Shown here in pieces: positions 1-64,000 of a DNA stretch of 64,000 nt. Position numbers and translations under genes: made by a program. Location: contig NZ_QICQ01000007.1 of NCBI RefSeq assembly GCF_003201195.1, forward strand, positions 1 to 64,000. Reading direction: 5' to 3'. Source of the DNA: Nitrosomonas eutropha. GTDB taxonomy: Bacteria > Pseudomonadota > Gammaproteobacteria > Burkholderiales > Nitrosomonadaceae. Numbering within the stretch: the stretch's first letter is position 1; the number at the start of each line of letters is the position of its first letter. The notes beneath the pieces are model-generated. The model saw only the letters and a program-made list of their open reading frames with translations. It was not told where the DNA came from and made no database searches.

Positions 1-160
1 TCGGTGCATCGTGGGTGAATTCCCGCTTCCGCCACTTCGCTACCGTTTTTGGATTAATCCCATGCCGCTTGGCCAGAACATTCAGACTCTCTTGACTATT
101 TTGTATCGCTCGACGCACCGCCACTGTCGTGCGGGCGCTTCCGTGTAATATCTGTCCCAT
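1..160 (-). CDS. IS481-type transposase, N-terminal part (runs off window)
   Basis: The minus-strand frame opens with ATG at 158-160 and stays open to the window edge. The first residues (MGQILHGSARTT) and the following helix-turn-helix stretch (VLAKRHGINPKTVAKWRKR) match the usual start of IS481-family transposases, which carry this DNA-binding domain ahead of a DDE integrase core. Only about 53 residues are inside the window, so the catalytic core cannot be judged. The element's end should lie between 161 and 220, directly against the IS5-like remnant. Confidence 0.75.
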   Translation of the reverse strand, partial: MGQILHGSARTTVAVRRAIQNSQESLNVLAKRHGINPKTVAKWRKREFTHDAP

Positions 161-220
161 AAATCATCCCTCCGTAGCTGGTTATATGTTACACCGGCAC
201 ACCGTGGGACTAAACACTTA

Positions 221-1070
221 GAACCTGTTTATGCTCTTCTGGGTAATAGTATTAAAAGTGCCAGGTGGACAAATTGCAGGCTGGTATTGAGTTTTCGCTC
301 GCCGTTCTTTCATAATCGCCGGTATTTTTCCAGCCATGAAAAAGTTTATTCCACAATCCAGCGCCTGGAAATGACCACAAAAGTGTGCATTTCACTTTTC
401 CTGGTGATCTGCACCGTGATCACCTCACCCAAACATAACCTGACTGCTTCGGTAAATGATTGAGCTGTGTAGCCAGAATCCGTAAGCATGCTCAATACGT
501 AGAACAGTCGGAATGCTTGGCGTTAATGCAGCAATAGTTCCCTTGCAGCCGGTAACCTCTGCGGTTGTCGCAGCAATGGCGTGAGGCAATCCCAAGGTGT
601 CAACAACGATATGTCGTTTGATTTCGGACATTTTCTTGTCTGCATCGTAGCCCTTTTCCTCGGCGGTATCCGTATTTTTTACATTTTTTACACTCTGGGC
701 ATCAACAATCACCCGCTTGGGTATGCGTTTGCAGCCAGCCTGAATACGAGCCTCCGATATCTGATTTTTTAATGCACACCCCATCGATGCCATCGACGGC
801 AGGTTTTTTTCATTTGGAGAAATACGTGTAAATTGTCTCCCATTTCGGGTGGTCACCGGGAAGCGCCCGCCATTGACAGTCCGTTTTAAGTATGTACACC
901 ACTGTGCAAAATACGGCGAATAGGTCAATAATGCGTGGCTTGGTGACTTTGCGAACTCTTTCCAGAATCAGTTGAATAACAGCAAGTTGTTTTTGCGATA
1001 GAGCGCTCAGATAACTTGCCCTCATGTCCCAACATGAACATCAGCTTTACGAGATCATAAACAGATTCTT
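221..1070 (-). mobile_element. Decayed IS5-family insertion sequence
   Basis: Imperfect terminal inverted repeats bound this block: AACCTGTTTATGCTCTT near 222 and, inverted, AGATCATAAACAGATT near 1052. The block contains one disrupted transposase on the minus strand. Size (about 850 bp) and transposase type fit IS5/IS1031-like elements. No clear target-site duplication was seen. It abuts an IS481-type element, so this end of the window is an insertion hot spot. Confidence 0.7.
290..1025 (-). pseudogene. IS5-type transposase, frameshifted and with stops
   Basis: The N-terminal 70 residues (from 1025, with CQWRALPGDHPKWETIYTYF) are in one frame and the middle part (RVIVDAQSVKN, then KRHIVVDTLGLP) is in another, so a frameshift lies near 810-840. 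The C-terminal signature WLEKYRRL can be read near 315-345, but it is flanked by in-frame stops where Arg or Trp codons are expected. The DDE catalytic Asp regions are recognisable, yet no intact product can be made. This is an inactive IS copy. Confidence 0.75.
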
Positions 1071-1200
1071 ATAAAATATTGACTTCCTGTTTTAGTCAAC
1101 TACTCTGTAAACAACCCTTGGAATTTCTTGCGATCAGTCTCATGAGAAAAGTTATTGCGCGAAGTTGGTCAAGGTGTTTATGTGAATTTCCGGGGGTCTT

Positions 1201-2130
1201 ATGCAAATAATATTTTTATTGCTGTTATTAATGGCAAGTTCTTATGGCTACGCGCAAAACTATACACAGAGTTTTGAGCCGTTACCCGTTTCGATTATTG
1301 ATGAAACAAAAAATGTTGCTTTGATTGCGTTGGGCAAGAAGCTGTATCTTGACCCGCGACTTTCAATTGATGACACTATTTCCTGCAACTCCTGCCACCA
1401 ACTGGATAATTTTGGTGTTGATAACCAGCCAACCTCACCGGGGCATGATGGTAGACGTGGTGGTAGAAATGCTCCGACCACGTTCAATGCTGCGTTGCAA
1501 ATTGCTCAGTTCTGGGATGGACGTGCCAGGAATGTTGAAGAGCAAGCTCTTAGCCAGATTTTGAATCCAATTGAAATGGGGATGGCTAATGAGGAAGCTG
1601 TAATCAGCAAACTAAAAAAAATCGATGAATATCAAACCATGTTTGCCGAGGCTTTCAAGGATGAAAAAGATCCGATTCAGTATAAAAATATCGGCAAGGC
1701 AATTGGCGCTTTTGAACGCACGCTTATCACGCCTTCGCGTTTTGACGATTTTCTCAGGGGTGACGAGAATGCTTTAAATGCTGCCGAGAAACGAGGGTTG
1801 AAAAAATTTGTTTATATGAGGTGTTCCAATTGTCATCACGGTATTGCCATAGGTGGCAACTCGTATAAAAAGATTGGCTTGTTTGAACCATATGAAACCA
1901 GTGATCTTGGCAGGTACGAAGTTACTGGTCTGGAAGCGGACAAAGGAGTATTCAAGGTACCTGGCCTGAGAAATGTTGCTAAAACCGCTCCTTATTTCCA
2001 TGATGGTTCTGTTGCCACACTGGATGAAGCTATTAAAAAAATGGCCAGATATCAGCTGGGTCGTGATGTTGACCCAAGTTTTATCAAAGATGTAAAAGCT
2101 TTTCTGGGTTCACTTACCAGCAAACAATAA
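1201..2130 (+). CDS. Di-haem cytochrome c peroxidase (CcpA/MauG family)
   Basis: This 309-residue protein starts with a secretion signal (hydrophobic residues 3-17, ending near YGYAQ), so it should be periplasmic. Two c-type haem sites are visible: CNSCH near residue 63 and CSNCH near 204. The spacing fits bacterial cytochrome c peroxidases, which reduce H2O2 to water with electrons from small c-type cytochromes; MauG-like oxidases share the fold. The C-terminal YFHDGS motif is typical of the family. A G-rich stretch (GGGGGTC) just upstream may be the ribosome site. The gene stands alone and is followed by nested hairpins. Which family member it is cannot be settled by eye. Confidence 0.88.
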   Translation: MQIIFLLLLLMASSYGYAQNYTQSFEPLPVSIIDETKNVALIALGKKLYLDPRLSIDDTISCNSCHQLDNFGVDNQPTSPGHDGRRGGRNAPTTFNAALQIAQFWDGRARNVEEQALSQILNPIEMGMANEEAVISKLKKIDEYQTMFAEAFKDEKDPIQYKNIGKAIGAFERTLITPSRFDDFLRGDENALNAAEKRGLKKFVYMRCSNCHHGIAIGGNSYKKIGLFEPYETSDLGRYEVTGLEADKGVFKVPGLRNVAKTAPYFHDGSVATLDEAIKKMARYQLGRDVDPSFIKDVKAFLGSLTSKQ

Positions 2131-2454
2131 TATGGTCTGTACCTGACGGATATTGGGTGTGAATGAGTCAGACTTTGCAGAAAAAAGTTGTCTGTCTTGT
2201 AACAGCGGCGGCAGACAACGATTATTAAATGCTGTCTGCCGCCAGTTCTGTAGAAATTTCTGATTACCAGGCGTGTGCCGTGCGGAGATTAATGCCAGTT
2301 GTTATTTCCAGATTTTTCCGACTTTGGTGTGATAAAGCCTTCTTTCAACCTGAATCAAGAAATTGAAGGCGGCATCATGTTTTCAGTAATCAGGGAAGGA
2401 TAGTACATTCAAACCTGACCCCCCGATAAGTCCAGGGGGCTTGAGTTTACCTGA
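2131..2454. other. Intergenic region with competing hairpins
   Basis: No gene is seen here. Two mutually exclusive hairpins follow the peroxidase. One pairs GTTGTCTG (2187-2194) with CAGACAAC (2212-2219). The other pairs GGCGGCAGACA (2207-2217) with TGTCTGCCGCC (2233-2243). The segment 2212-2217 takes part in both. Neither is followed by a strong T run on the plus strand. Confidence 0.5.
2419..2440 (-). terminator. Possible terminator of amoC
   Basis: Just past the amoC stop, read on the minus strand, CCCCC and GGGGG pair across an 11-nt loop and are followed by GTCAGGTTTG. The T tract is weak, so this is a possible rather than a clear intrinsic terminator. Confidence 0.4.
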
Positions 2455-3279
2455 TTAAGGAGCAGTTATGACATCGTCCAATATGGCTCTGTCTTGCTTA
2501 TTCCACTCCACGTCAAGCAAGTTGGAAAAGCGAGCTATGATCTGTACTGCAAGCCCACCCTGGAACAGGGCAGCCCAAGCCAGAATCACGAAGCCCCAGT
2601 GCAGCGGTGCGCTGAAAAGTTCTTCCATGAACCAGAAGGCGTGTCCCCACTCGTTCAGGCCAACGTTAGGCAGACTCATCAACGGTCCTGCTACGGTCAT
2701 GATCAGAGGGAATGACCACCCTTTGTTGTACAGCGGCAACCGGGTGTTGGCGTAAATAATCATTGATACTCCCATGATGATGTATACCGGGAATGAACCA
2801 TAAAACAGAGGAATATGGCTAGGAGTAAAACTTGTATCCCTGATAATCACCTGGTGCCATGAAGCGTCCTGCTCGGTAAAGAAGCTTGATCCCCAGTAAA
2901 CTGCAAATATATAGACCCCAAGCCACATGAGGAAATAGAAATACCGCTTTATTTCCTGCTTTGGAGTCAGATTGGCGAGCTGTTCCGCAGTATTGCGGGT
3001 TTTATATAACCATCCCCAAGTAAAAAGTGCTATGAGAGGCAGAACAGCCATTTGAACACGCCACAAGCCCATCCAGATCCGGTCAAATTCCGGTTCCATT
3101 GAATCCATGCCGTGAGAATAGGCGTATGTGCGCTGGAAATAAACCCACATCACAGCTACAGCTAAGATAGGTAGCAGCCCGAATTTATAGTATTTAGCAT
3201 CAAACCACTCGGATTTATCATAAGTTGGTTTATCAGCAACCTGCTGTGCAGCTTTGTCTTTTAATATATTTGTAGCCAT
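2455..3279 (-). CDS. amoC: Ammonia monooxygenase subunit C, singleton copy
   Basis: The 274-residue integral membrane protein has about six hydrophobic segments (near 35-50, 75-92, 112-132, 163-180, 192-210, 228-248). The [20 protein letters not shown] segment carries conserved Asp and His residues of the kind that bind copper in PmoC/AmoC proteins. AmoC is a subunit of ammonia monooxygenase, which oxidises ammonia to hydroxylamine in the membrane. No amoA or amoB lies beside it, so this is a stand-alone copy like amoC3 of Nitrosomonas europaea, which has been linked to stress response. The ATG at 3277-3279 has an AAGGAG site 9-14 bases upstream. A small ORF precedes it on the same strand. 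Confidence 0.95.
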
Positions 3280-3770
3280 AATTACTACTCCTTTTCGCGA
3301 AAATTGGAGTTTCCGTGGAAGCTCCTGATAAAAGTCAGTTACCAGTCTGGTTTCAGAATGAAATCTGATTTAGGACAATTCCGGGTTGTCAAAAAAACTT
3401 CGGTCAATTTAATCAACCTCATACAACACCCGGATTTCAAAGCTTTCATGGCAAGCACCTCCTCTGTTTTAGTATAAAAACTACCTGTTTTCAGGTACTT
3501 ATAAGAGCATATTTATAGGATAAAGTTCAATAACAAAACGCATGACATAGATCATATAAATTTTTTGTTTATTTTCAATATGTTTACATACGTCACTGTA
3601 AGTATAGCCGGTTACGGGATGAGAGGGAAGGGAGGAGAAATTGAAGCCTTGCCTTGCTTTGCTTGGCCGCAGTAGCAGTATCGCGGCTCTAAAGTTTTTT
3701 GTGGCGGATGGAGCAGGCAGGCATGATAGAGGTTGTTACTCTGAGCGAATATATATGCTGGTTTTCAATG
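3280..3770. other. amoC upstream region
   Basis: About 490 bp separate amoC from tusA. The amoC-proximal part holds a short ORF (3339-3449) with a strong ribosome site. A TTGACA-like hexamer reads on the minus strand at 3387-3392, but no good -10 is seen at the right distance. The AT-rich stretch 3460-3600 is the most likely promoter region. No other gene is visible. Confidence 0.5.
3339..3449 (-). CDS. Possible 36-residue leader ORF upstream of amoC
   Basis: An ATG at 3447-3449 follows a very good ribosome site (AGAGGAGG, about 8 bases upstream). The frame runs 36 codons, starts [10 protein letters not shown], ends KPDW and stops 60 bp before amoC. It contains three Cys. No family is recognised. 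The ribosome site is stronger than most in the window, which is the main argument that it is translated. It could be a leader peptide or a small protein co-transcribed with amoC, or a chance ORF. Confidence 0.4.
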
Positions 3771-4013
3771 CTATCTTTTTTTCAGGTAGAACAGATATTC
3801 ACCAGTAATTTCGGATGAAGACAGTAATTCGTTTCCTGTCTGATCGGCAAACACCTGAAAATCAATCATTGCGCCCGGGTCGGTGGCCATGATTTTGAGC
3901 ACTTGCCCATGTGCCATTTCAGACAGAAATTTTTTTGTGCGGAGAATGGGTAGTGGACAAACGAGCCCACGCACATCCAACTCCTTGTCAAAGGATTCAT
4001 TATCCAGATTCAT
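3771..4013 (-). CDS. tusA: TusA/SirA-like sulfur carrier protein
   Basis: The 80-residue protein has the family signature LDVRGLVCPLPILRTKK near its N-terminus, with the persulfide-carrying Cys at residue 19 in CPLP. TusA-like proteins accept sulfur from cysteine desulfurase or other donors and pass it on, for tRNA thiolation or sulfur metabolism. The ATG at 4011-4013 is chosen because it gives the normal family length; an in-frame TTG 22 codons upstream would add a Lys-rich extension without homology. The gene follows attH on the same strand about 80 bp away. Which pathway it serves is not shown. Confidence 0.85.
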   Translation of the reverse strand: MNLDNESFDKELDVRGLVCPLPILRTKKFLSEMAHGQVLKIMATDPGAMIDFQVFADQTGNELLSSSEITGEYLFYLKKR

Positions 4014-4092
4014 ATTGTTAATTATCTTGATCGGTAAATAAGTCAATTTTACCGGTTTGTAATGCTTGAGAATACCCAATCATGTGTTGTTG

Positions 4093-5163
4093 TTACATCG
4101 TTAATGGCTGTACATAACCAGTCAGCTCCATGTAACCTCGCCCGGCCGGTTTGCCATCACGTGTAAGCGTGATAGCACCTTCCCAGTAGACAGCGCGTGT
4201 AGAATCGCGCGAATCCAATTCCTGATCATCCATTAAAGGGGTAATCTGCCATTCGATCTTGCCTGTTCTGATACGGGTAGCAACCGGGTAGACAGCCTGC
4301 GTACGGGCAGAGCGCCAGGTACGAACCGGGTGAAAACTGACTTGCTCAGGCGTGAAAGATTGCACGCGACCAGAGGCATCACGCAATACAGCATGTGCCC
4401 AGATTTTACTGCCATCTTTCCCGCGTATCTGAAAAGCCATCAATGCAGAACCATTATCGAGGTTCGTGCTGACCCAATCCCAGCCTGCTGCATCCGGATC
4501 GAGATACTCACTCGACCATTCGCGATCAAGCCAGGCTGTTCCGGTGACAGACATATCCTTTCCCTGGCGATTGATTGTTCCGGTTGCCTGTAAATGCGGC
4601 TCGCTGTAGTAATAGCTGGCTTGTGCTGCTTTCGGCCCTTTGCGCGAGAAACCGTTTTCACCCTGCAACATTAAGGGTTGTGAAGGTGTAAATGATAATT
4701 TCATGGTGAAATCATCTGCCCTGATATCGGCTTGGTAGTGGCCATCCATTGTGCGCAGAAAGGTCCAGTCATCTAGCTTTACATCGGTATTGCCGGTTCG
4801 AGCGTATGCCAGATCGAATCCTGAACGGGCAATTTTTTGGTCGTGCTGTAGTTTGCCGATTGCAGGATCGGATAGCGCTGCATGCGCGATGATCAGTTGG
4901 TGGGGAGCAAAATGGCTGGGGTTATCTTTGTCAGTTTGGGTCGTTAAACGGAAGAAGGTAATCTGGAAGCCTAATGGATCACCTGTCGATGTTTCCAGCC
5001 AGCCGGTCACATACCACCATTCAATCCGAAAATTGGGGTGAGCGCCATGATCATCCGGGAACTTAAATATTTTACCGGGCACGACGGGAGCCAATACAGG
5101 TGGAGCCGAAAGCAGAGAGCTCTGAAAAATCAGCCCGCCTAATAATATCCATAAGTAACGCAT
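4093..5163 (-). CDS. attH: AttH-like lipocalin-fold (CrtC-like) secreted protein
   Basis: The 356-residue product begins with a signal peptide (MRYLWILLGGLIFQSSLLSA) and has two lipocalin-like halves. The motif HPNFRIEWWYVTGWLE is typical of the AttH/carotenoid 1,2-hydratase-like family, as is WLDREWSS near residue 215. The ATG at 5161-5163 overlaps the stop of the upstream permease (TAATG), so the two are translationally coupled. In AttEFGH-type clusters this is the periplasmic partner of the ABC exporter; its substrate is unknown. It is not a true carotenoid gene by context, since no carotenoid genes are nearby. Confidence 0.82.
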   Translation of the reverse strand: MRYLWILLGGLIFQSSLLSAPPVLAPVVPGKIFKFPDDHGAHPNFRIEWWYVTGWLETSTGDPLGFQITFFRLTTQTDKDNPSHFAPHQLIIAHAALSDPAIGKLQHDQKIARSGFDLAYARTGNTDVKLDDWTFLRTMDGHYQADIRADDFTMKLSFTPSQPLMLQGENGFSRKGPKAAQASYYYSEPHLQATGTINRQGKDMSVTGTAWLDREWSSEYLDPDAAGWDWVSTNLDNGSALMAFQIRGKDGSKIWAHAVLRDASGRVQSFTPEQVSFHPVRTWRSARTQAVYPVATRIRTGKIEWQITPLMDDQELDSRDSTRAVYWEGAITLTRDGKPAGRGYMELTGYVQPLTM

Positions 5164-7712
5164 TACCAATCCTCCCTAACTGCCCGGATGACATTGCCAG
5201 ACGCTGCACGGCGGCTGGCCACCAGCGCTGTCAATGTGGCGGCCACCAGTACTGCCAATGCCATCAGTACCAGCCATGCCCAAGGCACGTACAGTTGCAT
5301 GGTCCAGTGAAAAGATTGCGGGTTGACAATAAAAATAAGAATCAGGCTGATACCTGTGCCTAGCAGAAATCCGGTGATAATACCAAATCCAGCCAATAAT
5401 CCGCCTTCCAGCGTCAACATACGCTGAATTTGTCGTCTGCTGAGCCCGATATGGCGCAACATACCGAATTCTCTGATCCGGGTCAGCGTCTGTGCTGAAA
5501 AACTGGCTGCTACGCCCATTAAACCTACACCAATTGCGACCAGCTCCAGCAGGTAGGTTACTGCAAAGCTGCGGTCAAACTGTTTCAAGGCAACTGCACG
5601 CACCCGGCCGGTTTCCATGATTTCCAGCGTATCTCCAAACGGCAGCGCCTTTAGTGCTGACACCGCTGTGTGAATAGTTGCTCCAGGTTTTATCCATAGT
5701 GCTGCATCGCTGACATGATCATCTCCGGTCAGCTTGCGGTAATCGGATAATTCCATCTGGATCGCGCCGAAGATACGTCCGTAATCCCGCCACACCCCGG
5801 CAACGATGAATAATTGCGAAGGGTCGGCAAAAGGCAGTGTGACCTGCTTGCCGGTTTTAAATCCATACAGATCAACCATTGCTTCCGATACCCAGATCGG
5901 TACCGTATCAGGGGGAATCTCCCCGGGTGATAGCGCGTTTTCTGTCAATGGGACTATCAATCCGGGGTCGTTGCGATCAATCGGGCGTGCCAGCAGCGTG
6001 ATGTTAGGCCTGGTCGGATCCAGAGTAACCGGTATCGAACGGATAAAATCAATGCGTGCAATATCTGGCAGAGAAGTAATAGTCTGCTGTTCATCAGTTG
6101 TCAGGCCGCGCATATCCTGGTGAATGATGGGGTGCAGATAAAGATCAGCGGGCAATACTTGTGCAAGCCAGTTATCTACCGATACGCGGAAACTGGTTAC
6201 CATAATCGCCATAGCCACCATCAAACTGAAGCTGACCAGTACACCACCCAGTGCAATGGCTGCTAGACCGGAAGCATTTGAAAGCCGGGTGACTGCCAGC
6301 ATATACAAAATGTTTGATTTACTTGGATTGAGTGCGCGTAACAGGGTGGAGAAAAGTAATCCGCATAAATATGGCAATGCAGCCATACTGCCAATCAGCA
6401 ACAGGACGATGGCCAGGTAGCCAAACACAGGCAGATCATACACTGGTGGCAATCCGGCAAAAATAATACCCGTCAGCAGGCAGACAGCAGCCAGCCGGGG
6501 TGCACGTAGTGCTGCCAGTACAGTGTATTCACTGCCAGACTTGAGTGCGGGCGCCGGATGTGTGTGAGCTGCTTCCCATGCAGGCAACAGGCTGCCCAGT
6601 ACAGTAACGCCGGTTCCCAGTAAAAAATAGAGTAATGCCGCTAGGGGATCGAAATGCAACTGTGGTTCCAGTCCCGGAAAGAAACCGGCACCCAGATCTG
6701 CATCAAGATGATGGAGCGCCATCGCCGCCAGCAAATATCCCAGTGCCAGCCCCAGCAGCGATCCCAGTACACCAAGTAATCCGCTCTCCAGCAGAAGTTG
6801 GCGCAAAAGTTGACGACGGGTCATGCCCAGCACACGCAATAGAGCAAGCTGTGATCGCCGCCGGATAGTGGAGAGAGCCTGGCCGGAGAAAATTAGAAAC
6901 GCACCAGTAAACAGGGCCACCAGCGCCAGAATGTCCAGGTTGACGCGGTAAGCGCGTGACATATTGTGCGCGCGTGCATCGTCGTCCTGACTTTCAGTCA
7001 ATAAATAGGAAGCTCCCAGCTCCTTACCCAGCGTTTCCCGAAATGCAGTGTGATTAACACCCTGCTGCAGTTTCAGCTCAATACGTGAAAGCTGGCCGAT
7101 TTGGTCAAAGCGCCACTGTGCTGCACCGATATCCATGACGGCAATGCGCTGCCCAGCATGTGCTCGTGCCAGTCCACCGGCCACGCGCAACGTAATCTGC
7201 CTTGTTCCCATGCTTACTGTGATCGAATCTCCCTGTGTGACTGCAAGCCATTCCATTGCTGCGGGGGACAGAAAAACAGCATCATCGGCCAACATATCCA
7301 TAGGTTTATCCTCTGCTGGTACGCCCAGCAGATCAGGTGTGATACCGATCGCACGAAACATATCCAGCCCCAGAATCTTGAGAGCCGGGTTATGCACAGT
7401 TTTTGCCTTGGCAGGGATGCCGACAGCGATCTCCAGCACCGGGCTGGCCCGCGCTACGCCCTCATGCTGACTGAGCATGGGATAAAGTGTTTCATCGAAC
7501 GTGGATCGGAGGGCGCGCACCGTCAGATCGGAGGTTCCGGAAAGACTGCGGGTGGCGGCGGAGAATTCACTGACAGCCGCTGTATTGATCAGATGAATGG
7601 TGAATCCCAGCGCTACCCCGAACATAATCGCCAGCACAGCCACGATGGATTGCAGACGGTGTGAGCGCCATTCACCCTGTAACAGCCAGCGAGTGAGTAG
7701 TGGCTGGCTCAT
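5163..7712 (-). CDS. ABC transporter permease, FtsX-type (AttF-AttG fusion)
   Basis: The 849-residue permease has two halves. Each has a FtsX/MacB-type domain, with membrane segments near 20-40, 265-290, 310-335, 350-375, 405-465, 485-510 and three more between 715 and 835. A long periplasmic domain lies near 45-260 and another near 510-710. Many genomes encode these halves as separate AttF and AttG; here they are one chain. The start at 7710-7712 overlaps the end of the ATPase gene. With the ATPase and AttH it should form a MacB-like machine acting on an envelope substrate, perhaps a lipid or lipoprotein. Confidence 0.85.
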   Translation of the reverse strand: MSQPLLTRWLLQGEWRSHRLQSIVAVLAIMFGVALGFTIHLINTAAVSEFSAATRSLSGTSDLTVRALRSTFDETLYPMLSQHEGVARASPVLEIAVGIPAKAKTVHNPALKILGLDMFRAIGITPDLLGVPAEDKPMDMLADDAVFLSPAAMEWLAVTQGDSITVSMGTRQITLRVAGGLARAHAGQRIAVMDIGAAQWRFDQIGQLSRIELKLQQGVNHTAFRETLGKELGASYLLTESQDDDARAHNMSRAYRVNLDILALVALFTGAFLIFSGQALSTIRRRSQLALLRVLGMTRRQLLRQLLLESGLLGVLGSLLGLALGYLLAAMALHHLDADLGAGFFPGLEPQLHFDPLAALLYFLLGTGVTVLGSLLPAWEAAHTHPAPALKSGSEYTVLAALRAPRLAAVCLLTGIIFAGLPPVYDLPVFGYLAIVLLLIGSMAALPYLCGLLFSTLLRALNPSKSNILYMLAVTRLSNASGLAAIALGGVLVSFSLMVAMAIMVTSFRVSVDNWLAQVLPADLYLHPIIHQDMRGLTTDEQQTITSLPDIARIDFIRSIPVTLDPTRPNITLLARPIDRNDPGLIVPLTENALSPGEIPPDTVPIWVSEAMVDLYGFKTGKQVTLPFADPSQLFIVAGVWRDYGRIFGAIQMELSDYRKLTGDDHVSDAALWIKPGATIHTAVSALKALPFGDTLEIMETGRVRAVALKQFDRSFAVTYLLELVAIGVGLMGVAASFSAQTLTRIREFGMLRHIGLSRRQIQRMLTLEGGLLAGFGIITGFLLGTGISLILIFIVNPQSFHWTMQLYVPWAWLVLMALAVLVAATLTALVASRRAASGNVIRAVREDW

Positions 7713-8383
7713 TCTCGGTTTTCCAGAGAAATCGGAGCCAGGCCATGCCTGTCCAGTATCAGGATTCTGTCTGCTGTTTCAGCCGCCAGGCGCGAATGCG
7801 TAACAATAATGGCAGAAGCCTGGTTCGCCTTGATCTCGGAACGAATCAATTGCAGGATTTCCCGGGAAGTATCCTGATCGAGATTACCGGTGGGTTCATC
7901 CGCCAGAATCAGGCGCGGGCGGTGTACCAGTGCGCGGGCAATTGCTACCCGTTGCAGTTCCCCTCCCGATAGCTGATGAGGAAAATCCTGCTCCCTTCCC
8001 TGCAAGCCTACTGCTGCCAGCATAGTCAGTGCATGATCAAGCGGCAGATGATTGAGTAGCAGCGGCAGCGAGACATTTTGCTGCAGTGTCAGATGAGGCA
8101 ACACATGAAATGCCTGGAAGATGAATCCCAGATACTTACGCCGCAGGATTGTTGCCGCTTCATCATCCACCGGCAAGTTCTTGCCATCAATTTTGATTTC
8201 ACCGCCATCGGGGCTATCCAGTCCGGCAATCAGGTTCAATAAAGTCGATTTTCCCACCCCAGAGTCACCCATGATGGCGACATATTCTCCAGCGGCAAGG
8301 CTGTAGGATAAACCGGACAATACCTGCCGATCCAAGTAGGATTTACTGATATCACTTAATTCCAGAACGGGTGTATGGCTCAT
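7709..8383 (-). CDS. ABC transporter ATPase, LolD/YbbA type (AttE)
   Basis: The 224-residue ATPase has Walker [10 protein letters not shown] (near residue 44), the signature LSGGE (near 143), Walker B LILADEPT with the catalytic Glu, and the switch His in IIVTHS. These place it in the LolD/MacB/YbbA class that works with FtsX-type permeases. The ATG at 8381-8383 is chosen because it gives the family length; a longer reading adds 22 unrelated residues. It is the first gene of the att-like operon and overlaps the permease by 4 bases. It is divergent from the DUF488 gene, whose promoter must overlap. Confidence 0.9.
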
Positions 8384-8437
8384 AGTGGATATTGTATAGT
8401 TAATAGCATGATTAAAGCATACGGGGATTTTACCGAG

Positions 8438-8785
8438 ATGGACATCCAAATTAAAAGAGCTTATGAATCGGCTGACCCTGCGGATGGTTACCGTATTCTG
8501 GTGGATCGACTCTGGCCGCGCGGACTAACCAAAGAGCAGGTGGCGTGTGACTTGTGGTTGAAAGAGATTGCACCTACCACAAATTTACGCAAGTGGTTCA
8601 ATCATGACCACGCAAAATGGGCAGAATTTGAGCAGCGCTATCGTGACGAATTGTCTGTTAATCCCGGCGTAAAAACGTTGCTGGATAAAGCTGTTGAAGG
8701 AAAATTGACACTACTTTACGGGGCACACGACACAGAGTGTAACCAGGCAGTGGTATTAAGGAATTATCTGCTGACACAACAGTGA
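8438..8785 (+). CDS. DUF488 family protein
   Basis: The 115-residue protein carries the DUF488 pattern: IQIKRAYE near the start, RILVDRLWPRGL around residue 22, WLKEIAP, and LTLLYGAHD near the end. The function of this family is unknown; the conserved Arg, Asp and His residues suggest an enzyme. The ATG at 8438-8440 is used because family members start there; in-frame starts further up would overlap the divergent ATPase gene. It is followed by an intergenic repeat shared with the mlaA upstream region. Confidence 0.85.
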   Translation: MDIQIKRAYESADPADGYRILVDRLWPRGLTKEQVACDLWLKEIAPTTNLRKWFNHDHAKWAEFEQRYRDELSVNPGVKTLLDKAVEGKLTLLYGAHDTECNQAVVLRNYLLTQQ

Positions 8786-8807
8786 CAATTGCTTATTTAG
8801 TGTTCAG

Positions 8808-8851
8808 TCCCAGATAATTATATAGATAAAATTCGTTATCCGCTGTTCATG
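8808..8851. repeat. Intergenic repeat, copy 1
   Basis: A 44-bp AT-rich segment containing ATAATTATATAGATAAAA and then GTTATCC is repeated with about 80% identity at 14171-14214. It lies just after the DUF488 stop. It is not a hairpin terminator. Confidence 0.55.
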
Positions 8852-8913
8852 GCTGGCTTGCTGTATAAGCAACTTGCCGGGATGTTGAGTCACTTTTTAG
8901 TAACACTCTTCAT

Positions 8914-8945
8914 CCTGAATGCCTGAATGCCTGAATGCCTGAATG
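8914..8945. repeat. Four tandem copies of CCTGAATG
   Basis: Exact 8-bp units lie at 8914, 8922, 8930 and 8938, just past the stop of the RidA-like gene. The copy number probably varies by slippage. It has no evident coding role. Confidence 0.9.
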
Positions 8946-8951
8946 GAAAGG

Positions 8952-9347
8952 TTAAGTTTCAGTACTGCGATAAGCTGTCACCTGAATCTCTATTTTCATG
9001 CGTGGATCTGATAAAGCTGCGGTTAGCATCATGGCGGATGGCCTGACATCTCCCAAATATTTACGCATCACTGGCCAGCATTTCTCAAAATCTTCTGTAT
9101 TAGGAAATACATAAGTAACCCGTACCACGTCTTTCATGCTCGATTCTGCTTGATTGAGTGCGCTTTCAATATTTTTGAAACACTGCTCTGCCTGTTCCAG
9201 TAAATCATCGGAAATAATCATTTTGCTGTAATCGAAACCTGTTGTACCGGATACCAGTACCCAATTATCTACGACAACCGCACGCGAATAACCAATTTCC
9301 TTTTCAAATGTCGAACCTGAGCTAATAAGTTTACGTATCATGACCAT
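8952..9347 (-). CDS. RidA/YjgF/UK114 family protein
   Basis: The 131-residue protein has the Rid fold signature: an N-terminal IGYSRAVVVDNWVLVSGTTG stretch, EQAEQCFKNIESAL in the middle, and the C-terminal PSAMMLTAALSDPRMKIEIQ. Rid proteins deaminate reactive enamine/imine intermediates of PLP enzymes. The usual Arg of the RidA active site (near R105) is not clearly in place, so it may be another Rid subgroup. It stands alone; the ATG at 9345-9347 is followed by another ATG two codons later. The gap to dsbB (9348-9623) holds a single DnaA-box-like TTATACACA at 9373. Confidence 0.82.
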   Translation of the reverse strand: MVMIRKLISSGSTFEKEIGYSRAVVVDNWVLVSGTTGFDYSKMIISDDLLEQAEQCFKNIESALNQAESSMKDVVRVTYVFPNTEDFEKCWPVMRKYLGDVRPSAMMLTAALSDPRMKIEIQVTAYRSTET

Positions 9348-9623
9348 GCTATCCTTTTATTAGTTGAAGAGCTTATACACAGTACTATACTGTTATTACT
9401 GATTATTAATCGCAGCAGATGTTATTCCTGGTTGGAAAAAGTTGACTGAGAGAGTTAGCGTTTGCTCGGCCCGCATAAACCGGATGTATTACCCGATTTT
9501 TAACGCGTCACCAATTATTTGTAAGTGATGGTTCAAGTACGTAATTTGCTCCATATATTTTTCTGCCAATCTTGAGGCTGTTAGCCTTCTGGATTCCGGA
9601 TTGATATGAATTAGGTGACCGTA

Positions 9624-10112
9624 TTATTGATTAATGGAATTATATTTCTTGTGCCAGAGTAACCCTGCAATAATCCCGAATGCCGCAAATATAAGTAATG
9701 ACCAATCCGGCAGCGTCAATGATAGAAACTGCCAGGTACCATCATTGCAGTCACCATTGGCTTCAAACATATTCGGCCACCATTGTGCGAGAGGCAATCC
9801 ATTCAAAAAAGCTTCTTCTGGGCTGATACCGCATTCGAATGCTTCAGGAAAACGTATTAACCAGGCTTGTCGGCCGGCAACAATAGCACCTGCCAGTGAA
9901 AATAAAATGATTAATCCATAGTAGATATGTTGTCCCAGTGATTGTGGATTATGTATGAATGTAAATAAAGCAGTGATCCCGATCAGCCAGTAAGCAATGC
10001 GCTGGAAGATGCATAATGGGCAGGGTAGCAATCCATCCATCAGTTGCAGATAAAGCGCATAACCAATTAATCCGGCACAGGCCAAGAAAATCAGTAGAAA
10101 GATTATTCTCAT
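9624..10112 (-). CDS. dsbB: Disulfide bond formation protein B
   Basis: The 162-residue inner-membrane protein has four hydrophobic helices (near 1-20, 42-58, 64-82, 137-155). The first periplasmic Cys pair is CPLC (residues 31-34) and the second pair is the Cys residues near 100 and 123 (FECG, DCND). DsbB re-oxidises periplasmic DsbA and passes electrons to ubiquinone. This supports folding of secreted c-type cytochromes and peroxidases. The gene follows the rlmL-like gene by 9 bp on the same strand, so they may be co-transcribed. Confidence 0.93.
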   Translation of the reverse strand: MRIIFLLIFLACAGLIGYALYLQLMDGLLPCPLCIFQRIAYWLIGITALFTFIHNPQSLGQHIYYGLIILFSLAGAIVAGRQAWLIRFPEAFECGISPEEAFLNGLPLAQWWPNMFEANGDCNDGTWQFLSLTLPDWSLLIFAAFGIIAGLLWHKKYNSINQ

Positions 10113-10121
10113 AACTTTATC

Positions 10122-11306
10122 TTAAAGTTTATGACTGTTTTTGCTTGATTCATTTGGTGGTTTCTCTCTGCGCATGCTGCCGGCAACCAGTCTGTATTCG
10201 AGCAAACGACATTCCAGTGCGCCATTAAAAAGTGGAGTTCGGCGTGAGGGTGTAAGTCGAATAGATTTTGCCAGCAGGGGATCAGCAGTTAGCAGAAAAG
10301 CCTGCCAGCCGCTGAATCGTTGTTTCAGTACATTTCCCAATTGGGGATAAAATTCGGCCAATGTCTGGTGATCTCCAACGCGTACGCCGTACGGTGGATT
10401 ACTGATCAACATGCCGGTTTCAGCTGGAGGAGAAATTTCCAAAACGTTCGCCTGCTTCAGCGCGACGCACTCGGCTAATCCTGCTGTTGCCAGATTGTTA
10501 CGTGCATTAACCAGCGCATTGCCGTACAGATCACTGCCATAAATGGATTGGAATATACGTTCACGTTGGCGGTTTGCAGCCGTTTGTTTAAGTTTTTTCC
10601 AGGAGTTGGCATCAAACAGTTTGAGATTCTCGAATGCAAATTGTCGCCTGGCGCCGGGTGCAATCTGGCAGGCAATTTGTGCTGCTTCCAGTAACAGAGT
10701 CCCGCTACCACACATTGGGTCAAGCAGTGGAATGCCAGGATGCCAGCCAGCCAATGCCAGGATGCCGGCAGCCAGGTTTTCACGCAAAGGAGCATCCCCC
10801 TGGGTTTGGCGCAGACCGCGTTTGAATAGTGCTTCGCCTGAAGTATCCAGGTAAAGGGTAAATTGCCGTGCATCAAGAAATCCATGAATACGTATATCGG
10901 GTGTGGTGGTGTCGATGTCTGGACGCTTGCCACGGATAGTGCGGAATTTGTCGCAGATTGCATCCTTGATTCGGAGTGTAAGGAAATCAAGACTGCGCAG
11001 CGGGCATTTAATTGCGGCCAGATTGACCTTTATTGTCAATCGCGGCTCAAACCAGTCGGGCCAGGACAAGCGATGTGTGATGTCGTAAATGTCGGCTTCA
11101 CTGCGATACTGATTTCTGGCCACTTGCCACAAAATGCGGCTGGCGATGCGACTTTCAAGATTGGCACGGTAACAGGTTAGCCAACTTCCACGAAAAGCTA
11201 CTCCTCCGGGTAAAATCTCAATAGAGGTCGCTTCAAGACATTCAAGTTCTGCCGCTAGAACCGCTTCCAGCCCGCGTGGACAGGGCGCGAAGAAATGTTC
11301 TGTCAT
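10122..11306 (-). CDS. rlmL: 23S rRNA (guanine-N2) methyltransferase, RlmL type with THUMP domain
   Basis: The 394-residue protein has an N-terminal ferredoxin-like/THUMP RNA-binding region (about 1-155), then a Rossmann methylase with motif I LLDPMCGSGTLLLEAA (near 195) and the catalytic motif LISNPPYGVRVG (near 305). This layout matches RlmL, which makes m2G2445 in 23S rRNA. E. coli has it fused to RlmK; here the RlmK half is absent, as in many beta-proteobacteria. It lies directly upstream of dsbB on the same strand. Confidence 0.88.
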   Translation of the reverse strand: MTEHFFAPCPRGLEAVLAAELECLEATSIEILPGGVAFRGSWLTCYRANLESRIASRILWQVARNQYRSEADIYDITHRLSWPDWFEPRLTIKVNLAAIKCPLRSLDFLTLRIKDAICDKFRTIRGKRPDIDTTTPDIRIHGFLDARQFTLYLDTSGEALFKRGLRQTQGDAPLRENLAAGILALAGWHPGIPLLDPMCGSGTLLLEAAQIACQIAPGARRQFAFENLKLFDANSWKKLKQTAANRQRERIFQSIYGSDLYGNALVNARNNLATAGLAECVALKQANVLEISPPAETGMLISNPPYGVRVGDHQTLAEFYPQLGNVLKQRFSGWQAFLLTADPLLAKSIRLTPSRRTPLFNGALECRLLEYRLVAGSMRREKPPNESSKNSHKL

Positions 11307-11366
11307 TTTATTTTCTGCTATTTTGCAATCTTGTAGTGGTTGGTAGTAGAAGTCCGGAATGTGATT

Positions 11367-11747
11367 TCACCCCCGTTTGTTTCTCCAGACAGCATAGGCA
11401 AACAGAAGCCAGGCACTCATGTAAGACATTCCACCCAGTGGAGCGGTCATGCCCAATCCTTTCCACCCGGTGAGGCTGATAACATACAATGTGCCGGAGA
11501 ACAACAAAATCCCCGCCATCATTAGAATGCCGGAAAATTTTAATGCGCGCGCTTGCGGGAATCGATCTAGCGCCAGTCCAACCAGTATCAGCCCGATTGC
11601 ATGGTAGAAGTGATATTGTACGCCGATCTGAAAATTGGCAAGCATGTCGGGTGTCAGTATAGATTTGAGGCCATGTGCTCCCATGGCCCCCAGTGCCACA
11701 CACAGAAATGCATTCAATGCCCCCAACGCAAGAAAGATTCTGGACAT
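11367..11747 (-). CDS. DUF423 family membrane protein
   Basis: The 126-residue protein has four membrane segments and the family pattern ALNAFLCVALGAMGAHGL at the N-terminus plus GWKGLGMTAPLGGMSYM near the C-terminus. DUF423 (YgdD-like) proteins are small inner-membrane proteins of unknown function. The ATG at 11745-11747 gives the normal length. The neighbours on both sides are on the same strand, but spacings of about 60 bp do not prove an operon. Confidence 0.85.
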   Translation of the reverse strand: MSRIFLALGALNAFLCVALGAMGAHGLKSILTPDMLANFQIGVQYHFYHAIGLILVGLALDRFPQARALKFSGILMMAGILLFSGTLYVISLTGWKGLGMTAPLGGMSYMSAWLLFAYAVWRNKRG

Positions 11748-11811
11748 TATTGGTTAAACTCCTGGTTAAAGTGAAGCGTGATAAGAATGAGGATAAGAAA
11801 ACTGATCTGAG

Positions 11812-13158
11812 TCATTTGTTTGTTTCAGTGATATTTGCCTTGGCCGATCCCTTGGCAAAGACTATCTGTACGTTATCGCCAGTGTGAATCTGCTGACTGT
11901 CTTGCAGAATTTCACCCCCGGCAGTATAGGTGATACTGTAACCACGTTCCAGCACTGCTTTCGGGTCGAGATGAGCGAGATGCTGTTGCTGTCGGATAAG
12001 TTGAACCTGCAAGCTTTCCAGTCGGTACACCATCGCTCGTTGCAGCCGCGCAGCCAGTTCTTGCTGATATCTTTTCCCCGTATTGATATCGGGTTTGGTG
12101 AATTGTATACGTCGCCTGAATGCTTCGATTCGCCATTTGCAAACTTCCAGTTGTCTGCTCCATGCATGTAGTAAACGGTTGTGTAATTGCGACAAATGGA
12201 TTAACTGGTAGCGGATTCTCTCTCCAGGGTGAACCAGACGGTGAGCAAGCAAATCGGTCGTTTGCATGCGACGTTCAATATTTCGTTCTATCGCCTGCTG
12301 CAATCGATGCTGCCAGTACTGCAGGCGATGCAGAATATCTTGTCTGTCCGGGGCTGCTAACTGAGCGGCACCGGTAGGTGTCGGTGCGCGCATATCTGCT
12401 ACAAAATCAGCAATGGTGAAGTCGGTTTCATGGCCGATACCGGTTACAATTGGAATTGGGCAGGCAGCAATCGCTCGCGCAACGATTTCTTCATTGAACG
12501 CCCATAAATCTTCTATTGAACCTCCTCCACGACACAGGATCAGTACATCGCATTCACTTCGCTGTGTGGCGATTTGTAGCGCAGTCACAATTGCTGAGGC
12601 AGCTTCTTTACCTTGTACCGGTGCGGGGTAAATAACGACAGGTAGCGAGGGTAAACGCCGTTGCAGTGTCGTGAGTACATCTCTCAGCGCAGCAGTATTG
12701 GTTGAAGTAATGATTCCGATTTGTTGAGGGTAAGGAGGAATCAGTTGCTTGTATTCGGGATTGAACAGCCCTTCTTGTTGAAGTCTGGTTTTGAGCCGCT
12801 CAAACGTTTCAAACAAAACACCTAGTCCAGCGCGGCGAAGCCGCTCAATTGTCAGTTGAAACTCTCCACGTGCTTCATAGAGCGTAATCAGTGCCTGGGC
12901 TTCCACTTGAGCACCATCCTGCGGCATCCAATCCAGGTACATATTTTTATGGCGGAACATAACACATCGTACCTGAGCATTGTCATCCTTGAGCGAAAAA
13001 TACCAGTGTCCCGATGGATAACGTTTCAGATTGGAAATTTCTCCACTTACCCATAACAATGGAAAAGTCTGTTCGAGTATTACACGCACATGCCGGTTTA
13101 ATTCACTGACCCGCCACACTATTTTCTTTGGCTCAGGAAAAAGGTTGTTATCAGTCAT
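11812..13158 (-). CDS. xseA: Exodeoxyribonuclease VII large subunit
   Basis: The 448-residue protein has the N-terminal OB-fold (VSGEISNLKRYPSGHWYFSL, near 38-58) and the catalytic core with ILCRGGGSIEDLWAFNEE (near 205) and GIGHETDFTIADF. A long helical region follows (about 270-400). XseA and several XseB subunits form exonuclease VII, which degrades single-stranded DNA from both ends. The small subunit gene xseB lies 11 kb away in the same window at 24468, so the complex is encoded here by separate loci. The start lies 299 bp from divergent exbB. Confidence 0.95.
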   Translation of the reverse strand: MTDNNLFPEPKKIVWRVSELNRHVRVILEQTFPLLWVSGEISNLKRYPSGHWYFSLKDDNAQVRCVMFRHKNMYLDWMPQDGAQVEAQALITLYEARGEFQLTIERLRRAGLGVLFETFERLKTRLQQEGLFNPEYKQLIPPYPQQIGIITSTNTAALRDVLTTLQRRLPSLPVVIYPAPVQGKEAASAIVTALQIATQRSECDVLILCRGGGSIEDLWAFNEEIVARAIAACPIPIVTGIGHETDFTIADFVADMRAPTPTGAAQLAAPDRQDILHRLQYWQHRLQQAIERNIERRMQTTDLLAHRLVHPGERIRYQLIHLSQLHNRLLHAWSRQLEVCKWRIEAFRRRIQFTKPDINTGKRYQQELAARLQRAMVYRLESLQVQLIRQQQHLAHLDPKAVLERGYSITYTAGGEILQDSQQIHTGDNVQIVFAKGSAKANITETNK

Positions 13159-13333
13159 GCCGGTTTATAATCATCCACAATGACATTTGGTTATTACATT
13201 ATGAATAGAAAAGTTTGTACGATAACAATGGTTTAAAATAAACATTTGTTTTTAAAAATTTTATTCGGCCTAAAAATTAGGCAGTTCAAAAAATTCCATG
13301 TCTGCAATGGTACTTATCCAACTTGTCCATGAT

Positions 13334-13368
13334 TTATTCACACAGTTATCCACAGGAATTGTGTATAA
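13334..13368. promoter_or_regulatory. Cluster of three perfect DnaA boxes
   Basis: TTATTCACA (13334-13342), TTATCCACA (13346-13354) and an inverted TTATACACA (13360-13368) all fit the TT(A/T)TNCACA consensus. They sit in the xseA/exbB intergenic region next to a very AT-rich tract (13190-13280). No dnaA, dnaN or gidA is in the window, so this is more likely a DnaA-binding regulatory or titration site than the chromosomal origin. Confidence 0.65.
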
Positions 13369-13457
13369 CCTTTCAGTAAAAATTGCTGGTTGAGCAAAGC
13401 ATACTGGTGTTGCAAAATATAATGCGGTGATTTCACTATAACTAAGGGGATTAATTC

Positions 13458-14066
13458 GTGTTTTCAATTATTCAGGCAGCAGGATGGCCGATATGGCCGA
13501 TAATACTGGCTTCTGTCATAGCGGTGGGTATTATCGGTGAACGTTTGTGGAGTCTGCGTCTGTCAAAAGTTTCCCCGAGAGATCTATTGCCGAGAGTGTT
13601 GCAGGAATATCGTCGCTCTGGTGTACATGCTGATACGCTCACTCATTTACAGTCACATTCTCCACTCGGACAGGTGCTGGTAGCAGGATTGAAAAACATC
13701 GATAGTCCGCGAGAAATCATGAAGGATTCGATCGAAGAGGCCGGGCGAGTAGCGGCCCATGAGCTGGAGCGCTACCTTACTACACTAGGAACAATTGCTT
13801 CCCTAAGTCCGTTAATGGGGCTGTTCGGTACATTGATCGGTATGATCGAGATTTTTGGATCAGGCACACCATCTGGTAGTAATCCAGTACAACTGGCCCA
13901 TGGAATTTCAGTCGCTCTGTATAATTCCGCGTTTGGCATTTTAGTTGCGATTCCGAGCATTATTTTTTATCGTCATTTTCGAGCCAAAGTGGATGAACTG
14001 GTCCTGGAAATGGAATTGCAGGCCTTAAAACTGGTTGAGATAGTGCTTGGCGAAAGACGCGTCTAG
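13458..14066 (+). CDS. exbB: ExbB/TolQ/MotA-type proton channel
   Basis: The 202-residue inner-membrane protein has three hydrophobic segments (near 8-25, 110-130, 155-175). The conserved stretch LGTIASLSPLMGLFGTLIGMI and a later ISVALYNSAFGILVAIPS are typical of ExbB, which with ExbD couples the proton gradient to TonB. The start is GTG at 13458-13460, with AAGGGGA 8-13 bases upstream. No exbD follows; 156 bp without a gene separate it from mlaA. It must use an ExbD encoded elsewhere, or serve another partner. Confidence 0.85.
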   Translation: MFSIIQAAGWPIWPIILASVIAVGIIGERLWSLRLSKVSPRDLLPRVLQEYRRSGVHADTLTHLQSHSPLGQVLVAGLKNIDSPREIMKDSIEEAGRVAAHELERYLTTLGTIASLSPLMGLFGTLIGMIEIFGSGTPSGSNPVQLAHGISVALYNSAFGILVAIPSIIFYRHFRAKVDELVLEMELQALKLVEIVLGERRV

Positions 14067-14170
14067 AAGTCTGCAGGCTGTGCGCCACGGAATTATAAAT
14101 AACTGTCCCTGGTTTTTTCACCTGGTTCACTCGGTTACTCAAACCTGACGAGCTCCTGGTTACTATCGCA

Positions 14171-14214
14171 TCCCGAATAATTATATAGATAAAACCAGTT
14201 ATCCTCTTTTCAGG
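14171..14214. repeat. Intergenic repeat, copy 2
   Basis: This is the second copy of the AT-rich repeat at 8808-8851, sharing ATAATTATATAGATAAAA. It ends in AGGAAAG, which serves as the ribosome site of the mlaA gene. Confidence 0.55.
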
Positions 14215-14222
14215 AAAGCACC

Positions 14223-15071
14223 TTGAATTCTTACGAGAAAAATAACAGCACTATAATTAGGGACAGAAAGAGCTTTATAGCTGAAATTAAGCCGAGTTAC
14301 TTGCGATATATTTTTCTGTGCGTTGTGTTTTTCTGCGTAAGTTGCGGCTCGGTGCCAAGAGAAGAAAACCAGGCGGGTGTGTATGATCCGTATGAGTCAC
14401 TGAACCGTAAATCCTACCGCTTTACCGATGAGCTTGATCGCAGATTGATTGAGCCAGCTGCCAATGTATATATCGAATATGTACCGGAAGCAATACAGCA
14501 CCCTGTCAGTAATTTTTACCGGAATCTTTCCTACCCAAGTGTAGTTTTGAACAGTTTTTTACAAGGGAAAATACGCCAGGGGGTTTCAGATACGATGCGT
14601 TTTGTCATCAATTCCACTATCGGTGTTGGAGGACTTTCCGATATGGCCGGACACATGGGATTTGAGGAGCATAATGAAGATTTTGGGCAGACATTGGCAG
14701 TGTGGGGAATGGGTAGTGGACCCTATCTCTTCATTCCCGCTTATGGCCCAAGTAATTCCCGGGATATGGTCGATCTGCCGGTTAGTGTGTTTACGGACGG
14801 GCTGTTTTATCTAGCTTATGCGCTGGGCGGTCCGGTGGCTATACCTTTGGCCATTTTGCGTATCGTTGACAAGAGAGCCAGTCTCTCAGGGCCTATGAAA
14901 ATACGCGACGAATCGGCTCTGGATCCTTATTTGTTTGTTCGTGAAGGTTATATGCAGCAACGTGAATATCAGATATACGATGGGAATCCCCCCGCCAGTC
15001 ATTATGATGATCTGTTAATTGACGACCCTGATCTGATGATTGAATCCACAAAAACAAATCCCCCGCCTTGA
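14223..15071 (+). CDS. mlaA: MlaA/VacJ family outer-membrane lipoprotein
   Basis: The 282-residue product has a hydrophobic lipoprotein signal ending FFCVSC (Cys 41) after a long polar N-terminus. The family motifs follow: YDPYESLNRKSYRF, NFYRNLSYPSVVLNSFLQGK, GFEEHNEDFGQTLAVWG and GPYLFIPAYGPSNSRD. MlaA removes mislocalised phospholipids from the outer leaflet of the outer membrane. The start is TTG at 14223, chosen because AGGAAAG lies 8 bases upstream. Placement directly before shc suggests a role in handling hopanoids or maintaining outer-membrane lipid asymmetry. No mlaBCDEF genes are nearby. Confidence 0.88.
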   Translation: MNSYEKNNSTIIRDRKSFIAEIKPSYLRYIFLCVVFFCVSCGSVPREENQAGVYDPYESLNRKSYRFTDELDRRLIEPAANVYIEYVPEAIQHPVSNFYRNLSYPSVVLNSFLQGKIRQGVSDTMRFVINSTIGVGGLSDMAGHMGFEEHNEDFGQTLAVWGMGSGPYLFIPAYGPSNSRDMVDLPVSVFTDGLFYLAYALGGPVAIPLAILRIVDKRASLSGPMKIRDESALDPYLFVREGYMQQREYQIYDGNPPASHYDDLLIDDPDLMIESTKTNPPP

Positions 15072-15205
15072 TTAGGGGTGTCATAATTCTGTCATATTAT
15101 TTTCTCAAGAAATACAATTCTATAATATAAGTGATTGGACTATCTCCTGGAAGATCGCTGTACAATCATTTCATGCAGATTTATCAAACGAGGGCTTTGC
15201 ATTTT

Positions 15206-17218
15206 ATGTCTATTTCACAGGCGTTTTTCAGAACCTTGATACAAAAATCTTCTCTGTCGGATAGCTCGCTGGTTTCAGAAAACTTTCCGGCGGATGATGT
15301 GGCTGGGAATGAGGCAAACGAGATTTCTGCGGTTACACTGGATGAAGCTATCACCCGCGCATACACAGCTTTACTGGCACAGCAGCGAGAAGATGGCCAC
15401 TGGTGCTTTCCACTGGAAGCAGATTGCACAATTCCGGCTGAATATATCCTGATGATGCATTTCATGGATGAAGTGGACACTGTACTGGAGCGCAAAATTG
15501 CAAATTTCTTGCGTACCCGGCAGGTAACCGATGGGCATGGTGGCTGGCCACTATACTATGGTGGTGATTTTGATATGAGTTGCAGTGTCAAGACCTATTA
15601 CGCTTTGAAGCTGGCTGGAGACTCGCCGGAAGCAGCGCATATGGTTCATGCCCGTAACGCCATACTGGAACGGGGGGGTGCGGCGCGCTCGAATGTATTT
15701 ACCCGTTTGTTGCTTGCTATGTATCGGCAGATTCCATGGCGTGGAGTACCATTTGTTCCAGCTGAGATCATGCTGTTGCCGCGCTGGTTTCCTTTTCACC
15801 TGAGCAAAGTGGCGTACTGGTCGCGTACAGTGATGGTGCCGCTTTCTATTCTATGTACGCTGAAAGCCAAGGCAATCAATCCTCGCAATGTGCATGTACA
15901 AGAACTATTTGTTGTTGATCCGGTGAAGGAAAAAAACTACTTCCCGGTACGTACTTCTCTTAATCGCTTGTTGCTGTATGTGGAGCGGTTGGCTTCAAAG
16001 CTGGAACCATTTATTCCGTCATTCATCCGTCGCCGGGCTGTGAAAAAGGCTGAACAATGGGTAATCGAACGTCTTAATGGTAACGATGGTCTGGGGGCAA
16101 TTTTTCCGGCGATGGTTAATGCCTATGAGGCATTAACATTGCTGGGTCACGACCGTGATCACCCGCTACTTCAGCAATGTCGCCAATCTTTACGTGAGCT
16201 GCTGGTGGATGAAGGAGAAGAGATTACCTGGTGTCAGCCTTGTGTATCTCCCGTGTGGGATACTGTGCTGGCCACCTTGGCGCTGCAGGAGGATAAACAG
16301 GCTGATAGCGAGCCGATTCGTCGTGCACTTGACTGGATTGTGCCTCTACAGATACTCGATGAACCCGGTGACTGGCGCGATAGCCGGCCTAATCTGTTAG
16401 GAGGAGGCTGGGCGTTCCAGTACGCTAATCCGCATTATCCGGATCTGGATGATACAGCTGCTGTAGCGTGGGCATTAATTCAGACTGGAGCGGAAGATTA
16501 CCGTGTCAGCATTACCCGGGCAGCAGACTGGCTAGCGGGTATGCAATCGAGTAATGGAGGCTTTGCTGCATTTGATATAGACAATGCGTATTACTACCTG
16601 AATGAAATTCCATTCGCAGATCATGGCGCATTGCTGGACCCGCCCACAAGCGATGTATCAGCACGTTGTGTAGGCCTGCTTGCCTTGAATGGCGAGGTGA
16701 GACATCAGGAAGCCGTGAAGCGCGGTCTGGATTTTTTGTTCAATGAACAGGAATCATCCGGGGCATGGTTTGGACGCTGGGGCAGTAACTACATTTATGG
16801 CACCTGGTCCGTACTGGAAGCATTTAGGCTGGCGCGTGTGGATAAAGGCCATCAGGCAGTGCAGCGTGCTATTCAATGGCTGGAATCGGTGCAGCGCGCC
16901 GACGGCGGATGGGGAGAAACCAATGATTCATATCTTGATCCACAATTGGCTGGACAACTGGAAGCCAGTACTTCCTTCCAGACCGCATGGGCTGTGCTCG
17001 GACTGATGGCTGCTGGAGAGGTGGAAAATACAGCAGTGAGAAAAGGAATTGATTATTTGCTGCGTACCCAGATTGCTACCGGGTTATGGGAAGAACCATG
17101 GTTCACCGCACCCGGTTTCCCAAGGGTTTTCTACCTGAAATATCACGGTTACTCCAAATATTTTCCATTGTGGGCACTGAATCGATATCGTACACTAAGT
17201 AGCAAATCTGCCGTATGA
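15206..17218 (+). CDS. shc: Squalene-hopene cyclase
   Basis: The protein, about 670 residues, cyclises squalene to hopene/hopanol in the membrane. It shows the catalytic DxDD motif (PDLDDTAAVAW) and several QW repeats, such as QQREDGHWCFPLE near the start and VQRADGGWGE near the end. GAGGG 10 bases upstream supports the ATG at 15206; in-frame GTG 15131 and ATG 15173 lack ribosome sites. The last codon overlaps the start of hpnG (ATGA). Hopanoids are sterol-like membrane lipids; ispA and dxs in the same window supply precursors. Confidence 0.96.
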   Translation: MSISQAFFRTLIQKSSLSDSSLVSENFPADDVAGNEANEISAVTLDEAITRAYTALLAQQREDGHWCFPLEADCTIPAEYILMMHFMDEVDTVLERKIANFLRTRQVTDGHGGWPLYYGGDFDMSCSVKTYYALKLAGDSPEAAHMVHARNAILERGGAARSNVFTRLLLAMYRQIPWRGVPFVPAEIMLLPRWFPFHLSKVAYWSRTVMVPLSILCTLKAKAINPRNVHVQELFVVDPVKEKNYFPVRTSLNRLLLYVERLASKLEPFIPSFIRRRAVKKAEQWVIERLNGNDGLGAIFPAMVNAYEALTLLGHDRDHPLLQQCRQSLRELLVDEGEEITWCQPCVSPVWDTVLATLALQEDKQADSEPIRRALDWIVPLQILDEPGDWRDSRPNLLGGGWAFQYANPHYPDLDDTAAVAWALIQTGAEDYRVSITRAADWLAGMQSSNGGFAAFDIDNAYYYLNEIPFADHGALLDPPTSDVSARCVGLLALNGEVRHQEAVKRGLDFLFNEQESSGAWFGRWGSNYIYGTWSVLEAFRLARVDKGHQAVQRAIQWLESVQRADGGWGETNDSYLDPQLAGQLEASTSFQTAWAVLGLMAAGEVENTAVRKGIDYLLRTQIATGLWEEPWFTAPGFPRVFYLKYHGYSKYFPLWALNRYRTLSSKSAV

Positions 17219-17958
17219 ATAGTCGTGTTGGCATCATTGTTGCCTTGCGAGCAGAAGCCAGATGTATCACACAGCGCCGTTTGACTTTTGATCGAGCAGT
17301 AGCACTGGATGAAAATCTGACGATCAGAATATGTGGTATGGGTGGCGCAGCTGCTCGCCGCGCAGCAGCCGATTTATGTAATCAGGCGGGAGTTGCCGGA
17401 CTGATCAGTTTTGGTGTGGCAGGTGCACTGGATGATGGCCTGCAACCTGGCCATCTGGTTTTACCGGAATCGGTGCTGGCGGACAAGAATTATCCAACAG
17501 ATGGCATGTGGCGTACTAGCGTCCAGCATTGCCTGCCGGATCACATTAATGTGACCTGTGATCCATTGGCAACCGGCGATGAAGTGCTGACCACGGAAGC
17601 TGCCAAACGTATGTTTGCATTGCAAAGCGGCGGGTGTGCAGTTGATATGGAAAGTGGTGCTATCGCTGCGGTTGCAGCGGAAAAAGGGATTTCATTTTTG
17701 GTGATACGGGCTATTTCAGATCCGGTACAGTTTTCTCCGCCTGCTGCACTGATGGATGCGCTGCAGCCGGACGGCAGCGTCAAGCCAATTCCTTTGCTGA
17801 CCTTATTGCTAAAGCGCTCACTCAACCTGAATGAATTGTTGCATCTTGTACCCGGTATGCAGGCAGCCTGCAGGACCTTGAAACAGGTTGCCCAGTCTGC
17901 CCGGCATGAACTGGGTCGGCAAGGGCAAGCTACCAGCAATAAGCAGCGCTTCAACTAA
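17215..17958 (+). CDS. hpnG: Hopanoid-associated phosphorylase HpnG
   Basis: The 247-residue protein belongs to the nucleoside phosphorylase/MTA-SAH nucleosidase fold: VGIIVALRAEA at the start, FGVAGALDDGLQPGHLVLP near 65, and AVDMESGAIAAVAAEKG near 141 with the family Met-Glu-Ser motif. In hopanoid clusters HpnG removes adenine from adenosyl hopane, giving ribosyl hopane. It overlaps the shc stop by 4 bases, so coupled translation is likely. HpnH, the radical SAM enzyme for the step before, is not in the window. Confidence 0.88.
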   Translation: MNSRVGIIVALRAEARCITQRRLTFDRAVALDENLTIRICGMGGAAARRAAADLCNQAGVAGLISFGVAGALDDGLQPGHLVLPESVLADKNYPTDGMWRTSVQHCLPDHINVTCDPLATGDEVLTTEAAKRMFALQSGGCAVDMESGAIAAVAAEKGISFLVIRAISDPVQFSPPAALMDALQPDGSVKPIPLLTLLLKRSLNLNELLHLVPGMQAACRTLKQVAQSARHELGRQGQATSNKQRFN

Positions 17959-19130
17959 AGCAGATGCCGTAAATCTCCCCGCATGAAGCCGCAAGAGGTC
18001 GTATCAATGTTGATAGCCTTATTTAGAATCATGACTTTGAACAATTCTCCCATTTCAGCCGGGCTGATCAGGCATTGTGCCTGGCTGACTAGCGGCAGGT
18101 AAATCCCTGGTTGGTCTGCTGGTGTGTGCGCCAGTAAATCAGTAATTCCACAGTTAATCAGGAAATGTGCCTGCGTGGTATAGCCAGCTAACTGTAATCC
18201 GGAATCCAGTGCGATCCGGGAAATGGCGCTGAAATCGACATGGCTGGTAATATCCTGTAACCCCGGCAGAAAAAGCGGGTCATCATGAGCATGATGCCGA
18301 TAATGGCACATTAGCGTGCCCTGATGACGTTGCGGGTGGTAGTACTCACTTTGACCAAATCCATAATCAACCAACAAAATAGCCCCTTGCTGCAATATGC
18401 TTGCAAGGGAGTGGATAAAATGCCGGTTGGCAAGGCTGATTTCACTGATATAAGGATGGGGGAAGGAAGGCTGATCAGATGGAGGAAGTTGTCGGGCAAC
18501 ATTGAGTAGTTCGCCTTCTGTCAGAGGTTGATCTTGCCATGCCAACTCGTAATCCTTCCAGATCACGCCCCGCTCTGCAATGTTGCCATTTTTCCAGACA
18601 ACTAGGTGGACAGGCATGGCATCAAGCACTTCGTTAGCGAATATCAACCCCTTGAACTGATCGGGCAGAGCGGTAAGCCACTGTACCCGCGCAGCCAGAT
18701 GTGGAATTCTCTGCTTGATGATTGCTTGCTGTCGTTGCTGCAAGTCTGCACTGAGATCAAGGATGTTGTAGTATTCCGGTAGACTTTCCAGTGCCTCAAG
18801 CGCAAGCAGAAGATCTACAGCCAATTTCCCTGAGCCTGCACCAAATTCCAGGATTGAACCATGATTTACTGATCTTAGTACTTGTGCGACTTGTCGCGCT
18901 AGTGTTTGTCCAAATAACGGAGAAATTTCAGGCGATGTGACAAAATCACCTGCTGCTCCAAATTTAGCTGCACCGCCACTGTAATATCCCGCTTCAGGCG
19001 TATACAAAACAATATCCATGTAATCCGCAAATGAAATCCAGCCACCGGAAAGGGAGATCCGATCACGAAGTATGGTTTTCAGAATGTCGCTGTATTTTTG
19101 TTCGGAAGAATTCGGCAGGGGTAGAGTCAC
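17955..19130 (-). CDS. SAM-dependent methyltransferase, MidA/NDUFAF7 (DUF185) family
   Basis: The 391-residue protein has the DUF185 signature ISFADYMDIVLYTPEAGYYS near residue 32, a Rossmann motif ILEFGAGSGKLAVDLL near 98, and FANEVLDAMPVH near 165. Eukaryotic relatives methylate an arginine of the respiratory complex I subunit NDUFS2; the bacterial role is not established. The start is GTG at 19128-19130 with no obvious ribosome site. It converges on hpnG, overlapping by 4 bp at the ends, and is divergent from the SDR gene. Confidence 0.85.
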   Translation of the reverse strand: MTLPLPNSSEQKYSDILKTILRDRISLSGGWISFADYMDIVLYTPEAGYYSGGAAKFGAAGDFVTSPEISPLFGQTLARQVAQVLRSVNHGSILEFGAGSGKLAVDLLLALEALESLPEYYNILDLSADLQQRQQAIIKQRIPHLAARVQWLTALPDQFKGLIFANEVLDAMPVHLVVWKNGNIAERGVIWKDYELAWQDQPLTEGELLNVARQLPPSDQPSFPHPYISEISLANRHFIHSLASILQQGAILLVDYGFGQSEYYHPQRHQGTLMCHYRHHAHDDPLFLPGLQDITSHVDFSAISRIALDSGLQLAGYTTQAHFLINCGITDLLAHTPADQPGIYLPLVSQAQCLISPAEMGELFKVMILNKAINIDTTSCGFMRGDLRHLL

Positions 19131-19202
19131 GGTGTTTTCAGCAGTAAAAAAGTTTATAGTAGATTGTAGTGCTGAAGTGTAGCGTAAACAGAAGGAGTGT
19201 TC

Positions 19203-19943
19203 GTGAAAGATAAAATAATTCTGGTGACGGGAGGGGCGCGGCGGGTGGGGGCTGCTATCTGTAGACGATTACATCGCGAGGGTGCCAAGCTTGTAGTTCA
19301 TTATCGCAATTCATCAGCTGACGCACAACGGTTGAAACAGGAGCTTGAACAGGAGCGCCCGGATTCGGTTGCATTACTGCAGGGTGATTTACTGGATATC
19401 GACGGAATTCCAACATTGATTGATCGGACTGTTTCACAATTTGGCGGGTTGGATACTCTGGTTAACAATGCCTCCAGCTTCTTTCCAACTCCTGTTGGGG
19501 AATGTACTGAACAGGACTGGGATGATTTGATTGGCAGTAATCTGAAAGCTCCACTTTTTTTATCCCAGGCAGCGGCCCCCCATTTAAAAAAAAATCAGGG
19601 GAATATCGTCAATATTGTTGATATTCATGCTGACCAACCCCTCAAACGTTATGTTATTTACAATACTGCCAAAGGTGGGCTGGCAGCATTAACTCGTTCA
19701 CTGGCCATGGAGCTTGCACCGCAAATCCGTGTCAACGGTATTTCACCCGGGCCAATTCTATGGCCGGAAGCGGGTGAATGGCAGGATGAGGTAACACGCG
19801 CACATATTATTGATAGAACGCTACTTAAACGCATGGGGGAGCCGGATGATATCGCACGAACTGTCAGTTTTCTGATTGAAAATGCTCCTTTTATTACCGG
19901 GCAAATTATTGCCGTCGATGGCGGACGCAGCATTAACCTTTGA
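19203..19943 (+). CDS. Pteridine reductase-like short-chain dehydrogenase
   Basis: The 246-residue protein has the NAD(P) site TGGARRVGAAICRRL with Arg residues typical of NADPH-dependent pteridine reductases, NNASSFFPTP near 90, and the catalytic Tyr and Lys in YNTAKGG near 155. It fits PTR1/FolM-type SDRs, which reduce dihydrofolate or dihydromonapterin. The GTG at 19203 is chosen because AAGGAG lies 5 bases upstream; the GTG two codons earlier touches that site. FolE2, which makes the pterin precursor, is encoded 0.8 kb away, which supports a pterin/folate role. Confidence 0.85.
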   Translation: MKDKIILVTGGARRVGAAICRRLHREGAKLVVHYRNSSADAQRLKQELEQERPDSVALLQGDLLDIDGIPTLIDRTVSQFGGLDTLVNNASSFFPTPVGECTEQDWDDLIGSNLKAPLFLSQAAAPHLKKNQGNIVNIVDIHADQPLKRYVIYNTAKGGLAALTRSLAMELAPQIRVNGISPGPILWPEAGEWQDEVTRAHIIDRTLLKRMGEPDDIARTVSFLIENAPFITGQIIAVDGGRSINL

Positions 19944-19971
19944 TATCGTGCTAACTTTATATATTAGCCTC

Positions 19972-20592
19972 TCATTCGTGCTCGCCGGGATGCTGGATAG
20001 TTTGTGAAATGATCCGGTCGCAATATGCTATTGCGAGCGCGGAGAGCAGAAATGCAAGGTGGATAGCAGTCTGCGCAATCAATGTTTTTTCATCATAAGC
20101 AGTAGCGTTGATAAATGTCTTTAGCAGGTGAATCGATGAAATGCCGATAATAGCAGTTGCCAGTTTGACCTTTAATACTGAAGCGTTGACGTGTGACAAC
20201 CATTCCGGCTGATCCGGATGACCTTCAAGATTCATGCGTGAAACAAAGGTTTCATATCCGCCGATAATCACCATGATGAGTAAATTCGAAATCATTACCA
20301 CATCAATCAAGCCGAGTACTACCAGCATAATGGCTGTTTCGGTCAGATCCTTCTCGGTTCTTTCTACTCCTTTGACTGCCACCATATCAAGGACATGCTG
20401 TAAAGCATTCTGGTTAGAAAATACAGCGCCAATCAGATCTGATAGCTCAATCCAAAAGTGATATACATAGACACACTGTGCCAGTACCAGCCCCAAATAT
20501 AAAGGTAGCTGTAACCAGCGGGACAGAAATAGGAAGTAAGCGATAGAGGATATTCGTTTTGAAGGAGGGGGGGTATCATGATCCTGTTGCAT
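19972..20592 (-). CDS. UPF0114 (YqhA) family membrane protein
   Basis: The 206-residue protein has four membrane helices, the family pattern LFLSRWLQLPLYLGLVLAQ near residue 22, and LVVLGLIDVVMISNLLIMVIIGGYE near 91. The C-terminus ends with two more helices. YqhA/UPF0114 proteins are of unknown function. It lies between the SDR and folE2 with no overlaps. The 166-bp gap to folE2 shows no feature. Confidence 0.88.
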   Translation of the reverse strand: MQQDHDTPPPSKRISSIAYFLFLSRWLQLPLYLGLVLAQCVYVYHFWIELSDLIGAVFSNQNALQHVLDMVAVKGVERTEKDLTETAIMLVVLGLIDVVMISNLLIMVIIGGYETFVSRMNLEGHPDQPEWLSHVNASVLKVKLATAIIGISSIHLLKTFINATAYDEKTLIAQTAIHLAFLLSALAIAYCDRIISQTIQHPGEHE

Positions 20593-20758
20593 GGTGATCT
20601 ATTTCCTGAAAAGCGCAAAAGATTACCATGACAACAGGAAAATGCGAAGATTGTTATTTTAAAGTTATCAAAGTAAAAAAACTGCGACGTTAAGTATATT
20701 CATCACCGTAGTTCTGGAATTGCTGTTGCCTACCAGAGGGCACAGTAGCTCGGGCTTA

Positions 20759-21562
20759 TTACTTTCGCTTGTCGCGCTCTATCAGTGCGTATGCAGAGTG
20801 ATTATGTATGGATTCAAAGTTTTCTGATTCAACAACATAGGCATCTATCCGGTCATCATGATTAAGTATTTCGGCGACATCACGGACGATATCTTCGACA
20901 AATTTCGGATTGTTATAGGCCTTTTCTGTGACATATTTTTCATCCGGCCGTTTCAGCAGACCGAACAGTTCGCATGAGGCCTGTTCTTCCGCAATTCTGA
21001 TAACGTCCTCAATCCAGACGAAGCTGTTAGTGTGTACAGAAATGGTGACGTGTGAACGCTGGTTATGCGCACCGTAATCGGATATTTTCTTGGAGCAGGG
21101 GCACAGGCTGGTAACAGGAACGATCACCTTCATGGTAAACCCATATTGATCGCCATGTTTAATTTCGCCGATAAAGGTTACCTCATAATCCAGCAAGCTT
21201 TTTACACCTGAGATAGGGGCTGATTTATTGACGAAGTAGGGAAAAGTCATTTCAATATGGCCGGAATCTGATTCCAGCCTGCTGACCATGGAGCGCAAAA
21301 TTTCTTCAAATGATTCAACCGAAATTTCACGTTCGTGGCTATTTAGTATCTCCACAAAACGGGACATATGCGTCCCTTTGAAATTATGTGGCAGATTGAC
21401 GTACATATTAAATTGCGCCACGGTATGCTGGGAACCACCATCCTTATCGGCGACCAGAACCGGGTGACGAATCGCTTTGATTCCGACTCTGTCAATTGCG
21501 ATATGTCTGGTATCCGGTGAGCCCTGCACATCAGCGATAGGTTGATCAGTATGTTTTTTCAT
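20759..21562 (-). CDS. folE2: GTP cyclohydrolase FolE2 (type IB)
   Basis: The 267-residue enzyme converts GTP to dihydroneopterin triphosphate, the first step of folate synthesis. It shows [13 protein letters not shown] near the start, [18 protein letters not shown] near 63, and [21 protein letters not shown] with the active-site Cys near 147. FolE2 is the zinc-independent alternative to FolE. The ATG at 21560-21562 gives the family length; 28 extra upstream codons look non-homologous. It follows dxs by about 115 bp on the same strand. Confidence 0.93.
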
Positions 21563-21677
21563 AAAAAATTCCTTCCTGTCCAGATTATCTGGCTGTGAAG
21601 CTGTATAAAAATATTGGAGCAACCGGTAAGGAATAGAGCTCGCCAACTTTGCTGCTGATTTGTTACATATGCGAACG

Positions 21678-23522
21678 CTATAGAGAAAGTCTTTCTTTTA
21701 CTGATTTAATAATCCCGGTTTTATCCAATCCGCAGTCAGATAACATTTGAGCAGGATCACCCTGATCAAGGAAGTTGTCTGACAAACCTAATTGCAGTAA
21801 TCTGATATTCACGCCCTGACTGGCTAGGCATTCCAGTACAGCACTGCCTGCCCCTCCCATAATTGTATTTTCTTCAACAGTCACCAGTAATTCGTGTTCG
21901 GCCGCAAGTGTCATAACCAGTTCCTGATCCAGTGGCTTTACAAAACGCATATTGACGACCGTGGCATCCAATTCATCTCCAGCTTCAAGACAGGGGGACA
22001 GCATACTACCAAACGCAAGTAATGCAATGCGTGTGCCCTGGCGGCGAATCTCACCCTTACCCAGTGGAACAATCTGCATTTCCTGCTTTATTTGCACGCC
22101 GGGTCCTGTACCACGCGGATACCGGACGGCAGTAGGGGTATCGAGCTGGAAAGCAGTATAGAGCATTTGACGACACTCATTCTCATCAGCAGGCATCATC
22201 ACTGTGATATTGGGAATACAACGCAGATAACTCAAATCAAAACTTCCGGCATGTGTCGGACCGTCTGCACCGACAAGCCCGGCTCGGTCAATAGCGAAAA
22301 CAACGGGTAAATTCTGAATAGCCACATCATGAATCAGCTGATCATAGGCACGCTGCAGAAAAGTTGAGTAAATCGCCACAACTGGTTTCAATCCTTCACA
22401 GGCTGCACCGGCAGCGAATGTCACGGCATGTTGTTCAGCAATTCCTACATCAAAATAGCGATCCGGGTATTCTTTTGAAAAACGGATAAGTCCAGAGCCT
22501 TCTCTCATAGCGGGCGTTATGCCGATTAGCCGCGAATCTTTGGCCGCCATATCACATAACCAGTCACCAAATATTTGGGTATAAGCTGGCCTGGTAGATG
22601 GTTTCGGTATAACTCCCTTCCCCGGTTCGAATTTTCCAACCCCGTGATACAAAACAGGATCTTCTTCTGCCGGTTTGTAGCCTTTGCCCTTGCGCGTCAC
22701 AATGTGCAGGAATTGCGGCCCATCAAGCTGCTTGATGTTATTTAGCGTAGTAAGCAGGATATCCAGATCGTGGCCATCAATTGGGCCAATATAGTTGAAA
22801 CCGAATTCCTCAAATAACGTGCCCGGAGTTACCATACCTTTAACATGTTCCTCGGCACGTTTCGCCAGCTCCAATACCGGAGGAACTACGCCCAGCATTC
22901 TTTCTCCTGCACGTCTTGCAGTGGCATAAAAACGGCCTGACATCAGTTTGGCCAGATAGTGATTGAGTGCTCCCACAGGGGGGGAAATAGACATGTCATT
23001 GTCATTCAGGATAACCAGCAAGTCCGCATCCATTACACCGGCATTGTTCAGCGCCTCAAAAGCCATTCCCGCACTCATTGCGCCATCACCAATAATTGCA
23101 ATTGCGTGCTGTTTTATTTTATTGATTCGTGCTGCGACAGCCATACCTAGTGCGGCACTAATAGATGTACTGGAATGTGCTGTGCCGAAAGCGTCATATT
23201 CACTCTCATCTCTTCTGGGGAATCCTGCAATACCTCCCTGCATGCGCAGATGAGCCATTCCCGTTCGTCGACCTGTAAGTATTTTATGTGCATAGGTTTG
23301 ATGTCCGACATCCCATACCAGTCGATCAAAGGGTGTATCAAATATATAGTGCAGCGCAATGGTCAGTTCGATCGTCCCGAGATTGGAAGACAAATGTCCA
23401 CCGGTCTTCGCTACCGATTCGATCAGAAAGCTTCGCAGTTCATCTGCTAATTGTGGCAATTGGCTGCGTTTCAGGTTACGTAATTGTGCGGGTATCTCAA
23501 TGCGATCGAGTAATGGATACAT
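21678..23522 (-). CDS. dxs: 1-deoxy-D-xylulose-5-phosphate synthase
   Basis: The 614-residue thiamine-diphosphate enzyme condenses pyruvate and glyceraldehyde-3-phosphate, the entry of the MEP isoprenoid pathway. Visible motifs are the ThDP site [18 protein letters not shown] (near 145), [12 protein letters not shown] near 74, and the transketolase pyrimidine domain [15 protein letters not shown] (near 360) with the catalytic Glu. The length is normal. It lies just downstream of ispA on the same strand, forming the common xseB-ispA-dxs order, here continued by folE2. Confidence 0.96.
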
Positions 23523-23584
23523 GCGAATTGTAGCTAAGAGTGGGTAACGTAAAGATTGGTAAAGATTGGATTGGTAGCGTAAAA

Positions 23585-24478
23585 CTAAAACTCACGCTGT
23601 ACAATGAAATCAGTGATTTGCTGCAAACGCAGGGCTTCAGGACCAAATTTGTCCAGCACCCCGCTGGCTTCCCGCTGAAGCTCGTGCGCCAGTTCTCGGG
23701 CTTGTTTGATACCCAGTATACTAACATAGGTAGGTTTGTTGTTTTCTGCATCCTTCCCTGCGGTTTTGCCTAGCGCAGCAGTGGAGGCTTCTGCATCGAG
23801 AATATCATCTACTACCTGAAATGCCAGACCGATACACTTGGCAAAATGGTCCAACTGTTTAAATTGATCTTCATTCAGTCTGCTACCGCAACGGGCTCCA
23901 AGTATTACTGCAGCCCGGATCAGTGCACCAGTTTTGTGAATGTGCATGAATTCGAGTTCCGGAAGGCTGAGTGTTTTGCCAACACTATCCAAGTCAATTG
24001 CCTGTCCTCCAGCCATACCTCGGGATCCGGCAGCGAATGCAAGATGCCGAATCATTTCCAGCTGTGTACGTGGATCTTCAGTTAAAGCAGATTCAGCTAA
24101 TAACTGAAAAGCCAGACTTTGCAGGCTATCTCCCACCAGCAAGGCGGTAGGTTCGCCATATCTGATATGGCAGGTTGGTTTGCCGCGCCGGAGTATGTCA
24201 TTATCCATACAGGGAAGATCATCATGCACCAGGGAGTAGGCATGGATCAATTCCACTGCCGCGCTGGCAGCAATGACTTGTGTTTTATCAGCTCCACTAA
24301 GTTCCCCGGCGGCAAAGGATAGTAGTGGCCGTACTCGCTTACCCCCATTTAGTACCGCGTAACGCATTGCTTCATGCAAGCGTGCAGGGGCACAATTCGT
24401 GGCAGGAAGATTCTGCTCCAAGAAAGATTCAATTAAAGCAAGGCGCTCAGTTGTCCACAGCTGGAAATCAGGGTGCAT
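23585..24478 (-). CDS. ispA: Farnesyl diphosphate synthase
   Basis: The 297-residue prenyltransferase has the first Asp-rich motif DDLPCMDND (near 85) and the second DDILDAE (near 220), with GGKRVRPLL near 46. It condenses IPP with DMAPP and GPP to farnesyl diphosphate, the direct precursor of squalene for hopanoids and of quinone side chains. Its start overlaps the end of xseB by 11 bases, so the pair is coupled. Confidence 0.95.
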
Positions 24479-24734
24479 CGTGCTCGGTAGTAGAAAAATT
24501 TTTCAATATGTCTGCTTCAAGTATTTTTATCTGTTGCTGCGAGTCTTTCAGCATATTCTGGCAGTATTGTAACAATTCCACTCCGCGTTTGTACGCAGAA
24601 AGCGCATCTTCCAAAGACATTTGCCCGGCTTCCATATTTGCCACAATCTGTTCCAGTTCAGTAGTAGCTGTTTCGAAATTTTCCGGGGGGGAAAGTAATG
24701 CTGATTCCTCTTTGCTTAGTGATTTTTTTTTCAT
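24468..24734 (-). CDS. xseB: Exodeoxyribonuclease VII small subunit
   Basis: The 88-residue helical protein has the XseB pattern: FETATTELEQIVANMEAGQMSLEDALSAYKRG, split here as FETATTELEQIV and then GQMSLEDALSAYKRGVELL. It supplies the multiple small subunits of exonuclease VII with XseA (encoded at 11812). The ATG at 24732-24734 gives the family length; an ATG at 24777-24779 would add 15 residues. Neither has a strong ribosome site. It overlaps ispA. Confidence 0.9.
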   Translation of the reverse strand: MKKKSLSKEESALLSPPENFETATTELEQIVANMEAGQMSLEDALSAYKRGVELLQYCQNMLKDSQQQIKILEADILKNFSTTEHDAP

Positions 24735-24886
24735 TCGGATAGAAGGTTTTTCTGGGGTACAAACATTGACTCTCGACATATAAAAAGGTCAATTCAATGA
24801 AATAACCGGATTTAGCACCGTTTTTTAACAAATCTTTTTAATCCGGCAAATGGTATTATTAATCCCATAACTGACTACGAGAAAAG

Positions 24887-24915
24887 TTGACCAGAACGAC
24901 ATAAAAGTCTAACAT
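24887..24915 (+). promoter_or_regulatory. Promoter of tRNA-Asn
   Basis: TTGACC (24887-24892), a 17-bp spacer and TAACAT (24910-24915) form a good sigma-70 promoter about 28 bp ahead of the mature tRNA start. Confidence 0.6.
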
Positions 24916-24942
24916 ACCGCGCTTGTAGTGATTGCTTCATAT

Positions 24943-25018
24943 TCCCCGATAGCTCAGTCGGTAGAGCGACGGACTGTTAATCCGCAGGTCCCTGGTTCGA
25001 GCCCAGGTCGGGGAGCCA
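24943..25018 (+). tRNA. tRNA-Asn (GTT)
   Basis: The gene folds as a cloverleaf. The acceptor stem TCCCCGA pairs with TCGGGGA, the anticodon loop reads CTGTTAA (anticodon GTT), the T arm is CTGGTTCGAGCCCAG, and the CCA end is encoded. Its 3' 45 bases serve as attL of the prophage; the integrated phage restores the full tRNA sequence. Confidence 0.97.
24974..25018. other. attL core (45 bp, 3' part of tRNA-Asn)
   Basis: The segment from CTGTTAATCC to GGGGAGCCA is identical to 62014-62058. The integrase gene lies directly beside it, which fits tyrosine-recombinase insertion into a tRNA 3' end. Confidence 0.93.
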
Positions 25019-25090
25019 AAAGAATCAATAACTTGCATTTGTTTTGCTCTTCCGTCAATTTCCGCAATTCCTGATAATTTCCGCAATTTT

Positions 25091-26116
25091 CTATTTTGTG
25101 GGAGTTATTTCGTCACCTTTCCTGTCTCTGATATATGTCTCTGTCATGGTAATATTTGCATGTCCGAGTTGCTTCTGAGCCTGCCTTATATCTCCTGAAG
25201 ATTCCGCCTTGTCGGTCCCGGCTTTTGCCCGCAGATCCCGGAATTGGAATTCCTCTTTTTTGATTCCCGCCAGTTCTCTTGCCTTGTCAAAGTGTGAGCG
25301 CAGCGTGGTGTAAGAGAGTTTTTGCCCAGTCTCATCAACGATGAGATACAGTGACCTGATCGTGTGTTTTACCTTCCTGCTCTTGATTCGATCGATAAGA
25401 GCGGCCAGCTCGCCTTCCAGCTTGATGCGCAGCTTCTTTCCAGTTTTTTGCTGTTTGACGTTTATCCTGCCATCTGTCAGGTCAGATTCGCGCAGTGCTA
25501 GTATATCTGCCGGGCGTTGTCCTGTGAGGTAGGCCATGTCCATAGCATCGCGCAGCGGGTGGCTTGCTACCTTATAGACAGCCATATAAATTTCATCTTC
25601 GATGTAGACATCTTTCCGTCCTTTTTCCCGGTTGCCTTTTATCCCGGCGCACGGATTTGGCAGGCTGGTGTAACCCCATTCTCTGGCTTTGTTCCAGATG
25701 TGGCTGAAAAGTGCCTTCTCACGGTTTGCTCTGGTTTTTGCCTGTCTTTGATCAAGATACTGTCTAATATGGATTGGCTCAATTTCTTCCAATGGGGCAG
25801 GCGGGTCATCAAAGAATCTATATAACCACTCTATTTCCGACAGATTATCCTTCTGGGTGCGTGGCGCTTTAGTGGCCATGATTTCGCGCATATATCTTTC
25901 CGCCACATACCGGAATGTGATGATCTGGTTATGTTTTGGCTTTGCATCAATCTCCAGCTCCGCCCATTTCTTGACGGCTATGGCGTAGTCAGTCCCAAGG
26001 GAAATTTCTTTCCGTGGCTTGCCACCTGTGTCGTAGTAGTAATAGATCTTTTTCCCACGCTGCCTTGCCCGCATGCGAGCAGGAAGGTTTTTGTGGATGT
26101 ATGGTGGCCTGCCCAT
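25091..26116 (-). CDS. int: Phage integrase (tyrosine recombinase)
   Basis: The 341-residue recombinase has an N-terminal Arg/Lys-rich arm-binding part, a SAM-like core-binding domain (about 70-160), and the catalytic domain. The catalytic Arg sits in LTGQRPADIL, the Arg of the box-II motif in FRDLRAKAGT (the usual His there is replaced by Arg), and the C-terminal QLGHANITMTETYI carries His and the Tyr nucleophile. The ATG at 26114-26116 is used; a TTG 29 codons upstream would overlap the preceding gene. It is the last gene of the leftward early operon, next to attL. Confidence 0.93.
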   Translation of the reverse strand: MGRPPYIHKNLPARMRARQRGKKIYYYYDTGGKPRKEISLGTDYAIAVKKWAELEIDAKPKHNQIITFRYVAERYMREIMATKAPRTQKDNLSEIEWLYRFFDDPPAPLEEIEPIHIRQYLDQRQAKTRANREKALFSHIWNKAREWGYTSLPNPCAGIKGNREKGRKDVYIEDEIYMAVYKVASHPLRDAMDMAYLTGQRPADILALRESDLTDGRINVKQQKTGKKLRIKLEGELAALIDRIKSRKVKHTIRSLYLIVDETGQKLSYTTLRSHFDKARELAGIKKEEFQFRDLRAKAGTDKAESSGDIRQAQKQLGHANITMTETYIRDRKGDEITPTK

Positions 26117-26118
26117 TT

Positions 26119-26619
26119 TTATTTTATAGCCCCTTCTGTTGCCAATTTCTTGCTCTTTTGTCTTTTTAATTCCTCCCTTTTTAAAGCCCTCATTCCTGGG
26201 CAAGAATGAATGGCGTCAATAGATTCTTTTAAGGCATCTCGACACTCAATTGACTGCTGTAGTTGATGGGCAATAAGATATTGTTCAAATAGGCTCAATT
26301 CCCGTTTGATCTCCTTGGCTGCAAACTGCCACACTCGCATCCGTGCCGGTGGTATCAAAGTCTCATCCAGCTCACTTGCATAAAATTTGTATAGAGTTTC
26401 ACTTAGGGCCTTCTCGATGTCTCCATCGTACTTAGCCAGAAGAGCTTTATAGATCCGTTCGACAATTACAATTAGCATCTGCCCATCGCCGCACGTAGGC
26501 TCGAAAAAGAAATTTTCATGGTCTGACAGTACGTCATCGCCACCGAGAAGATCCAGCATTTCGTTCGTGACCCACGGTGGCGTGAATATTTGACCTTGTT
26601 CCAATTCTTTATTGCTCAT
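26119..26619 (-). CDS. N6-DNA-methyltransferase-like protein lacking the NPPY motif
   Basis: The 166-residue protein begins like an adenine DNA methylase: GQIFTPPWVTNEMLDLLG, then motif I FFEPTCGDGQMLIVIV (SAM binding), and an acidic motif II FYASELDETLI. The catalytic (D/N)PPY motif expected after this is absent; instead the protein ends with a charged helical tail. It may be a truncated enzyme, a non-catalytic SAM-binding protein or half of a split enzyme. It overlaps the DUF4224 gene (ATGA) and lies 2 bp before int. Confidence 0.7.
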   Translation of the reverse strand: MSNKELEQGQIFTPPWVTNEMLDLLGGDDVLSDHENFFFEPTCGDGQMLIVIVERIYKALLAKYDGDIEKALSETLYKFYASELDETLIPPARMRVWQFAAKEIKRELSLFEQYLIAHQLQQSIECRDALKESIDAIHSCPGMRALKREELKRQKSKKLATEGAIK

Positions 26620-26831
26620 TGCTTTACCTCAATCACCCTCGGCTGCCACTTCGGTTTGGCATGATCCTGTGTATCCTTACGGCCTTCTACGGCAGCACGT
26701 GTTACGACTGGCCGTCCCGCTGCATTTATAAAGAAGGGAATACCCATGAACCGTAGCTGCTCTATTTGGGCCGACTTCATGCGATACCCAGTAAGCTCCG
26801 CGATATCTGGTGGTTCAAGAAATACTGACAT
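26616..26831 (-). CDS. DUF4224 protein, possible excisionase
   Basis: The 71-residue protein reads FLEPPDIAELTGYRMKSAQI then QLRFMGIPFFINAAGRPVV, matching DUF4224. Many phages carry DUF4224 proteins next to the integrase. Their winged-helix-like look and position suggest an excisionase or directionality factor, but this is inference. It overlaps the genes on both sides. Confidence 0.75.
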   Translation of the reverse strand: MSVFLEPPDIAELTGYRMKSAQIEQLRFMGIPFFINAAGRPVVTRAAVEGRKDTQDHAKPKWQPRVIEVKQ

Positions 26832-27198
26832 TGCTATTCCTCATTGCATTTAGTGCTTGCTCAACCTGATTTAGCGCCGCCATTTTTTCTCTGAATTTTG
26901 GCCTGTCTTCTGGCCGCATATTCCAGCCGTGCCTTAAGGCATTTTTTCTGCTGGCTTCTTCTTTATCTTTCGCCGATGGCTTACGAGTACTGTGTCTGGG
27001 TACCCCGGCTGTCATCTCCAGATAAGAAAGCTGCTTCCACACAGAGCATTCCGTCCGCCCCATCATCACGGCGATATCTTTTACCTGCATCTTTTTTTTC
27101 TTGCGCAGATGAGCGAGAAATCTTCTGTCTTCTGCGGTCCATTTTCTTTGGTGGCTCATCACTTGTATCAGCTCGCTACTAGGTTTAAGTATGTCCAT
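26815..27198 (-). CDS. Phage protein with Myb/SANT-like HTH region
   Basis: The 127-residue basic protein contains RKWTAEDRRFLAHL and a helical stretch DIAVMMGRTECSVWKQLSYL that resembles Myb/SANT or GcrA-like DNA-binding segments (residues about 18-62). The C-terminal half is charged and helical. The start has AAGGAG 6 bases upstream. It is probably a DNA-binding regulator of the early operon; its target is not known. Confidence 0.6.
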   Translation of the reverse strand: MDILKPSSELIQVMSHQRKWTAEDRRFLAHLRKKKKMQVKDIAVMMGRTECSVWKQLSYLEMTAGVPRHSTRKPSAKDKEEASRKNALRHGWNMRPEDRPKFREKMAALNQVEQALNAMRNSNVSIS

Positions 27199-27207
27199 AT
27201 CTGCTCC

Positions 27208-27588
27208 TTACTGCTTACGATGGATCATTGCCGCATCGGTTACCACGAGACCATCATTCGACAGGCCTAATGCTTCACGATCAGCAAGCATCTTATGCAT
27301 GGCCTCTTCAGCTTGTTCTGGTGATAATCCAAGGCGCTTGGCAATATCTTCCAATCTGACCATTGGGGTTCCATCCTCAAGATAGCCAGATATTTCCGGT
27401 ATCAGGCCCATTTCCTGTGCTTTATCCATCATTTCATCTTTCAATTCCTCTGGGGCTAGCTCCATTGCCAACATCATCGCCCGTATAGTGTCTGCGTGAT
27501 CTTCTCCCAAGGTTTCGAGAAGTTCACGATGCTGTCTGACTGCTGCTATGAATTCATGTGATGGGTTCATCCATTTCTCCTGATTCAT
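27208..27588 (-). CDS. Hypothetical early phage protein
   Basis: The 126-residue acidic, mostly helical protein has Met-rich segments (MMLAMELAPEELKDEMMDKA) and a possible HTH near VRLEDIAKRLGLSPEQAEEA. No family was recognised. Its start overlaps the end of the next gene upstream, so it belongs to the same leftward operon. Confidence 0.7.
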   Translation of the reverse strand: MNQEKWMNPSHEFIAAVRQHRELLETLGEDHADTIRAMMLAMELAPEELKDEMMDKAQEMGLIPEISGYLEDGTPMVRLEDIAKRLGLSPEQAEEAMHKMLADREALGLSNDGLVVTDAAMIHRKQ

Positions 27589-28067
27589 TTCACTATCGCA
27601 GCGGCCAGCAGCGCTGCTCCTATGATGGCGAGGATTCCTGGCTCAGCTACATGTTTATATTTATCAGCACATGGTTTGCCCGGCTTCTTTAACACCTGCT
27701 TGTATGCTGGTGCTGGCCAGTACAGTACTGGTGGTGATTGCCCTGTCATGCTTTGTTCTGCCCAACGCAGGGCAGGGTATCCATTGATTCCATATGGATT
27801 AGCAGGATCTGGCAGAAGATCATCCGTCATGATGATTTCCCCGTCCTTGCCATATTCATGGCCTGCCGGGAAGAGTTCGCTGTAATCCATTCCAAAGGCA
27901 ACGTAATCAAGCTCGTCATCCAGGATGCATATATTTCCGCCATCAGCATCTAGCTTCTTACTAAGATCAGGTGCTGCTGCAACTGCGAAGATCAGATAAG
28001 CGATGCCGGCAAGCAGGGTGATGATGGTTACCACTTCGGCGTATTGGGTGAGTGTGCGAGTAGTCAC
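27585..28067 (-). CDS. Hypothetical phage membrane protein
   Basis: The 160-residue protein has a hydrophobic helix near residues 13-33 and another at the C-terminal end (ILAIIGAALLAAAIVK), with an acidic, Pro-rich domain between that should lie outside. The GTG at 28065-28067 overlaps the upstream stop (GTGA) and has AGGTGGAAG upstream; a GTG nine codons earlier is less likely. It belongs to no recognised family. It could be a superinfection-exclusion protein, but nothing in the sequence proves this. Confidence 0.65.
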   Translation of the reverse strand: MTTRTLTQYAEVVTIITLLAGIAYLIFAVAAAPDLSKKLDADGGNICILDDELDYVAFGMDYSELFPAGHEYGKDGEIIMTDDLLPDPANPYGINGYPALRWAEQSMTGQSPPVLYWPAPAYKQVLKKPGKPCADKYKHVAEPGILAIIGAALLAAAIVK

Positions 28068-28348
28068 TCTTCCACCTTCATCTTCACCAGCCACAGGTTG
28101 CCGTCCGAATTTGAGAAACCCTTATAAAGAGTATTCGTGATGGGCGACCGCCCTATATTGATCAGCGGGATAAGCATGTTTACTGTCCTAACGAAGTCAT
28201 CTACATCAACGCCGAATTTTTCCCAGAATGAGAGCCATAATTTGTATTCATATGTTCCATCTACATCAATGAATGCATCCAGCTCTTCCCCCAGAAGAAA
28301 CGCGGCTAGCTCCTCAATTTCCAAATCATCAGCTTTGAACTTGGTCAT
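28064..28348 (-). CDS. Hypothetical early phage protein
   Basis: The 94-residue acidic protein (FKADDLEIEELAAFLLGEEL near the start) has no recognised domain. It overlaps both neighbours by 4 bases (ATGA and GTGA), which supports it as a real member of the leftward operon. Confidence 0.65.
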   Translation of the reverse strand: MTKFKADDLEIEELAAFLLGEELDAFIDVDGTYEYKLWLSFWEKFGVDVDDFVRTVNMLIPLINIGRSPITNTLYKGFSNSDGNLWLVKMKVEE

Positions 28349-28500
28349 GCCACCTCCATTCCGGCTGCGGTGATCTTTTTTGCGAGCGATAGCGCTACGT
28401 GGCTGATCACGTTATTTGCCACATCTAGTACCAGCACGATGGTTACTGCCAGTACAGCAGCGATGGCCAAGTCGATCAGGAATATTCTTAGTTTGCTCAT
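28345..28500 (-). CDS. Small single-TM phage protein, 51 residues
   Basis: The ATG at 28498-28500 opens a frame with one hydrophobic helix (LIDLAIAAVLAVTIVLVLDV) and a short amphipathic tail. It is coupled at both ends: its start overlaps the upstream stop and its stop overlaps the downstream start. No family was recognised. Confidence 0.6.
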   Translation of the reverse strand: MSKLRIFLIDLAIAAVLAVTIVLVLDVANNVISHVALSLAKKITAAGMEVA

Positions 28501-28670
28501 GCTCTGCTCCCCTTATTTTTGTTTGCTGTTACTTTCACCGCTGTACCAGGGCAGAAGCGCACAAAGGCATCTGATGCAGCGTCCACAGTGGATCTGAATA
28601 ACCCGGTGTAGGCATGTCTGTAACCGTTGTGCTGACGTACCTGCACGTGGCAGGGGATGAGTGGTTTCAT
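28497..28670 (-). CDS. Small conserved-looking early phage protein, 57 residues
   Basis: The ATG at 28668-28670 has AGGAGCC 6-12 bases upstream and is the first gene after the PL-like promoter. The product (MKPLIPCHVQVRQHNGYRH, then YTGLFRSTVDAASDAFVRF) resembles a type of small phage protein with a GLFxST...DA pattern. Function unknown. Confidence 0.65.
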   Translation of the reverse strand: MKPLIPCHVQVRQHNGYRHAYTGLFRSTVDAASDAFVRFCPGTAVKVTANKNKGSRA

Positions 28671-28697
28671 GGGGGCTCCTTGTTTAAATGTGAATCT

Positions 28698-28726
28698 ATT
28701 ACACTATATGGTGTAATAAAAGTCAA
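28698..28726 (-). promoter_or_regulatory. PL-like promoter of the leftward early operon
   Basis: On the minus strand, TTGACT (28721-28726), a 17-bp spacer and TGTAAT (28698-28703) give a good promoter, with the start near 28691. Both operators below overlap it, so the repressor should block it. Confidence 0.75.
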
Positions 28727-28739
28727 CACCAAATGGTGC
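28699..28739. promoter_or_regulatory. Two repressor operators at PL
   Basis: TTACACTATATGGTGTAA (28699-28716) and ACACCAAATGGTGC (28726-28739) are palindromes of the same type as the three sites at 36376-36443. They lie 25 bp apart, one in the spacer and -10 and one against the -35. Confidence 0.75.
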
Positions 28740-28827
28740 TAATTCCCACAAATCCCCACAAAGCCGAACGCCCACAGAAGGAGATCCCACGAGGGGTGCC
28801 CAGTCTCTTCAGTTGAAGAAGGGATGG

Positions 28828-28870
28828 GTCGTTAACGATTTATGGTCAAAGGTTTGGCCAAGTTAACGAC
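28828..28870 (+). promoter_or_regulatory. Stem-loop in the leader of the 28888 gene
   Basis: GTCGTTAAC (28828-28836) pairs with GTTAACGAC (28862-28870), and TGGTCA pairs with TGGCCA inside it. The structure ends 17 bp before the gene. It could be an operator (dyad) or an RNA element. Confidence 0.5.
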
Positions 28871-28887
28871 TAGAAGGGAATGCGATT

Positions 28888-29787
28888 ATGGAGTTAGTAG
28901 TAAATCAGCAAATTTACTATTCGAATAAGAAGCTTATTCCGATTGAGGATGTTGCAGAATCACTGCTGGCTCTGGAAGGGGTGATACGTCATTCCCCGGA
29001 AGTTTTAGAAGCTCTTTTTCCTGGTGTAAAAATTAGTGCTGTAGATATTTATATCAAAGCGTTAAAGTCCGATAGCCTTTGGGAAGATGTTGTAGTCAAG
29101 TTCATATTTGGAAGCCAAGATAAACTTGACCTATTTATTGAGAATGCGCGCGAACGATTGGGGATGAATAAAATTTCAAACGATGGATTATTGTCAGTAA
29201 TTATTATTTTGCTTATTTTTGTTGGTTACTCTTATCTACTTAATAGAGATCAGACAGTAACTCAACAGCAGAGAGATACCATTGAGGCAAACAATAATAC
29301 GATTATTAACATAGGAGCAGGCATGGTAGATATAACTGCTGAAGAGTTCAGAATCCTTATTGATGGTGCGGTAAAAGATAAAGAGAAATTGGCAAAAGAT
29401 GCTGTTCGTATAGTTAAACCGGCGAAACTAGATCCAGAAGCTTCCATAACTTTTAATGATAATCAGGCGCTACAAATTCTCCCGGAAACTGTCAGGGCTA
29501 TGCCAGGTTATGTTTCCGATCTGGAAGATGAAGAATTTATAGAAGACTTTCCGAGTCTTGAAATGGAAGTGCGTGCGACTGATCTTGATAGCACGAAACG
29601 CGGATGGGCTGTTGTGATGCCGGAGATCAGTGAAGAACGTGTAAAACTTCACCTGGATTCCACGATAGATCGGCGCAAACTTCACGAAAAAGACAGATTT
29701 AAGGGGTCTGCTACAGTTATATTTAAACTCGATAAGAAATATAAAAAACTACCAAAGCTCGTTCTTCTACGAGAAATCATTGAATAA
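28888..29787 (+). CDS. Hypothetical single-TM protein, prophage accessory gene
   Basis: The 299-residue protein has a soluble N-terminal domain (1-100), one clear membrane helix (LLSVIIILLIFVGYSYLL, about 102-120) and a charged C-terminal domain rich in Asp/Glu/Lys, with VVMPEISEERVKLHL near 250. No family was recognised. GAAGGGAATGCG precedes the ATG. It is the only plus-strand gene between PL and the repressor, so it has its own promoter and may be expressed in the lysogen. It could be a host-conversion or defence gene, judged only by position. Confidence 0.75.
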   Translation: MELVVNQQIYYSNKKLIPIEDVAESLLALEGVIRHSPEVLEALFPGVKISAVDIYIKALKSDSLWEDVVVKFIFGSQDKLDLFIENARERLGMNKISNDGLLSVIIILLIFVGYSYLLNRDQTVTQQQRDTIEANNNTIINIGAGMVDITAEEFRILIDGAVKDKEKLAKDAVRIVKPAKLDPEASITFNDNQALQILPETVRAMPGYVSDLEDEEFIEDFPSLEMEVRATDLDSTKRGWAVVMPEISEERVKLHLDSTIDRRKLHEKDRFKGSATVIFKLDKKYKKLPKLVLLREIIE

Positions 29788-30045
29788 ATTGCATCAGCAC
29801 ATCTAGTAACTATCTGTTGGGCCGCGTTGATCTCGAAACCATAAAAACTAAATACCCCTTACCCAGCATCCATGGTTATCCCATTGTTTTTATTAATGAA
29901 TTAATAAGATAGATTTATCGGAAGGAATCTTTCATGCTTGAGTATTTGAGTCAAGATGGCAGACGAGATAGTTAATAGAAGGCCAGTGGGATGTGTAGGG
30001 TGTAGTCCTGAGGATGGTTTGATTAGCGATGAAATGAAAGGCCCT

Positions 30046-30073
30046 ACCATTCCGAGGGTATCCTCGGGATGGT
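30046..30073 (+). other. Near-perfect hairpin
   Basis: ACCATTCCGAGG and CCTCGGGATGGT pair over 12 bp (one G-T pair) around a 4-nt loop, 13 bp ahead of a terminator. Together they could be the 3' end of a small RNA or of the 28888 mRNA. Confidence 0.5.
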
Positions 30074-30085
30074 GGATAACAGAAA

Positions 30086-30112
30086 GCCCGCACTAGGCGG
30101 GCCTTGTTATTT
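30086..30112 (+). terminator. Intrinsic terminator after the 28888 gene
   Basis: GCCCGC (30086-30091), a 5-nt loop and GCGGGC (30097-30102) are followed by CTTGTTATTT. It is placed to end the plus-strand transcript of the 28888 gene. Confidence 0.65.
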
Positions 30113-30232
30113 GTTAAGTGGGGGAGGGAACGAGCCGTTAGCTATTCTTTATAGGCATGCAGGTTTATTAATTAAGTAGAAAGATTTAGCTTGAGTACTA
30201 AACATATGTTGACTATAATTGATTCCAACACG

Positions 30233-30268
30233 GCCCACCCAGCAGCACCAGGGGTGGGTTTTCTTTTT
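30233..30268 (+). terminator. Intrinsic terminator
   Basis: CCCACCC pairs with GGGTGGG across AGCAGCACCAG and is followed by TTTTCTTTTT. The transcript it would end is not obvious; it directly precedes the Abi-like fragment. Confidence 0.6.
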
Positions 30269-30272
30269 CCTG

Positions 30273-30360
30273 GCTATATCAACGTACAACAAGCCCTATC
30301 TTACTTTTGAGCAGCAACTGGATTTGCTGAAGAGTCGGGGATTGTCCCTGAGAAATATGG
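30273..30360 (+). pseudogene. Abi_2-type (AbiD/F-like) N-terminal fragment
   Basis: The plus frame reads YNKPYLTFEQQLDLLKSRGL, which looks like the opening of Abi_2 family abortive-infection proteins. After this the similarity stops and the frame ends at 30413. There is no ATG start or ribosome site, and a terminator lies just upstream. It is best seen as the leftover of a deleted phage-defence gene. Confidence 0.5.
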
Positions 30361-30409
30361 GATTCCCGGATGGATGGGATACCCACCCCTTATGGATGCG
30401 TAAAAAAAT

Positions 30410-30904
30410 TTAACCCGCCTTCCTCTGCTTGAATTTATTCTTCCGCCATAACCACGGTGGCACCCGTTCATTGTCTGGCAACTTCCACAGTCCGCGACGA
30501 TTAAGCCTTGCTTCGTGCTCGAGGCTGTAGAGCAACAGATCGTTCGCATATTGCGGATATACCCAGGCTGCACCACGCTTTACCATCTCGGCATTGATGT
30601 TCACTCTATTCACATACACGCGTCCGACTTTGCGCTTGTAGCGATCGGTAGCTTCCACTTCGATAGTAGCGGTCTTGCCGAAAGCAAGATCTGATAATTC
30701 CTGTTTGGCTTTGGTGCCGTAGGGTTGTTTCGATTCCGGGGTGTCTATCCCGGCCATGCGAATCTTAATCTGTTTCTTGCTGCTATCGAGTATGGTTAGC
30801 GTATCGCCATCAGAGATTGCCACGACACGGCCAGTGAGCTGCTCTGCCTGCAAGGGCAGGGCGACAATGAATATCGCCAGGAAGAGGATCTTTTTGAGGT
30901 TCAT
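30410..30904 (-). CDS. Secreted thermonuclease-like (SNase) protein
   Basis: The 164-residue protein has a signal peptide (MNLKKILFLAIFIVALPLQA) and a staphylococcal-nuclease OB-fold. Key residues are VVAISDGDTLTI, KIRMAGIDTPE (Arg and Asp), and RKVGRVYVN with the second active-site Arg. Such enzymes cleave DNA/RNA with Ca2+. The ATG at 30902-30904 overlaps the upstream stop. In a prophage it could degrade extracellular or incoming DNA in the periplasm. Confidence 0.88.
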   Translation of the reverse strand: MNLKKILFLAIFIVALPLQAEQLTGRVVAISDGDTLTILDSSKKQIKIRMAGIDTPESKQPYGTKAKQELSDLAFGKTATIEVEATDRYKRKVGRVYVNRVNINAEMVKRGAAWVYPQYANDLLLYSLEHEARLNRRGLWKLPDNERVPPWLWRKNKFKQRKAG

Positions 30905-31098
30905 GAGATAGGTGTGAAATATATCCAGTATACCCACATGCAAATTGCTGTAACTATTCCGAATATTGCTTTGCGCTGTTGAGTTGTTCTGCCGATCATC
31001 ATTGCAAGGGGAATAGCAATGGCTGCGGTGATTATGAATGCGGTAATAAATGAGTGCACCCAGGGGGAAATTATTTCTGCGATATTTAATTTTGTCAT
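30901..31098 (-). CDS. Small two-TM membrane protein
   Basis: The 65-residue protein has two hydrophobic helices (FITAFIITAAIAIPLAMMI and AIFGIVTAICMWVYWIYF) separated by a short basic loop. It starts at ATG 31096-31098 and overlaps the SNase gene start (ATGA), so the two are co-translated. No family is recognised. It might be an immunity or secretion partner of the nuclease, which is a guess from the coupling. Confidence 0.6.
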   Translation of the reverse strand: MTKLNIAEIISPWVHSFITAFIITAAIAIPLAMMIGRTTQQRKAIFGIVTAICMWVYWIYFTPIS

Positions 31099-31344
31099 CC
31101 ACTTGTATCGGTAGTGGCTATGCTGATCTTTAAGTGTTTTTACTACAAGCAATGCAAATCAGCAGGGTGTATACGATTTCATACTTATCCCCGAAAACCT
31201 TGAGTGATTCTGTGGATAACTGCTTTAAGGTACTGGTTGCGCAGGAAAGATGGGGATGGTTAATGATTGATCAAACTACTCTCCGCTTTTAACAACGCTG
31301 CCTGCAACAAATGCTGCAATGAGCTCAGTATCTTCATCAAGCAA

Positions 31345-31677
31345 TCAACAACGCCCCTTTTTTGCTTGACCAGGAGGGCAATGATATCCAGGGTTTATAT
31401 TGCCTGGATAAACATTATTGCTCGGGTAAATCGGGTATCCATGTTGAGGGTAATTATCATGTTGATGATGGTCTGGTTTTGTAGTGATTGCAGTACCCGC
31501 TGACGCTCCCAAGGCACCCCCTATAATTGCGCCGCTACGACCACCAAGCTCATTTCCCAGCGCAGCTCCAGCAGCTCCTCCGATTGCCCCGCCAACGGCC
31601 GCATCCAGGGTGGAGTTATCAGCGCCAGCTTCCATGGCAACAACTACTAGTATCGGTAAGAAGTATTTTAAATTCAT
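31345..31677 (-). CDS. Glycine-zipper (YMGG-like) exported protein
   Basis: The 110-residue product has a signal peptide, then a glycine-zipper hairpin (AVGGAIGGAAGAALGNELGG and SGAIIGGALGASAGTAI) and a His/Pro/Tyr-rich tail. Two Cys lie near the C-terminus. Glycine-zipper proteins insert in membranes and occur as outer-membrane or periplasmic proteins. It sits alone in the accessory region; the ATG at 31675-31677 fits the signal peptide. Confidence 0.7.
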   Translation of the reverse strand: MNLKYFLPILVVVAMEAGADNSTLDAAVGGAIGGAAGAALGNELGGRSGAIIGGALGASAGTAITTKPDHHQHDNYPQHGYPIYPSNNVYPGNINPGYHCPPGQAKKGRC

Positions 31678-31909
31678 GTGTTTGTCCCAAAAAGTTAACA
31701 ATACAAGATATGTTTGACACTCAACTGATCAAAGGTAGAACGCTGGTTGGCCAAACCAAGAAGAGTGAGGATAGGGAGCAGACTCTACAATGCTATGTGT
31801 ATTTGTACAATAACCTGTTGCTACAGTAGCACTGCAGAGTAAAACGAAGTGGGATGTAGTAGGTAGATATGATCATCAAAACTAGAACACCCCTAATACA
31901 AGCAAGGCA
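31678..31909. other. Intergenic, nothing seen
   Basis: No gene, repeat or terminator was recognised in this stretch. Confidence 0.5.
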
Positions 31910-32338
31910 TTATTTACAGTTTGGACTATCGACCAATTGACCATTGCAGTTTGTAACTTGGTTTTGATAACCGCTATAGCTGATAGTAGAAGGGGTTTTT
32001 GACCAGCTACCATCACTTTTTTGACAAGTTGCGGTCAGTTTGTTATTAGCTATAGACGCATCCTTGCAAGTTCTTGCAAAAGAGCCGGTGGCACCCGTGC
32101 ATACCAAGTTGCCATCGACATTGCTGACGTTTCCTACGCAAGAAGTTGCAAACGGTAGTTCAGTATTATTTTTTGAGCCATTGAAGCGGGTACAGCTTGC
32201 GGTCAATGTTTCCCCATTCAGAGCAATATTTGTGCAGGTCTTCTGGTACGACCCTTCAGGATTCGCTGCAAAAGCAGATGCTTGAAACGCAAATGACAGA
32301 AGAAATAAAGTGACTACCGAAATGATGTTTCTAATCAT
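31910..32338 (-). CDS. Secreted cyanovirin-N-like (CVNH) lectin
   Basis: The 142-residue protein has a signal peptide (ending AFAA) and two tandem CVNH-type repeats: GSYQKTCTNIALNGETLTA then SCTRFNG, and GSFARTCKDASIANNKLTA then CQKSDGSW. CVNH proteins bind mannose-type sugars. GAGG lies about 11 bases ahead of the ATG at 32336-32338. In a prophage, a secreted sugar-binding protein may coat cell-surface glycans and change phage adsorption or biofilm; this role is inferred. Confidence 0.82.
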   Translation of the reverse strand: MIRNIISVVTLFLLSFAFQASAFAANPEGSYQKTCTNIALNGETLTASCTRFNGSKNNTELPFATSCVGNVSNVDGNLVCTGATGSFARTCKDASIANNKLTATCQKSDGSWSKTPSTISYSGYQNQVTNCNGQLVDSPNCK

Positions 32339-32745
32339 TATAAAACCTCGATTAAATTTAGTTATGAAAAGAACTCTAATATGAGGCTGACTAACAAACC
32401 TCATCCATCGTAGCGGATGAATTTAAATTTACTTTAGAAGAATTTTATATTTTGAATTGCTACAAGTTGCAAACAATAGGTGGGGGGGAGATCAGTCGTG
32501 GATGTGGGATGTAGAATTTAGCTTTTATAAAGGTAACGCCGAAAAAATTTTGCTTAAGTTCGTTGAGGCTCTGTCGTTAACTGTACCTCATCTTTTGAAG
32601 TCTTTTGCCCGCCGTCACTGGCGGGTTTTTTATGGGGAGTCAGAATTCCTCGCTTGGCTTTCTACTTTGTATCTCATATATTGAGTTTTGTGCTACACAA
32701 CATGCGTTGTATCACTTTCATGCACTTCAAAATACTTTTCTGCCT
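32339..32745. other. Intergenic region, candidate plus-strand RNA
   Basis: No convincing gene is present. A strong plus-strand terminator ends at 32631, although both flanking genes are on the minus strand. A short plus-strand RNA, perhaps starting between 32400 and 32500, is therefore possible. No clear promoter was identified. Confidence 0.45.
32608..32631 (+). terminator. Intrinsic terminator on the plus strand
   Basis: CCCGCC (32608-32613) pairs with GGCGGG (32620-32625) and is followed by TTTTTT. No plus-strand gene precedes it. Confidence 0.8.
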
Positions 32746-33156
32746 TCAGCCATATTTGAATATTTTTAGCATGATGTGTGTTACTCGTATGAATGTGAAT
32801 AATGAACATACAGCAACCCATATCCATAGCACAGAGAAATAGTATTTCGATGTGTCAATGAAAAATCCAGTAATATTTAAACTACAAAATAAAAGATTGA
32901 CCCAAATTGCTGTAGCTATATATGAGACTAGATCATGGATATAGCCACTTTTCTTTAAATCATCAATTATTGGCGATCTCATACTCATAAGAATCGCTTT
33001 GCTTGTTGCAAGAAATCCGACAAATATTCCAGATACTGTGAGAGTGGAAGATAAAATTGAATCTTTTTCAGGGAATGGAGCACCTATTTGCAGCCAGAAG
33101 AAAGAGAAAATGGCGGCAAAGATGAATGGATAAGTTCTTTCAAATAGAAGTGCCAT
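32746..33156 (-). CDS. Four-TM membrane protein of accessory operon
   Basis: The 136-residue protein has four predicted helices (near 8-25, 38-58, 74-98, 105-128). Short basic loops such as MSMRSPIIDDLKKSG lie between. No family was recognised. It is the last gene of the leftward operon 35281-32746, 4 bp after the 182-residue membrane protein. The low GC content matches its operon neighbours. Confidence 0.7.
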   Translation of the reverse strand: MALLFERTYPFIFAAIFSFFWLQIGAPFPEKDSILSSTLTVSGIFVGFLATSKAILMSMRSPIIDDLKKSGYIHDLVSYIATAIWVNLLFCSLNITGFFIDTSKYYFSVLWIWVAVCSLFTFIRVTHIMLKIFKYG

Positions 33157-33160
33157 TATT

Positions 33161-33709
33161 TCATTCTAATTTGCCGTGTGCATAAGCTGTTGCATTAATT
33201 TTATCCAGATAATTCCGAGAACATTTCATGAATTTCTCCAAATTCATCCTGAGAAAAATAAAAGAAACCAGCGGCACTACAACAGTGATCACTAACACCG
33301 GAGAAGACATTATTAGATGACGAATGACGTGATAATTCATTTTCACGTAATAGGATTTTATTAGTTGTTTTTGTGTTTCTGTATTCTTAGCAACTGTTTC
33401 TTCAAGTTTATTACTGAATGTGGTGGGGATTTTTGCTTTCTTCACAAAAAATGTTAAGAAAATAGCCTGCCAGATGTTCAGTTTGTGCCCGAATTGAATG
33501 AACCCATTCATAGATGAACGTAGCATCATATAAGATGGATCATTGAATCCAATTTTCCCGTTCCGGGCATCATCAAATAATTGATCACGCAGGATAAACA
33601 TCTTTTGCCTGAATGAATCAATATAATAATCAGGGAAAAGCCACAGGATTAACCCAAGCAATATTAATATCGTGGCGAGTGAAAACAATCCAATTATTTC
33701 ATTCATCAT
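33161..33709 (-). CDS. Two-TM membrane protein of accessory operon
   Basis: The 182-residue protein has an N-terminal helix (residues 6-25) and a second near 133-153 (SSPVLVITVVVPLVSFIFL). Between them lies a soluble domain of about 100 residues with Lys-rich helices. No family was recognised. Its start overlaps the upstream stop (ATGA at 33706-33709), so translation is coupled. Confidence 0.7.
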   Translation of the reverse strand: MMNEIIGLFSLATILILLGLILWLFPDYYIDSFRQKMFILRDQLFDDARNGKIGFNDPSYMMLRSSMNGFIQFGHKLNIWQAIFLTFFVKKAKIPTTFSNKLEETVAKNTETQKQLIKSYYVKMNYHVIRHLIMSSPVLVITVVVPLVSFIFLRMNLEKFMKCSRNYLDKINATAYAHGKLE

Positions 33710-34110
33710 CTATCCTCCAGTCTGGTATCTCCTCGTTTTGTGAGGTTGCTGGAAGATCGGTTTTGATCTACATCTTTTTCAAGTTCCGTAATCCTGGTTT
33801 GCAGCCTCTCAATCGTATCTTTTCTTAATTTTCTTTGGAGAAATCCGTAAATAGTCCCTCCAACTCCAACTAAAGCCATTAATTTTGATAAAAGCTCCAG
33901 CTCAAACAGTACGCTGATCGCTATATCGGCAGATGTGTTTTTGCCTGAAATCGATATTATCGAAAGGTACACATAGTATGTGACAAATGCAATGACACTC
34001 CATTTGATGAGGTATGTTATCAACTGCACACATACATCTAATATTTTAGATAACTTCAGAAAGGATAGTTCAGCTTCCCGCATGTTCTTGCTTTTACTTT
34101 TTTGCTGCAT
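33706..34110 (-). CDS. Two-TM protein with C-terminal coiled coil
   Basis: The 134-residue protein has helices near 26-53 and 65-88 and a C-terminal coiled coil (ERLQTRITELEKDVDQN), ending in a polar tail. The coiled coil suggests self-assembly or binding to the protease or partner membrane proteins. It is coupled to the next gene. The start may be ATG 34108-34110 or ATG 34081-34083; neither has a strong ribosome site. Confidence 0.65.
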   Translation of the reverse strand: MQQKSKSKNMREAELSFLKLSKILDVCVQLITYLIKWSVIAFVTYYVYLSIISISGKNTSADIAISVLFELELLSKLMALVGVGGTIYGFLQRKLRKDTIERLQTRITELEKDVDQNRSSSNLTKRGDTRLEDR

Positions 34111-34146
34111 ATCCGATGTTTTATTTCTTTGCTGAATTTTTTCTGA

Positions 34147-34326
34147 TTAAACCTTGTCATCCATTGCTGATAGCAGGAGGCATGCTGTCGATTTAGATTG
34201 GGATGAGCTATTACCAGCTCCCTCATTGTCTTGAGAGTGTCTTGGATCTGTTATATGTGATACATACCGAGATTGATTCAATTTTATAGACTTGAATAGA
34301 TCTTTATTGACTTGAGCATGAATCAT
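34147..34326 (-). CDS. Possible small ORF between protease and membrane genes
   Basis: A frame of 59 codons (from ATG 34324-34326) overlaps the protease stop by about 20 bases and is polar and Ser/Gln-rich, ending AMDDKV. Longer starts up to 34419 overlap the protease gene further. No family was recognised and the ribosome site is weak, so it is uncertain. Confidence 0.35.
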   Translation of the reverse strand: MIHAQVNKDLFKSIKLNQSRYVSHITDPRHSQDNEGAGNSSSQSKSTACLLLSAMDDKV

Positions 34327-35269
34327 TTTGCTTGTCGCTCTTGCCTTCATATTTTGAAGATTCATCAATTCCTTCACTTCCTGTTTTGATTCCTGACTCA
34401 TTAATTGTTTCAGTCTCATTGGCTCCCTCTGCTATCGGTTCAGCTTCCTTTTCCAGGATTTCTAGAAAATTGCAAACTATTGGGTTTTCTGAATATGGAA
34501 CGTTTGGCAATAATCCAAGCGCCCATTTATATAACTCTATTGTTGTGGCGTCTGGCTTTTCAACACTTTTGAAGAGGGTGGAGGCTTCCTTTCTATCAAT
34601 CACAAATCCATGTGATGGGTAGCCACTAACCAATCGAATTAATGAATCTGACGCTAGTGAATTAGTTACTTTATTTAACCGCCGCCCATAATCAAAAGCT
34701 ATTTGAACGGCTCTTTGGTGCTCACCAAGAGTTACCGGATCTATTTTTGCGGCAATAGGTGCAATAAACCCATCTGCAAGTTTTGTGGCGATATCAGCTG
34801 CAAGTTTTGTTGTCAGTCCACTACCCCCGCGTATATCCATCAGATAGTTCCTAAATGAGACAAGTATCTGATTTTCTAGTGCGTTAATAGCTTGGATAAT
34901 ATTTAGGCCAGACATATTTTCAAATATTTCATCCGGCTTTGATAATTGTATATCTAACGGCCCTAGTTCACCTCTATCTCCAAAAATTAATTTGTGAGCC
35001 CCAATACATACAAGTGTTCCTGCAGACTTGCAAGCATCCGGTATCAGGATTTCAACTTTTTCAAAATGATGATTTAAAGCTCGTGCAATTCGATAGGCGG
35101 CATCAGGATCTCCACCATAAGTTACAAGTACTAGACAAATTTTTATTTTCTCATGCGGAATACTTTCTAAGACATTAGATATTTTCTTGTATCCCTCTCT
35201 GTTGATTCCACCGTAATATAGAACTACATCTCCCTCATATTTATCTAAAACTTCCTTTGTAATCATCAT
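34304..35269 (-). CDS. SDH/SppA-type serine protease (ClpP fold) of accessory operon
   Basis: The protein (about 321 residues) has a crotonase/ClpP-like protease domain. VTYGGDPDAAYRIARAL, then CKSAGTLVCIGAHKLIFGD with the likely nucleophile Ser (near 82), and RGELGPLDIQ match the SDH_protease/SppA-like family. The C-terminal third (after 200) is helical, followed by a disordered acidic tail. There is no signal peptide, so it should be cytoplasmic and may act at the membrane with its partners. Two close ATGs (35267-35269 and 35264-35266) and one at 35279-35281 are possible starts; GAGA precedes the second group. It is the first gene of a 4-5 gene operon. Confidence 0.82.
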   Translation of the reverse strand: MMITKEVLDKYEGDVVLYYGGINREGYKKISNVLESIPHEKIKICLVLVTYGGDPDAAYRIARALNHHFEKVEILIPDACKSAGTLVCIGAHKLIFGDRGELGPLDIQLSKPDEIFENMSGLNIIQAINALENQILVSFRNYLMDIRGGSGLTTKLAADIATKLADGFIAPIAAKIDPVTLGEHQRAVQIAFDYGRRLNKVTNSLASDSLIRLVSGYPSHGFVIDRKEASTLFKSVEKPDATTIELYKWALGLLPNVPYSENPIVCNFLEILEKEAEPIAEGANETETINESGIKTGSEGIDESSKYEGKSDKQNDSCSSQ

Positions 35270-35360
35270 TTTTATTCTCATACAAGATATTTACAAAGGA
35301 TAAATACGGCATCCCCAGAGTCGAGTTTAGCTTTCCAGAACCACTACGGCCTAAGTCTCC

Positions 35361-36368
35361 TTAAAATTGCTCACTCTTCCAGACCGTCAGTATTTTTCCG
35401 AACACCTCAAAGTCCATTCCTTCCACGATATCAAAGGGATCATAATCCGAGTTTTTCGATTTTGCCCGATAGATAACGCCACCATCTGTTGTAGGTATGC
35501 GCTGGATAGTTTTGATGTAGCCGTGATTTCCTACCCGAAAGAAGTAAACCGCATCTGAATCTACTTCTGTCACCCCACGGTCCATTAGAAGCGGATCGCC
35601 TGGGTTGAACATGGGTTGCATTGACGGTCCGAATCCGGTCACGATGCAAAGATTATTTACGCCAGTATGTCGCCTTACATTCAGTCGTAACCATTCATGA
35701 TCAACGTGCCAACTTTTGATGACACCGACCATACCATCAAGTATCAGGCCATTACCCATTGAGCCACCGGCATCATACTGCGGGATAACCACTTCATCAG
35801 GCTGAGGGGTACTGTCAAAAAAACTTACTCTGTGCGATGGCTGCGGGGTAGTGATGTCTAGACCAGGTTCTACGTTAGATTCATTGAACCCGTGCATCTC
35901 AATATCAGATCGAGGCGAGTATTTCGGAAGTTTCCCTGTTAACAACCATTCAATACTGAATTTAGTTTTCGAGAGTGCCAACAGGGGCTTGGGTCCGAGT
36001 TTTGTTTGTCCAGAAAACCATTGCGAGACTAGTCCTTCTGACACATTGCAAAATTTCGCCAGTTCTCGTGGCGACTCTATTCTTAATTCCCGCATAACTT
36101 CAAGCAGGCGATCTCCTAATGTATCCATCACATCCATGTCTGGATCATCAGGGTCGATTGTTATCTCGCTACTAAGCCAGCCGGTTGGATAATTTGGCGC
36201 ATAATTTTCTTCCATCTGCGCGGCCACTTTTTCGCCAAATGATTTTCTTCCAGCGATCATATCTCCCAGTTGTCTGTCTGGTTTTTTGAATTTCCTGCCT
36301 GCTACGGCCAGAGTGTATTTATCAACTAAGGCAGCAAGATTCTTCCTTCTTATTTCTGAAATATCCAT
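35361..36368 (-). CDS. CI-like phage repressor with LexA-type autoprotease domain
   Basis: The 335-residue protein has two helix-turn-helix-like regions, one near 1-60 (LAALVDKYTLAVAGRKFKK) and one near 80-135 (ESPRELAKFCNVSEGLVSQW). The C-terminal S24/LexA peptidase carries the Ser in GFGPSMQPMF and the Lys in HGYIKTIQR. Such repressors cleave themselves after DNA damage, starting induction. The ATG at 36366-36368 is placed at the expected transcription start of PRM, so the mRNA may be leaderless. Five palindromic operators in the window suit it. Confidence 0.92.
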   Translation of the reverse strand: MDISEIRRKNLAALVDKYTLAVAGRKFKKPDRQLGDMIAGRKSFGEKVAAQMEENYAPNYPTGWLSSEITIDPDDPDMDVMDTLGDRLLEVMRELRIESPRELAKFCNVSEGLVSQWFSGQTKLGPKPLLALSKTKFSIEWLLTGKLPKYSPRSDIEMHGFNESNVEPGLDITTPQPSHRVSFFDSTPQPDEVVIPQYDAGGSMGNGLILDGMVGVIKSWHVDHEWLRLNVRRHTGVNNLCIVTGFGPSMQPMFNPGDPLLMDRGVTEVDSDAVYFFRVGNHGYIKTIQRIPTTDGGVIYRAKSKNSDYDPFDIVEGMDFEVFGKILTVWKSEQF

Positions 36369-36374
36369 TTGTGC

Positions 36375-36403
36375 ATTACACCAAATGGTTAACATTCAGT
36401 AAA
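36375..36403 (-). promoter_or_regulatory. PRM-like promoter of the repressor
   Basis: On the minus strand, TTTACT (36398-36403), 17 bp and TGTAAT (36375-36380) lead to a start at or next to the A of the repressor ATG. An operator covers the -10 and spacer. Confidence 0.65.
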
Positions 36404-36443
36404 TGCACCGTACAGTGTTGACATATACACCACGTGGTGTATA
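36376..36443. promoter_or_regulatory. Three repressor operators at PRM/PR
   Basis: Sites are TTACACCAAATGGTTAA (36376-36392), GCACCGTACAGTGT (36405-36418) and the perfect 20-bp palindrome TATACACCACGTGGTGTATA (36424-36443). Centres are 22-27 bp apart, as in a lambda-like triple operator. The same half-site (ACACC) recurs at PL. Confidence 0.75.
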
Positions 36444-36445
36444 GT
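36418..36445 (+). promoter_or_regulatory. PR-like promoter
   Basis: TTGACA (36418-36423), a 16-bp spacer and TATAGT (36440-36445) form a strong promoter. The spacer is the perfect operator palindrome. The predicted start coincides with the ATG of the Cro-like gene at 36452. Confidence 0.8.
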
Positions 36446-36451
36446 TGCTCT

Positions 36452-36703
36452 ATGGAATTAATCGAATACATAAAAAAATTATCTATAAGTGATCGTAATG
36501 ATTTCGCCGTTTGTTGCGAAACCTCATTTGCACACCTGAGAAATATTGCCTACGGATACAGGCGTGCTGGCGAATTGTTATGCATCAACATTGAGCGCGA
36601 ATCGGGTGGATTAGTTAAATGTGAAACCCTCCGCCCCGACGTTGACTGGGGCTATCTGCGCAACAGTCGCCCCCAGACCAAACCCATACAGGAACAATCA
36701 TGA
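36452..36703 (+). CDS. Cro/YdaS-like regulator
   Basis: The 83-residue protein begins MELIEYIKKLSISDRNDFAV and has a helix-turn-helix feel (FAHLRNIAYGYRRAGELLC), like YdaS/Cro proteins. It is the first gene from PR, opposite the repressor, which is the place of Cro. No ribosome site precedes the ATG, consistent with a leaderless transcript. It overlaps the next gene by 4 bases. Confidence 0.75.
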   Translation: MELIEYIKKLSISDRNDFAVCCETSFAHLRNIAYGYRRAGELLCINIERESGGLVKCETLRPDVDWGYLRNSRPQTKPIQEQS

Positions 36704-37005
36704 CGCCATTGTCATCTGCGGTTGCTGAAAGATCACGCAAGGCGCATTCATTGGTATTGCAGCGTCTTGCATCGGTAGGACAGGTGAAGGTGGCTGAGAT
36801 GATCGGCACGTCGGAATCGACTATCTCCCGCTTCGTCAATACCGACCTGGAACGTTCCTGCCAGATATTGGCAGCACTGGGATTGAAGGTGGTGCCGATT
36901 GAGCTTAGATGCTATGAGCCGCGCAAGATCGCCATTCTGATGGAGTTAGCGCGGGATCACTTGAATCAGCTTGAGACAGTAGAGCAGCTGTCTTTTGATG
37001 ACTGA
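36700..37005 (+). CDS. CII-like transcription activator
   Basis: The 101-residue protein has the CII pattern: VLQRLASVGQVKVAEMIG, then TSESTISRFVNTDLERSCQI (HTH) and LAALGLKVVPIE. CII activates lysogeny promoters at the repressor and integrase genes. It is coupled to the Cro-like gene (ATGA). The position fits lambda order (cro-cII). Confidence 0.82.
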   Translation: MTPLSSAVAERSRKAHSLVLQRLASVGQVKVAEMIGTSESTISRFVNTDLERSCQILAALGLKVVPIELRCYEPRKIAILMELARDHLNQLETVEQLSFDD

Positions 37006-37126
37006 CGGGGAGGGCAGAATGATCCCGTCTACAGAATTACTCCCTGGCATTTCCTTGCCTTACCGCAGCGGGCAGCGTGGGCTCCCCCTTTCTCTCCTTA
37101 TCCCACGTAGCCGGATGCCCGCATTT

Positions 37127-37405
37127 TCAGGTGACGGTTATGTCGATATGTTTTCCGGCTCGTGTGGCCAGGGTGATCAGCATATCCAGGCTAAATTTTT
37201 CCCATTTTCCACGCATCAGATCGGATACACGAGACTGGCCAATGCCAAGTGTTTTAGCAGCTGTTTCCTGCGTCCATTCACGTTCGCGGATTGTTTTGCG
37301 CAGGTTGCTCATCAATTCTGCCCTCAGAGTATAAATGGCCGATTCTTCTGGCTTAAACCCAAGATCTTTGAATACGTTTCCGCTGGATTTGGTAATTTTT
37401 TCCAT
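37127..37405 (-). CDS. HigA-like antitoxin (XRE family)
   Basis: The 92-residue protein has an XRE helix-turn-helix: TIREREWTQETAAKTLGIGQ then SRVSDLMRGKWEKF. It belongs to the HTH_37/HigA-type antitoxins, with an N-terminal segment that would bind the toxin. It follows the toxin gene by 6 bp on the same strand, as in higBA loci where toxin comes first. It should repress its own promoter at 37768. Confidence 0.85.
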   Translation of the reverse strand: MEKITKSSGNVFKDLGFKPEESAIYTLRAELMSNLRKTIREREWTQETAAKTLGIGQSRVSDLMRGKWEKFSLDMLITLATRAGKHIDITVT

Positions 37406-37411
37406 CGATTG

Positions 37412-37729
37412 TTACTCCTTCATGATTTGCTTGTAACGCTGTTCTGCCAGCGCTATGTCGTGTTTGCTGGTTTTCTGCGTTTTCTTGTGGAATGCATGCA
37501 GGATATAAACGGCGTCCTGCATTTTTGCCACGTAAATTACACGCCATTCGCCCATTACGTGGATCCTGATTTCGTAGGTACCTGGTCCAACGGAGAGCAT
37601 CGGTTTGAAATCGGATGGCATCAGTCCTTGTTGCACGGCGAAAAGCTCAAAACCAACTGCCTTGCGGGCTTCTTCCGGAAAGTTTTTCAGATCGTCGAGG
37701 CTGGATCCAATGAATCTAAGCGGCTTCAT
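37412..37729 (-). CDS. HigB/Gp49-like RelE-family toxin
   Basis: The 105-residue protein has the phage-derived Gp49-like pattern: MKPLRFIGSSLDDLKNFP, AVGFELFAVQQGLMPSDFKP, GTYEIRIHVMGEWRVIYVAK and ILHAFHKKTQKT. These toxins are usually ribosome-dependent mRNA endonucleases. The ATG at 37727-37729 gives the family length. The pair lies on the minus strand between the CII-like gene and the replication gene, so it is expressed independently of PR. Confidence 0.87.
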   Translation of the reverse strand: MKPLRFIGSSLDDLKNFPEEARKAVGFELFAVQQGLMPSDFKPMLSVGPGTYEIRIHVMGEWRVIYVAKMQDAVYILHAFHKKTQKTSKHDIALAEQRYKQIMKE

Positions 37730-37767
37730 AGGCTGAATTATATAAATATCATGATAATTTATCAATG

Positions 37768-37781
37768 TATTTATATAAATA
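37768..37781. promoter_or_regulatory. Palindrome upstream of the toxin gene
   Basis: TATTTATATAAATA is a perfect 14-bp palindrome in an AT-rich region between the toxin and the primase gene. It is a likely HigA operator, and it may also affect primase expression. Confidence 0.5.
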
Positions 37782-37794
37782 TGGGTAAGTATAA

Positions 37795-40128
37795 ATGACC
37801 CCTAACCGGATCGATTTCAAGCGAATTGCTGATGCTGCACTTGGCCGTGCACATGCGCTGGTGCCTCAGTGGTTGCCGGGCGGTGATACGGCCGGGGCTG
37901 AATATAAGTGTTTGAATCCGACACGTTCTGATCATCGTAAGGGGTCGTTCTCGATCAACCTGGTATCCGGGGTATGGTCTGACTTTGCGACTGGGGATTC
38001 CGGTGCTGATCTGATCAGTCTGTATGCGTATATCCATTGTCTTTCGCAGCTCGATGCGGCCAAGGCAGTCGCTGAGCAGGTAGGGATCGATCTGGAGTCA
38101 TCTGTTCCGGCAAAAGAGGAAAAATCGTTGGATAAGCCAGCGAGGAAGCGATCTCTTTGGGTGCCAATAGTGCCGGTGCCAGAGGATGCACCGCCGGCAC
38201 CGGTTGCGCATCCGGTGCGCGGGCGATCCGTCAAGCACTGGGATTATTTCGATCAGGAAGGCCGTGTGCTGGGTGCTGTGCACCGGTTCCAGACTTCTGA
38301 TGGTGGCAAAGAGATTTTGCCATGCGTATTTGCGCAGCATGAGTTATCCGATAAGCGTGAGTGGCGCTGGATGGCTTTCCCGGAGCCGAGGCCGCTGTAT
38401 GGGTTGCGTCAGCTTGAGCTGCACCCTGAGCGGCCGGTGCTGCTGGTGGAAGGGGAGAAGTGTGCGGATGCGGGCAGGGTTGCGCTTGAGGATGAATTCG
38501 TATCAGTAAGTTGGTCAGGTGGCAGCAAGGCGGTAGATAAATCCGATTGGCAGCCACTGGCTGGTAAGGTGATTTATGCCTTCCCGGATTGCGATGCGAA
38601 ACGTGATGCTGTCGGCAATCTGCTGCCTGAGCATAAGCAACCAGGGATGGTGGCAATACTCAAGATACGGGATTTGTTGCTCAAGCTGGATCCTGCAACG
38701 AAGTTTCGGCTAGTACCGATTCCTGCCCCCGGTGATAAGCTGGATGGCTGGGATATCGCGGATGCAGTCGAGGAAGGCATGCCGAAGGAAGCGTTGCTGG
38801 TATTGATTCGATCGGCGCCGGAATGGCAGGCGGAGCCTGAAAGGGCTGAGCGGCAAAGTGCTGGTGAGGGTGATGATGGGCCGCCCTGGTCTGTCAGGGA
38901 TTTGGTATGGGATGGCAAGAAACCGGCCGCCTGTCTGTCGAACGTGTACGACATCCTGGAGCACGATAAAAAATGGCGAAATGTGATCGCCTATGACGAA
39001 TTTTCTTACCGGGTGGTGAAGCTGAAACCACCGCCATTTGTGGGCGGTGAAACGGGTGAATGGAACGGGGATGACGATGTGCAGACCTCGATGTGGATCA
39101 CGCGTAAATATGGCTTTGCTCCCCGGGAAAACATGACTGCGCTGGCGGTGGAATCGCTGGCGAGGTTTCACAAGTTTAACCCGGTGCAGGATTATCTGCG
39201 CTCCCTGAAATGGGATGGTATTTCGCGCGTGGATGACTGGATAACTGATTTCATCCATGCCCCAAAGTCAAAGTATGTCTGGCGGGTTGCCCGCTGGTTT
39301 CTGGTGGGGATGGTTGCGCGCGCGATGCGGCCCGGTATCAAGTTTGATTATTGCCTGGTACTGGAAGGCGATCAGGGACGCGGTAAATCATCGCTCCTGC
39401 GCGTTTTGGGTGGTGGGTGGTTCGGTGATACCGATCTGGATCTGCACAGCAAGGACAGCATGTCTGCGCTGCGTGGCAAGTGGTTGTATGAGATCTCCGA
39501 GCTGGGATCGTTGGCTCGTTCCGAAGCAACCAAGCAAAAGTCATTCTTTTCGCGCGAGGTGGATGAATTCCGGCCGGTTTATGGGGCGCGTGAAGTACGT
39601 TGCCCGCGTCAGCTGGTGTTCTGTGGAACCACCAATGAGTGGGAATGGAACAAGGATCAGACAGGCGGCCGGCGGTTCTGGCCAATCGAATGCACAGGTG
39701 AAATCAATATCGATGGCCTGGCAGCGGTGCGGGATCAGTTGTTTGCCGAGGCGTATCAGATTTATCTGTCTGGTGAACGCTTCTGGCCAACCAACCGCGA
39801 GCAGATCGATATTTTTAACCCGGAACAGTTCAGGAGGAGTGTATCGGATAGCTATCTGGATATGATCGAAAATTGGATTGCAGAACAGTATAAGGAGTTC
39901 TGCATTGCGGATGTGGCAACCGATTGCCTGAAGATCGACGCGGCACGACTGAGCAGGGATGTGCAGACGCGGATCGGCAGTGCATTACGGAAGTTGGGCT
40001 GCAGGAGGATTGAAAAACGCACGCACGCCGTTACCCGATACTGGTACAAGGCCCCCCAAGAAATGGGCTCAGGTCATAAATCGGGACAGGATGATGCGAA
40101 AGGAGAGGATCGTGGCATCGATTTTTGA
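37795..40128 (+). CDS. Phage primase-helicase (Toprim plus VapE/SF3 helicase)
   Basis: The 777-residue protein has an N-terminal primase-like part (about 1-130), a Toprim domain with LLVEGEKCADAGR (near 217), and a C-terminal VapE-type helicase (about 420-720). The helicase has the P-loop LEGDQGRGKSSLLRVLGGGW, the motif LYEISELGSL with acidic residues, and FCGTTNEWEWNKDQTGGRRFW. It should open the origin, prime and unwind phage DNA. It is followed by a repeat-rich gap that may be the origin it acts on. Confidence 0.9.
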   Translation: MTPNRIDFKRIADAALGRAHALVPQWLPGGDTAGAEYKCLNPTRSDHRKGSFSINLVSGVWSDFATGDSGADLISLYAYIHCLSQLDAAKAVAEQVGIDLESSVPAKEEKSLDKPARKRSLWVPIVPVPEDAPPAPVAHPVRGRSVKHWDYFDQEGRVLGAVHRFQTSDGGKEILPCVFAQHELSDKREWRWMAFPEPRPLYGLRQLELHPERPVLLVEGEKCADAGRVALEDEFVSVSWSGGSKAVDKSDWQPLAGKVIYAFPDCDAKRDAVGNLLPEHKQPGMVAILKIRDLLLKLDPATKFRLVPIPAPGDKLDGWDIADAVEEGMPKEALLVLIRSAPEWQAEPERAERQSAGEGDDGPPWSVRDLVWDGKKPAACLSNVYDILEHDKKWRNVIAYDEFSYRVVKLKPPPFVGGETGEWNGDDDVQTSMWITRKYGFAPRENMTALAVESLARFHKFNPVQDYLRSLKWDGISRVDDWITDFIHAPKSKYVWRVARWFLVGMVARAMRPGIKFDYCLVLEGDQGRGKSSLLRVLGGGWFGDTDLDLHSKDSMSALRGKWLYEISELGSLARSEATKQKSFFSREVDEFRPVYGAREVRCPRQLVFCGTTNEWEWNKDQTGGRRFWPIECTGEINIDGLAAVRDQLFAEAYQIYLSGERFWPTNREQIDIFNPEQFRRSVSDSYLDMIENWIAEQYKEFCIADVATDCLKIDAARLSRDVQTRIGSALRKLGCRRIEKRTHAVTRYWYKAPQEMGSGHKSGQDDAKGEDRGIDF

Positions 40129-40436
40129 TTTCATGTTCCTAACCTTCCTAACCTATGCGCTGAGGTTAGGAACCTTGAAACCCTCATGGACAGGGCTTCT
40201 TCCTAACCTTCCTAACCTTCCCTACCTGTTTCCAATATACATGTGTACGCGTTATGCGCGCGACGCGCGACGTGTCAATTCTATATATAAATAACTTTTA
40301 TTTTAGGTTAGGAAGGTTAGGAAGGTTAGGAAGAACAAGCAGGCACGCGGCTTTAGAGGTTCCCAACCTAGTTCCCAACCTAGTTCGAGGTTGGGAAGGT
40401 TTGGTCAGATAAATTGACATGCTATTAAGGGGATAA
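40129..40436. repeat. Replication-origin-like inverted repeats
   Basis: TTCCTAACCT and AGGTTAGGAA form a 10-bp stem at 40145-40172. A 23-bp inverted repeat (40197-40219 with 40313-40335) made of CCTAACCTT units encloses a GC/CG-rich block (GCGCGCGACGCGCGACG) and an AT-rich block. A third hairpin, TTCCCAACCT/AGGTTGGGAA, is at 40372-40397, and GTTCCCAACCTA is repeated at 40359 and 40371. The stems of hairpins 1 and 3 differ by matched base changes. No protein gene is seen. Confidence 0.75.
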
Positions 40437-40676
40437 GTGGATTACGGAAAAGATTTTCGGCAGGCAACACAGCAGGTTGTGGAGTTATCTCGCTTTGAGC
40501 GACAGGTAATTAATCGACGTGCGAAGGAGTTGGCGCAATTGGCAGAGATTGCATATAGGGAAAAGCTGATAGAGATTGCGCTCCTGGATAAAGATATGGA
40601 TGGCACGATTGACCTGATGGTGATTAAGAGATCTATCCCTGAAATCGATTCTGAAATGGGTGCTTGTGATGGATAA
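40437..40676 (+). CDS. Hypothetical phage protein
   Basis: The 79-residue, mostly helical protein (FRQATQQVVELSRFERQVIN and KELAQLAEIAYREKLIEIAL) starts with GTG at 40437 after AAGGGG. No family was recognised. It begins a tightly overlapping set of small genes up to the Q-like gene. Confidence 0.65.
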   Translation: MDYGKDFRQATQQVVELSRFERQVINRRAKELAQLAEIAYREKLIEIALLDKDMDGTIDLMVIKRSIPEIDSEMGACDG

Positions 40677-40848
40677 GGATGAGGTACGCCAGTTGTTTCC
40701 GCAGTGCATTGCCTTTGCAGATGAGTGCCGGCGTGTGTTTGGCGATGATATCCAGCTGGTCTACGTGGAAGAAAATGGCCGATCGCTGGGTAAGCGTGGC
40801 GAGGCCGGTATGAAAACAGCTTTATCCGGTGATGTGAATAATCCATGA
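40669..40848 (+). CDS. Hypothetical small phage protein
   Basis: The 59-residue protein starts at ATG 40669, overlapping the preceding stop. Its middle (ADECRRVFGDDIQLVYVEENG) is like small ORFs found near replication genes in other phages, but no function is known. Confidence 0.65.
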   Translation: MDKDEVRQLFPQCIAFADECRRVFGDDIQLVYVEENGRSLGKRGEAGMKTALSGDVNNP

Positions 40849-41030
40849 GCGGCGTGCTATTCAGTTGGATGTACGGTGATCCGGCAGAGGTGGTGGATCG
40901 GTTGCGTTCTTTGCGGGAACGGTTGGAGCAAGCAGAAAAAGAGCAATTGGTACGGGAGCGTCGCAGGAAGGCCCGGCGGATCCGGAAACTGGTGAAGGCA
41001 GCAAAAGCGGGAAAGTTAAAGGAGAGGTGA
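40845..41030 (+). CDS. Small basic coiled-coil phage protein
   Basis: The 61-residue protein has a strongly charged helix (VVDRLRSLRERLEQAEKEQL) followed by a Lys/Arg-rich tail, so it may bind nucleic acid. It overlaps the preceding stop (ATGA) and ends 1 bp before the next gene. No family was recognised. Confidence 0.6.
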   Translation: MSGVLFSWMYGDPAEVVDRLRSLRERLEQAEKEQLVRERRRKARRIRKLVKAAKAGKLKER

Positions 41031-41031
41031 G

Positions 41032-41412
41032 ATGGAAGAAGCGATCGTCGTCAGCAGGTTGTGCAGGTGGGCAAAGTGGAAGCTGGGCAGTGGCAGGCAT
41101 CTGGGGTTTAAGTCACAGGTTAACTTTGTACGATTGGCTGGTGAGGAAGCGGTGTGTCCGGATTACGATATCGATAGAGAGTGTATTGAAACCAATGACG
41201 CGATCGAGCAATTGCCGGAACTTTACAAACTGGTGGTGCGGGTCGAATATCTGAGCGAGTGCAGAAATGACGGTGAGCGTGCGGTCAGGATTGGTGTTTG
41301 TAAAAGGTCATTTATATCATATAGATCAACTGCTTATAAATATATCGGTGAATTTTTGATGAAATCTCAAAGAAATCGCTTGCACATGGTGCACGATTTT
41401 GGCATGATCTAG
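41032..41412 (+). CDS. Q-like late regulator (putative antiterminator)
   Basis: The 126-residue protein has a central acidic segment and a C-terminal helical part ending in SFISYRSTAYKYIGEFL, similar to sigma-like or Q/ArpU-type late regulators of lambdoid phages. Assignment rests mostly on position: it is the last early gene, directly before a strong terminator and the terminase operon. Q proteins let RNA polymerase pass terminators into late genes. Evidence from residues alone is weak. Confidence 0.55.
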   Translation: MEEAIVVSRLCRWAKWKLGSGRHLGFKSQVNFVRLAGEEAVCPDYDIDRECIETNDAIEQLPELYKLVVRVEYLSECRNDGERAVRIGVCKRSFISYRSTAYKYIGEFLMKSQRNRLHMVHDFGMI

Positions 41413-41459
41413 GCAAAGTGGCGTTGGTGCGTGATCGTGCCGAAAACGCTAAACAGAGA

Positions 41460-41484
41460 CCCGTTCCCCCGAACGGGTTTTTTT
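41460..41484 (+). terminator. Terminator before the late genes
   Basis: CCCGTTC (41460-41466) pairs with GAACGGG (41471-41477) and is followed by seven T. Its place, between the Q-like gene and the late operon, is that of lambda tR'. Confidence 0.85.
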
Positions 41485-41498
41485 ATGGCCGTTTGAAA

Positions 41499-41822
41499 AT
41501 GAATCAGGATCGCCAGACATCTGCACAGCGTGGTTACGGTTATCGCTGGCAGAAAGCCCGGGAAGGTTACCTGCGTAAGCATCCTCTATGCGCAGATCAT
41601 GGGCGGCGTGGCCAGATCGTAGCGGCAACAGTTGTTGATCATGTTATCCCGCATCGGGGTGATAGCAAGCTGTTCTGGGATTCGGGTAACTGGCAGTCTT
41701 TATGTAAGCATTGCCATGACAGCCACAAGCAGAGGCTAGAGAAGTCCGGAATTGATGCGGGCTGCGATTTATCTGGTATCCCGCTGGATTCCAACCACCA
41801 CTGGAATCGAAAGAATTTTTAA
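41499..41822 (+). CDS. HNH endonuclease
   Basis: The 107-residue protein has the HNH motif: VVDHVIPHRGD (DH), then NWQSLCKHCHDSHKQRLE with Asn, His and the zinc-type Cys. HNH proteins of this kind sit beside terminase genes and help cut concatemeric DNA during packaging. The ATG at 41499 lies just past the terminator; a longer reading would begin upstream of it. Confidence 0.85.
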   Translation: MNQDRQTSAQRGYGYRWQKAREGYLRKHPLCADHGRRGQIVAATVVDHVIPHRGDSKLFWDSGNWQSLCKHCHDSHKQRLEKSGIDAGCDLSGIPLDSNHHWNRKNF

Positions 41823-41953
41823 ATGATCAGCCCCGGGGGGCGGGTCAAAGTCTACAGCTTTTCGCCTCCTGACCGCACTCCCCTCTCTTTGTGCATTACC
41901 GCGAAATTGGTATGGGGGTATAAGTAATTGATAAGTAAGTTATATAAAGAATT

Positions 41954-42418
41954 ATGAGAGGAAGATATCCTAAGCCGACCCATCTGAAGATTGTTGAAGG
42001 CAATCGTGGGAAGCGAGGGGTCAACAAGCAGGAGCCAGATCCGGCTTACCTCAATGACCTGGCCGCTCCAGATTATTTTTCTGCTGGTGCAAAAATTGTA
42101 TGGAGTGAGATCGTGCCAGGCTTGCGGGAAGCAAAATTGCTGACCGAAGTGGATGTTCCGATGCTGCATATGGCGTGCGAAGCCATTGCCACATATCGTC
42201 GGGCTGCACTGGAATGTGGGCAGGAATATACCGAGCCCGGTGCCAAAGAAAGAAAATCGATCAGCTACTGGGAGATGGTCAAGTCCATGGCATTCAAGCA
42301 GGCCATGACAGCACTGCAGCAGTTCGGCATGTCGCCGGCTGCACGCACACGTATCGCCGTTCAACCGCAACAGACATTACCTGGACTTGAAGAAACATCC
42401 GAAACCTACCTCACGTGA
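41954..42418 (+). CDS. Terminase small subunit (P27 family)
   Basis: The 154-residue protein has the P27 pattern: MRGRYPKPTHLKIVEGNRGK, then KIVWSEIVPGLREAKLLTEVD, and a C-terminal LQQFGMSPAARTRI. It recognises the phage DNA end for packaging. It overlaps the large subunit by about 30 bases. Confidence 0.92.
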   Translation: MRGRYPKPTHLKIVEGNRGKRGVNKQEPDPAYLNDLAAPDYFSAGAKIVWSEIVPGLREAKLLTEVDVPMLHMACEAIATYRRAALECGQEYTEPGAKERKSISYWEMVKSMAFKQAMTALQQFGMSPAARTRIAVQPQQTLPGLEETSETYLT

Positions 42419-44096
42419 TCCGGTGACAACCTATGCCCGGAAAGTAGTGGCTGGGAAAATAGTCGCAGGCCCGCATGTCCGGGCAGCCTGTAACCGGCAC
42501 CTGGAAGATTTAGAGCAAGCTCCTTCACGGGGCTTTTTTTTCGACCTGGAAAAAGTGAAGCGCATCATTGGCTTTTGCCGGGATGTGCTCAAACTAAACG
42601 GTGGCGAATATGAGGGCAAGCCCTATATCCTGTTGGACTGGCAGGCATTCATCGTCGGCAGCTTGTTCGGCTGGGTCGATGTAGAAGGCTTGAGACGTTT
42701 CCGCGTGGCCTATGTAAGCACCGGGAAAGGCAGCGGAAAATCGCCACTTGCCGCCGCAGTGGGTCTGTATGGTCTGGTGGCAGATGGGGAGGCGCGTGCT
42801 GAGTGCTATTCAGCGGCAACAAAAAAAGATCAGGCCATGATTCTGTTTCGTGATGCAGTGGCGATGGTAGATCAATCTGCCATCCTGCGAGATGCACTGA
42901 TCAAAAGTGGAAAAGGATCGACGGTCTGGAACCTTGCTTACCATAAGTCAGGCAGCTTCTTCCGTCCGATCTCGTCCGATGATGGACAGTCCGGTCCTCG
43001 TCCGCATATCGCACTCATCGATGAGATCCATGAACACAAAAATAATTTCGTGGTGGAGATGATGCGGGCCGGTACCAAAAGCCGTCGGCAGGCGTTGATC
43101 TTCATGATCACCAACTCAGGGTCGGACAAGACCGGCCCATGTTGGGATTATCACACTTACGGCACACAGGTAGCTTCTGGACAGTTGACCGACGATTCAT
43201 TCTTCAGCTACATCTGCGCACTGGATGAAGGTGATGACCCGATCAACGATGAATCCTGCTGGGACAAAGCCAACCCCAGCCTGAGATTCGGCCTTCCGGG
43301 CTATCGCTATATCCGTGAACAGGTGCGGGAAGCGAAGGGTATGCCGAGCAAAGAAGCCGTGGTGCGGCGCCTGAATTTTTGTGAATGGACTGGAGCAGAT
43401 GCCCCTTGGATCTCGGCAGATGTATGGATGGATGCCCGTCGCGACTATGACTGGCGCAATCTGCGGAGCCGGCGTGCATGGGGTGGGCTAGATTTGGGAT
43501 CCACTACAGATCTAACCGGCCTGGTATTGTGGCTGGAACCGGAAACAGCAGAAGATCCTTGGCAGCTCGTTACGTTTGCCTGGTTGCCGGAACAGGATCT
43601 GCTGCGAAAAGAAGAAGTGGATCGTGTTCCTTACCTGGCCTGGAAATCCGCCGGCTATCTTGAAACAACCCCTGGCCGTGCAGTCAGCCGCCTGGCCGTC
43701 CTGCGCAGATTGGCAGAATTACAGAATATGTTCGATATCCAATGTATTGCATTTGACAGATGGCGCATCGAGGATCTGAAACAAATGGCTGAAGACGAAG
43801 GCATCGCCCTGCCGCCGATGGAACCATTCGGGCAGGGATTCAAAGATATGAGCCCGGCGTTGGACAAGTTTGAAAGTGCATTGCTCAATGGCGAAGTCGT
43901 CCATGATGGCAACTCGGTATTCACCTGGTGCGCCGCCAATGCCGTAACTGTTGCGGACTCTGCAGAAAACCGCAAGCTGAGTAAAAACAAAGCAACCGGC
44001 CGGATAGATCTGATGGTGGCTGCGGTCATGGGTGCGGGGATCGCACTGAACAGCGCGCGTGAAGAATCCGTGGAACCCGCACTCATCATCCTATGA
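42387..44096 (+). CDS. Terminase large subunit
   Basis: The 569-residue ATPase-nuclease drives DNA into the prohead. Walker A-like STGKGSGKSPLAAAVGLYG lies near residue 110, and Walker B is IALIDEIHEH. The nuclease domain starts near 360 with GGLDLGSTTDLTG (acidic residue) and ends with the acidic residue in TGRIDLMVAA. The start TTG at 42387 lies inside the small subunit. It belongs to the HK97-like class with P27. Confidence 0.93.
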   Translation: MKKHPKPTSRDPVTTYARKVVAGKIVAGPHVRAACNRHLEDLEQAPSRGFFFDLEKVKRIIGFCRDVLKLNGGEYEGKPYILLDWQAFIVGSLFGWVDVEGLRRFRVAYVSTGKGSGKSPLAAAVGLYGLVADGEARAECYSAATKKDQAMILFRDAVAMVDQSAILRDALIKSGKGSTVWNLAYHKSGSFFRPISSDDGQSGPRPHIALIDEIHEHKNNFVVEMMRAGTKSRRQALIFMITNSGSDKTGPCWDYHTYGTQVASGQLTDDSFFSYICALDEGDDPINDESCWDKANPSLRFGLPGYRYIREQVREAKGMPSKEAVVRRLNFCEWTGADAPWISADVWMDARRDYDWRNLRSRRAWGGLDLGSTTDLTGLVLWLEPETAEDPWQLVTFAWLPEQDLLRKEEVDRVPYLAWKSAGYLETTPGRAVSRLAVLRRLAELQNMFDIQCIAFDRWRIEDLKQMAEDEGIALPPMEPFGQGFKDMSPALDKFESALLNGEVVHDGNSVFTWCAANAVTVADSAENRKLSKNKATGRIDLMVAAVMGAGIALNSAREESVEPALIIL

Positions 44097-45385
44097 TCAG
44101 CTGGCAGGAAGTCCAAAACAAAGCACGCACGCCAGGCAGTGTCGTGCTGAAACAGTGGATGGCACAGCGGGAAGCCACACGGATCCAGAATGCCACTCAC
44201 AGTCTCACAGACGGCACGCGTGGCAGCGAACTATACAGCTGGCTAGTCGATGGCCTTTCGAGCGCAGGAAAGCCCGTTAACGAGCAAACAGCGCTATCCG
44301 TATCGGCGGTGTATGCCTGCATTGGAATTATCGGCGGCGCGATCGCCAGCATGCCGTTCCACATCTACAAGCGAACGGAAGACGGCCGGGAAAGAACAAC
44401 CCATGACTTGTGGTGGTTCTTCAATGAATCCCCTCATCCATCCTGGACCGCTTCAGCATTCTGGGAATACATCGCACAATCGCGGCTATTCCATGGCGAT
44501 GCATTTGCCAGGATACATCGGGCCAGCAGGCTGTCACCGAAGATCGTTTCGATCGAACCACTGCACCCGAGTGCGGTGACAGTCGAGCAAGTGGACGGCC
44601 TGCTGCGTTACACCATCATCGATGACGATGCAACGCTGGTGACCATTGACCAGGGCGATATGCTGCATATCCCTGGTATCGGGTTTAATGGCCAACGCAG
44701 CATATCCGTGCTGCGACATGCATTGCGCACCTCCGCTGGTACAGCACTGGCAGCAGACGAGTACAGCGCCAGCTTCTTTGCCAACAGCGCCCGTCCTGAT
44801 TTTATCCTGACGACTGATGAAAAGATGTCGACGGATACCATCAATGACCTGCGCAGCCAGTGGCAGGCAAAGTATGGCGGCAGTGCGAGATCACATCTAC
44901 CAGCTGTACTACAGGGTGGCATGAAAGCCCAGCAGCTGACCATGAACAGTGAAGATGCACAGCTACTAGCAACTCGGCAATTTCAGGTTGAAGACATCTG
45001 TCGGATCTTTGGCGTGCCACCGTTCATGGTCGGGCACCAGGAGAAAACCTCATCGTGGGGACAAGGTATTGAGCAGCTGGGTATTAGTTTCGTCAAATAC
45101 ACTCTGCAGCGTCATCTACGCCCGATCGAACAGGAAATCAATCGCAAGATCTGGCCGCGTAGTGCCGGGTATTTCGCGGAATTCAATACAGCGGGATTGG
45201 AGCGCGGTGATCTGAAAACTCGCTACGAGGCCTACCGGGTAGCCATTGGCCGCGCCGGGGAGCCTGGGTTCATGACCGTGAACGAGGCGCGCCGGATTGA
45301 GAACATGAAGCCTATCCCAGGCGGAGATCAACTGCATACAGGAACCAATGATGGACAGAATGCTACAGCTACTGGCGCAGAATAA
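44093..45385 (+). CDS. HK97-type portal protein
   Basis: The 430-residue portal has the family motifs ALSVSAVYACIGIIGGAIAS near residue 65, FWEYIAQSRLFHGDAFARI near 125, and IFGVPPFMVGHQEKTSSWGQG near 305. It forms the dodecamer through which DNA enters. It overlaps the terminase stop and the protease start. Confidence 0.93.
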   Translation: MISWQEVQNKARTPGSVVLKQWMAQREATRIQNATHSLTDGTRGSELYSWLVDGLSSAGKPVNEQTALSVSAVYACIGIIGGAIASMPFHIYKRTEDGRERTTHDLWWFFNESPHPSWTASAFWEYIAQSRLFHGDAFARIHRASRLSPKIVSIEPLHPSAVTVEQVDGLLRYTIIDDDATLVTIDQGDMLHIPGIGFNGQRSISVLRHALRTSAGTALAADEYSASFFANSARPDFILTTDEKMSTDTINDLRSQWQAKYGGSARSHLPAVLQGGMKAQQLTMNSEDAQLLATRQFQVEDICRIFGVPPFMVGHQEKTSSWGQGIEQLGISFVKYTLQRHLRPIEQEINRKIWPRSAGYFAEFNTAGLERGDLKTRYEAYRVAIGRAGEPGFMTVNEARRIENMKPIPGGDQLHTGTNDGQNATATGAE

Positions 45386-46082
45386 ATCCAAAGGTTTGTT
45401 CAGGGCAGAATTATCTGGCGATGAAGCCACGATCTATTTGTACGACACGATTGTCAGTGATGATTTCTGGGGCGGGGTTACCGCCATCAGTTTCGTCAAG
45501 GAACTGATGGCTATCAAAGCACCGGTCATCCACTTGCGGATCAATTCCCCCGGCGGTGATGTGTTTTCCGCCCGCGCAATCGAAACGGCCATCCGCGAGC
45601 ATAACTCCGAAGTGATTGCCCATATCGATGGTGTGGCTGCCAGTGCTGCCTCCTACATCGCTCTGGCTGCGGACAATATCGTGATCGCCGAAGGTGCGTT
45701 TTACATGATCCACAAAGCCTGGTCATTTGCGATGGGCAATGCGGATGATCTGCTGGAAATGGCTGCCTTGCTGGAAAAAGTGGATGAATCACTGGTGACA
45801 ACTTACGCGAAAAGAACCGGGCAGGCAGAAGATCAAATCCGAGACTGGATGAGAAATGAAACCTGGTTCAGTGCTGCCGAGGCAGTGGAGTATGGGTTTG
45901 CTGACTCAGTCGCAGAAGATGGCCCATCTGCTAGTGCATCCATCGGTTGGGATTTGTCAGCCTATAACGCAGCGCCAATCATTCGACAGGCACAACAATC
46001 GGCAGAGCCAGCAGAACAGGATCTACCGAAAATCGATACTGGTTATCTGCAGCGTATTGCTGCATTGGCCAGACATATGTAA
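45348..46082 (+). CDS. ClpP-like prohead maturation protease
   Basis: The 244-residue protease has the ClpP-type catalytic Ser in GVAASAASYIALAAD (near 97) and His in YMIHKAW (near 122), with INSPGGDVFSARAIETAI ahead. It cleaves capsid delta domains and itself during head assembly. It is followed by a hairpin terminator (46105-46137) before the capsid gene. Confidence 0.9.
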   Translation: MMDRMLQLLAQNKSKGLFRAELSGDEATIYLYDTIVSDDFWGGVTAISFVKELMAIKAPVIHLRINSPGGDVFSARAIETAIREHNSEVIAHIDGVAASAASYIALAADNIVIAEGAFYMIHKAWSFAMGNADDLLEMAALLEKVDESLVTTYAKRTGQAEDQIRDWMRNETWFSAAEAVEYGFADSVAEDGPSASASIGWDLSAYNAAPIIRQAQQSAEPAEQDLPKIDTGYLQRIAALARHM

Positions 46083-46104
46083 CGGCGCTCCCACGCCAAC
46101 AAGA

Positions 46105-46137
46105 CACCCGCCACGGGCAACCCTGGCGGGTTTTTTA
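46105..46137 (+). terminator. Terminator before the capsid gene (copy 1)
   Basis: ACCCGCCA pairs with TGGCGGGT, with an inner GGG/CCC pairing, and six T follow. A 33-bp exact copy lies at 47720-47752. Confidence 0.75.
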
Positions 46138-46163
46138 TTGCCACCAATCCAAAGGAACAACTC

Positions 46164-47390
46164 ATGGCACAAACACTGCAAGAGCTGCGGGAGCGTCATG
46201 CCGCACTCGCAAAACAAACCCGCGAACTGGTCGAAAACAACAACGGCAGCTGGCAGCCCGAACACCAGGAGAAATATGATCAGCAACTGGCCGAACTGGA
46301 TGATCTGAAAAACCAGGCCGACCGCATCTGCGCATTGCATGACAGGATTGCCGAAGAAGCTATGGCAGATCGTGCAGTCGAGGCAGTCCAACGGTCATCG
46401 CATGGAAGGAATGGATCGAATGCTCAGCTCGATCTGTTTGCCAAATGGGTGCGTGGAGGTGATCGCGCCATGACTGCTGAGGACTGGACAACCATCCGCA
46501 ATACCATGAGCACCACTACCCCCGGCGAGGGCGGTCATACCGTCCCGACCGAAGTAGTCGCTTCCATCATCGAGGTGCTCAAGGCCTATGGCGGCGTGCG
46601 TGAAGTAGCCAGTGTCATCAGTACGGCTGCCGGTAATCAGATGAACTTTCCCACCTCTGATGGCACCTCTGAAACGGGTGAATTGATCGCAGAAAACACC
46701 ACAGCGACGGCGCAAGATCCAACCTTCGGGGTCGTCACACTCAACACCTATAAATTCAGCTCGAAGATCGTCGCCGCGCCGTTTGAGCTGCTGCAGGATT
46801 CGGCAGTGGATATTCAGGCATTCATCTCCCGTCGTCTGGGAGAGCGTCTAGCGCGGGTCCTCAATACCTATTTCACGACCGGCACCGGCACTAATCAGCC
46901 AAAAGGCGTAGTGACTGCAGCAGCCTCCGGCAAAGTTGGCACGACCGGACAGACCACCACAGTCATTTTTGATGATCTGGTCGATCTGATCCATTCGGTT
47001 GATCCAGCTTACCGGGCAGCTAGTGGTGTCAGATTTATGATGAATGATAGCGTGCTGAAATCCATCAGGAAAATGAAAGACACTCAGGGCCGGCCTGTCT
47101 TCCTGCCGGGTTATGATGGCCTGGGCGGAGCCATGGCTGATACGCTACTGGGCTATCAGATCACCATCAATCAGGACATGGCAGCTATGGCCGCCAATGC
47201 AAAATCTATCCTGTTCGGTGATTTCTCTCGCTATACCATCCGCGATGTCATGGGAATGACTCTGTTCCGGTTTGAGGATTCAGCTTACATCAAACTGGGC
47301 CAGATCGGTTTCCTGGCCTGGATGCGTTCCGGTGGCACGCTGACTGATGGCGGCGCACCTCTGAAATTTTACCAAAATAGTGCCACCTAA
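46164..47390 (+). CDS. HK97-type major capsid protein
   Basis: The 408-residue protein has an N-terminal coiled coil (delta domain, 1-70), a region ending near TTPGEGGHTVPTEV where maturation cleavage would occur, and the HK97 fold with NFPTSDGTSETGELIAEN and RFEDSAYIKLGQIGFLAWMR near the end. It forms the shell. The ATG follows AAGGAAC. Confidence 0.93.
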   Translation: MAQTLQELRERHAALAKQTRELVENNNGSWQPEHQEKYDQQLAELDDLKNQADRICALHDRIAEEAMADRAVEAVQRSSHGRNGSNAQLDLFAKWVRGGDRAMTAEDWTTIRNTMSTTTPGEGGHTVPTEVVASIIEVLKAYGGVREVASVISTAAGNQMNFPTSDGTSETGELIAENTTATAQDPTFGVVTLNTYKFSSKIVAAPFELLQDSAVDIQAFISRRLGERLARVLNTYFTTGTGTNQPKGVVTAAASGKVGTTGQTTTVIFDDLVDLIHSVDPAYRAASGVRFMMNDSVLKSIRKMKDTQGRPVFLPGYDGLGGAMADTLLGYQITINQDMAAMAANAKSILFGDFSRYTIRDVMGMTLFRFEDSAYIKLGQIGFLAWMRSGGTLTDGGAPLKFYQNSAT

Positions 47391-47399
47391 GGAGGCAAA

Positions 47400-47699
47400 A
47401 TGGCCATGGAAAAAGCACGGGTACTGGTTGCCTTTACGGTGCTGGATCAGCTTCTAAATCCCAATCAGGTAATCGAAGCGGATGAGGCCATCATCAAAGG
47501 GTTGGCCGATCAGGTGGACCGATCCCCCGAAGCGGTGGCGTACTGCCTTAATAACGGTGGAAAGATTATGACTATTCAATTCACCTCGGCAGAAGATGAT
47601 TTATCTGAAGGCAAAGAAAACGATCCGCCTGCAGGCAAAGAGGCTGATCAGTCCACAGCTGAAGCAGAAAAATCTACCCAACCCAAGAAAGGCAAATAA
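47400..47699 (+). CDS. Hypothetical head-region protein
   Basis: The 99-residue protein has a folded N-terminal half (LVAFTVLDQLLNPNQVIEAD) and an acidic/Lys-rich disordered tail ending PKKGK. It follows the capsid gene by 9 bp with AAGGAGG upstream. It might decorate heads or scaffold; no family was confirmed. Confidence 0.7.
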   Translation: MAMEKARVLVAFTVLDQLLNPNQVIEADEAIIKGLADQVDRSPEAVAYCLNNGGKIMTIQFTSAEDDLSEGKENDPPAGKEADQSTAEAEKSTQPKKGK

Positions 47700-47719
47700 A
47701 TTAACCCTCGCAGCTACTG

Positions 47720-47752
47720 CACCCGCCACGGGCAACCCTGGCGGGTTTTTTA
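47720..47752 (+). terminator. Terminator after the capsid block (copy 2)
   Basis: This is an exact 33-bp copy of the hairpin and T run at 46105-46137. The T run ends just ahead of the next gene's ATG at 47756. Confidence 0.75.
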
Positions 47753-47755
47753 ATC

Positions 47756-48313
47756 ATGCTCAAACGCGTTACCCCTCCTGTTGACCAACCTCTTTCTTTG
47801 ACTCAGGTCAGAGATCATCTGCGACTCACAGTGGTTGATGATGATCCTGTTTTGACAGGATTGATCGCTGCTGCCTGTGATATGTGCGAAGCTCAAACCG
47901 GCCGTGCACTAATGCCGCAAGAATGGGCTGTTACCGAAAGCGAGCAGTGCCGTTTTATCTATCTGCGTAAGTTGCCAGTAACGGCAATCACCAGTGTGAA
48001 ACATATCGATGATTATGGCGATGAGTTAGCCATTGACCCTGCCGAGTATCGATTGACCAATCCCAGCGATAGTGCGCCTGCCTGGGTAGAGTTTTCAGAA
48101 GACGCCGCCATCCCGGCGGGTGGGATCCTCCGGGTAGTTTTTGCCTGTGGTTATACAGATGTCGATGCAGTTCCGCAGGCACTGAAGCAGTGGATGCTAC
48201 TGCAGATAGGCCACTGGTACATGAATCGGGAATCCGTAAATATCGGCAACATCACCAGCCTTTTGCCCTACGTGGACGGCCTGTTGGATACCTACCGGAT
48301 ATGGAACTTATAA
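47756..48313 (+). CDS. Head-tail connector protein (gp6-like)
   Basis: The 185-residue protein has VRDHLRLTVVDDDPVLTGLI near 21, typical of gp6/gp15-like adaptor proteins, and PQALKQWMLLQIGHWYMNRE near 140. It joins the portal to the tail. It precedes the head-closure gene by 1 bp. Confidence 0.85.
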   Translation: MLKRVTPPVDQPLSLTQVRDHLRLTVVDDDPVLTGLIAAACDMCEAQTGRALMPQEWAVTESEQCRFIYLRKLPVTAITSVKHIDDYGDELAIDPAEYRLTNPSDSAPAWVEFSEDAAIPAGGILRVVFACGYTDVDAVPQALKQWMLLQIGHWYMNRESVNIGNITSLLPYVDGLLDTYRIWNL

Positions 48314-48314
48314 C

Positions 48315-48650
48315 ATGAGTGGAATCAAGTCAGGCCGATTGCGTCATCGCGTAGTCATCAAACAACGTGTGGACACGCAAGACGTGCAAGGCAATATCAC
48401 GGAGTCCTGGGAATTATATCGTACCGTCTGGGCTGCGATCGAGGATCTGTCAGTCCGCGATTTTATCGCAGCGGATGCAGCGCAATCACAAATTACCACC
48501 CAAATCACGATTCGCTATCTACCAACCTTCGATCCGTTACGTATGCGCATCCATCATGGCAATGTGGTTTATGAACCGGTAGGCGTGCTGGCAGATAAAG
48601 GCAGCGGTCGAGAATATCAGACGATCCCAACCAAGAGGCTAAGCAACTGA
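48315..48650 (+). CDS. Head closure protein (gp16-like)
   Basis: The 111-residue protein has GRLRHRVVIKQRVDTQDVQG and ITIRYLPTFDPLRMRI, which is the SPP1 gp16/HK97 head-tail joining pattern. It closes the head after packaging. Its stop overlaps the next ATG. Confidence 0.87.
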   Translation: MSGIKSGRLRHRVVIKQRVDTQDVQGNITESWELYRTVWAAIEDLSVRDFIAADAAQSQITTQITIRYLPTFDPLRMRIHHGNVVYEPVGVLADKGSGREYQTIPTKRLSN

Positions 48651-49183
48651 TGGCTAGCAAAATGGAACTGGATATCGAAGAATTGATGCAGAAAATCAAG
48701 CTCATCAATGAGGATGTGCGTTACAAAGGCGGTCGGTTTGCTTTACGTAAGGCGGCGCAGGTTGTGGCCACGGATGCCGTGCGAATGTCCAAAGCCGTGG
48801 ATGATCCGGATACGCCGGAAGATATCTCGAAGAATGTTGCCATCCGCTGGAATGGACGGCTGTTCAAAGCATCGAATGGGTATCAGATGGGATTTCGCGT
48901 TGGGATCCTGGGCGGCGCTCAAACGCCAAGTGCTCGCCCTAAGAAAAAGCGTGGCAAGTATACCCTCAGTGAATTGGGAGAATTATCCGGGAAGGGCAAA
49001 GATAACCCCGGAGGGGATACCTTCTATTGGCGCTTCGTCAACTTCGGCACTAAAAATATACAAAGCAAGCATTTCTTTGAACCGGCACTTAAAAATAATA
49101 CGAGTAGAGCGACAGCCGAATTTGTTACGCAGTTTGAGAAAGCATTGGATCGCGCCATCAGAAAAAAATTTAGACAGAGATGA
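48650..49183 (+). CDS. HK97 gp10-like tail protein
   Basis: The 177-residue basic protein has ALRKAAQVVATDAVRMSKA near 36 and DTFYWRFVNFGTKNIQSKHF near 128, matching the gp10 family of head-tail joining/tail proteins. It overlaps the next gene (ATGA). Confidence 0.87.
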   Translation: MASKMELDIEELMQKIKLINEDVRYKGGRFALRKAAQVVATDAVRMSKAVDDPDTPEDISKNVAIRWNGRLFKASNGYQMGFRVGILGGAQTPSARPKKKRGKYTLSELGELSGKGKDNPGGDTFYWRFVNFGTKNIQSKHFFEPALKNNTSRATAEFVTQFEKALDRAIRKKFRQR

Positions 49184-49542
49184 TTCCGATCTTCTCTATC
49201 TGCGCTGCAGATCTGGGTGTCCAGGCATTGCTGGGGAAGAAGCCGACACGGCTGTATCAGTTTGGCATGGCACCTTCAATCCCAGTTTCCCCGTATGCCG
49301 TCTGGCGGCAAGTGTCAGGAGTGCCGGCTGCCTATCTTGGAGATAGGCCGGATGTTGATAGTTTTACGCTGCAGGTAGATGTCTTTGCAAAAACCCCGGA
49401 GATATCCCGAGAGGTAGTGGATGTACTCCGCGATGCACTGGAGCCACACTGCTACATCTCCAGCTGGGGCATGGAAGGAAGAGATCCGGAAACAGAATTA
49501 CACCGCATCAATTTCGATATAGATTTCATCATCAGGAGATAA
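49180..49542 (+). CDS. DUF3168 tail completion protein
   Basis: The 120-residue protein has the DUF3168 pattern: [20 protein letters not shown], then [20 protein letters not shown] and [16 protein letters not shown]3168 proteins cap the tail (terminator). It lies before the tail tube gene. Confidence 0.87.
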
Positions 49543-49547
49543 CAGCC

Positions 49548-50264
49548 ATGGCAATCCTTACACAGGGCACGCAAGTATTCTTTATTAACCCCAATGGTTC
49601 GGGCGGCAGAGAGGTGCAGGAGATCGACTGCGCAACTACATTCTCCCCGGGCGGCAACCCGGCCGATCAAATTGAAACGACCTGCCTGTCTGCAACCACA
49701 CGCTCCTATCTCCCTGGTCTGCGAACACCAGGACAAGCAACACTTGGCATCAATGCCGATCCGGACAATGCTAGCCACATTGCACTACATGGATTATCAC
49801 AGACCGATCCAGCGCCGGTGATAACGTTTGCTGTTGGCTGGTCGGATGGCACACAGTTACCCACGTTACGAGTAAAAGGAACAGTAGACAGCATTACTGT
49901 AACTGCTGGTGGCAATGGCTATACCGGGACGCCAACAGTTACTATCACTGGCGGTGGTGGTAGCGGCGCAACCGCAACCGCTGTGACTGATGGTGATGCC
50001 GTGACAGAGATCATTATCACCGATCCTGGCACTGGCTTCACCAGTGCGCCAACCGTTACCATCACTGGTGGCTCTGGTACTGGCGCAACTGCAACAGCAG
50101 CCATTATTGCTGAGGATGGTATCAATCTGCCAACTGGCCGTACCTGGTTTGTATTCGATGGGTATATTTCCGACTTCCCATTCGATTTTGCATCCAATAC
50201 GGTAGTCACCTCTCAGGTTACGATCCAACGCACTGGCGGGTCTGCCTGGATGCCGAAACAGTGA
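49548..50264 (+). CDS. Major tail (tube) protein with glycine-rich repeats
   Basis: The 238-residue protein has a tube fold at both ends ([40 protein letters not shown]). Inserted near 105-185 are two repeats reading [20 protein letters not shown], then ATATA, and [20 protein letters not shown], then TATA. These likely form a surface-exposed loop or Ig-like domain on the tube. It overlaps the gpG-like gene (GTGA). Confidence 0.85.
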
Positions 50265-50623
50265 GCGCACTAATGCTGATCTCGATAGAAAGTCTCAAGA
50301 CACAAGGCGGATTTTCAGATAAACCGGTGAAGCGGACGATCACATGGCGTCAGAGTGACGAAGAATTTACCGGTGACGTATATGTCAGGCCGTTATCGTA
50401 TGCATCCGCCGTCGCGGATCTGCGTAGCATAAATGACGATCTCGATCCGGTGGCATCCCGTATCGCATCGAGCATCACTGATGAACAGGGAAAACCGATC
50501 TTCACCGTGCAGGACATTACCGGCGAAGCGGATCCGGATCGTGGGGCGCTGAATGGCAGCCTGACTATTGCATTGCTGAATGTCATTGCCGAAGTAAATG
50601 GCCTGGGAAAGCAGCAGAGCTGA
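50261..50623 (+). CDS. Tail assembly chaperone, G-like
   Basis: The 120-residue product starts at GTG 50261 (another start is ATG 50273) and precedes the tape measure gene. Near its end the frame-0 codons CTG GGA AAG carry GGGAAAG (50605-50611), the lambda G/GT slippery heptamer. Ribosomes slipping by -1 make a longer GT-like product. This short product would be the common form, needed in larger amounts for tail tape measure folding. Confidence 0.82.
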
Positions 50624-50910
50624 CCGAGGATGAGATCTGGCACGAGCTTGTACTCAATGGCGTGGGTGGCCGCACCATCGCAGAGGCAAAGCAGACCATC
50701 AGTTTCACCGAGTTTAAATCGTGGGTTGCTTATCGTGCCAAACGCGGCAGCTTCAATATCGGGTTGATGGTTGAGTTATCCATCGCACAACTAGCCGTCA
50801 TGTATGCCAATGCACACAGCAAAAACGGTGGATTCAAATTGCATGACTTCGCCCCGCATTATGACGAACCGGTCGTCACACTGGATCAAGCAATGAAGGA
50901 GTGGTTATGA
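50261..50910 (+). CDS. Tail assembly chaperone, GT-like frameshift product
   Basis: This product reads 50261-50611, slips back one base at GGGAAAG and continues 50611-50910 as [18 protein letters not shown], then [20 protein letters not shown], ending MKEWL. The extension stays open with no start of its own at the right place, which supports the shift. In lambda, gpGT binds both tape measure and tube. It overlaps the tape measure start (ATGA). Confidence 0.78.
50605..50611 (+). promoter_or_regulatory. Slippery heptamer GGGAAAG for -1 frameshift
   Basis: It has the right phase (X XXY YYZ) in the G-like frame, and the -1 frame downstream is open for 300 bp. The frame-0 stop is only 10 bases further on. 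Confidence 0.85.
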
Positions 50911-53282
50911 TGGCAAGCTCTTTAGGGACGCTTACTCTCGATCTCGTCTCCCGCATTGGCTCGTTTACCGAAGGCCTGGACAAGGCAGGCCGCCATGCGC
51001 AGAAGAAATCCAAAGAGATGCAGCGTGCGGCGGATGAGGTTAAGAAAGCCTGGTCCAACATCGGCAAGACAATTGCTGCCGGGCTGGCCGGCATCTCAGT
51101 TAAATCCATCTACGATCAGATGGCAGAGAACAGCAAGATGGCCGAGCAGGAACAGGTGCAGCTTGCAGCCGTACTCAAATCTACCGGGGAAGTTGCCGGA
51201 TACACGCAAGATCAGCTCAACAAGATGGCTGATAGTATGTCGGACCTGACCGGCATTGCAGCCGGAGAATTTACCAAAGCACAGACCCGCCTCGCTGAAT
51301 TTACCGGCATCATCGGTAATAATTTCCCGCGTGCGTTACAGGCTGCGACCGATATGTCAGTCCGTATGGGCATGTCTGTCACGCAGGCAATGGAACTGGT
51401 GGGCCGTGCGCTGGATGTGCCCAGCCAAGGCCTGGCCGCGTTATCCAGGCAGGGATTCCGGTTTACCGACGACCAGAAATTACTGGTCAAGCATCTTGAG
51501 GACACCGGACGGGCAGCAGAAGCGCAGGCGATTATTTTGGAAGCGCTTGAGACGACTTATGGTGGTGCGGCAGAAGCAGCCAGAAACACCTACGCTGGTG
51601 CATTGGAAGCACTCAAGACTACCTTGGGCGGATTGATGACCGGCGATGCAGGCTCGCTCAACGGCGCGCGTGACATGGTTGAGGATCTGAACCGGGCATT
51701 GAAGGATCCAGAAGTCCAGGCGGCGATCAAAAGCGTTACCAACGCATTGATGGAAAGCGTCAATGCCGTTCCATATTTGCTGAATGCGGTGGATGGATTT
51801 ACCCGAGTTGTCAGAATTGCTGCGAATACCCTGGTTGGTTTTTTTGCATCTCAGGCAGGCAACATTCGGTGGTTGGCAGCCCAGGTTGAGGGCGCACTCT
51901 CTCATATCGGTATGGGGGATATGGATAAAGCGCGAGCATTGCTAAAGGAGGCCGGGCAGCAAGAGCAGATAGCCAGGATGGCTAATGCAGAGATTGATCG
52001 CCTGATGGAAACAGAATTGCTGGGAGATCGGATAAAGCGCGTTGCAGCCGAGACCAAAGGCATCAAGGCGGATGCACTCAAGATCGATCAGGAAGCAGAG
52101 ATCGCAGCGGCAAAGGCAGCCGCAGCAGCAGCAAAAGCCAGCAAAGCAGCCAAGGCAAAGCGTGATGAGGGTGACAAGGCAGCAGAAGCGATCGCGCGCG
52201 AGCTGACAGCGATCGAGCGGGCAGCCAAGGTATGGGGCATGACAGCCGATGAGGTCAAGCTGTATGACCTGCGCATCATGGGTGCGAATGAACACCAACT
52301 AGCACATGCCGATGCCATTTTGAAAAGTATCACCCTGCGGGATGAAGAGAAAAAGCTGCTTGAAAATTATCAAGGTGTGGTCAAATCACTGCGCACTCAG
52401 GACGAATCCCGTCTCGATACTTTGCGTGAACAGCTGTCCATCATCCAGCAGATGGGGTCTGAGGATCAAAACAAGCAGGCAGGCCGGGCGCTCGCTGGCA
52501 TCATGGATGCATCCCCTGAGTTTGCCGGAGTGGGAGAAATTGCCGGTGGTTTCACTGGTGAATTCGGTAGGCTGGATAAAGCAGAACAGCAGCTCAACGA
52601 ATGGTATGCCAAACAGCTGGGGATGGTGCAACAGTTCCGGGAAGAGTATTTGAACTATACCGCCGAAGCTGACGAAAAAGAACGACTGCTGCATCAGGAG
52701 CACGCCAGAAAACTGCAGGCAATCGATAAGGCAAGGCAGATTGCAGGGCTGAATATGGCCTCTGATTTTTTTGGTAACCTGGCTCAACTGCAGAACTCAC
52801 AGAATGCAAAAGCAGCCGCGCTGGGCAAAGCAGCTGCCATTACTCAGGCAGTTATCAAGACCTATGAGGCCGCAAATGCTGCTTATGCGTCTGCTGCAGC
52901 AACGCCGGTAATCGGTCACATTCTTGGGCCGCTTGCAGCCGGTGCGGCGATTGCTGCCGGTATGGCAAATGTCGCTGCCATCCGTGGTATGGCACATGAT
53001 GGAATTGATTCGGTGCCGCAGACCGGCACATGGTTGCTTGAGAAAGGCGAGCGTGTCACCACCGCACAAACCAGCGCGAAGCTGGATAACGTGCTGTCAT
53101 CGATACAGGGTTCACAACAATCGCAACAGTCTGCGCTGCCCGTCGTCAATCTCAACGCTGTCAACGTCCTTGATCCGTCATTGGTGGGCGATTATCTATC
53201 CACCCCGGAAGGTGAGCAGGTACTGATCAACACCATCAGACGCAATCCAGATCAGGTCAGGCAAGTCGTCAACCATGGCTAA
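50907..53282 (+). CDS. Tape measure protein
   Basis: The 791-residue protein has an N-terminal coiled-coil region, Ala/Lys-rich helices near 390-435 and hydrophobic segments (ITQAVIKTYEAANAAYASA, and GPLAAGAAIAAGMANVAAI near 690). It sets tail length and likely crosses the host membrane on infection. Its gene follows the G/GT pair, as in other siphoviruses. The ATG at 50907 has AAGGAG upstream. Confidence 0.92.
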   Translation: MMASSLGTLTLDLVSRIGSFTEGLDKAGRHAQKKSKEMQRAADEVKKAWSNIGKTIAAGLAGISVKSIYDQMAENSKMAEQEQVQLAAVLKSTGEVAGYTQDQLNKMADSMSDLTGIAAGEFTKAQTRLAEFTGIIGNNFPRALQAATDMSVRMGMSVTQAMELVGRALDVPSQGLAALSRQGFRFTDDQKLLVKHLEDTGRAAEAQAIILEALETTYGGAAEAARNTYAGALEALKTTLGGLMTGDAGSLNGARDMVEDLNRALKDPEVQAAIKSVTNALMESVNAVPYLLNAVDGFTRVVRIAANTLVGFFASQAGNIRWLAAQVEGALSHIGMGDMDKARALLKEAGQQEQIARMANAEIDRLMETELLGDRIKRVAAETKGIKADALKIDQEAEIAAAKAAAAAAKASKAAKAKRDEGDKAAEAIARELTAIERAAKVWGMTADEVKLYDLRIMGANEHQLAHADAILKSITLRDEEKKLLENYQGVVKSLRTQDESRLDTLREQLSIIQQMGSEDQNKQAGRALAGIMDASPEFAGVGEIAGGFTGEFGRLDKAEQQLNEWYAKQLGMVQQFREEYLNYTAEADEKERLLHQEHARKLQAIDKARQIAGLNMASDFFGNLAQLQNSQNAKAAALGKAAAITQAVIKTYEAANAAYASAAATPVIGHILGPLAAGAAIAAGMANVAAIRGMAHDGIDSVPQTGTWLLEKGERVTTAQTSAKLDNVLSSIQGSQQSQQSALPVVNLNAVNVLDPSLVGDYLSTPEGEQVLINTIRRNPDQVRQVVNHG

Positions 53283-54444
53283 GGTGACGACGACGCTGTT
53301 CGGGGATCTGGCGTTCCTGCCAGTCCCGGCCAGGGTTCCGGTTAGTGAAACTCTTGAGTATCTTACCGACATCATCAGATCGTATAACGGTACCGAGCAG
53401 CGGGTGGCGCTGCGATCAAAGCCGCGCCAAACCATTGCCTATTCGTGCGCCTCTTCATCTGCTGCCCACGGAGCGGAGATCTTCAACACGCTGTATGGCG
53501 CCATAGACAAGCGCTGGGCCGTCCCCTTGTGGCACCAGGCGCAATCGCTTGCTAGCGTATCGGCACACCAGACGACGATTTCATGCGATACATCCGGCTA
53601 TGACTTCCGCAATGGCTCACTCGCATTGCTCTGGCAAACCGAATCACACTGGCAGATCGTGGAGATATCTACCGCCGGATCAGGGTATATCGATATCACC
53701 ACAGATACGGATGCGTTCGGCGAGTGCTCGCTGATACCGGTCAGGCTCGGCTGGTTGAATGGCAGCTCTGATCGCCATCTGAACCGGCTAGTCACTGAAC
53801 TGCAGGTAGCGTTCGAGATTGATGATTATTCGGAAATAATACCGGCCACACCGGGCCAGTATCTCGGCTACGACGTTTTCGACGATTGCCCGCAGCTTGC
53901 CGGTTCCGGGATAAACCGATCGATGCACCAGCAGGTAGATAGGGTGGATTTTGATCTCGGGCTCGTCTCAAGATTATCGCCCTGGACCTACGCCCGGATA
54001 ACCTCACCTGCCCGCAAAACGGTTAATGGCTTTGAATCAGTCAGCGATTACAAACGCTGGTTCGCCAGAGCACAAGGCAAAGCCGGGTTGTTCTGGCTGC
54101 CACTGTATGAAGTTAATCTGCACCCGCTGAATGCAGGCATGATCACAACAACCCTGATCATGCGCAGCGATGCCTATATGGCCTATGGACAGCACCGGAA
54201 ACACATCGCCGTGAGAGATAGGGATGGAGAGATCTTGCGGTACAGAGAGATAACTTTTGCCGAACAGGTGGATGCGCAGCGTGTTCAGCTTACCTTGTTG
54301 CCAGCGCTGAATTTGCATATTAATGCTATCGACATAATGTCGTATCTCGGGCTGTGCCGGTTTGACTCGGATAACTTGAGCGTGCGCTGGATTGGCAGAG
54401 GGGTGGCTGAGATCACCTCCACTATCATAGAGATACAGCCGTGA
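53275..54444 (+). CDS. Minor tail protein (distal tail-like)
   Basis: The 389-residue protein follows the tape measure gene. Its start (FGDLAFLPVPARVPVSETLE) and end (GLCRFDSDNLSVRWIGRGVA) resemble conserved tail tip proteins of phages with a DUF2163 neighbour, but I cannot name a family. It overlaps both neighbours. It likely forms part of the tail tip. Confidence 0.75.
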   Translation: MAKVTTTLFGDLAFLPVPARVPVSETLEYLTDIIRSYNGTEQRVALRSKPRQTIAYSCASSSAAHGAEIFNTLYGAIDKRWAVPLWHQAQSLASVSAHQTTISCDTSGYDFRNGSLALLWQTESHWQIVEISTAGSGYIDITTDTDAFGECSLIPVRLGWLNGSSDRHLNRLVTELQVAFEIDDYSEIIPATPGQYLGYDVFDDCPQLAGSGINRSMHQQVDRVDFDLGLVSRLSPWTYARITSPARKTVNGFESVSDYKRWFARAQGKAGLFWLPLYEVNLHPLNAGMITTTLIMRSDAYMAYGQHRKHIAVRDRDGEILRYREITFAEQVDAQRVQLTLLPALNLHINAIDIMSYLGLCRFDSDNLSVRWIGRGVAEITSTIIEIQP

Positions 54445-55211
54445 CAGTATCTGTCGAGCTATACCGTTTTGTCGAGTTGCGCGGGGGTACTAATGCCGTC
54501 GTGCGGTGGACATCCTCCGATGCGCCTGTCGTGTACGCCGGCGAAACTTATGTCCCTGTCACACTTGGCCGCAGTGAGCCAGAATCTCGTAACGAGTTAT
54601 CCCGGGCCGACTTGACGGTAACCGTATCACTCAATAACCCTAGTGCTAGAACATGGATGCAATCATCCCTGGATAGCCTGATCACCCTGACTGTATTTGC
54701 CAAGGAAGATGCGGATGTGACAGTCGTCTGGAAAGGCAGGCTGGCATCAATCAAGCCAACGGATGCCACTATAGAGCTGCTGTTGGAATCCATCTTTACA
54801 TCATTGCGCCGGCCTGGATTGCGCCAGAAATATCAGCGAGTCTGCCCGCATGTTTTGTACGGCAAAGGCTGTAATCTGGATAAGGCCGGGTTTGCAGTTG
54901 CCGATATAGCTACGGCGGTCAGTGGCACCAGCATGACAATCAGTGCGGCGGCTTCCTATCCCGCCGGCTATTTTACTTATGGCATGATCAAAACGGCTGG
55001 TGGCGTATTCCGGATGATAACCAACCACTCAGGATCGAGCATCACTCTGATCAGGCCGGTTGATTTCGCAGGAGATTTCAACATCACCATTTATCCCGGC
55101 TGCGACCGGACAATCACCACCTGCAATGACAAGTTCGGCAACCGGAACAACTTTGGCGGGTTTCCTTACATCCCGCTGAAAAATCCGTTCAACGGCTCAT
55201 CAATCGTATAG
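54441..55211 (+). CDS. Phage BR0599/DUF2163-family tail protein
   Basis: The 256-residue protein has VYAGETYVPVTLGRSEPE near the start (DUF2163), then CPHVLYGKGCNLDKAGFAV with conserved Cys, and a Cys-containing C-terminus (YPGCDRTITTCNDKFGN then NFGGFPYIP). This is the BR0599-type hub protein seen in gene transfer agents and phages, possibly metal- or Fe-S-binding. The start GTG overlaps the previous stop. Confidence 0.85.
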   Translation: MTVSVELYRFVELRGGTNAVVRWTSSDAPVVYAGETYVPVTLGRSEPESRNELSRADLTVTVSLNNPSARTWMQSSLDSLITLTVFAKEDADVTVVWKGRLASIKPTDATIELLLESIFTSLRRPGLRQKYQRVCPHVLYGKGCNLDKAGFAVADIATAVSGTSMTISAAASYPAGYFTYGMIKTAGGVFRMITNHSGSSITLIRPVDFAGDFNITIYPGCDRTITTCNDKFGNRNNFGGFPYIPLKNPFNGSSIV

Positions 55212-55218
55212 AGGATCT

Positions 55219-55446
55219 ATGTGGTGGACCATAGCAGTATTCGTTGTTGCGCTGGCGATATCCGTAGCGTTTCAGCCCAAGTCGCAAAACCAGAGTCCGA
55301 CAGCGGGCCAGGTGGAAGCTCCCACGGCAGAAGAAGGCAGAGCCATCCCGGTGCTGTTTGGCACGCGGGACATCAAGCAGGCGAACGTGGTGTGGTACGG
55401 TGATCTGAAGACAGTTGCCATCAAGAAGAAGGGCGGCAAGAAGTGA
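55219..55446 (+). CDS. Small TM tail-assembly protein
   Basis: The 75-residue protein has one N-terminal helix (WWTIAVFVVALAISVAF), then EEGRAIPVLFGTRDIKQANV and a Lys-rich end. The phrase IPVLFGT is also found at the start of many GpJ-like proteins, so it may be a tail tip accessory. It overlaps the next gene. Confidence 0.7.
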   Translation: MWWTIAVFVVALAISVAFQPKSQNQSPTAGQVEAPTAEEGRAIPVLFGTRDIKQANVVWYGDLKTVAIKKKGGKK

Positions 55447-55646
55447 TAGATAAAACTGTGACCATGTTGCATATCCGCAAGGCAGGCATGTGCAGCCGTG
55501 GTACCCGCGATTTTTTTCTGCACCACGGGCTGGACTGGGGTTTATTTCTCAAGCAAGGGATAGAAGCAGAAAAGTTAGCAGCAACCGGCGATGCGATGGC
55601 ATTGCAAGTGGTGAAGATCGCTAGAGAAGAAGATGGGCAGCTCTAA
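55443..55646 (+). CDS. Small hypothetical tail-region protein
   Basis: The 67-residue protein (MCSRGTRDFFLHHGLDWGLF) starts with GTG at 55443 and overlaps both neighbours. It is of a type commonly seen before the tail tip gene in related phages; the function is unknown. Confidence 0.65.
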   Translation: MIDKTVTMLHIRKAGMCSRGTRDFFLHHGLDWGLFLKQGIEAEKLAATGDAMALQVVKIAREEDGQL

Positions 55647-58416
55647 AAAAGTAACCGTCGGCTACAAATACTATGTCGGGATGCACATGATTCTGTGTCA
55701 CGGCCCTGTCGATAGGCTTCTGCGCATCCAGGTAGATGAACGTGATGTGTGGGATGGCCGGTTGAGCGGCGGCCAGATTGCACTAAACCAACCGAATGTT
55801 TTCGGTGGTGAATCGCGCGAAGGCGGCATTCAGGGAGCGGTAGACTTTGAAGCCGGCCACGCTGCGCAAGAGCAGAATTCATACCTGTTGTCGAAGCTCG
55901 GGAGTTATGTCCCGTCATTTCGAGGTGTTGCGGGCATGGTGCTGCGGCAGATCTATGTGGGTATGAACCCGTATCTCAAAAAGTGGTCATTCCGGTTGCA
56001 GCGTATTCATACCCGTCAAAACGGTTTGCCGCAGTGGCACGACAGCAAGGCTGAAATATCTGGACTAGGTGTAGGGGCTAATGTAAACGAAACTTTCTCA
56101 AACACGGCTATATTTGAGTCAAATGATCCTGCCGCTTATATCGTCGAACAGAATTCCATCAGAAATTCAGGATCCGCAGCTGGTTCTGTAAGTTCTTTTT
56201 ACAAAAGACAAATTCCAACTCTCATTATTAAAAGCTTTTCTGTTGAATTTCTGGTTGAGCGGCTTTCTGCCGGGGATTCTATGAGGATTGCTATAGCCAG
56301 CGATAATGGAACCGCTTGGTTTAGTTTTAATCCAGTTCGGGAGGCAGTTGTAGACGCGCTCCAGAGGCCAATGATTAATGGCAATAACGCAATAGCACCA
56401 GATAAATTAGATGTAAATGTCTGGTACAGGTTGGAAGTAAACGCTAATGTAAGTCCCGGCAATTTAGGATACAAAATAACCCGCTTGTCAGACTCAGCAA
56501 CAATCTCAACTGGCCAATATCCTCAACCCCAAGAGATTGCAGTGAGTCAGCTTATGTTTGTAAGGGACCAAGATAGCTCACCATCCATAACCAGATTTAA
56601 AAATGTGCTGATAGTTGGTGCTGGAACCACTGGGGACATGAACCCGGCCCATATCATCCGGGAATGCCTGACAGATCCATTGTGGGGAATGGGCTATCTT
56701 GAGGCGGATATCGATGATCTGTCATTCATGGCTGCAGCAGATACGCTGTACGCTGAAGGATTCGGTATGTCACTGTTGTGGGATACCGAGACCAGCATAG
56801 AAGAATTTATTAAAATTATCGTCAAGCATATTGACGCCTCCGTCTATGTTGACCGTAAGACCGGCCGGTTCGTCCTGAAGCTCATCCGAGATGACTACAA
56901 CCCCGCAAACCTGCTGACGCTTAATGAAAGCAATGTAGAAAAAATAGCTGACTTTAATCGTCCCTCGATTGGGGAGCTGATCAACTCAGTAACAGTCACC
57001 TATTGGAACAGTGAGACGGGGCAAAATGCCACACTGACTGTGCAAGACATCGCGTTATCGCAACAGCAACAATCAACAGTGGGGACATCTGTCACTTACG
57101 AAGGCATTACCAATGCGCACATCGCATCCCGTGTTGCTCAGCGTGATCTGAAAACCTTATCAACGCCGCTGGCCAGCTGCACGATTTATGCGAATCGCGC
57201 GGCAGCCGGCCTTAACGTTGGTGATGTATTCAAGCTCACCTGGCCTGTCTATGATTTAACTGACATGGTGATGCGCGTGACTGGTATTGCTTATGGAGAC
57301 GGCAGAAGCCACCGTGTTCGGATCCAGTGCGTGCAGGATGCATTTGCAACGCCCGATTCCGCCATCATCGTTCCCCCGCCAATAGAGCGGCCGGATACAG
57401 GCCAGGAACCTGTACCAATCGCCAGGTATGCTGTATTTGAAGTCCCTTACTTTGAACTGGTACAGCGACAAGGTCAACCGGCCATTGATGCGCTGTTGGC
57501 CGGCAACCCAGATATGGGATTTGTGGGTGCGGGTGCCGCCCGTCCGCAAGGGGCTGCTTTATCCGCCCGCATCTATACAGATATGGGCAACGGCTATGAA
57601 GATGTCTCGAATCTCGATTTCTCCCCTTGTGCTGTTTTGGATGAAGCTATTGATCAAATGGCCACCACGTTTGCCATCAGAGAAGTGCAGGACATCGAGG
57701 CTATAACGCTCGGCACCTGGTTCCAGCTGGGCACAGAGCTAATGAGTGTTGAGTCGATTACTACGTCTAGCATCACAGTAAAACGCGGCGTATTGGATAC
57801 TGTTCCTGCCTCTCACTCCGATGGCGATAGCCTGATTTTCTGGGATGAATATGGCGAGGCAGATCCAACTGAGTATATTGCCAGCGAGCAAATCAACGTC
57901 AAACTGTTGACGGTCACTGGCGCCGGAAGATTGGCGCTGGCAAATGCACCTCAAGATACCGTCACGCTAGATTCCAGAGCACTCCGGCCTTATCCTCCGG
58001 GAAATTTCAAGATAAATGGGAGTTATTTTCCAAATGCAGTATCCGGGCCTGTTTCTTTGAGTTGGGTGGAACGAAATCGACTGCAGCAAACCGGTGCGGT
58101 TTTGATTGGTTTTTCTGACGGTACCGTCACGCCTGAAACAGGCACAACGTACAACGTCTATGCTTATGACGATTCAAACAACGATCTAAAATATAGCAAT
58201 ACTGGGATAACTGGAATTTCCGATGTTATCGGAGTTGGTTTTTTGGCAGGGGTTATTAATCTACGAGTTGAGTTATACGCTGTTAGGGATGGTTACCAAT
58301 CTCTACAACCACAGACGCATGTTATGCAGTGGTCATCTGGTGAAAACATGATGACTTTCGAAAATAATTATACACCAGACGCCGGAAATAGTGTTCAACT
58401 TCAATTTACGCAATAA
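55633..58416 (+). CDS. GpJ-like tail tip/host specificity protein
   Basis: The 927-residue protein starts with KVTVGYKYYVGMHMILCHGP. A tip domain with MNPAHIIRECLTDPLWGMGY near 336 follows, and then hub domains (SVYVDRKTGRFVLKLIRDDY). A block at about 56045-56635 reads like a concanavalin-type lectin domain (SVEFLVERLSAGDSMRIAI; VWYRLEVNANVSPGNLGYKI) inserted between FRLQRIHTRQNG and MNPAHI. It and the C-terminal 140 residues are poorer in GC. It likely binds the host receptor. Confidence 0.85.
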   Translation: MGSSKKVTVGYKYYVGMHMILCHGPVDRLLRIQVDERDVWDGRLSGGQIALNQPNVFGGESREGGIQGAVDFEAGHAAQEQNSYLLSKLGSYVPSFRGVAGMVLRQIYVGMNPYLKKWSFRLQRIHTRQNGLPQWHDSKAEISGLGVGANVNETFSNTAIFESNDPAAYIVEQNSIRNSGSAAGSVSSFYKRQIPTLIIKSFSVEFLVERLSAGDSMRIAIASDNGTAWFSFNPVREAVVDALQRPMINGNNAIAPDKLDVNVWYRLEVNANVSPGNLGYKITRLSDSATISTGQYPQPQEIAVSQLMFVRDQDSSPSITRFKNVLIVGAGTTGDMNPAHIIRECLTDPLWGMGYLEADIDDLSFMAAADTLYAEGFGMSLLWDTETSIEEFIKIIVKHIDASVYVDRKTGRFVLKLIRDDYNPANLLTLNESNVEKIADFNRPSIGELINSVTVTYWNSETGQNATLTVQDIALSQQQQSTVGTSVTYEGITNAHIASRVAQRDLKTLSTPLASCTIYANRAAAGLNVGDVFKLTWPVYDLTDMVMRVTGIAYGDGRSHRVRIQCVQDAFATPDSAIIVPPPIERPDTGQEPVPIARYAVFEVPYFELVQRQGQPAIDALLAGNPDMGFVGAGAARPQGAALSARIYTDMGNGYEDVSNLDFSPCAVLDEAIDQMATTFAIREVQDIEAITLGTWFQLGTELMSVESITTSSITVKRGVLDTVPASHSDGDSLIFWDEYGEADPTEYIASEQINVKLLTVTGAGRLALANAPQDTVTLDSRALRPYPPGNFKINGSYFPNAVSGPVSLSWVERNRLQQTGAVLIGFSDGTVTPETGTTYNVYAYDDSNNDLKYSNTGITGISDVIGVGFLAGVINLRVELYAVRDGYQSLQPQTHVMQWSSGENMMTFENNYTPDAGNSVQLQFTQ

Positions 58417-58425
58417 AGATTTTCT

Positions 58426-59361
58426 ATGGCACAGTATTTTTTAGATTTATCAATAGGTCATTCTGGAAAATGGCCAGCCCTTTTGCGAGGCGCTGCGAGC
58501 ACATATAACGACGCTGAAATGAACACATCCCCTATAAAAAAATCTTGGGGAAATGGAATGCTGATAAAAGGCTTGGGCTCTGATTTTAGAACAATCGGCG
58601 CAGGCTTGGGGTCGTTCGCAGATGTCGATATTTTATATAAAGCCACTTTTAGTTCAATAGCTCCGCCTTCAAACACCAATAGCAGCGGAGTCATTAATAT
58701 TTACGCAAGGGGTGATGGCAGTTTTACAAGTGACAAACGGCCTAATAATTGTTATCTAGCGGCAATCAATGCCAATACAGATTTATCTTCAAACGGTGCT
58801 ACCGTTTCATTGTACAAGGTTGTCTCGGGTGTGTTTAGTTCGATAATGTTTAACATACCGTCTTTGTCGAGTTTGCCGACAGCAGCGCTGGCGCACGAGG
58901 TGCCCCTATTTATGCGCTTTCAATGCATCGGCACATCTTTAAAGTGCAAAACATGGAAACATCCGGACCCGGAGCCGGCCACATGGAACATAAGCGCAAC
59001 AGATTCAACTTTTTCATCTGGTCAAGTTGGGATCTCATATCCAAACAATAATCAAGAATTTATCAGTTCTTTTCTATCCGTCGGTACTGGCGGCGATCCT
59101 CCAACATCCTCATTTCCGGGAGGAAATAAAACAGTATCTGGAACACTTCTAAAACCGGACGGCTCAGTAGCAGACGGTTATATAGCACGATGTTATCACC
59201 GTGAAAGCGGGGCGCTTTTAGGTGAAATTTTGACAGATGCCATCGGGGCTTTTACGTTCAGCCTTCCGATATCTTCGCTAGAGAAAGTTTACTGTCTTGG
59301 TATTGATCAATTGGGCAACAGCTGGAACGCGCCGATTAAAGATCTTATCTCTCCGGTTTAG
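58426..59361 (+). CDS. Putative tail fibre protein
   Basis: The 311-residue protein has a beta-rich N-terminal domain (lectin-like, 1-220) and a C-terminal carboxypeptidase-regulatory-like fold (KTVSGTLLKPDGSVADGYIA then CYHRESGALLGEILTDAIGA). It is less GC-rich than the core tail genes, which suggests exchange. Location next to the tail tip gene fits a receptor-binding accessory. No family was confirmed. Confidence 0.65.
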   Translation: MAQYFLDLSIGHSGKWPALLRGAASTYNDAEMNTSPIKKSWGNGMLIKGLGSDFRTIGAGLGSFADVDILYKATFSSIAPPSNTNSSGVINIYARGDGSFTSDKRPNNCYLAAINANTDLSSNGATVSLYKVVSGVFSSIMFNIPSLSSLPTAALAHEVPLFMRFQCIGTSLKCKTWKHPDPEPATWNISATDSTFSSGQVGISYPNNNQEFISSFLSVGTGGDPPTSSFPGGNKTVSGTLLKPDGSVADGYIARCYHRESGALLGEILTDAIGAFTFSLPISSLEKVYCLGIDQLGNSWNAPIKDLISPV

Positions 59362-59374
59362 GAAATCTACCATT

Positions 59375-59467
59375 TTGAACAAACTCCCATACAAAGGTCC
59401 GGAGCGGCGCAGTCCAGTGCTATCAGAAGAAGATATGGATGCGCTCTTTGCTGCTGCTGCCAAATAA
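59375..59467 (+). CDS. Small hypothetical protein before holin, 30 residues
   Basis: TTG at 59375 starts LNKLPYKGPERRSPVLSEED, followed by MDALFAAAAK. Short proteins with the pattern GPERR and SEEDM precede holin genes in other phages. The short size leaves real doubt. Confidence 0.4.
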   Translation: MNKLPYKGPERRSPVLSEEDMDALFAAAAK

Positions 59468-59488
59468 AACGTAATCACTGAATTAGAC

Positions 59489-59530
59489 GAAAGCCCCAGG
59501 CGCTCGCAACGCTATGGGGCTTTCTTGTTT
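59489..59530 (+). terminator. Terminator after the tail genes
   Basis: GAAAGCCCC (59489-59497) pairs with GGGGCTTTC (59516-59524), then TTGTTT. Confidence 0.8.
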
Positions 59531-59619
59531 CTGCCCCTTGTCTATACCAAGGAGAAAAACTTGTTTGAGTTTAGCAAATTTGTGCGAGGTTTTTATGTCT
59601 GGAAACGATTTGGTTGAGT

Positions 59620-59946
59620 ATGCACCACGATAAGGATCCTACAACGTGGAGCATTGAGGTATGGACCCTTGCTATCGTTATGGCAATCGTAGGGGGATTA
59701 GCCAGCATCATACAGAAGCTGCCTTGCGAGCGAACGAGACCTTTCAGTGCACTTGAGCTTATTGGCGAGATGATCACGTCAGCCTTTGTAGGGATGCTGG
59801 TATTCATGGCGCTTGAAGCTGTTGATATGCCTCTTGGGGTATGTGCAGCTGGTAGTGGTGTTGGTGGCCATATGGCAACCCGGCTTCTATTCCTTGTGGA
59901 AAACGTTATAGAGAAACGGATAAAAGATATGGAGAGGGAAAAGTGA
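59620..59946 (+). CDS. Holin-like protein (LydA/holin superfamily III type)
   Basis: The 108-residue protein has three hydrophobic segments (WTLAIVMAIVGGLASII, ITSAFVGMLVFMALEAV, and one weaker) with a charged C-terminus (EKRIKDMEREK). It lies at the start of the lysis cassette. The start may be ATG 59620 or TTG 59614. It overlaps the next gene (GTGA). Confidence 0.7.
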   Translation: MHHDKDPTTWSIEVWTLAIVMAIVGGLASIIQKLPCERTRPFSALELIGEMITSAFVGMLVFMALEAVDMPLGVCAAGSGVGGHMATRLLFLVENVIEKRIKDMEREK

Positions 59947-60263
59947 GCGCCATCAATCTATCTGGTGGGGTATCACTGGAACCAACCGGGCAACATGTGC
60001 AGGTATACATCGTGCGTGGTCACGGCACTGGACAGTCCGATACAGGCACTTACGGTGATCCAGTCAGGTGGGCGGGAGCACTTGAAATGACTGGCGATCA
60101 TGCGCGTGTAAGTGGGTTGAATCTGATGGACACCAGCAGTGGCAGATTTACGGTTGTGAATGCTGCCGCATTGCATGGCTGGCTGAGAAAGCAGGGCGTT
60201 AAAAAAATCACGTATGAGCGCCTGGTCGATGGACAGATGCAAACGCATGAGGTGGAGATTTGA
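59943..60263 (+). CDS. Hypothetical protein in lysis cassette
   Basis: The 106-residue protein has a beta-rich look (VQVYIVRGHGTGQSDTGTYG, then RVSGLNLMDTSSGRFTVVNA). The function is unknown. It overlaps both neighbours, with GTG start at 59943. Confidence 0.65.
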   Translation: MSAINLSGGVSLEPTGQHVQVYIVRGHGTGQSDTGTYGDPVRWAGALEMTGDHARVSGLNLMDTSSGRFTVVNAAALHGWLRKQGVKKITYERLVDGQMQTHEVEI

Positions 60264-60754
60264 TGGATCTGCGATTTGTAAATGATGAAATCCTGACACC
60301 GTCTTTCCGGCTGCTGGCAGGTGGAGCAATTCCGAGGAATTACGACACACCGGAAGCCAGAGTGATGTTGCTGACAATCGGTCTGCAGGAATCCAGATTT
60401 ATATTCCGGGCACAACAGCCGAGCAGGATCGCGCGCGGATTTTACCAATTCGAAAATGGCGGTGGTGTGCGGGGTGTGTTGACCCATGCAGCATCTGCTC
60501 GTGAGATTGAGCGGGTGCTGGGCAAGATCCACGTAGACAGGGCGGATGTATACACAGCGATTGAATGGCATGACCAACTTGCTACTGTCATGGCTCGGCT
60601 GCTGCTATACACGGATCCGAGGCCGTTGCCAGCCGTTACTGATACTGCCGGTGCATTACAACTTTATTTGAGGGTGTGGCGTCCCGGTAAGCCACATCCG
60701 GAAACCTGGCCAGCCTTTCACAAGGCGGCCGTCGATTTAATCACAAGGGGATAA
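60263..60754 (+). CDS. Putative phage lysin (lysozyme-like transglycosylase)
   Basis: The 163-residue protein has MLLTIGLQESRFIFRAQQ with a Glu in the place of the catalytic Glu of transglycosylases, then ARGFYQFENGGGVRGVL. This fold is used by phages as endolysin. It has no signal peptide, so a holin is needed. ATG 60263 overlaps the preceding stop. Confidence 0.7.
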   Translation: MDLRFVNDEILTPSFRLLAGGAIPRNYDTPEARVMLLTIGLQESRFIFRAQQPSRIARGFYQFENGGGVRGVLTHAASAREIERVLGKIHVDRADVYTAIEWHDQLATVMARLLLYTDPRPLPAVTDTAGALQLYLRVWRPGKPHPETWPAFHKAAVDLITRG

Positions 60755-60756
60755 AC

Positions 60757-61014
60757 ATGGAATTAATTTCTGGTTGGCGTACCTGGTGGAAGCAAATATC
60801 AACTTGGATGGTAGCAGCGGGATCATCGATCGTGGCATTCGCGCCTGAGCTGATGGAGATCTGGCGCAGCCTGCCGATCGAAGTGCAAGCATCTTTCCCG
60901 GTCGAGTGGATCCGTGCTTTTGGCTTGTCGTTGGTCATTGCATCCATTCCGGCCAAACTGATTCGCCAGCGTAAATTGTACGAGCAGGCACAGGATGATC
61001 TTTATGCCGAGTAG
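60757..61014 (+). CDS. Second holin-like small membrane protein
   Basis: The 85-residue protein has two helices (TWMVAAGSSIVAFAPELM; AFGLSLVIASIPAKLI) and a charged tail. It lies between the lysin and Rz, a common place for a holin. It overlaps Rz. Confidence 0.65.
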   Translation: MELISGWRTWWKQISTWMVAAGSSIVAFAPELMEIWRSLPIEVQASFPVEWIRAFGLSLVIASIPAKLIRQRKLYEQAQDDLYAE

Positions 61015-61489
61015 TTTAACCGCTGCCACCATTGCCCTGCTTGTCGGATTGGCGAGCGGGGCTTTTTTATGCGGGCAGTACAAGGATGCAAGGCTGGAAG
61101 CACAAACTGCTGCTGCAAGAGTCGCTGCTGCTCAGCAGGAACGCAAGATGGCCAACAGAATAAACGAGGTATCCAATGACTACGACAAGCGGCTTACGAA
61201 GCTCAATACCATTATTGCTGATACTACTGCTGACTACGACAGGCTGCGCGTCAAACGCTGTCCAGCAGTGCCCAAGGTTGCCGCCACCCCCGCAGCAGTT
61301 GATGCAGCCACCAACGGATCAGCCGACTGGGATCGAGAGATCGAAGTCGATCTTGATAGAGTTGCAGCAGAAATTATCCGACTAGGCGGAGACCTGGATC
61401 GCGCAAACGAACAGATCCGGGGGTTGCAGGCAACCGTCAAGGATTACTTGGCAGTTCAATCAATGTCAACTTTCAGGCATCAGGATTAG
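60995..61489 (+). CDS. Rz-like inner-membrane spanin
   Basis: The 164-residue protein has an N-terminal helix (TIALLVGLASGAFLCG), then a long coiled coil (QERKMANRINEVSNDYDKRL). The C-terminus ends SMSTFRHQD. It forms the inner-membrane half of the spanin, which fuses the inner and outer membranes in lysis. The start could be ATG 60995 or 61004. Confidence 0.82.
   Translation: MIFMPSSLTAATIALLVGLASGAFLCGQYKDARLEAQTAAARVAAAQQERKMANRINEVSNDYDKRLTKLNTIIADTTADYDRLRVKRCPAVPKVAATPAAVDAATNGSADWDREIEVDLDRVAAEIIRLGGDLDRANEQIRGLQATVKDYLAVQSMSTFRHQD
61176..61385 (+). CDS. Rz1-like outer-membrane lipoprotein spanin, nested
   Basis: The 69-residue lipoprotein lies wholly within Rz in the +1 frame. Signal PLLLILLLTTTGC has the lipobox Cys, then Pro-rich LPPPPQQL, typical of Rz1. 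It pairs with Rz to complete lysis. Confidence 0.85.
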   Translation: MTTTSGLRSSIPLLLILLLTTTGCASNAVQQCPRLPPPPQQLMQPPTDQPTGIERSKSILIELQQKLSD

Positions 61490-61640
61490 TGCCTTGCCAT
61501 AAAAGTACGGATTTCATAACGCAGATAAAGGGAGTAAACACCCTTCATTACGGATGATAATAGTTCTTGATAAGGAATAACATGGTTGTGCGTGAGGCAA
61601 CTCACGCTCCTTCTTGATAGCTGTCATTTGACAGCATCTG

Positions 61641-61675
61641 CCCCTGCCATCACCCCCTGGTGGCAGGGGATTCCT
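61641..61675 (+). terminator. Terminator after the lysis genes
   Basis: CCCCTGCCA (61641-61649) pairs with TGGCAGGGG (61661-61669), followed by ATTCCTTT. Confidence 0.7.
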
Positions 61676-61802
61676 TTACGGAGAGCCACGCAAAATTGAA
61701 CTTTCCTTGGTTTGTAACAATCCTGAAATAGTTGAAGGTTAAGATAGTCGTGTCATTTATTTTTTGATCCTGTCTTTCCTCCCTTTAGATCAGGATCCCT
61801 CA

Positions 61803-61843
61803 ATCCCCTGTCATTAGCTCCTCGATGGCGGGGGATTTCTTTT
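61803..61843 (+). terminator. Second terminator near the right end
   Basis: ATCCCC...CAT pairs with ATG...GGGGAT across a short loop, followed by TTCTTTT. The stem has a mismatch. Confidence 0.55.
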
Positions 61844-62013
61844 ATCAATTATCGAGAATTAAATCGTTCTGTTGGCCTCAACAAAACGATGAAAACATTT
61901 CCGCAATAAATTTTTGACCCGCATGGATAGGGCATTTCAGGGTGGTCATGTTTCAATAATTGCGGAATAGATTTTAAAGATATACTTCTGATTTGCAACT
62001 GAATAACAGTGGC

Positions 62014-62058
62014 CTGTTAATCCGCAGGTCCCTGGTTCGAGCCCAGGTCGGGGAGCCA
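62014..62058. other. attR core (45 bp)
   Basis: This is an exact copy of the attL core. The upstream bases do not complete a tRNA, so only the left copy is a functional gene. Confidence 0.93.
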
Positions 62059-62094
62059 TTTTAATCAAATGGTTGTATGTGTTCTTCTTTTTGT

Positions 62095-62250
62095 GGTATT
62101 TTCACAAACTGCTATTTTGTCGGGGCAGTTTCATCACCCTTCCTGTCTCCAATCATATATCTTTGTCATGATAACGCTTGCATGGCCGGGCTGCTTTATG
62201 TCCTGCCTTTATCACCTGATGATTCTGCCTCGTAGTGCCAGTGCTAGCTA
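62095..62250 (-). pseudogene. Decayed integrase 3' end outside attR
   Basis: On the minus strand, EAESSGD, then HASVIMTKIYDWRQEG and GDETAPT in shifting frames match the C-terminus of the intact integrase (AESSGD, HANITMTETYI, GDEITPT). Frameshifts and stops break it. Position relative to the core is the same as for the intact int at attL, so an older related element once sat at this tRNA. Confidence 0.8.
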
Positions 62251-62853
62251 GCTGATTCAAAATTTTTTCATTCATTTAGGGTGTTAGTTCAGATTATTTT
62301 AATTGCCATTATATTTACCCAGAGCTTCTAGGCGTGTGCTTCAGTAAGTGCAAGTTAGTCAAGCAAGCCTGCGACAAATACCTCGTCATTTTCTTTTCTT
62401 CAGGCAAGTCAAGGGTGTATTAAATACAGCAACTAATAATCAGAAGTGGTGAAATTACAGGTATTTATCTGTTTGTGGCCTGAATTTTTCCTGGCTATCT
62501 GTCAGTCTCTAGTTGATCACGTCTTCCGGGCGTATTGGCAAACATTTAGATTCGGGGTGTGTACTCGAAGAAATTTTTGAGAAACAGCATGAGAGTTATT
62601 GGGAGTAAGCAGAATAATCTTGCAAATATCATCAAACAGGCATAACTTATAAATAATAAGTGGCTAGATCGGAAGAAATTACAAGTCTGATGTAAATCTG
62701 AGTTTGATAAAAAACAGCAGAAAAGATATTAAATGTTTGGTGAGCCAAGGCTCCTTGATCGTAAACTACCGGCGAGTCGTCCTGTAAGGATACACAAACG
62801 TTATCGACTCTATAAGTCGTATCGATGTATTTGAGGTTTTGAGAGGAATAAAG
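62251..62853. other. Gene-free stretch
   Basis: About 600 bp without a convincing gene, RNA or terminator. It may be debris of the older element. Confidence 0.5.
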
Positions 62854-62930
<77 letters not shown>

Positions 62931-62942
62931 ACTGAGCCCACA

Positions 62943-62971
62943 ACTTTAAAGTATAAATTGATTTTAGTCAA
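62943..62971 (-). promoter_or_regulatory. Possible promoter of tRNA-fMet
   Basis: On the minus strand, TTGACT (62966-62971), 17 bp and TAAAGT (62943-62948) lie about 13 bp before the tRNA. The -10 is imperfect. Confidence 0.5.
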
Positions 62972-63006
62972 ATAATAATTTCTTGAGACTAAACAATTAA
63001 TCAATG

Positions 63007-63546
63007 TTAATCTTGGCGTTTGTCGATTATTCCCATGTGAGGCTCAGGTTGTCCGTGCTGTCGTTCCTTCAGATAACGTTTTAGTGGATCATGAATTACA
63101 CGAAAAGCGATATCGTCCCAAGGAATTTCCTGTTCTCCAAAAAGCCTGACTTCCAGACTCTCAATTCCCGGGGAAAAATCAAGATCCAGTAATTTTGCCT
63201 GGAATAAAAGATAAACCTGACTGATATGCGGCAGACTGTAAATTGCATAGAGTTCGCGAATTTCTACTCGGGCATTGGCTTCTTCGAAAGTCTCCCGCGT
63301 TGCACCCTGAGCCAGAGTTTCATTATTTTCCATGAATCCTGCGGGCAATGTCCACTTGCCTCGATGAGGTGCAATTGCTCGTTTACATAACAGAATCTTA
63401 TTTTCCCATTCTGGAATACACCCAACAATTACTTTTGGGTTCTGATAATGGATGGCGTGACAGTTTGAACAGATGTAGCGTGGCAATGTGTCACCTTCCG
63501 GAATACGTAAAACTACTTTACTGCCACACTCGCTACAGAATTTCAT
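63007..63546 (-). CDS. Zinc-ribbon NUDIX hydrolase
   Basis: The 179-residue protein has a zinc ribbon (CSECGS...CSNC, residues 4-29) and a Nudix box GFMENNETLAQGATRETFEE. The mix resembles NudC-like pyrophosphatases acting on NADH or nucleotide derivatives, though it lacks the long NudC N-terminus. Substrate is unknown. Confidence 0.88.
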   Translation of the reverse strand: MKFCSECGSKVVLRIPEGDTLPRYICSNCHAIHYQNPKVIVGCIPEWENKILLCKRAIAPHRGKWTLPAGFMENNETLAQGATRETFEEANARVEIRELYAIYSLPHISQVYLLFQAKLLDLDFSPGIESLEVRLFGEQEIPWDDIAFRVIHDPLKRYLKERQHGQPEPHMGIIDKRQD

Positions 63547-63562
63547 GTCTGGAAAGATGTGA

Positions 63563-64000
63563 TTAACGTGTTACTCTGAATTTAAATTCGGCAAGCCATT
63601 TGCCTGATTGATCCGTGGCTGTAACACGCCACGAACCCAATCTGTTCTGATTAAGTACCTTGCTGGAATAAGTGCGCCAGTCATTATTGCTAACCGGAAG
63701 CATAACCTTGGCGACACGTTTATCACGATAGTACCAATTGATAAATATTTTTCCACCTTTGAATTTATTAAAATGTAAAAAGAGGAAGATTGGTCGGCTT
63801 GACTTTCCCGCGAGTGAAATCCGGTTGATGTCATCAACCGGAGCTCTTTGTCGGATATTTGAAGTCAGTTGTGCTTTAACCAGACCAACAGGATAATTGA
63901 TTTTTTGTGCACCACTTTCTGAGGATTGAAAAGCAGTGGCACCAGGCTTGGTTCCTGGTTTGATTGGTGGATCCGATGTGGCTGCAGAAATTGAATCAAA
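63563..64000 (-). CDS. DUF2914 domain protein, C-terminal part (5' end outside window)
   Basis: A minus-strand frame of 145 codons is open from the window edge to a TAA at 63563-63565. It ends with INWYYRDKRVAKVMLPVSNN, then DWRTYSSKVLNQNRLGSWRV and TATDQSGKWLAEFKFRVTR, the DUF2914 pattern. An Ala/Ser/Pro-rich linker lies before it. DUF2914 proteins are of unknown function, often membrane-anchored. The N-terminal part is not in the window. Confidence 0.8.
   Translation of the reverse strand, partial: FDSISAATSDPPIKPGTKPGATAFQSSESGAQKINYPVGLVKAQLTSNIRQRAPVDDINRISLAGKSSRPIFLFLHFNKFKGGKIFINWYYRDKRVAKVMLPVSNNDWRTYSSKVLNQNRLGSWRVTATDQSGKWLAEFKFRVTR

Follow-up and report, generated by a model that had tools for sequence, protein, structure and literature searches.

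Four genes that follow the CI-type repressor of a Nitrosomonas eutropha prophage, here p1 to p4, are very probably independent modules stacked in the place that rexAB fills behind cI in lambda (the rex slot). They lie in a window of 64,000 nucleotides, the whole stretch of DNA analysed, from a genome (G000) whose 85 contigs total 2.67 Mb. p1, a ClpP-fold protease with a serine conserved in every aligned sequence, is found at other loci in the absence of p2-p4; p2 and p3 together make up a membrane cassette that stands on its own; and p4 is similar to the membrane partner in a pair formed by a DUF6731 protein and a four-transmembrane (4-TM) protein, the soluble partner of which was not found in this genome. 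Judged from sequence, we consider the reading as a whole, stacked rex-slot cargo with phage exclusion or abortive infection as its most likely function, rather probable. An exclusion role is plausible for each of the modules, and for p1 the case for it is evenly balanced.

The prophage is 37 kb long and is integrated at a tRNA-Asn gene (Table 1). All four genes are co-directional with the repressor gene and lie directly downstream of it, as is found for RexAB-type systems, and the repressor is presumed to be the first gene of a lysogenic operon. The repressor gene and p1 are 79 bp apart, p1 and p2 193 bp, p2 and p3 overlap by 4 bp and a 4-bp gap separates p3 from p4; only p2 and p3 overlap, where the preliminary description had spoken of 4-bp overlaps or short gaps. 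The 193-bp gap could contain a promoter, and a scan of its minus strand found no terminator-like site; no Rfam family was matched in positions 30000-38000. The AT-richness noted earlier is borne out: GC content is 36.6% in the four-gene span, 48.1% in the window and 54.0% in the terminase gene. An IMG/VR virus contig (UViG_637000196) encodes a protease identical to p1, and this locus, L012, is an identical copy of the prophage. On the same strand and 3' of p4, a gene at 31910-32404 (minus strand) encodes a CVNH-domain (cyanovirin-N type) lectin (43 bits), which may be further lysogenic cargo. Also present, at 28888-29787 on the plus strand and so opposite to the repressor operon, is a gene for a 299-aa protein of phrog_4506 (216.9 bits), a family of unknown function.

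Table 1. Features of the prophage in the window, with DUF6731/4-TM pairs found at other loci.
Feature	Positions	Strand	Remarks
tRNA-Asn	24943-25018		
attL	24974-25018	+	45-bp direct repeat, 3' end of tRNA-Asn; exact match to 62014-62058
Phage integrase	25091-26116	-	PF00589, 88.6 bits
p4	32746-33156	-	4-TM, 136 aa; 64% identity to L160/L161 proteins
p3	33161-33709	-	2-TM, conserved motif between TM segments; phrog_13156, 73.7 bits; PADLOC 1TM-TIR, 27.7 bits
p2	33706-34110	-	2-TM, presumed coiled coil, conserved tail; phrog_27816, 75 bits
p1	34304-35281	-	ClpP-fold SDH-type serine protease, no TM
Ser86 codon of p1	35024-35026	-	Predicted nucleophile (CKSAGT)
CI-type repressor	35361-36395	-	S24 peptidase, PF00717, 38.5 bits; weak HTH match; phrog_4 transcriptional repressor, 131.9 bits
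Terminase large subunit	42387-44096		
attR	62014-62058	+	Second copy of the 45-bp repeat
DUF6731 + 4-TM pair	L160:5136-6411		Phage
DUF6731 + 4-TM pair	L182:2911-4356		Bacillota plasmid
DUF6731 + 4-TM pair	L229:894-2229		Genome G175

p1 scores 38.9 bits against SDH_protease (PF01972), above the curated cut-off of 31.3, and belongs to the ClpP-type fold; with the SDH family of Clp-fold serine proteinases (PF01972, NF047768) it also shares the motifs TxGGDP, KSAGT and LGPxDxQ. Ser86 is invariant, being serine in 80 of 80 aligned rows, and in a PDB profile search with alignment A8 it lines up with the SAGT serine of 1510-N; the search with alignment A1 gave no match. 1510-N (PH1510) is titled a stomatin-specific membrane protease, whereas nothing among p2-p4 was recognisable as a stomatin gene. 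p1 also falls far under the cut-off of the NF047768 Clp_like_SDH equivalog (48.4 bits against 250), and its family (phrog_21683) has a C-terminal signature of its own, YPxHxFVIDRxEA. The closest named relative, at 77% identity, comes from a Nitrosomonas MAG, and E. coli relatives are already named as SDH family in NCBI annotation. No PADLOC family matched the window's p1 or three of its relatives at E <= 1.

The distribution of p1 shows the protease at other loci without the membrane proteins. Scans for it yielded 66 genome-contig loci and, from viral contigs, the 80 best of 92, the prophage's own copy among them; with other searches the total came to 157 loci, a few of which are distant SDH relatives only, and 134 of which have at least 2 kb of sequence downstream. 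p2, p3 or p4 is present at just two of these, L001 and L012, both copies of the window's prophage, and at none of the other 155, although some of those loci end close to the gene. The preliminary description had correctly recognised the SDH/ClpP-fold protease, the three membrane proteins (two of 2-TM, with the coiled coil of p2 presumed, and one of 4-TM) and the site as one of lysogenic cargo. Its single four-gene system with a membrane-gated protease, for which it had itself named the co-occurrence count as the refuting test, was rejected: the four genes are found together only in the two copies of this prophage, and p2-p3 and p4 are each seen beside different genes elsewhere.

The p1 family does recur in the rex slot. 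Clustering at 90% identity reduced the 143 loci above 230 bits to 103 clusters, 96 of them with more than 700 bp upstream. In 21 of the 96 clusters, the window's prophage counted, the protease has a CI-like gene upstream on its own strand. The number is rough because just five sequences went into the CI model, among them the window's own and three others from protease neighbourhoods; with this model no CI-like gene was seen in the other 75. Among clusters scoring at least 440 bits, 10 of 13 have the CI-like gene. In E. coli, a DNA match to the form of the protease carried by a Klebsiella phage was found in 48 of 5,426 genomes (28 of these matches span 80% of the gene or more), while 17 of the 5,426 match a more distant form. 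Six E. coli neighbourhoods were read, and in four of them (L221, L222, L223 and L226) the protease is directly 3' of the repressor on the same strand. N is annotated behind the protease in L221 and, after a pseudogene, in L226, while L222 and L223 have in the N position an unnamed gene equal in length to the N of L226. The order in L225 is repressor, a small membrane-anchored protein gene, then protease; in L224 the protease lies in a prophage remnant adjoining prfC, without the repressor-protease order. The interval between repressor and N is described in PMC7067206 as a common moron site, rexAB included, and the same paper has lambda lysogens expressing rexAB from the prophage. PMC12894663 describes a prophage RexAB 3' of a CI-like repressor that suppresses growth when activated, the suppression being due in RexAB-type systems to a 4-TM membrane protein stimulated by a soluble partner.

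A class scan gave SDH-type matches in 28 of 339 genomes, above 100 bits only in the window's genome and in G320, whose copy has one in-frame stop, and 2 of 41 nearest-relative genomes gave a match, one of them weak. Of plasmid records, 10 of 72,556 matched. The role of p1 may be broader than exclusion, because the five-sequence model showed no CI-like gene in 75 of the 96 clusters and many loci, the cyanobacterial L055, L064 and L066 among them, may lie outside prophages. Two plasmids, one from Methylocystis and one from Rhizobium (L008:1371-4648 and L011:1391-4681), have operons of multiubiquitin-domain and ThiF (E1) genes that end in a distant SDH-type protease (31% and 27% identity to p1), with E2/UBC and DUF6527 annotated only in the Methylocystis one; therefore the fold is also part of bacterial ubiquitin-like conjugation loci. 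A nearer relative (43.5% identity; L004:5141-6106) lies behind a gene annotated with the zonular occludens toxin domain on pMsip02, a 9.8-kb plasmid of Methylovorus whose other genes include those for a major capsid protein, an integrase and an AAA ATPase. Genes of the zonular occludens toxin domain type are morphogenesis genes in filamentous phages, and pMsip02 seems to be a filamentous-phage-like element that has the protease too.

p2 and p3 form a unit of their own. p2 ends in a conserved tail, RSSSNLTxxGxTxxED, and the p3 motif is R..LF.LRD.LF...F..Y...R...N. A PHROG scan of the class for p3 found it in 9 of 369 genomes, and p2 lies directly before p3 in all eight of those other than the window's; two of the eight, from a single genus, amount to one near-identical locus. 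Models A2 and A3 derive from the eight loci. Independent of that training set is a pair in G919, a genome of the same genus as the window's, where p2-p3 lies between two SNase genes; the CI model found no match around it, and from ORF starts our guess is that it is in a prophage. In the flanking stretches read in the eight class genomes and G919, no p1, p4 or DUF6731 gene was found; none of the eight has a close p1, and one has a distant SDH-type match (46 bits) on another contig. Contexts vary, p2-p3 adjoining a malate-dehydrogenase-type gene in L172, gatB in L173 and, near a contig end, an HTH-integrase gene in L179. The last had been considered as a repressor and was rejected as such; a gene in L176 taken as PAPS-reductase-like was likewise rejected, having no Pfam match. 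SNase-type genes (PF00565, 66-87 bits) are seen near p2-p3 in the window, at 30410-31102 (minus strand) and 2 kb away, as well as on both sides of the G919 pair (L241:8410-8829 and 10026-10454, plus strand).

Across the phylum, a scan matched p3 in 9 of 398 genomes, seven of them new: p2 with the tail motif is present at L187 and, by eye, a p2-like 2-TM gene without the tail at L188 and L189, whereas no p2 partner was seen at L186 or found by model and motif scan at L190-L192. The genus scan for p2 matched 9 of 61 genomes, strongly only in G000 and G919; the other seven matches, weak and in ORFs of about 388 aa, were dropped. Order-level scans with phrog_13156 and phrog_27816 each matched one of 150 genomes, the window's own. 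No phage match was obtained by tblastn with p2, p3 or p4, a p3 search in plasmids gave only three weak Leptospira matches, and viral-contig scans with p3 alone and with A6 and A7, patterns taken from N-terminal stretches, recovered only the window's prophage. The PADLOC model 1TM-TIR (PDLC02977) matches five of eight p3 proteins, with a best E of 1.6e-10; no TIR domain was matched by Pfam in p1-p4, and no paper with this model name was found in the open-access literature. Identification of p3 with SieB (PF14163) was tried and rejected: the window's p3 has no profile match, the comparison of the p3 profile with lambda SieB by hhalign was non-significant, and the single match among eight p3 members, L165, reached 25.1 bits, below the cut-off of 26.

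The closest relatives of p4 are found on two near-identical viral contigs, L160 and L161, on which each is preceded by a gene for a DUF6731 protein (72.6 bits in L160 against a cut-off of 27; 99% identical in L161). The same order, DUF6731 then 4-TM, is present on a Niallia plasmid and in G175, a genome of the window's class, and the 4-TM partners (136-171 aa) align with p4 at 27-64% identity. None of p1, p2 and p3 was found beside these pairs in phage, plasmid or G175. p4 is thus like the 4-TM partners, but DUF6731 gave no match in the window's genome; it is rare, with 2 of 274 class genomes matched and one of those over the cut-off.

The pair of DUF6731 and 4-TM proteins is a candidate RexAB-like pair. 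As with lambda rexAB and RexAB-type systems (PMC12894663), p4 is cargo behind cI on the repressor strand, and a 4-TM protein of about 140 aa is the presumed effector; here, in contrast, a protease and a two-gene membrane cassette accompany it, and neither PADLOC nor Pfam gave a RexA match (E <= 1) for any of p1-p4. PADLOC RexB matches p4 weakly (17.5 bits, E 9e-4, against 202.4 bits for lambda RexB itself), Pfam gave no RexB match for p4, and PADLOC PDC-M67A matches two of the three DUF6731 proteins at a weak 18-19 bits. Proven homology of p4 to lambda RexB, and of DUF6731 to lambda RexA, was rejected, hhalign being non-significant in a test that is low in power because lambda is a single sequence. 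Given the weak PADLOC signal and the non-significant profile comparisons, p4 is RexB-like by size, topology and place, and a candidate RexB homologue. When the PDB was searched with the sequence of the DUF6731 protein of L160, the one match was at chance level and was not RexA; the AlphaFold2 model of this protein, from an alignment of two near-identical rows, has a pLDDT of 37.6.

Could the genes nevertheless act together? A coupled system in which p1 is activated by, or activates, a p2-p3-p4 membrane complex would fit the common strand, the tight spacing of p2-p3-p4 and the joint presence of all four in the prophage and in L012, but is very improbable given the 155 other protease loci without p2, p3 or p4 (some ending near the gene), the eight other p2-p3 genomes without a close p1 and the 193 bp between p1 and p2. 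A smaller union, with p2-p3-p4 as one membrane system in which p2-p3 stands in for the missing DUF6731 sensor and p1 is independent, has the 4-bp overlap, the 4-bp gap and the absence of a DUF6731 match from G000 in its favour; it is unlikely, as the other loci searched have p2-p3 without p4 and p4 relatives without p2-p3. The most elaborate version, in which p1 belongs to a dedicated ClpP-fold family giving one-gene rex-slot exclusion in many lineages and is here stacked with a p2-p3-p4 membrane effector that no longer has its DUF6731 sensor and responds to proteolysis instead, is a long shot.

Alternatively, the cargo may have nothing to do with exclusion. p1 could be the phage's own regulatory protease, with the repressor or lysis-lysogeny control, for example, as its target, and its recurrence beside CI-like repressors is what would be expected; yet it is matched in only one of 50,697 phage records, one form occurs in 48 of the 5,426 E. 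coli genomes, and 75 of 96 clusters have no CI-like neighbour seen. It is therefore no core gene, being rare in phage records and in E. coli genomes, and we hold a purely regulatory role distinctly unlikely. Host-fitness cargo unrelated to phages (lysogenic conversion, for example membrane or protein quality control) is given an equally small chance: the fold of p1 is shared with 1510-N, the stomatin-specific membrane protease of its title, and p2-p3 adjoin a malate-dehydrogenase-type gene and gatB in two genomes, but the repressor-N interval is a known accessory-gene site, for example of rexAB (PMC7067206), which fits exclusion without proving it.

Under the preferred reading of independent modules in the rex slot, p1, p2-p3 and p4 would have been acquired independently as cargo, all four would be made with CI during lysogeny, and each module would protect the lysogen against other phages on its own. 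p1 would work in the cytosol as an oligomeric protease, kept inactive until infection triggers it to cut a host or phage protein, leading to abortive infection; such an infection-triggered protease appears the most likely mechanism for p1. p2-p3 would act at the inner membrane, with the soluble parts of both proteins and their conserved motifs sensing or gating, and p4 would act there like RexB, as a growth-arresting channel.

Each of the pieces is of a known kind: rex-slot cargo, a ClpP-fold protease and small membrane effectors. In the open-access papers searched, a lone ClpP-fold protease behind cI or in prophage defence was not found described, and neither were the p2-p3 cassette and the DUF6731/4-TM pair. 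These last two are further membrane modules, defined by co-occurrence. Exclusion genes are known from the stretch that follows cI in lambda-type prophages, and the lone protease recurs there in the window's Nitrosomonas-type prophage and in E. coli prophages; if p1 excludes phages, it would be a prophage defence consisting of a protease alone, and E. coli K-12 would allow an immediate test of it.
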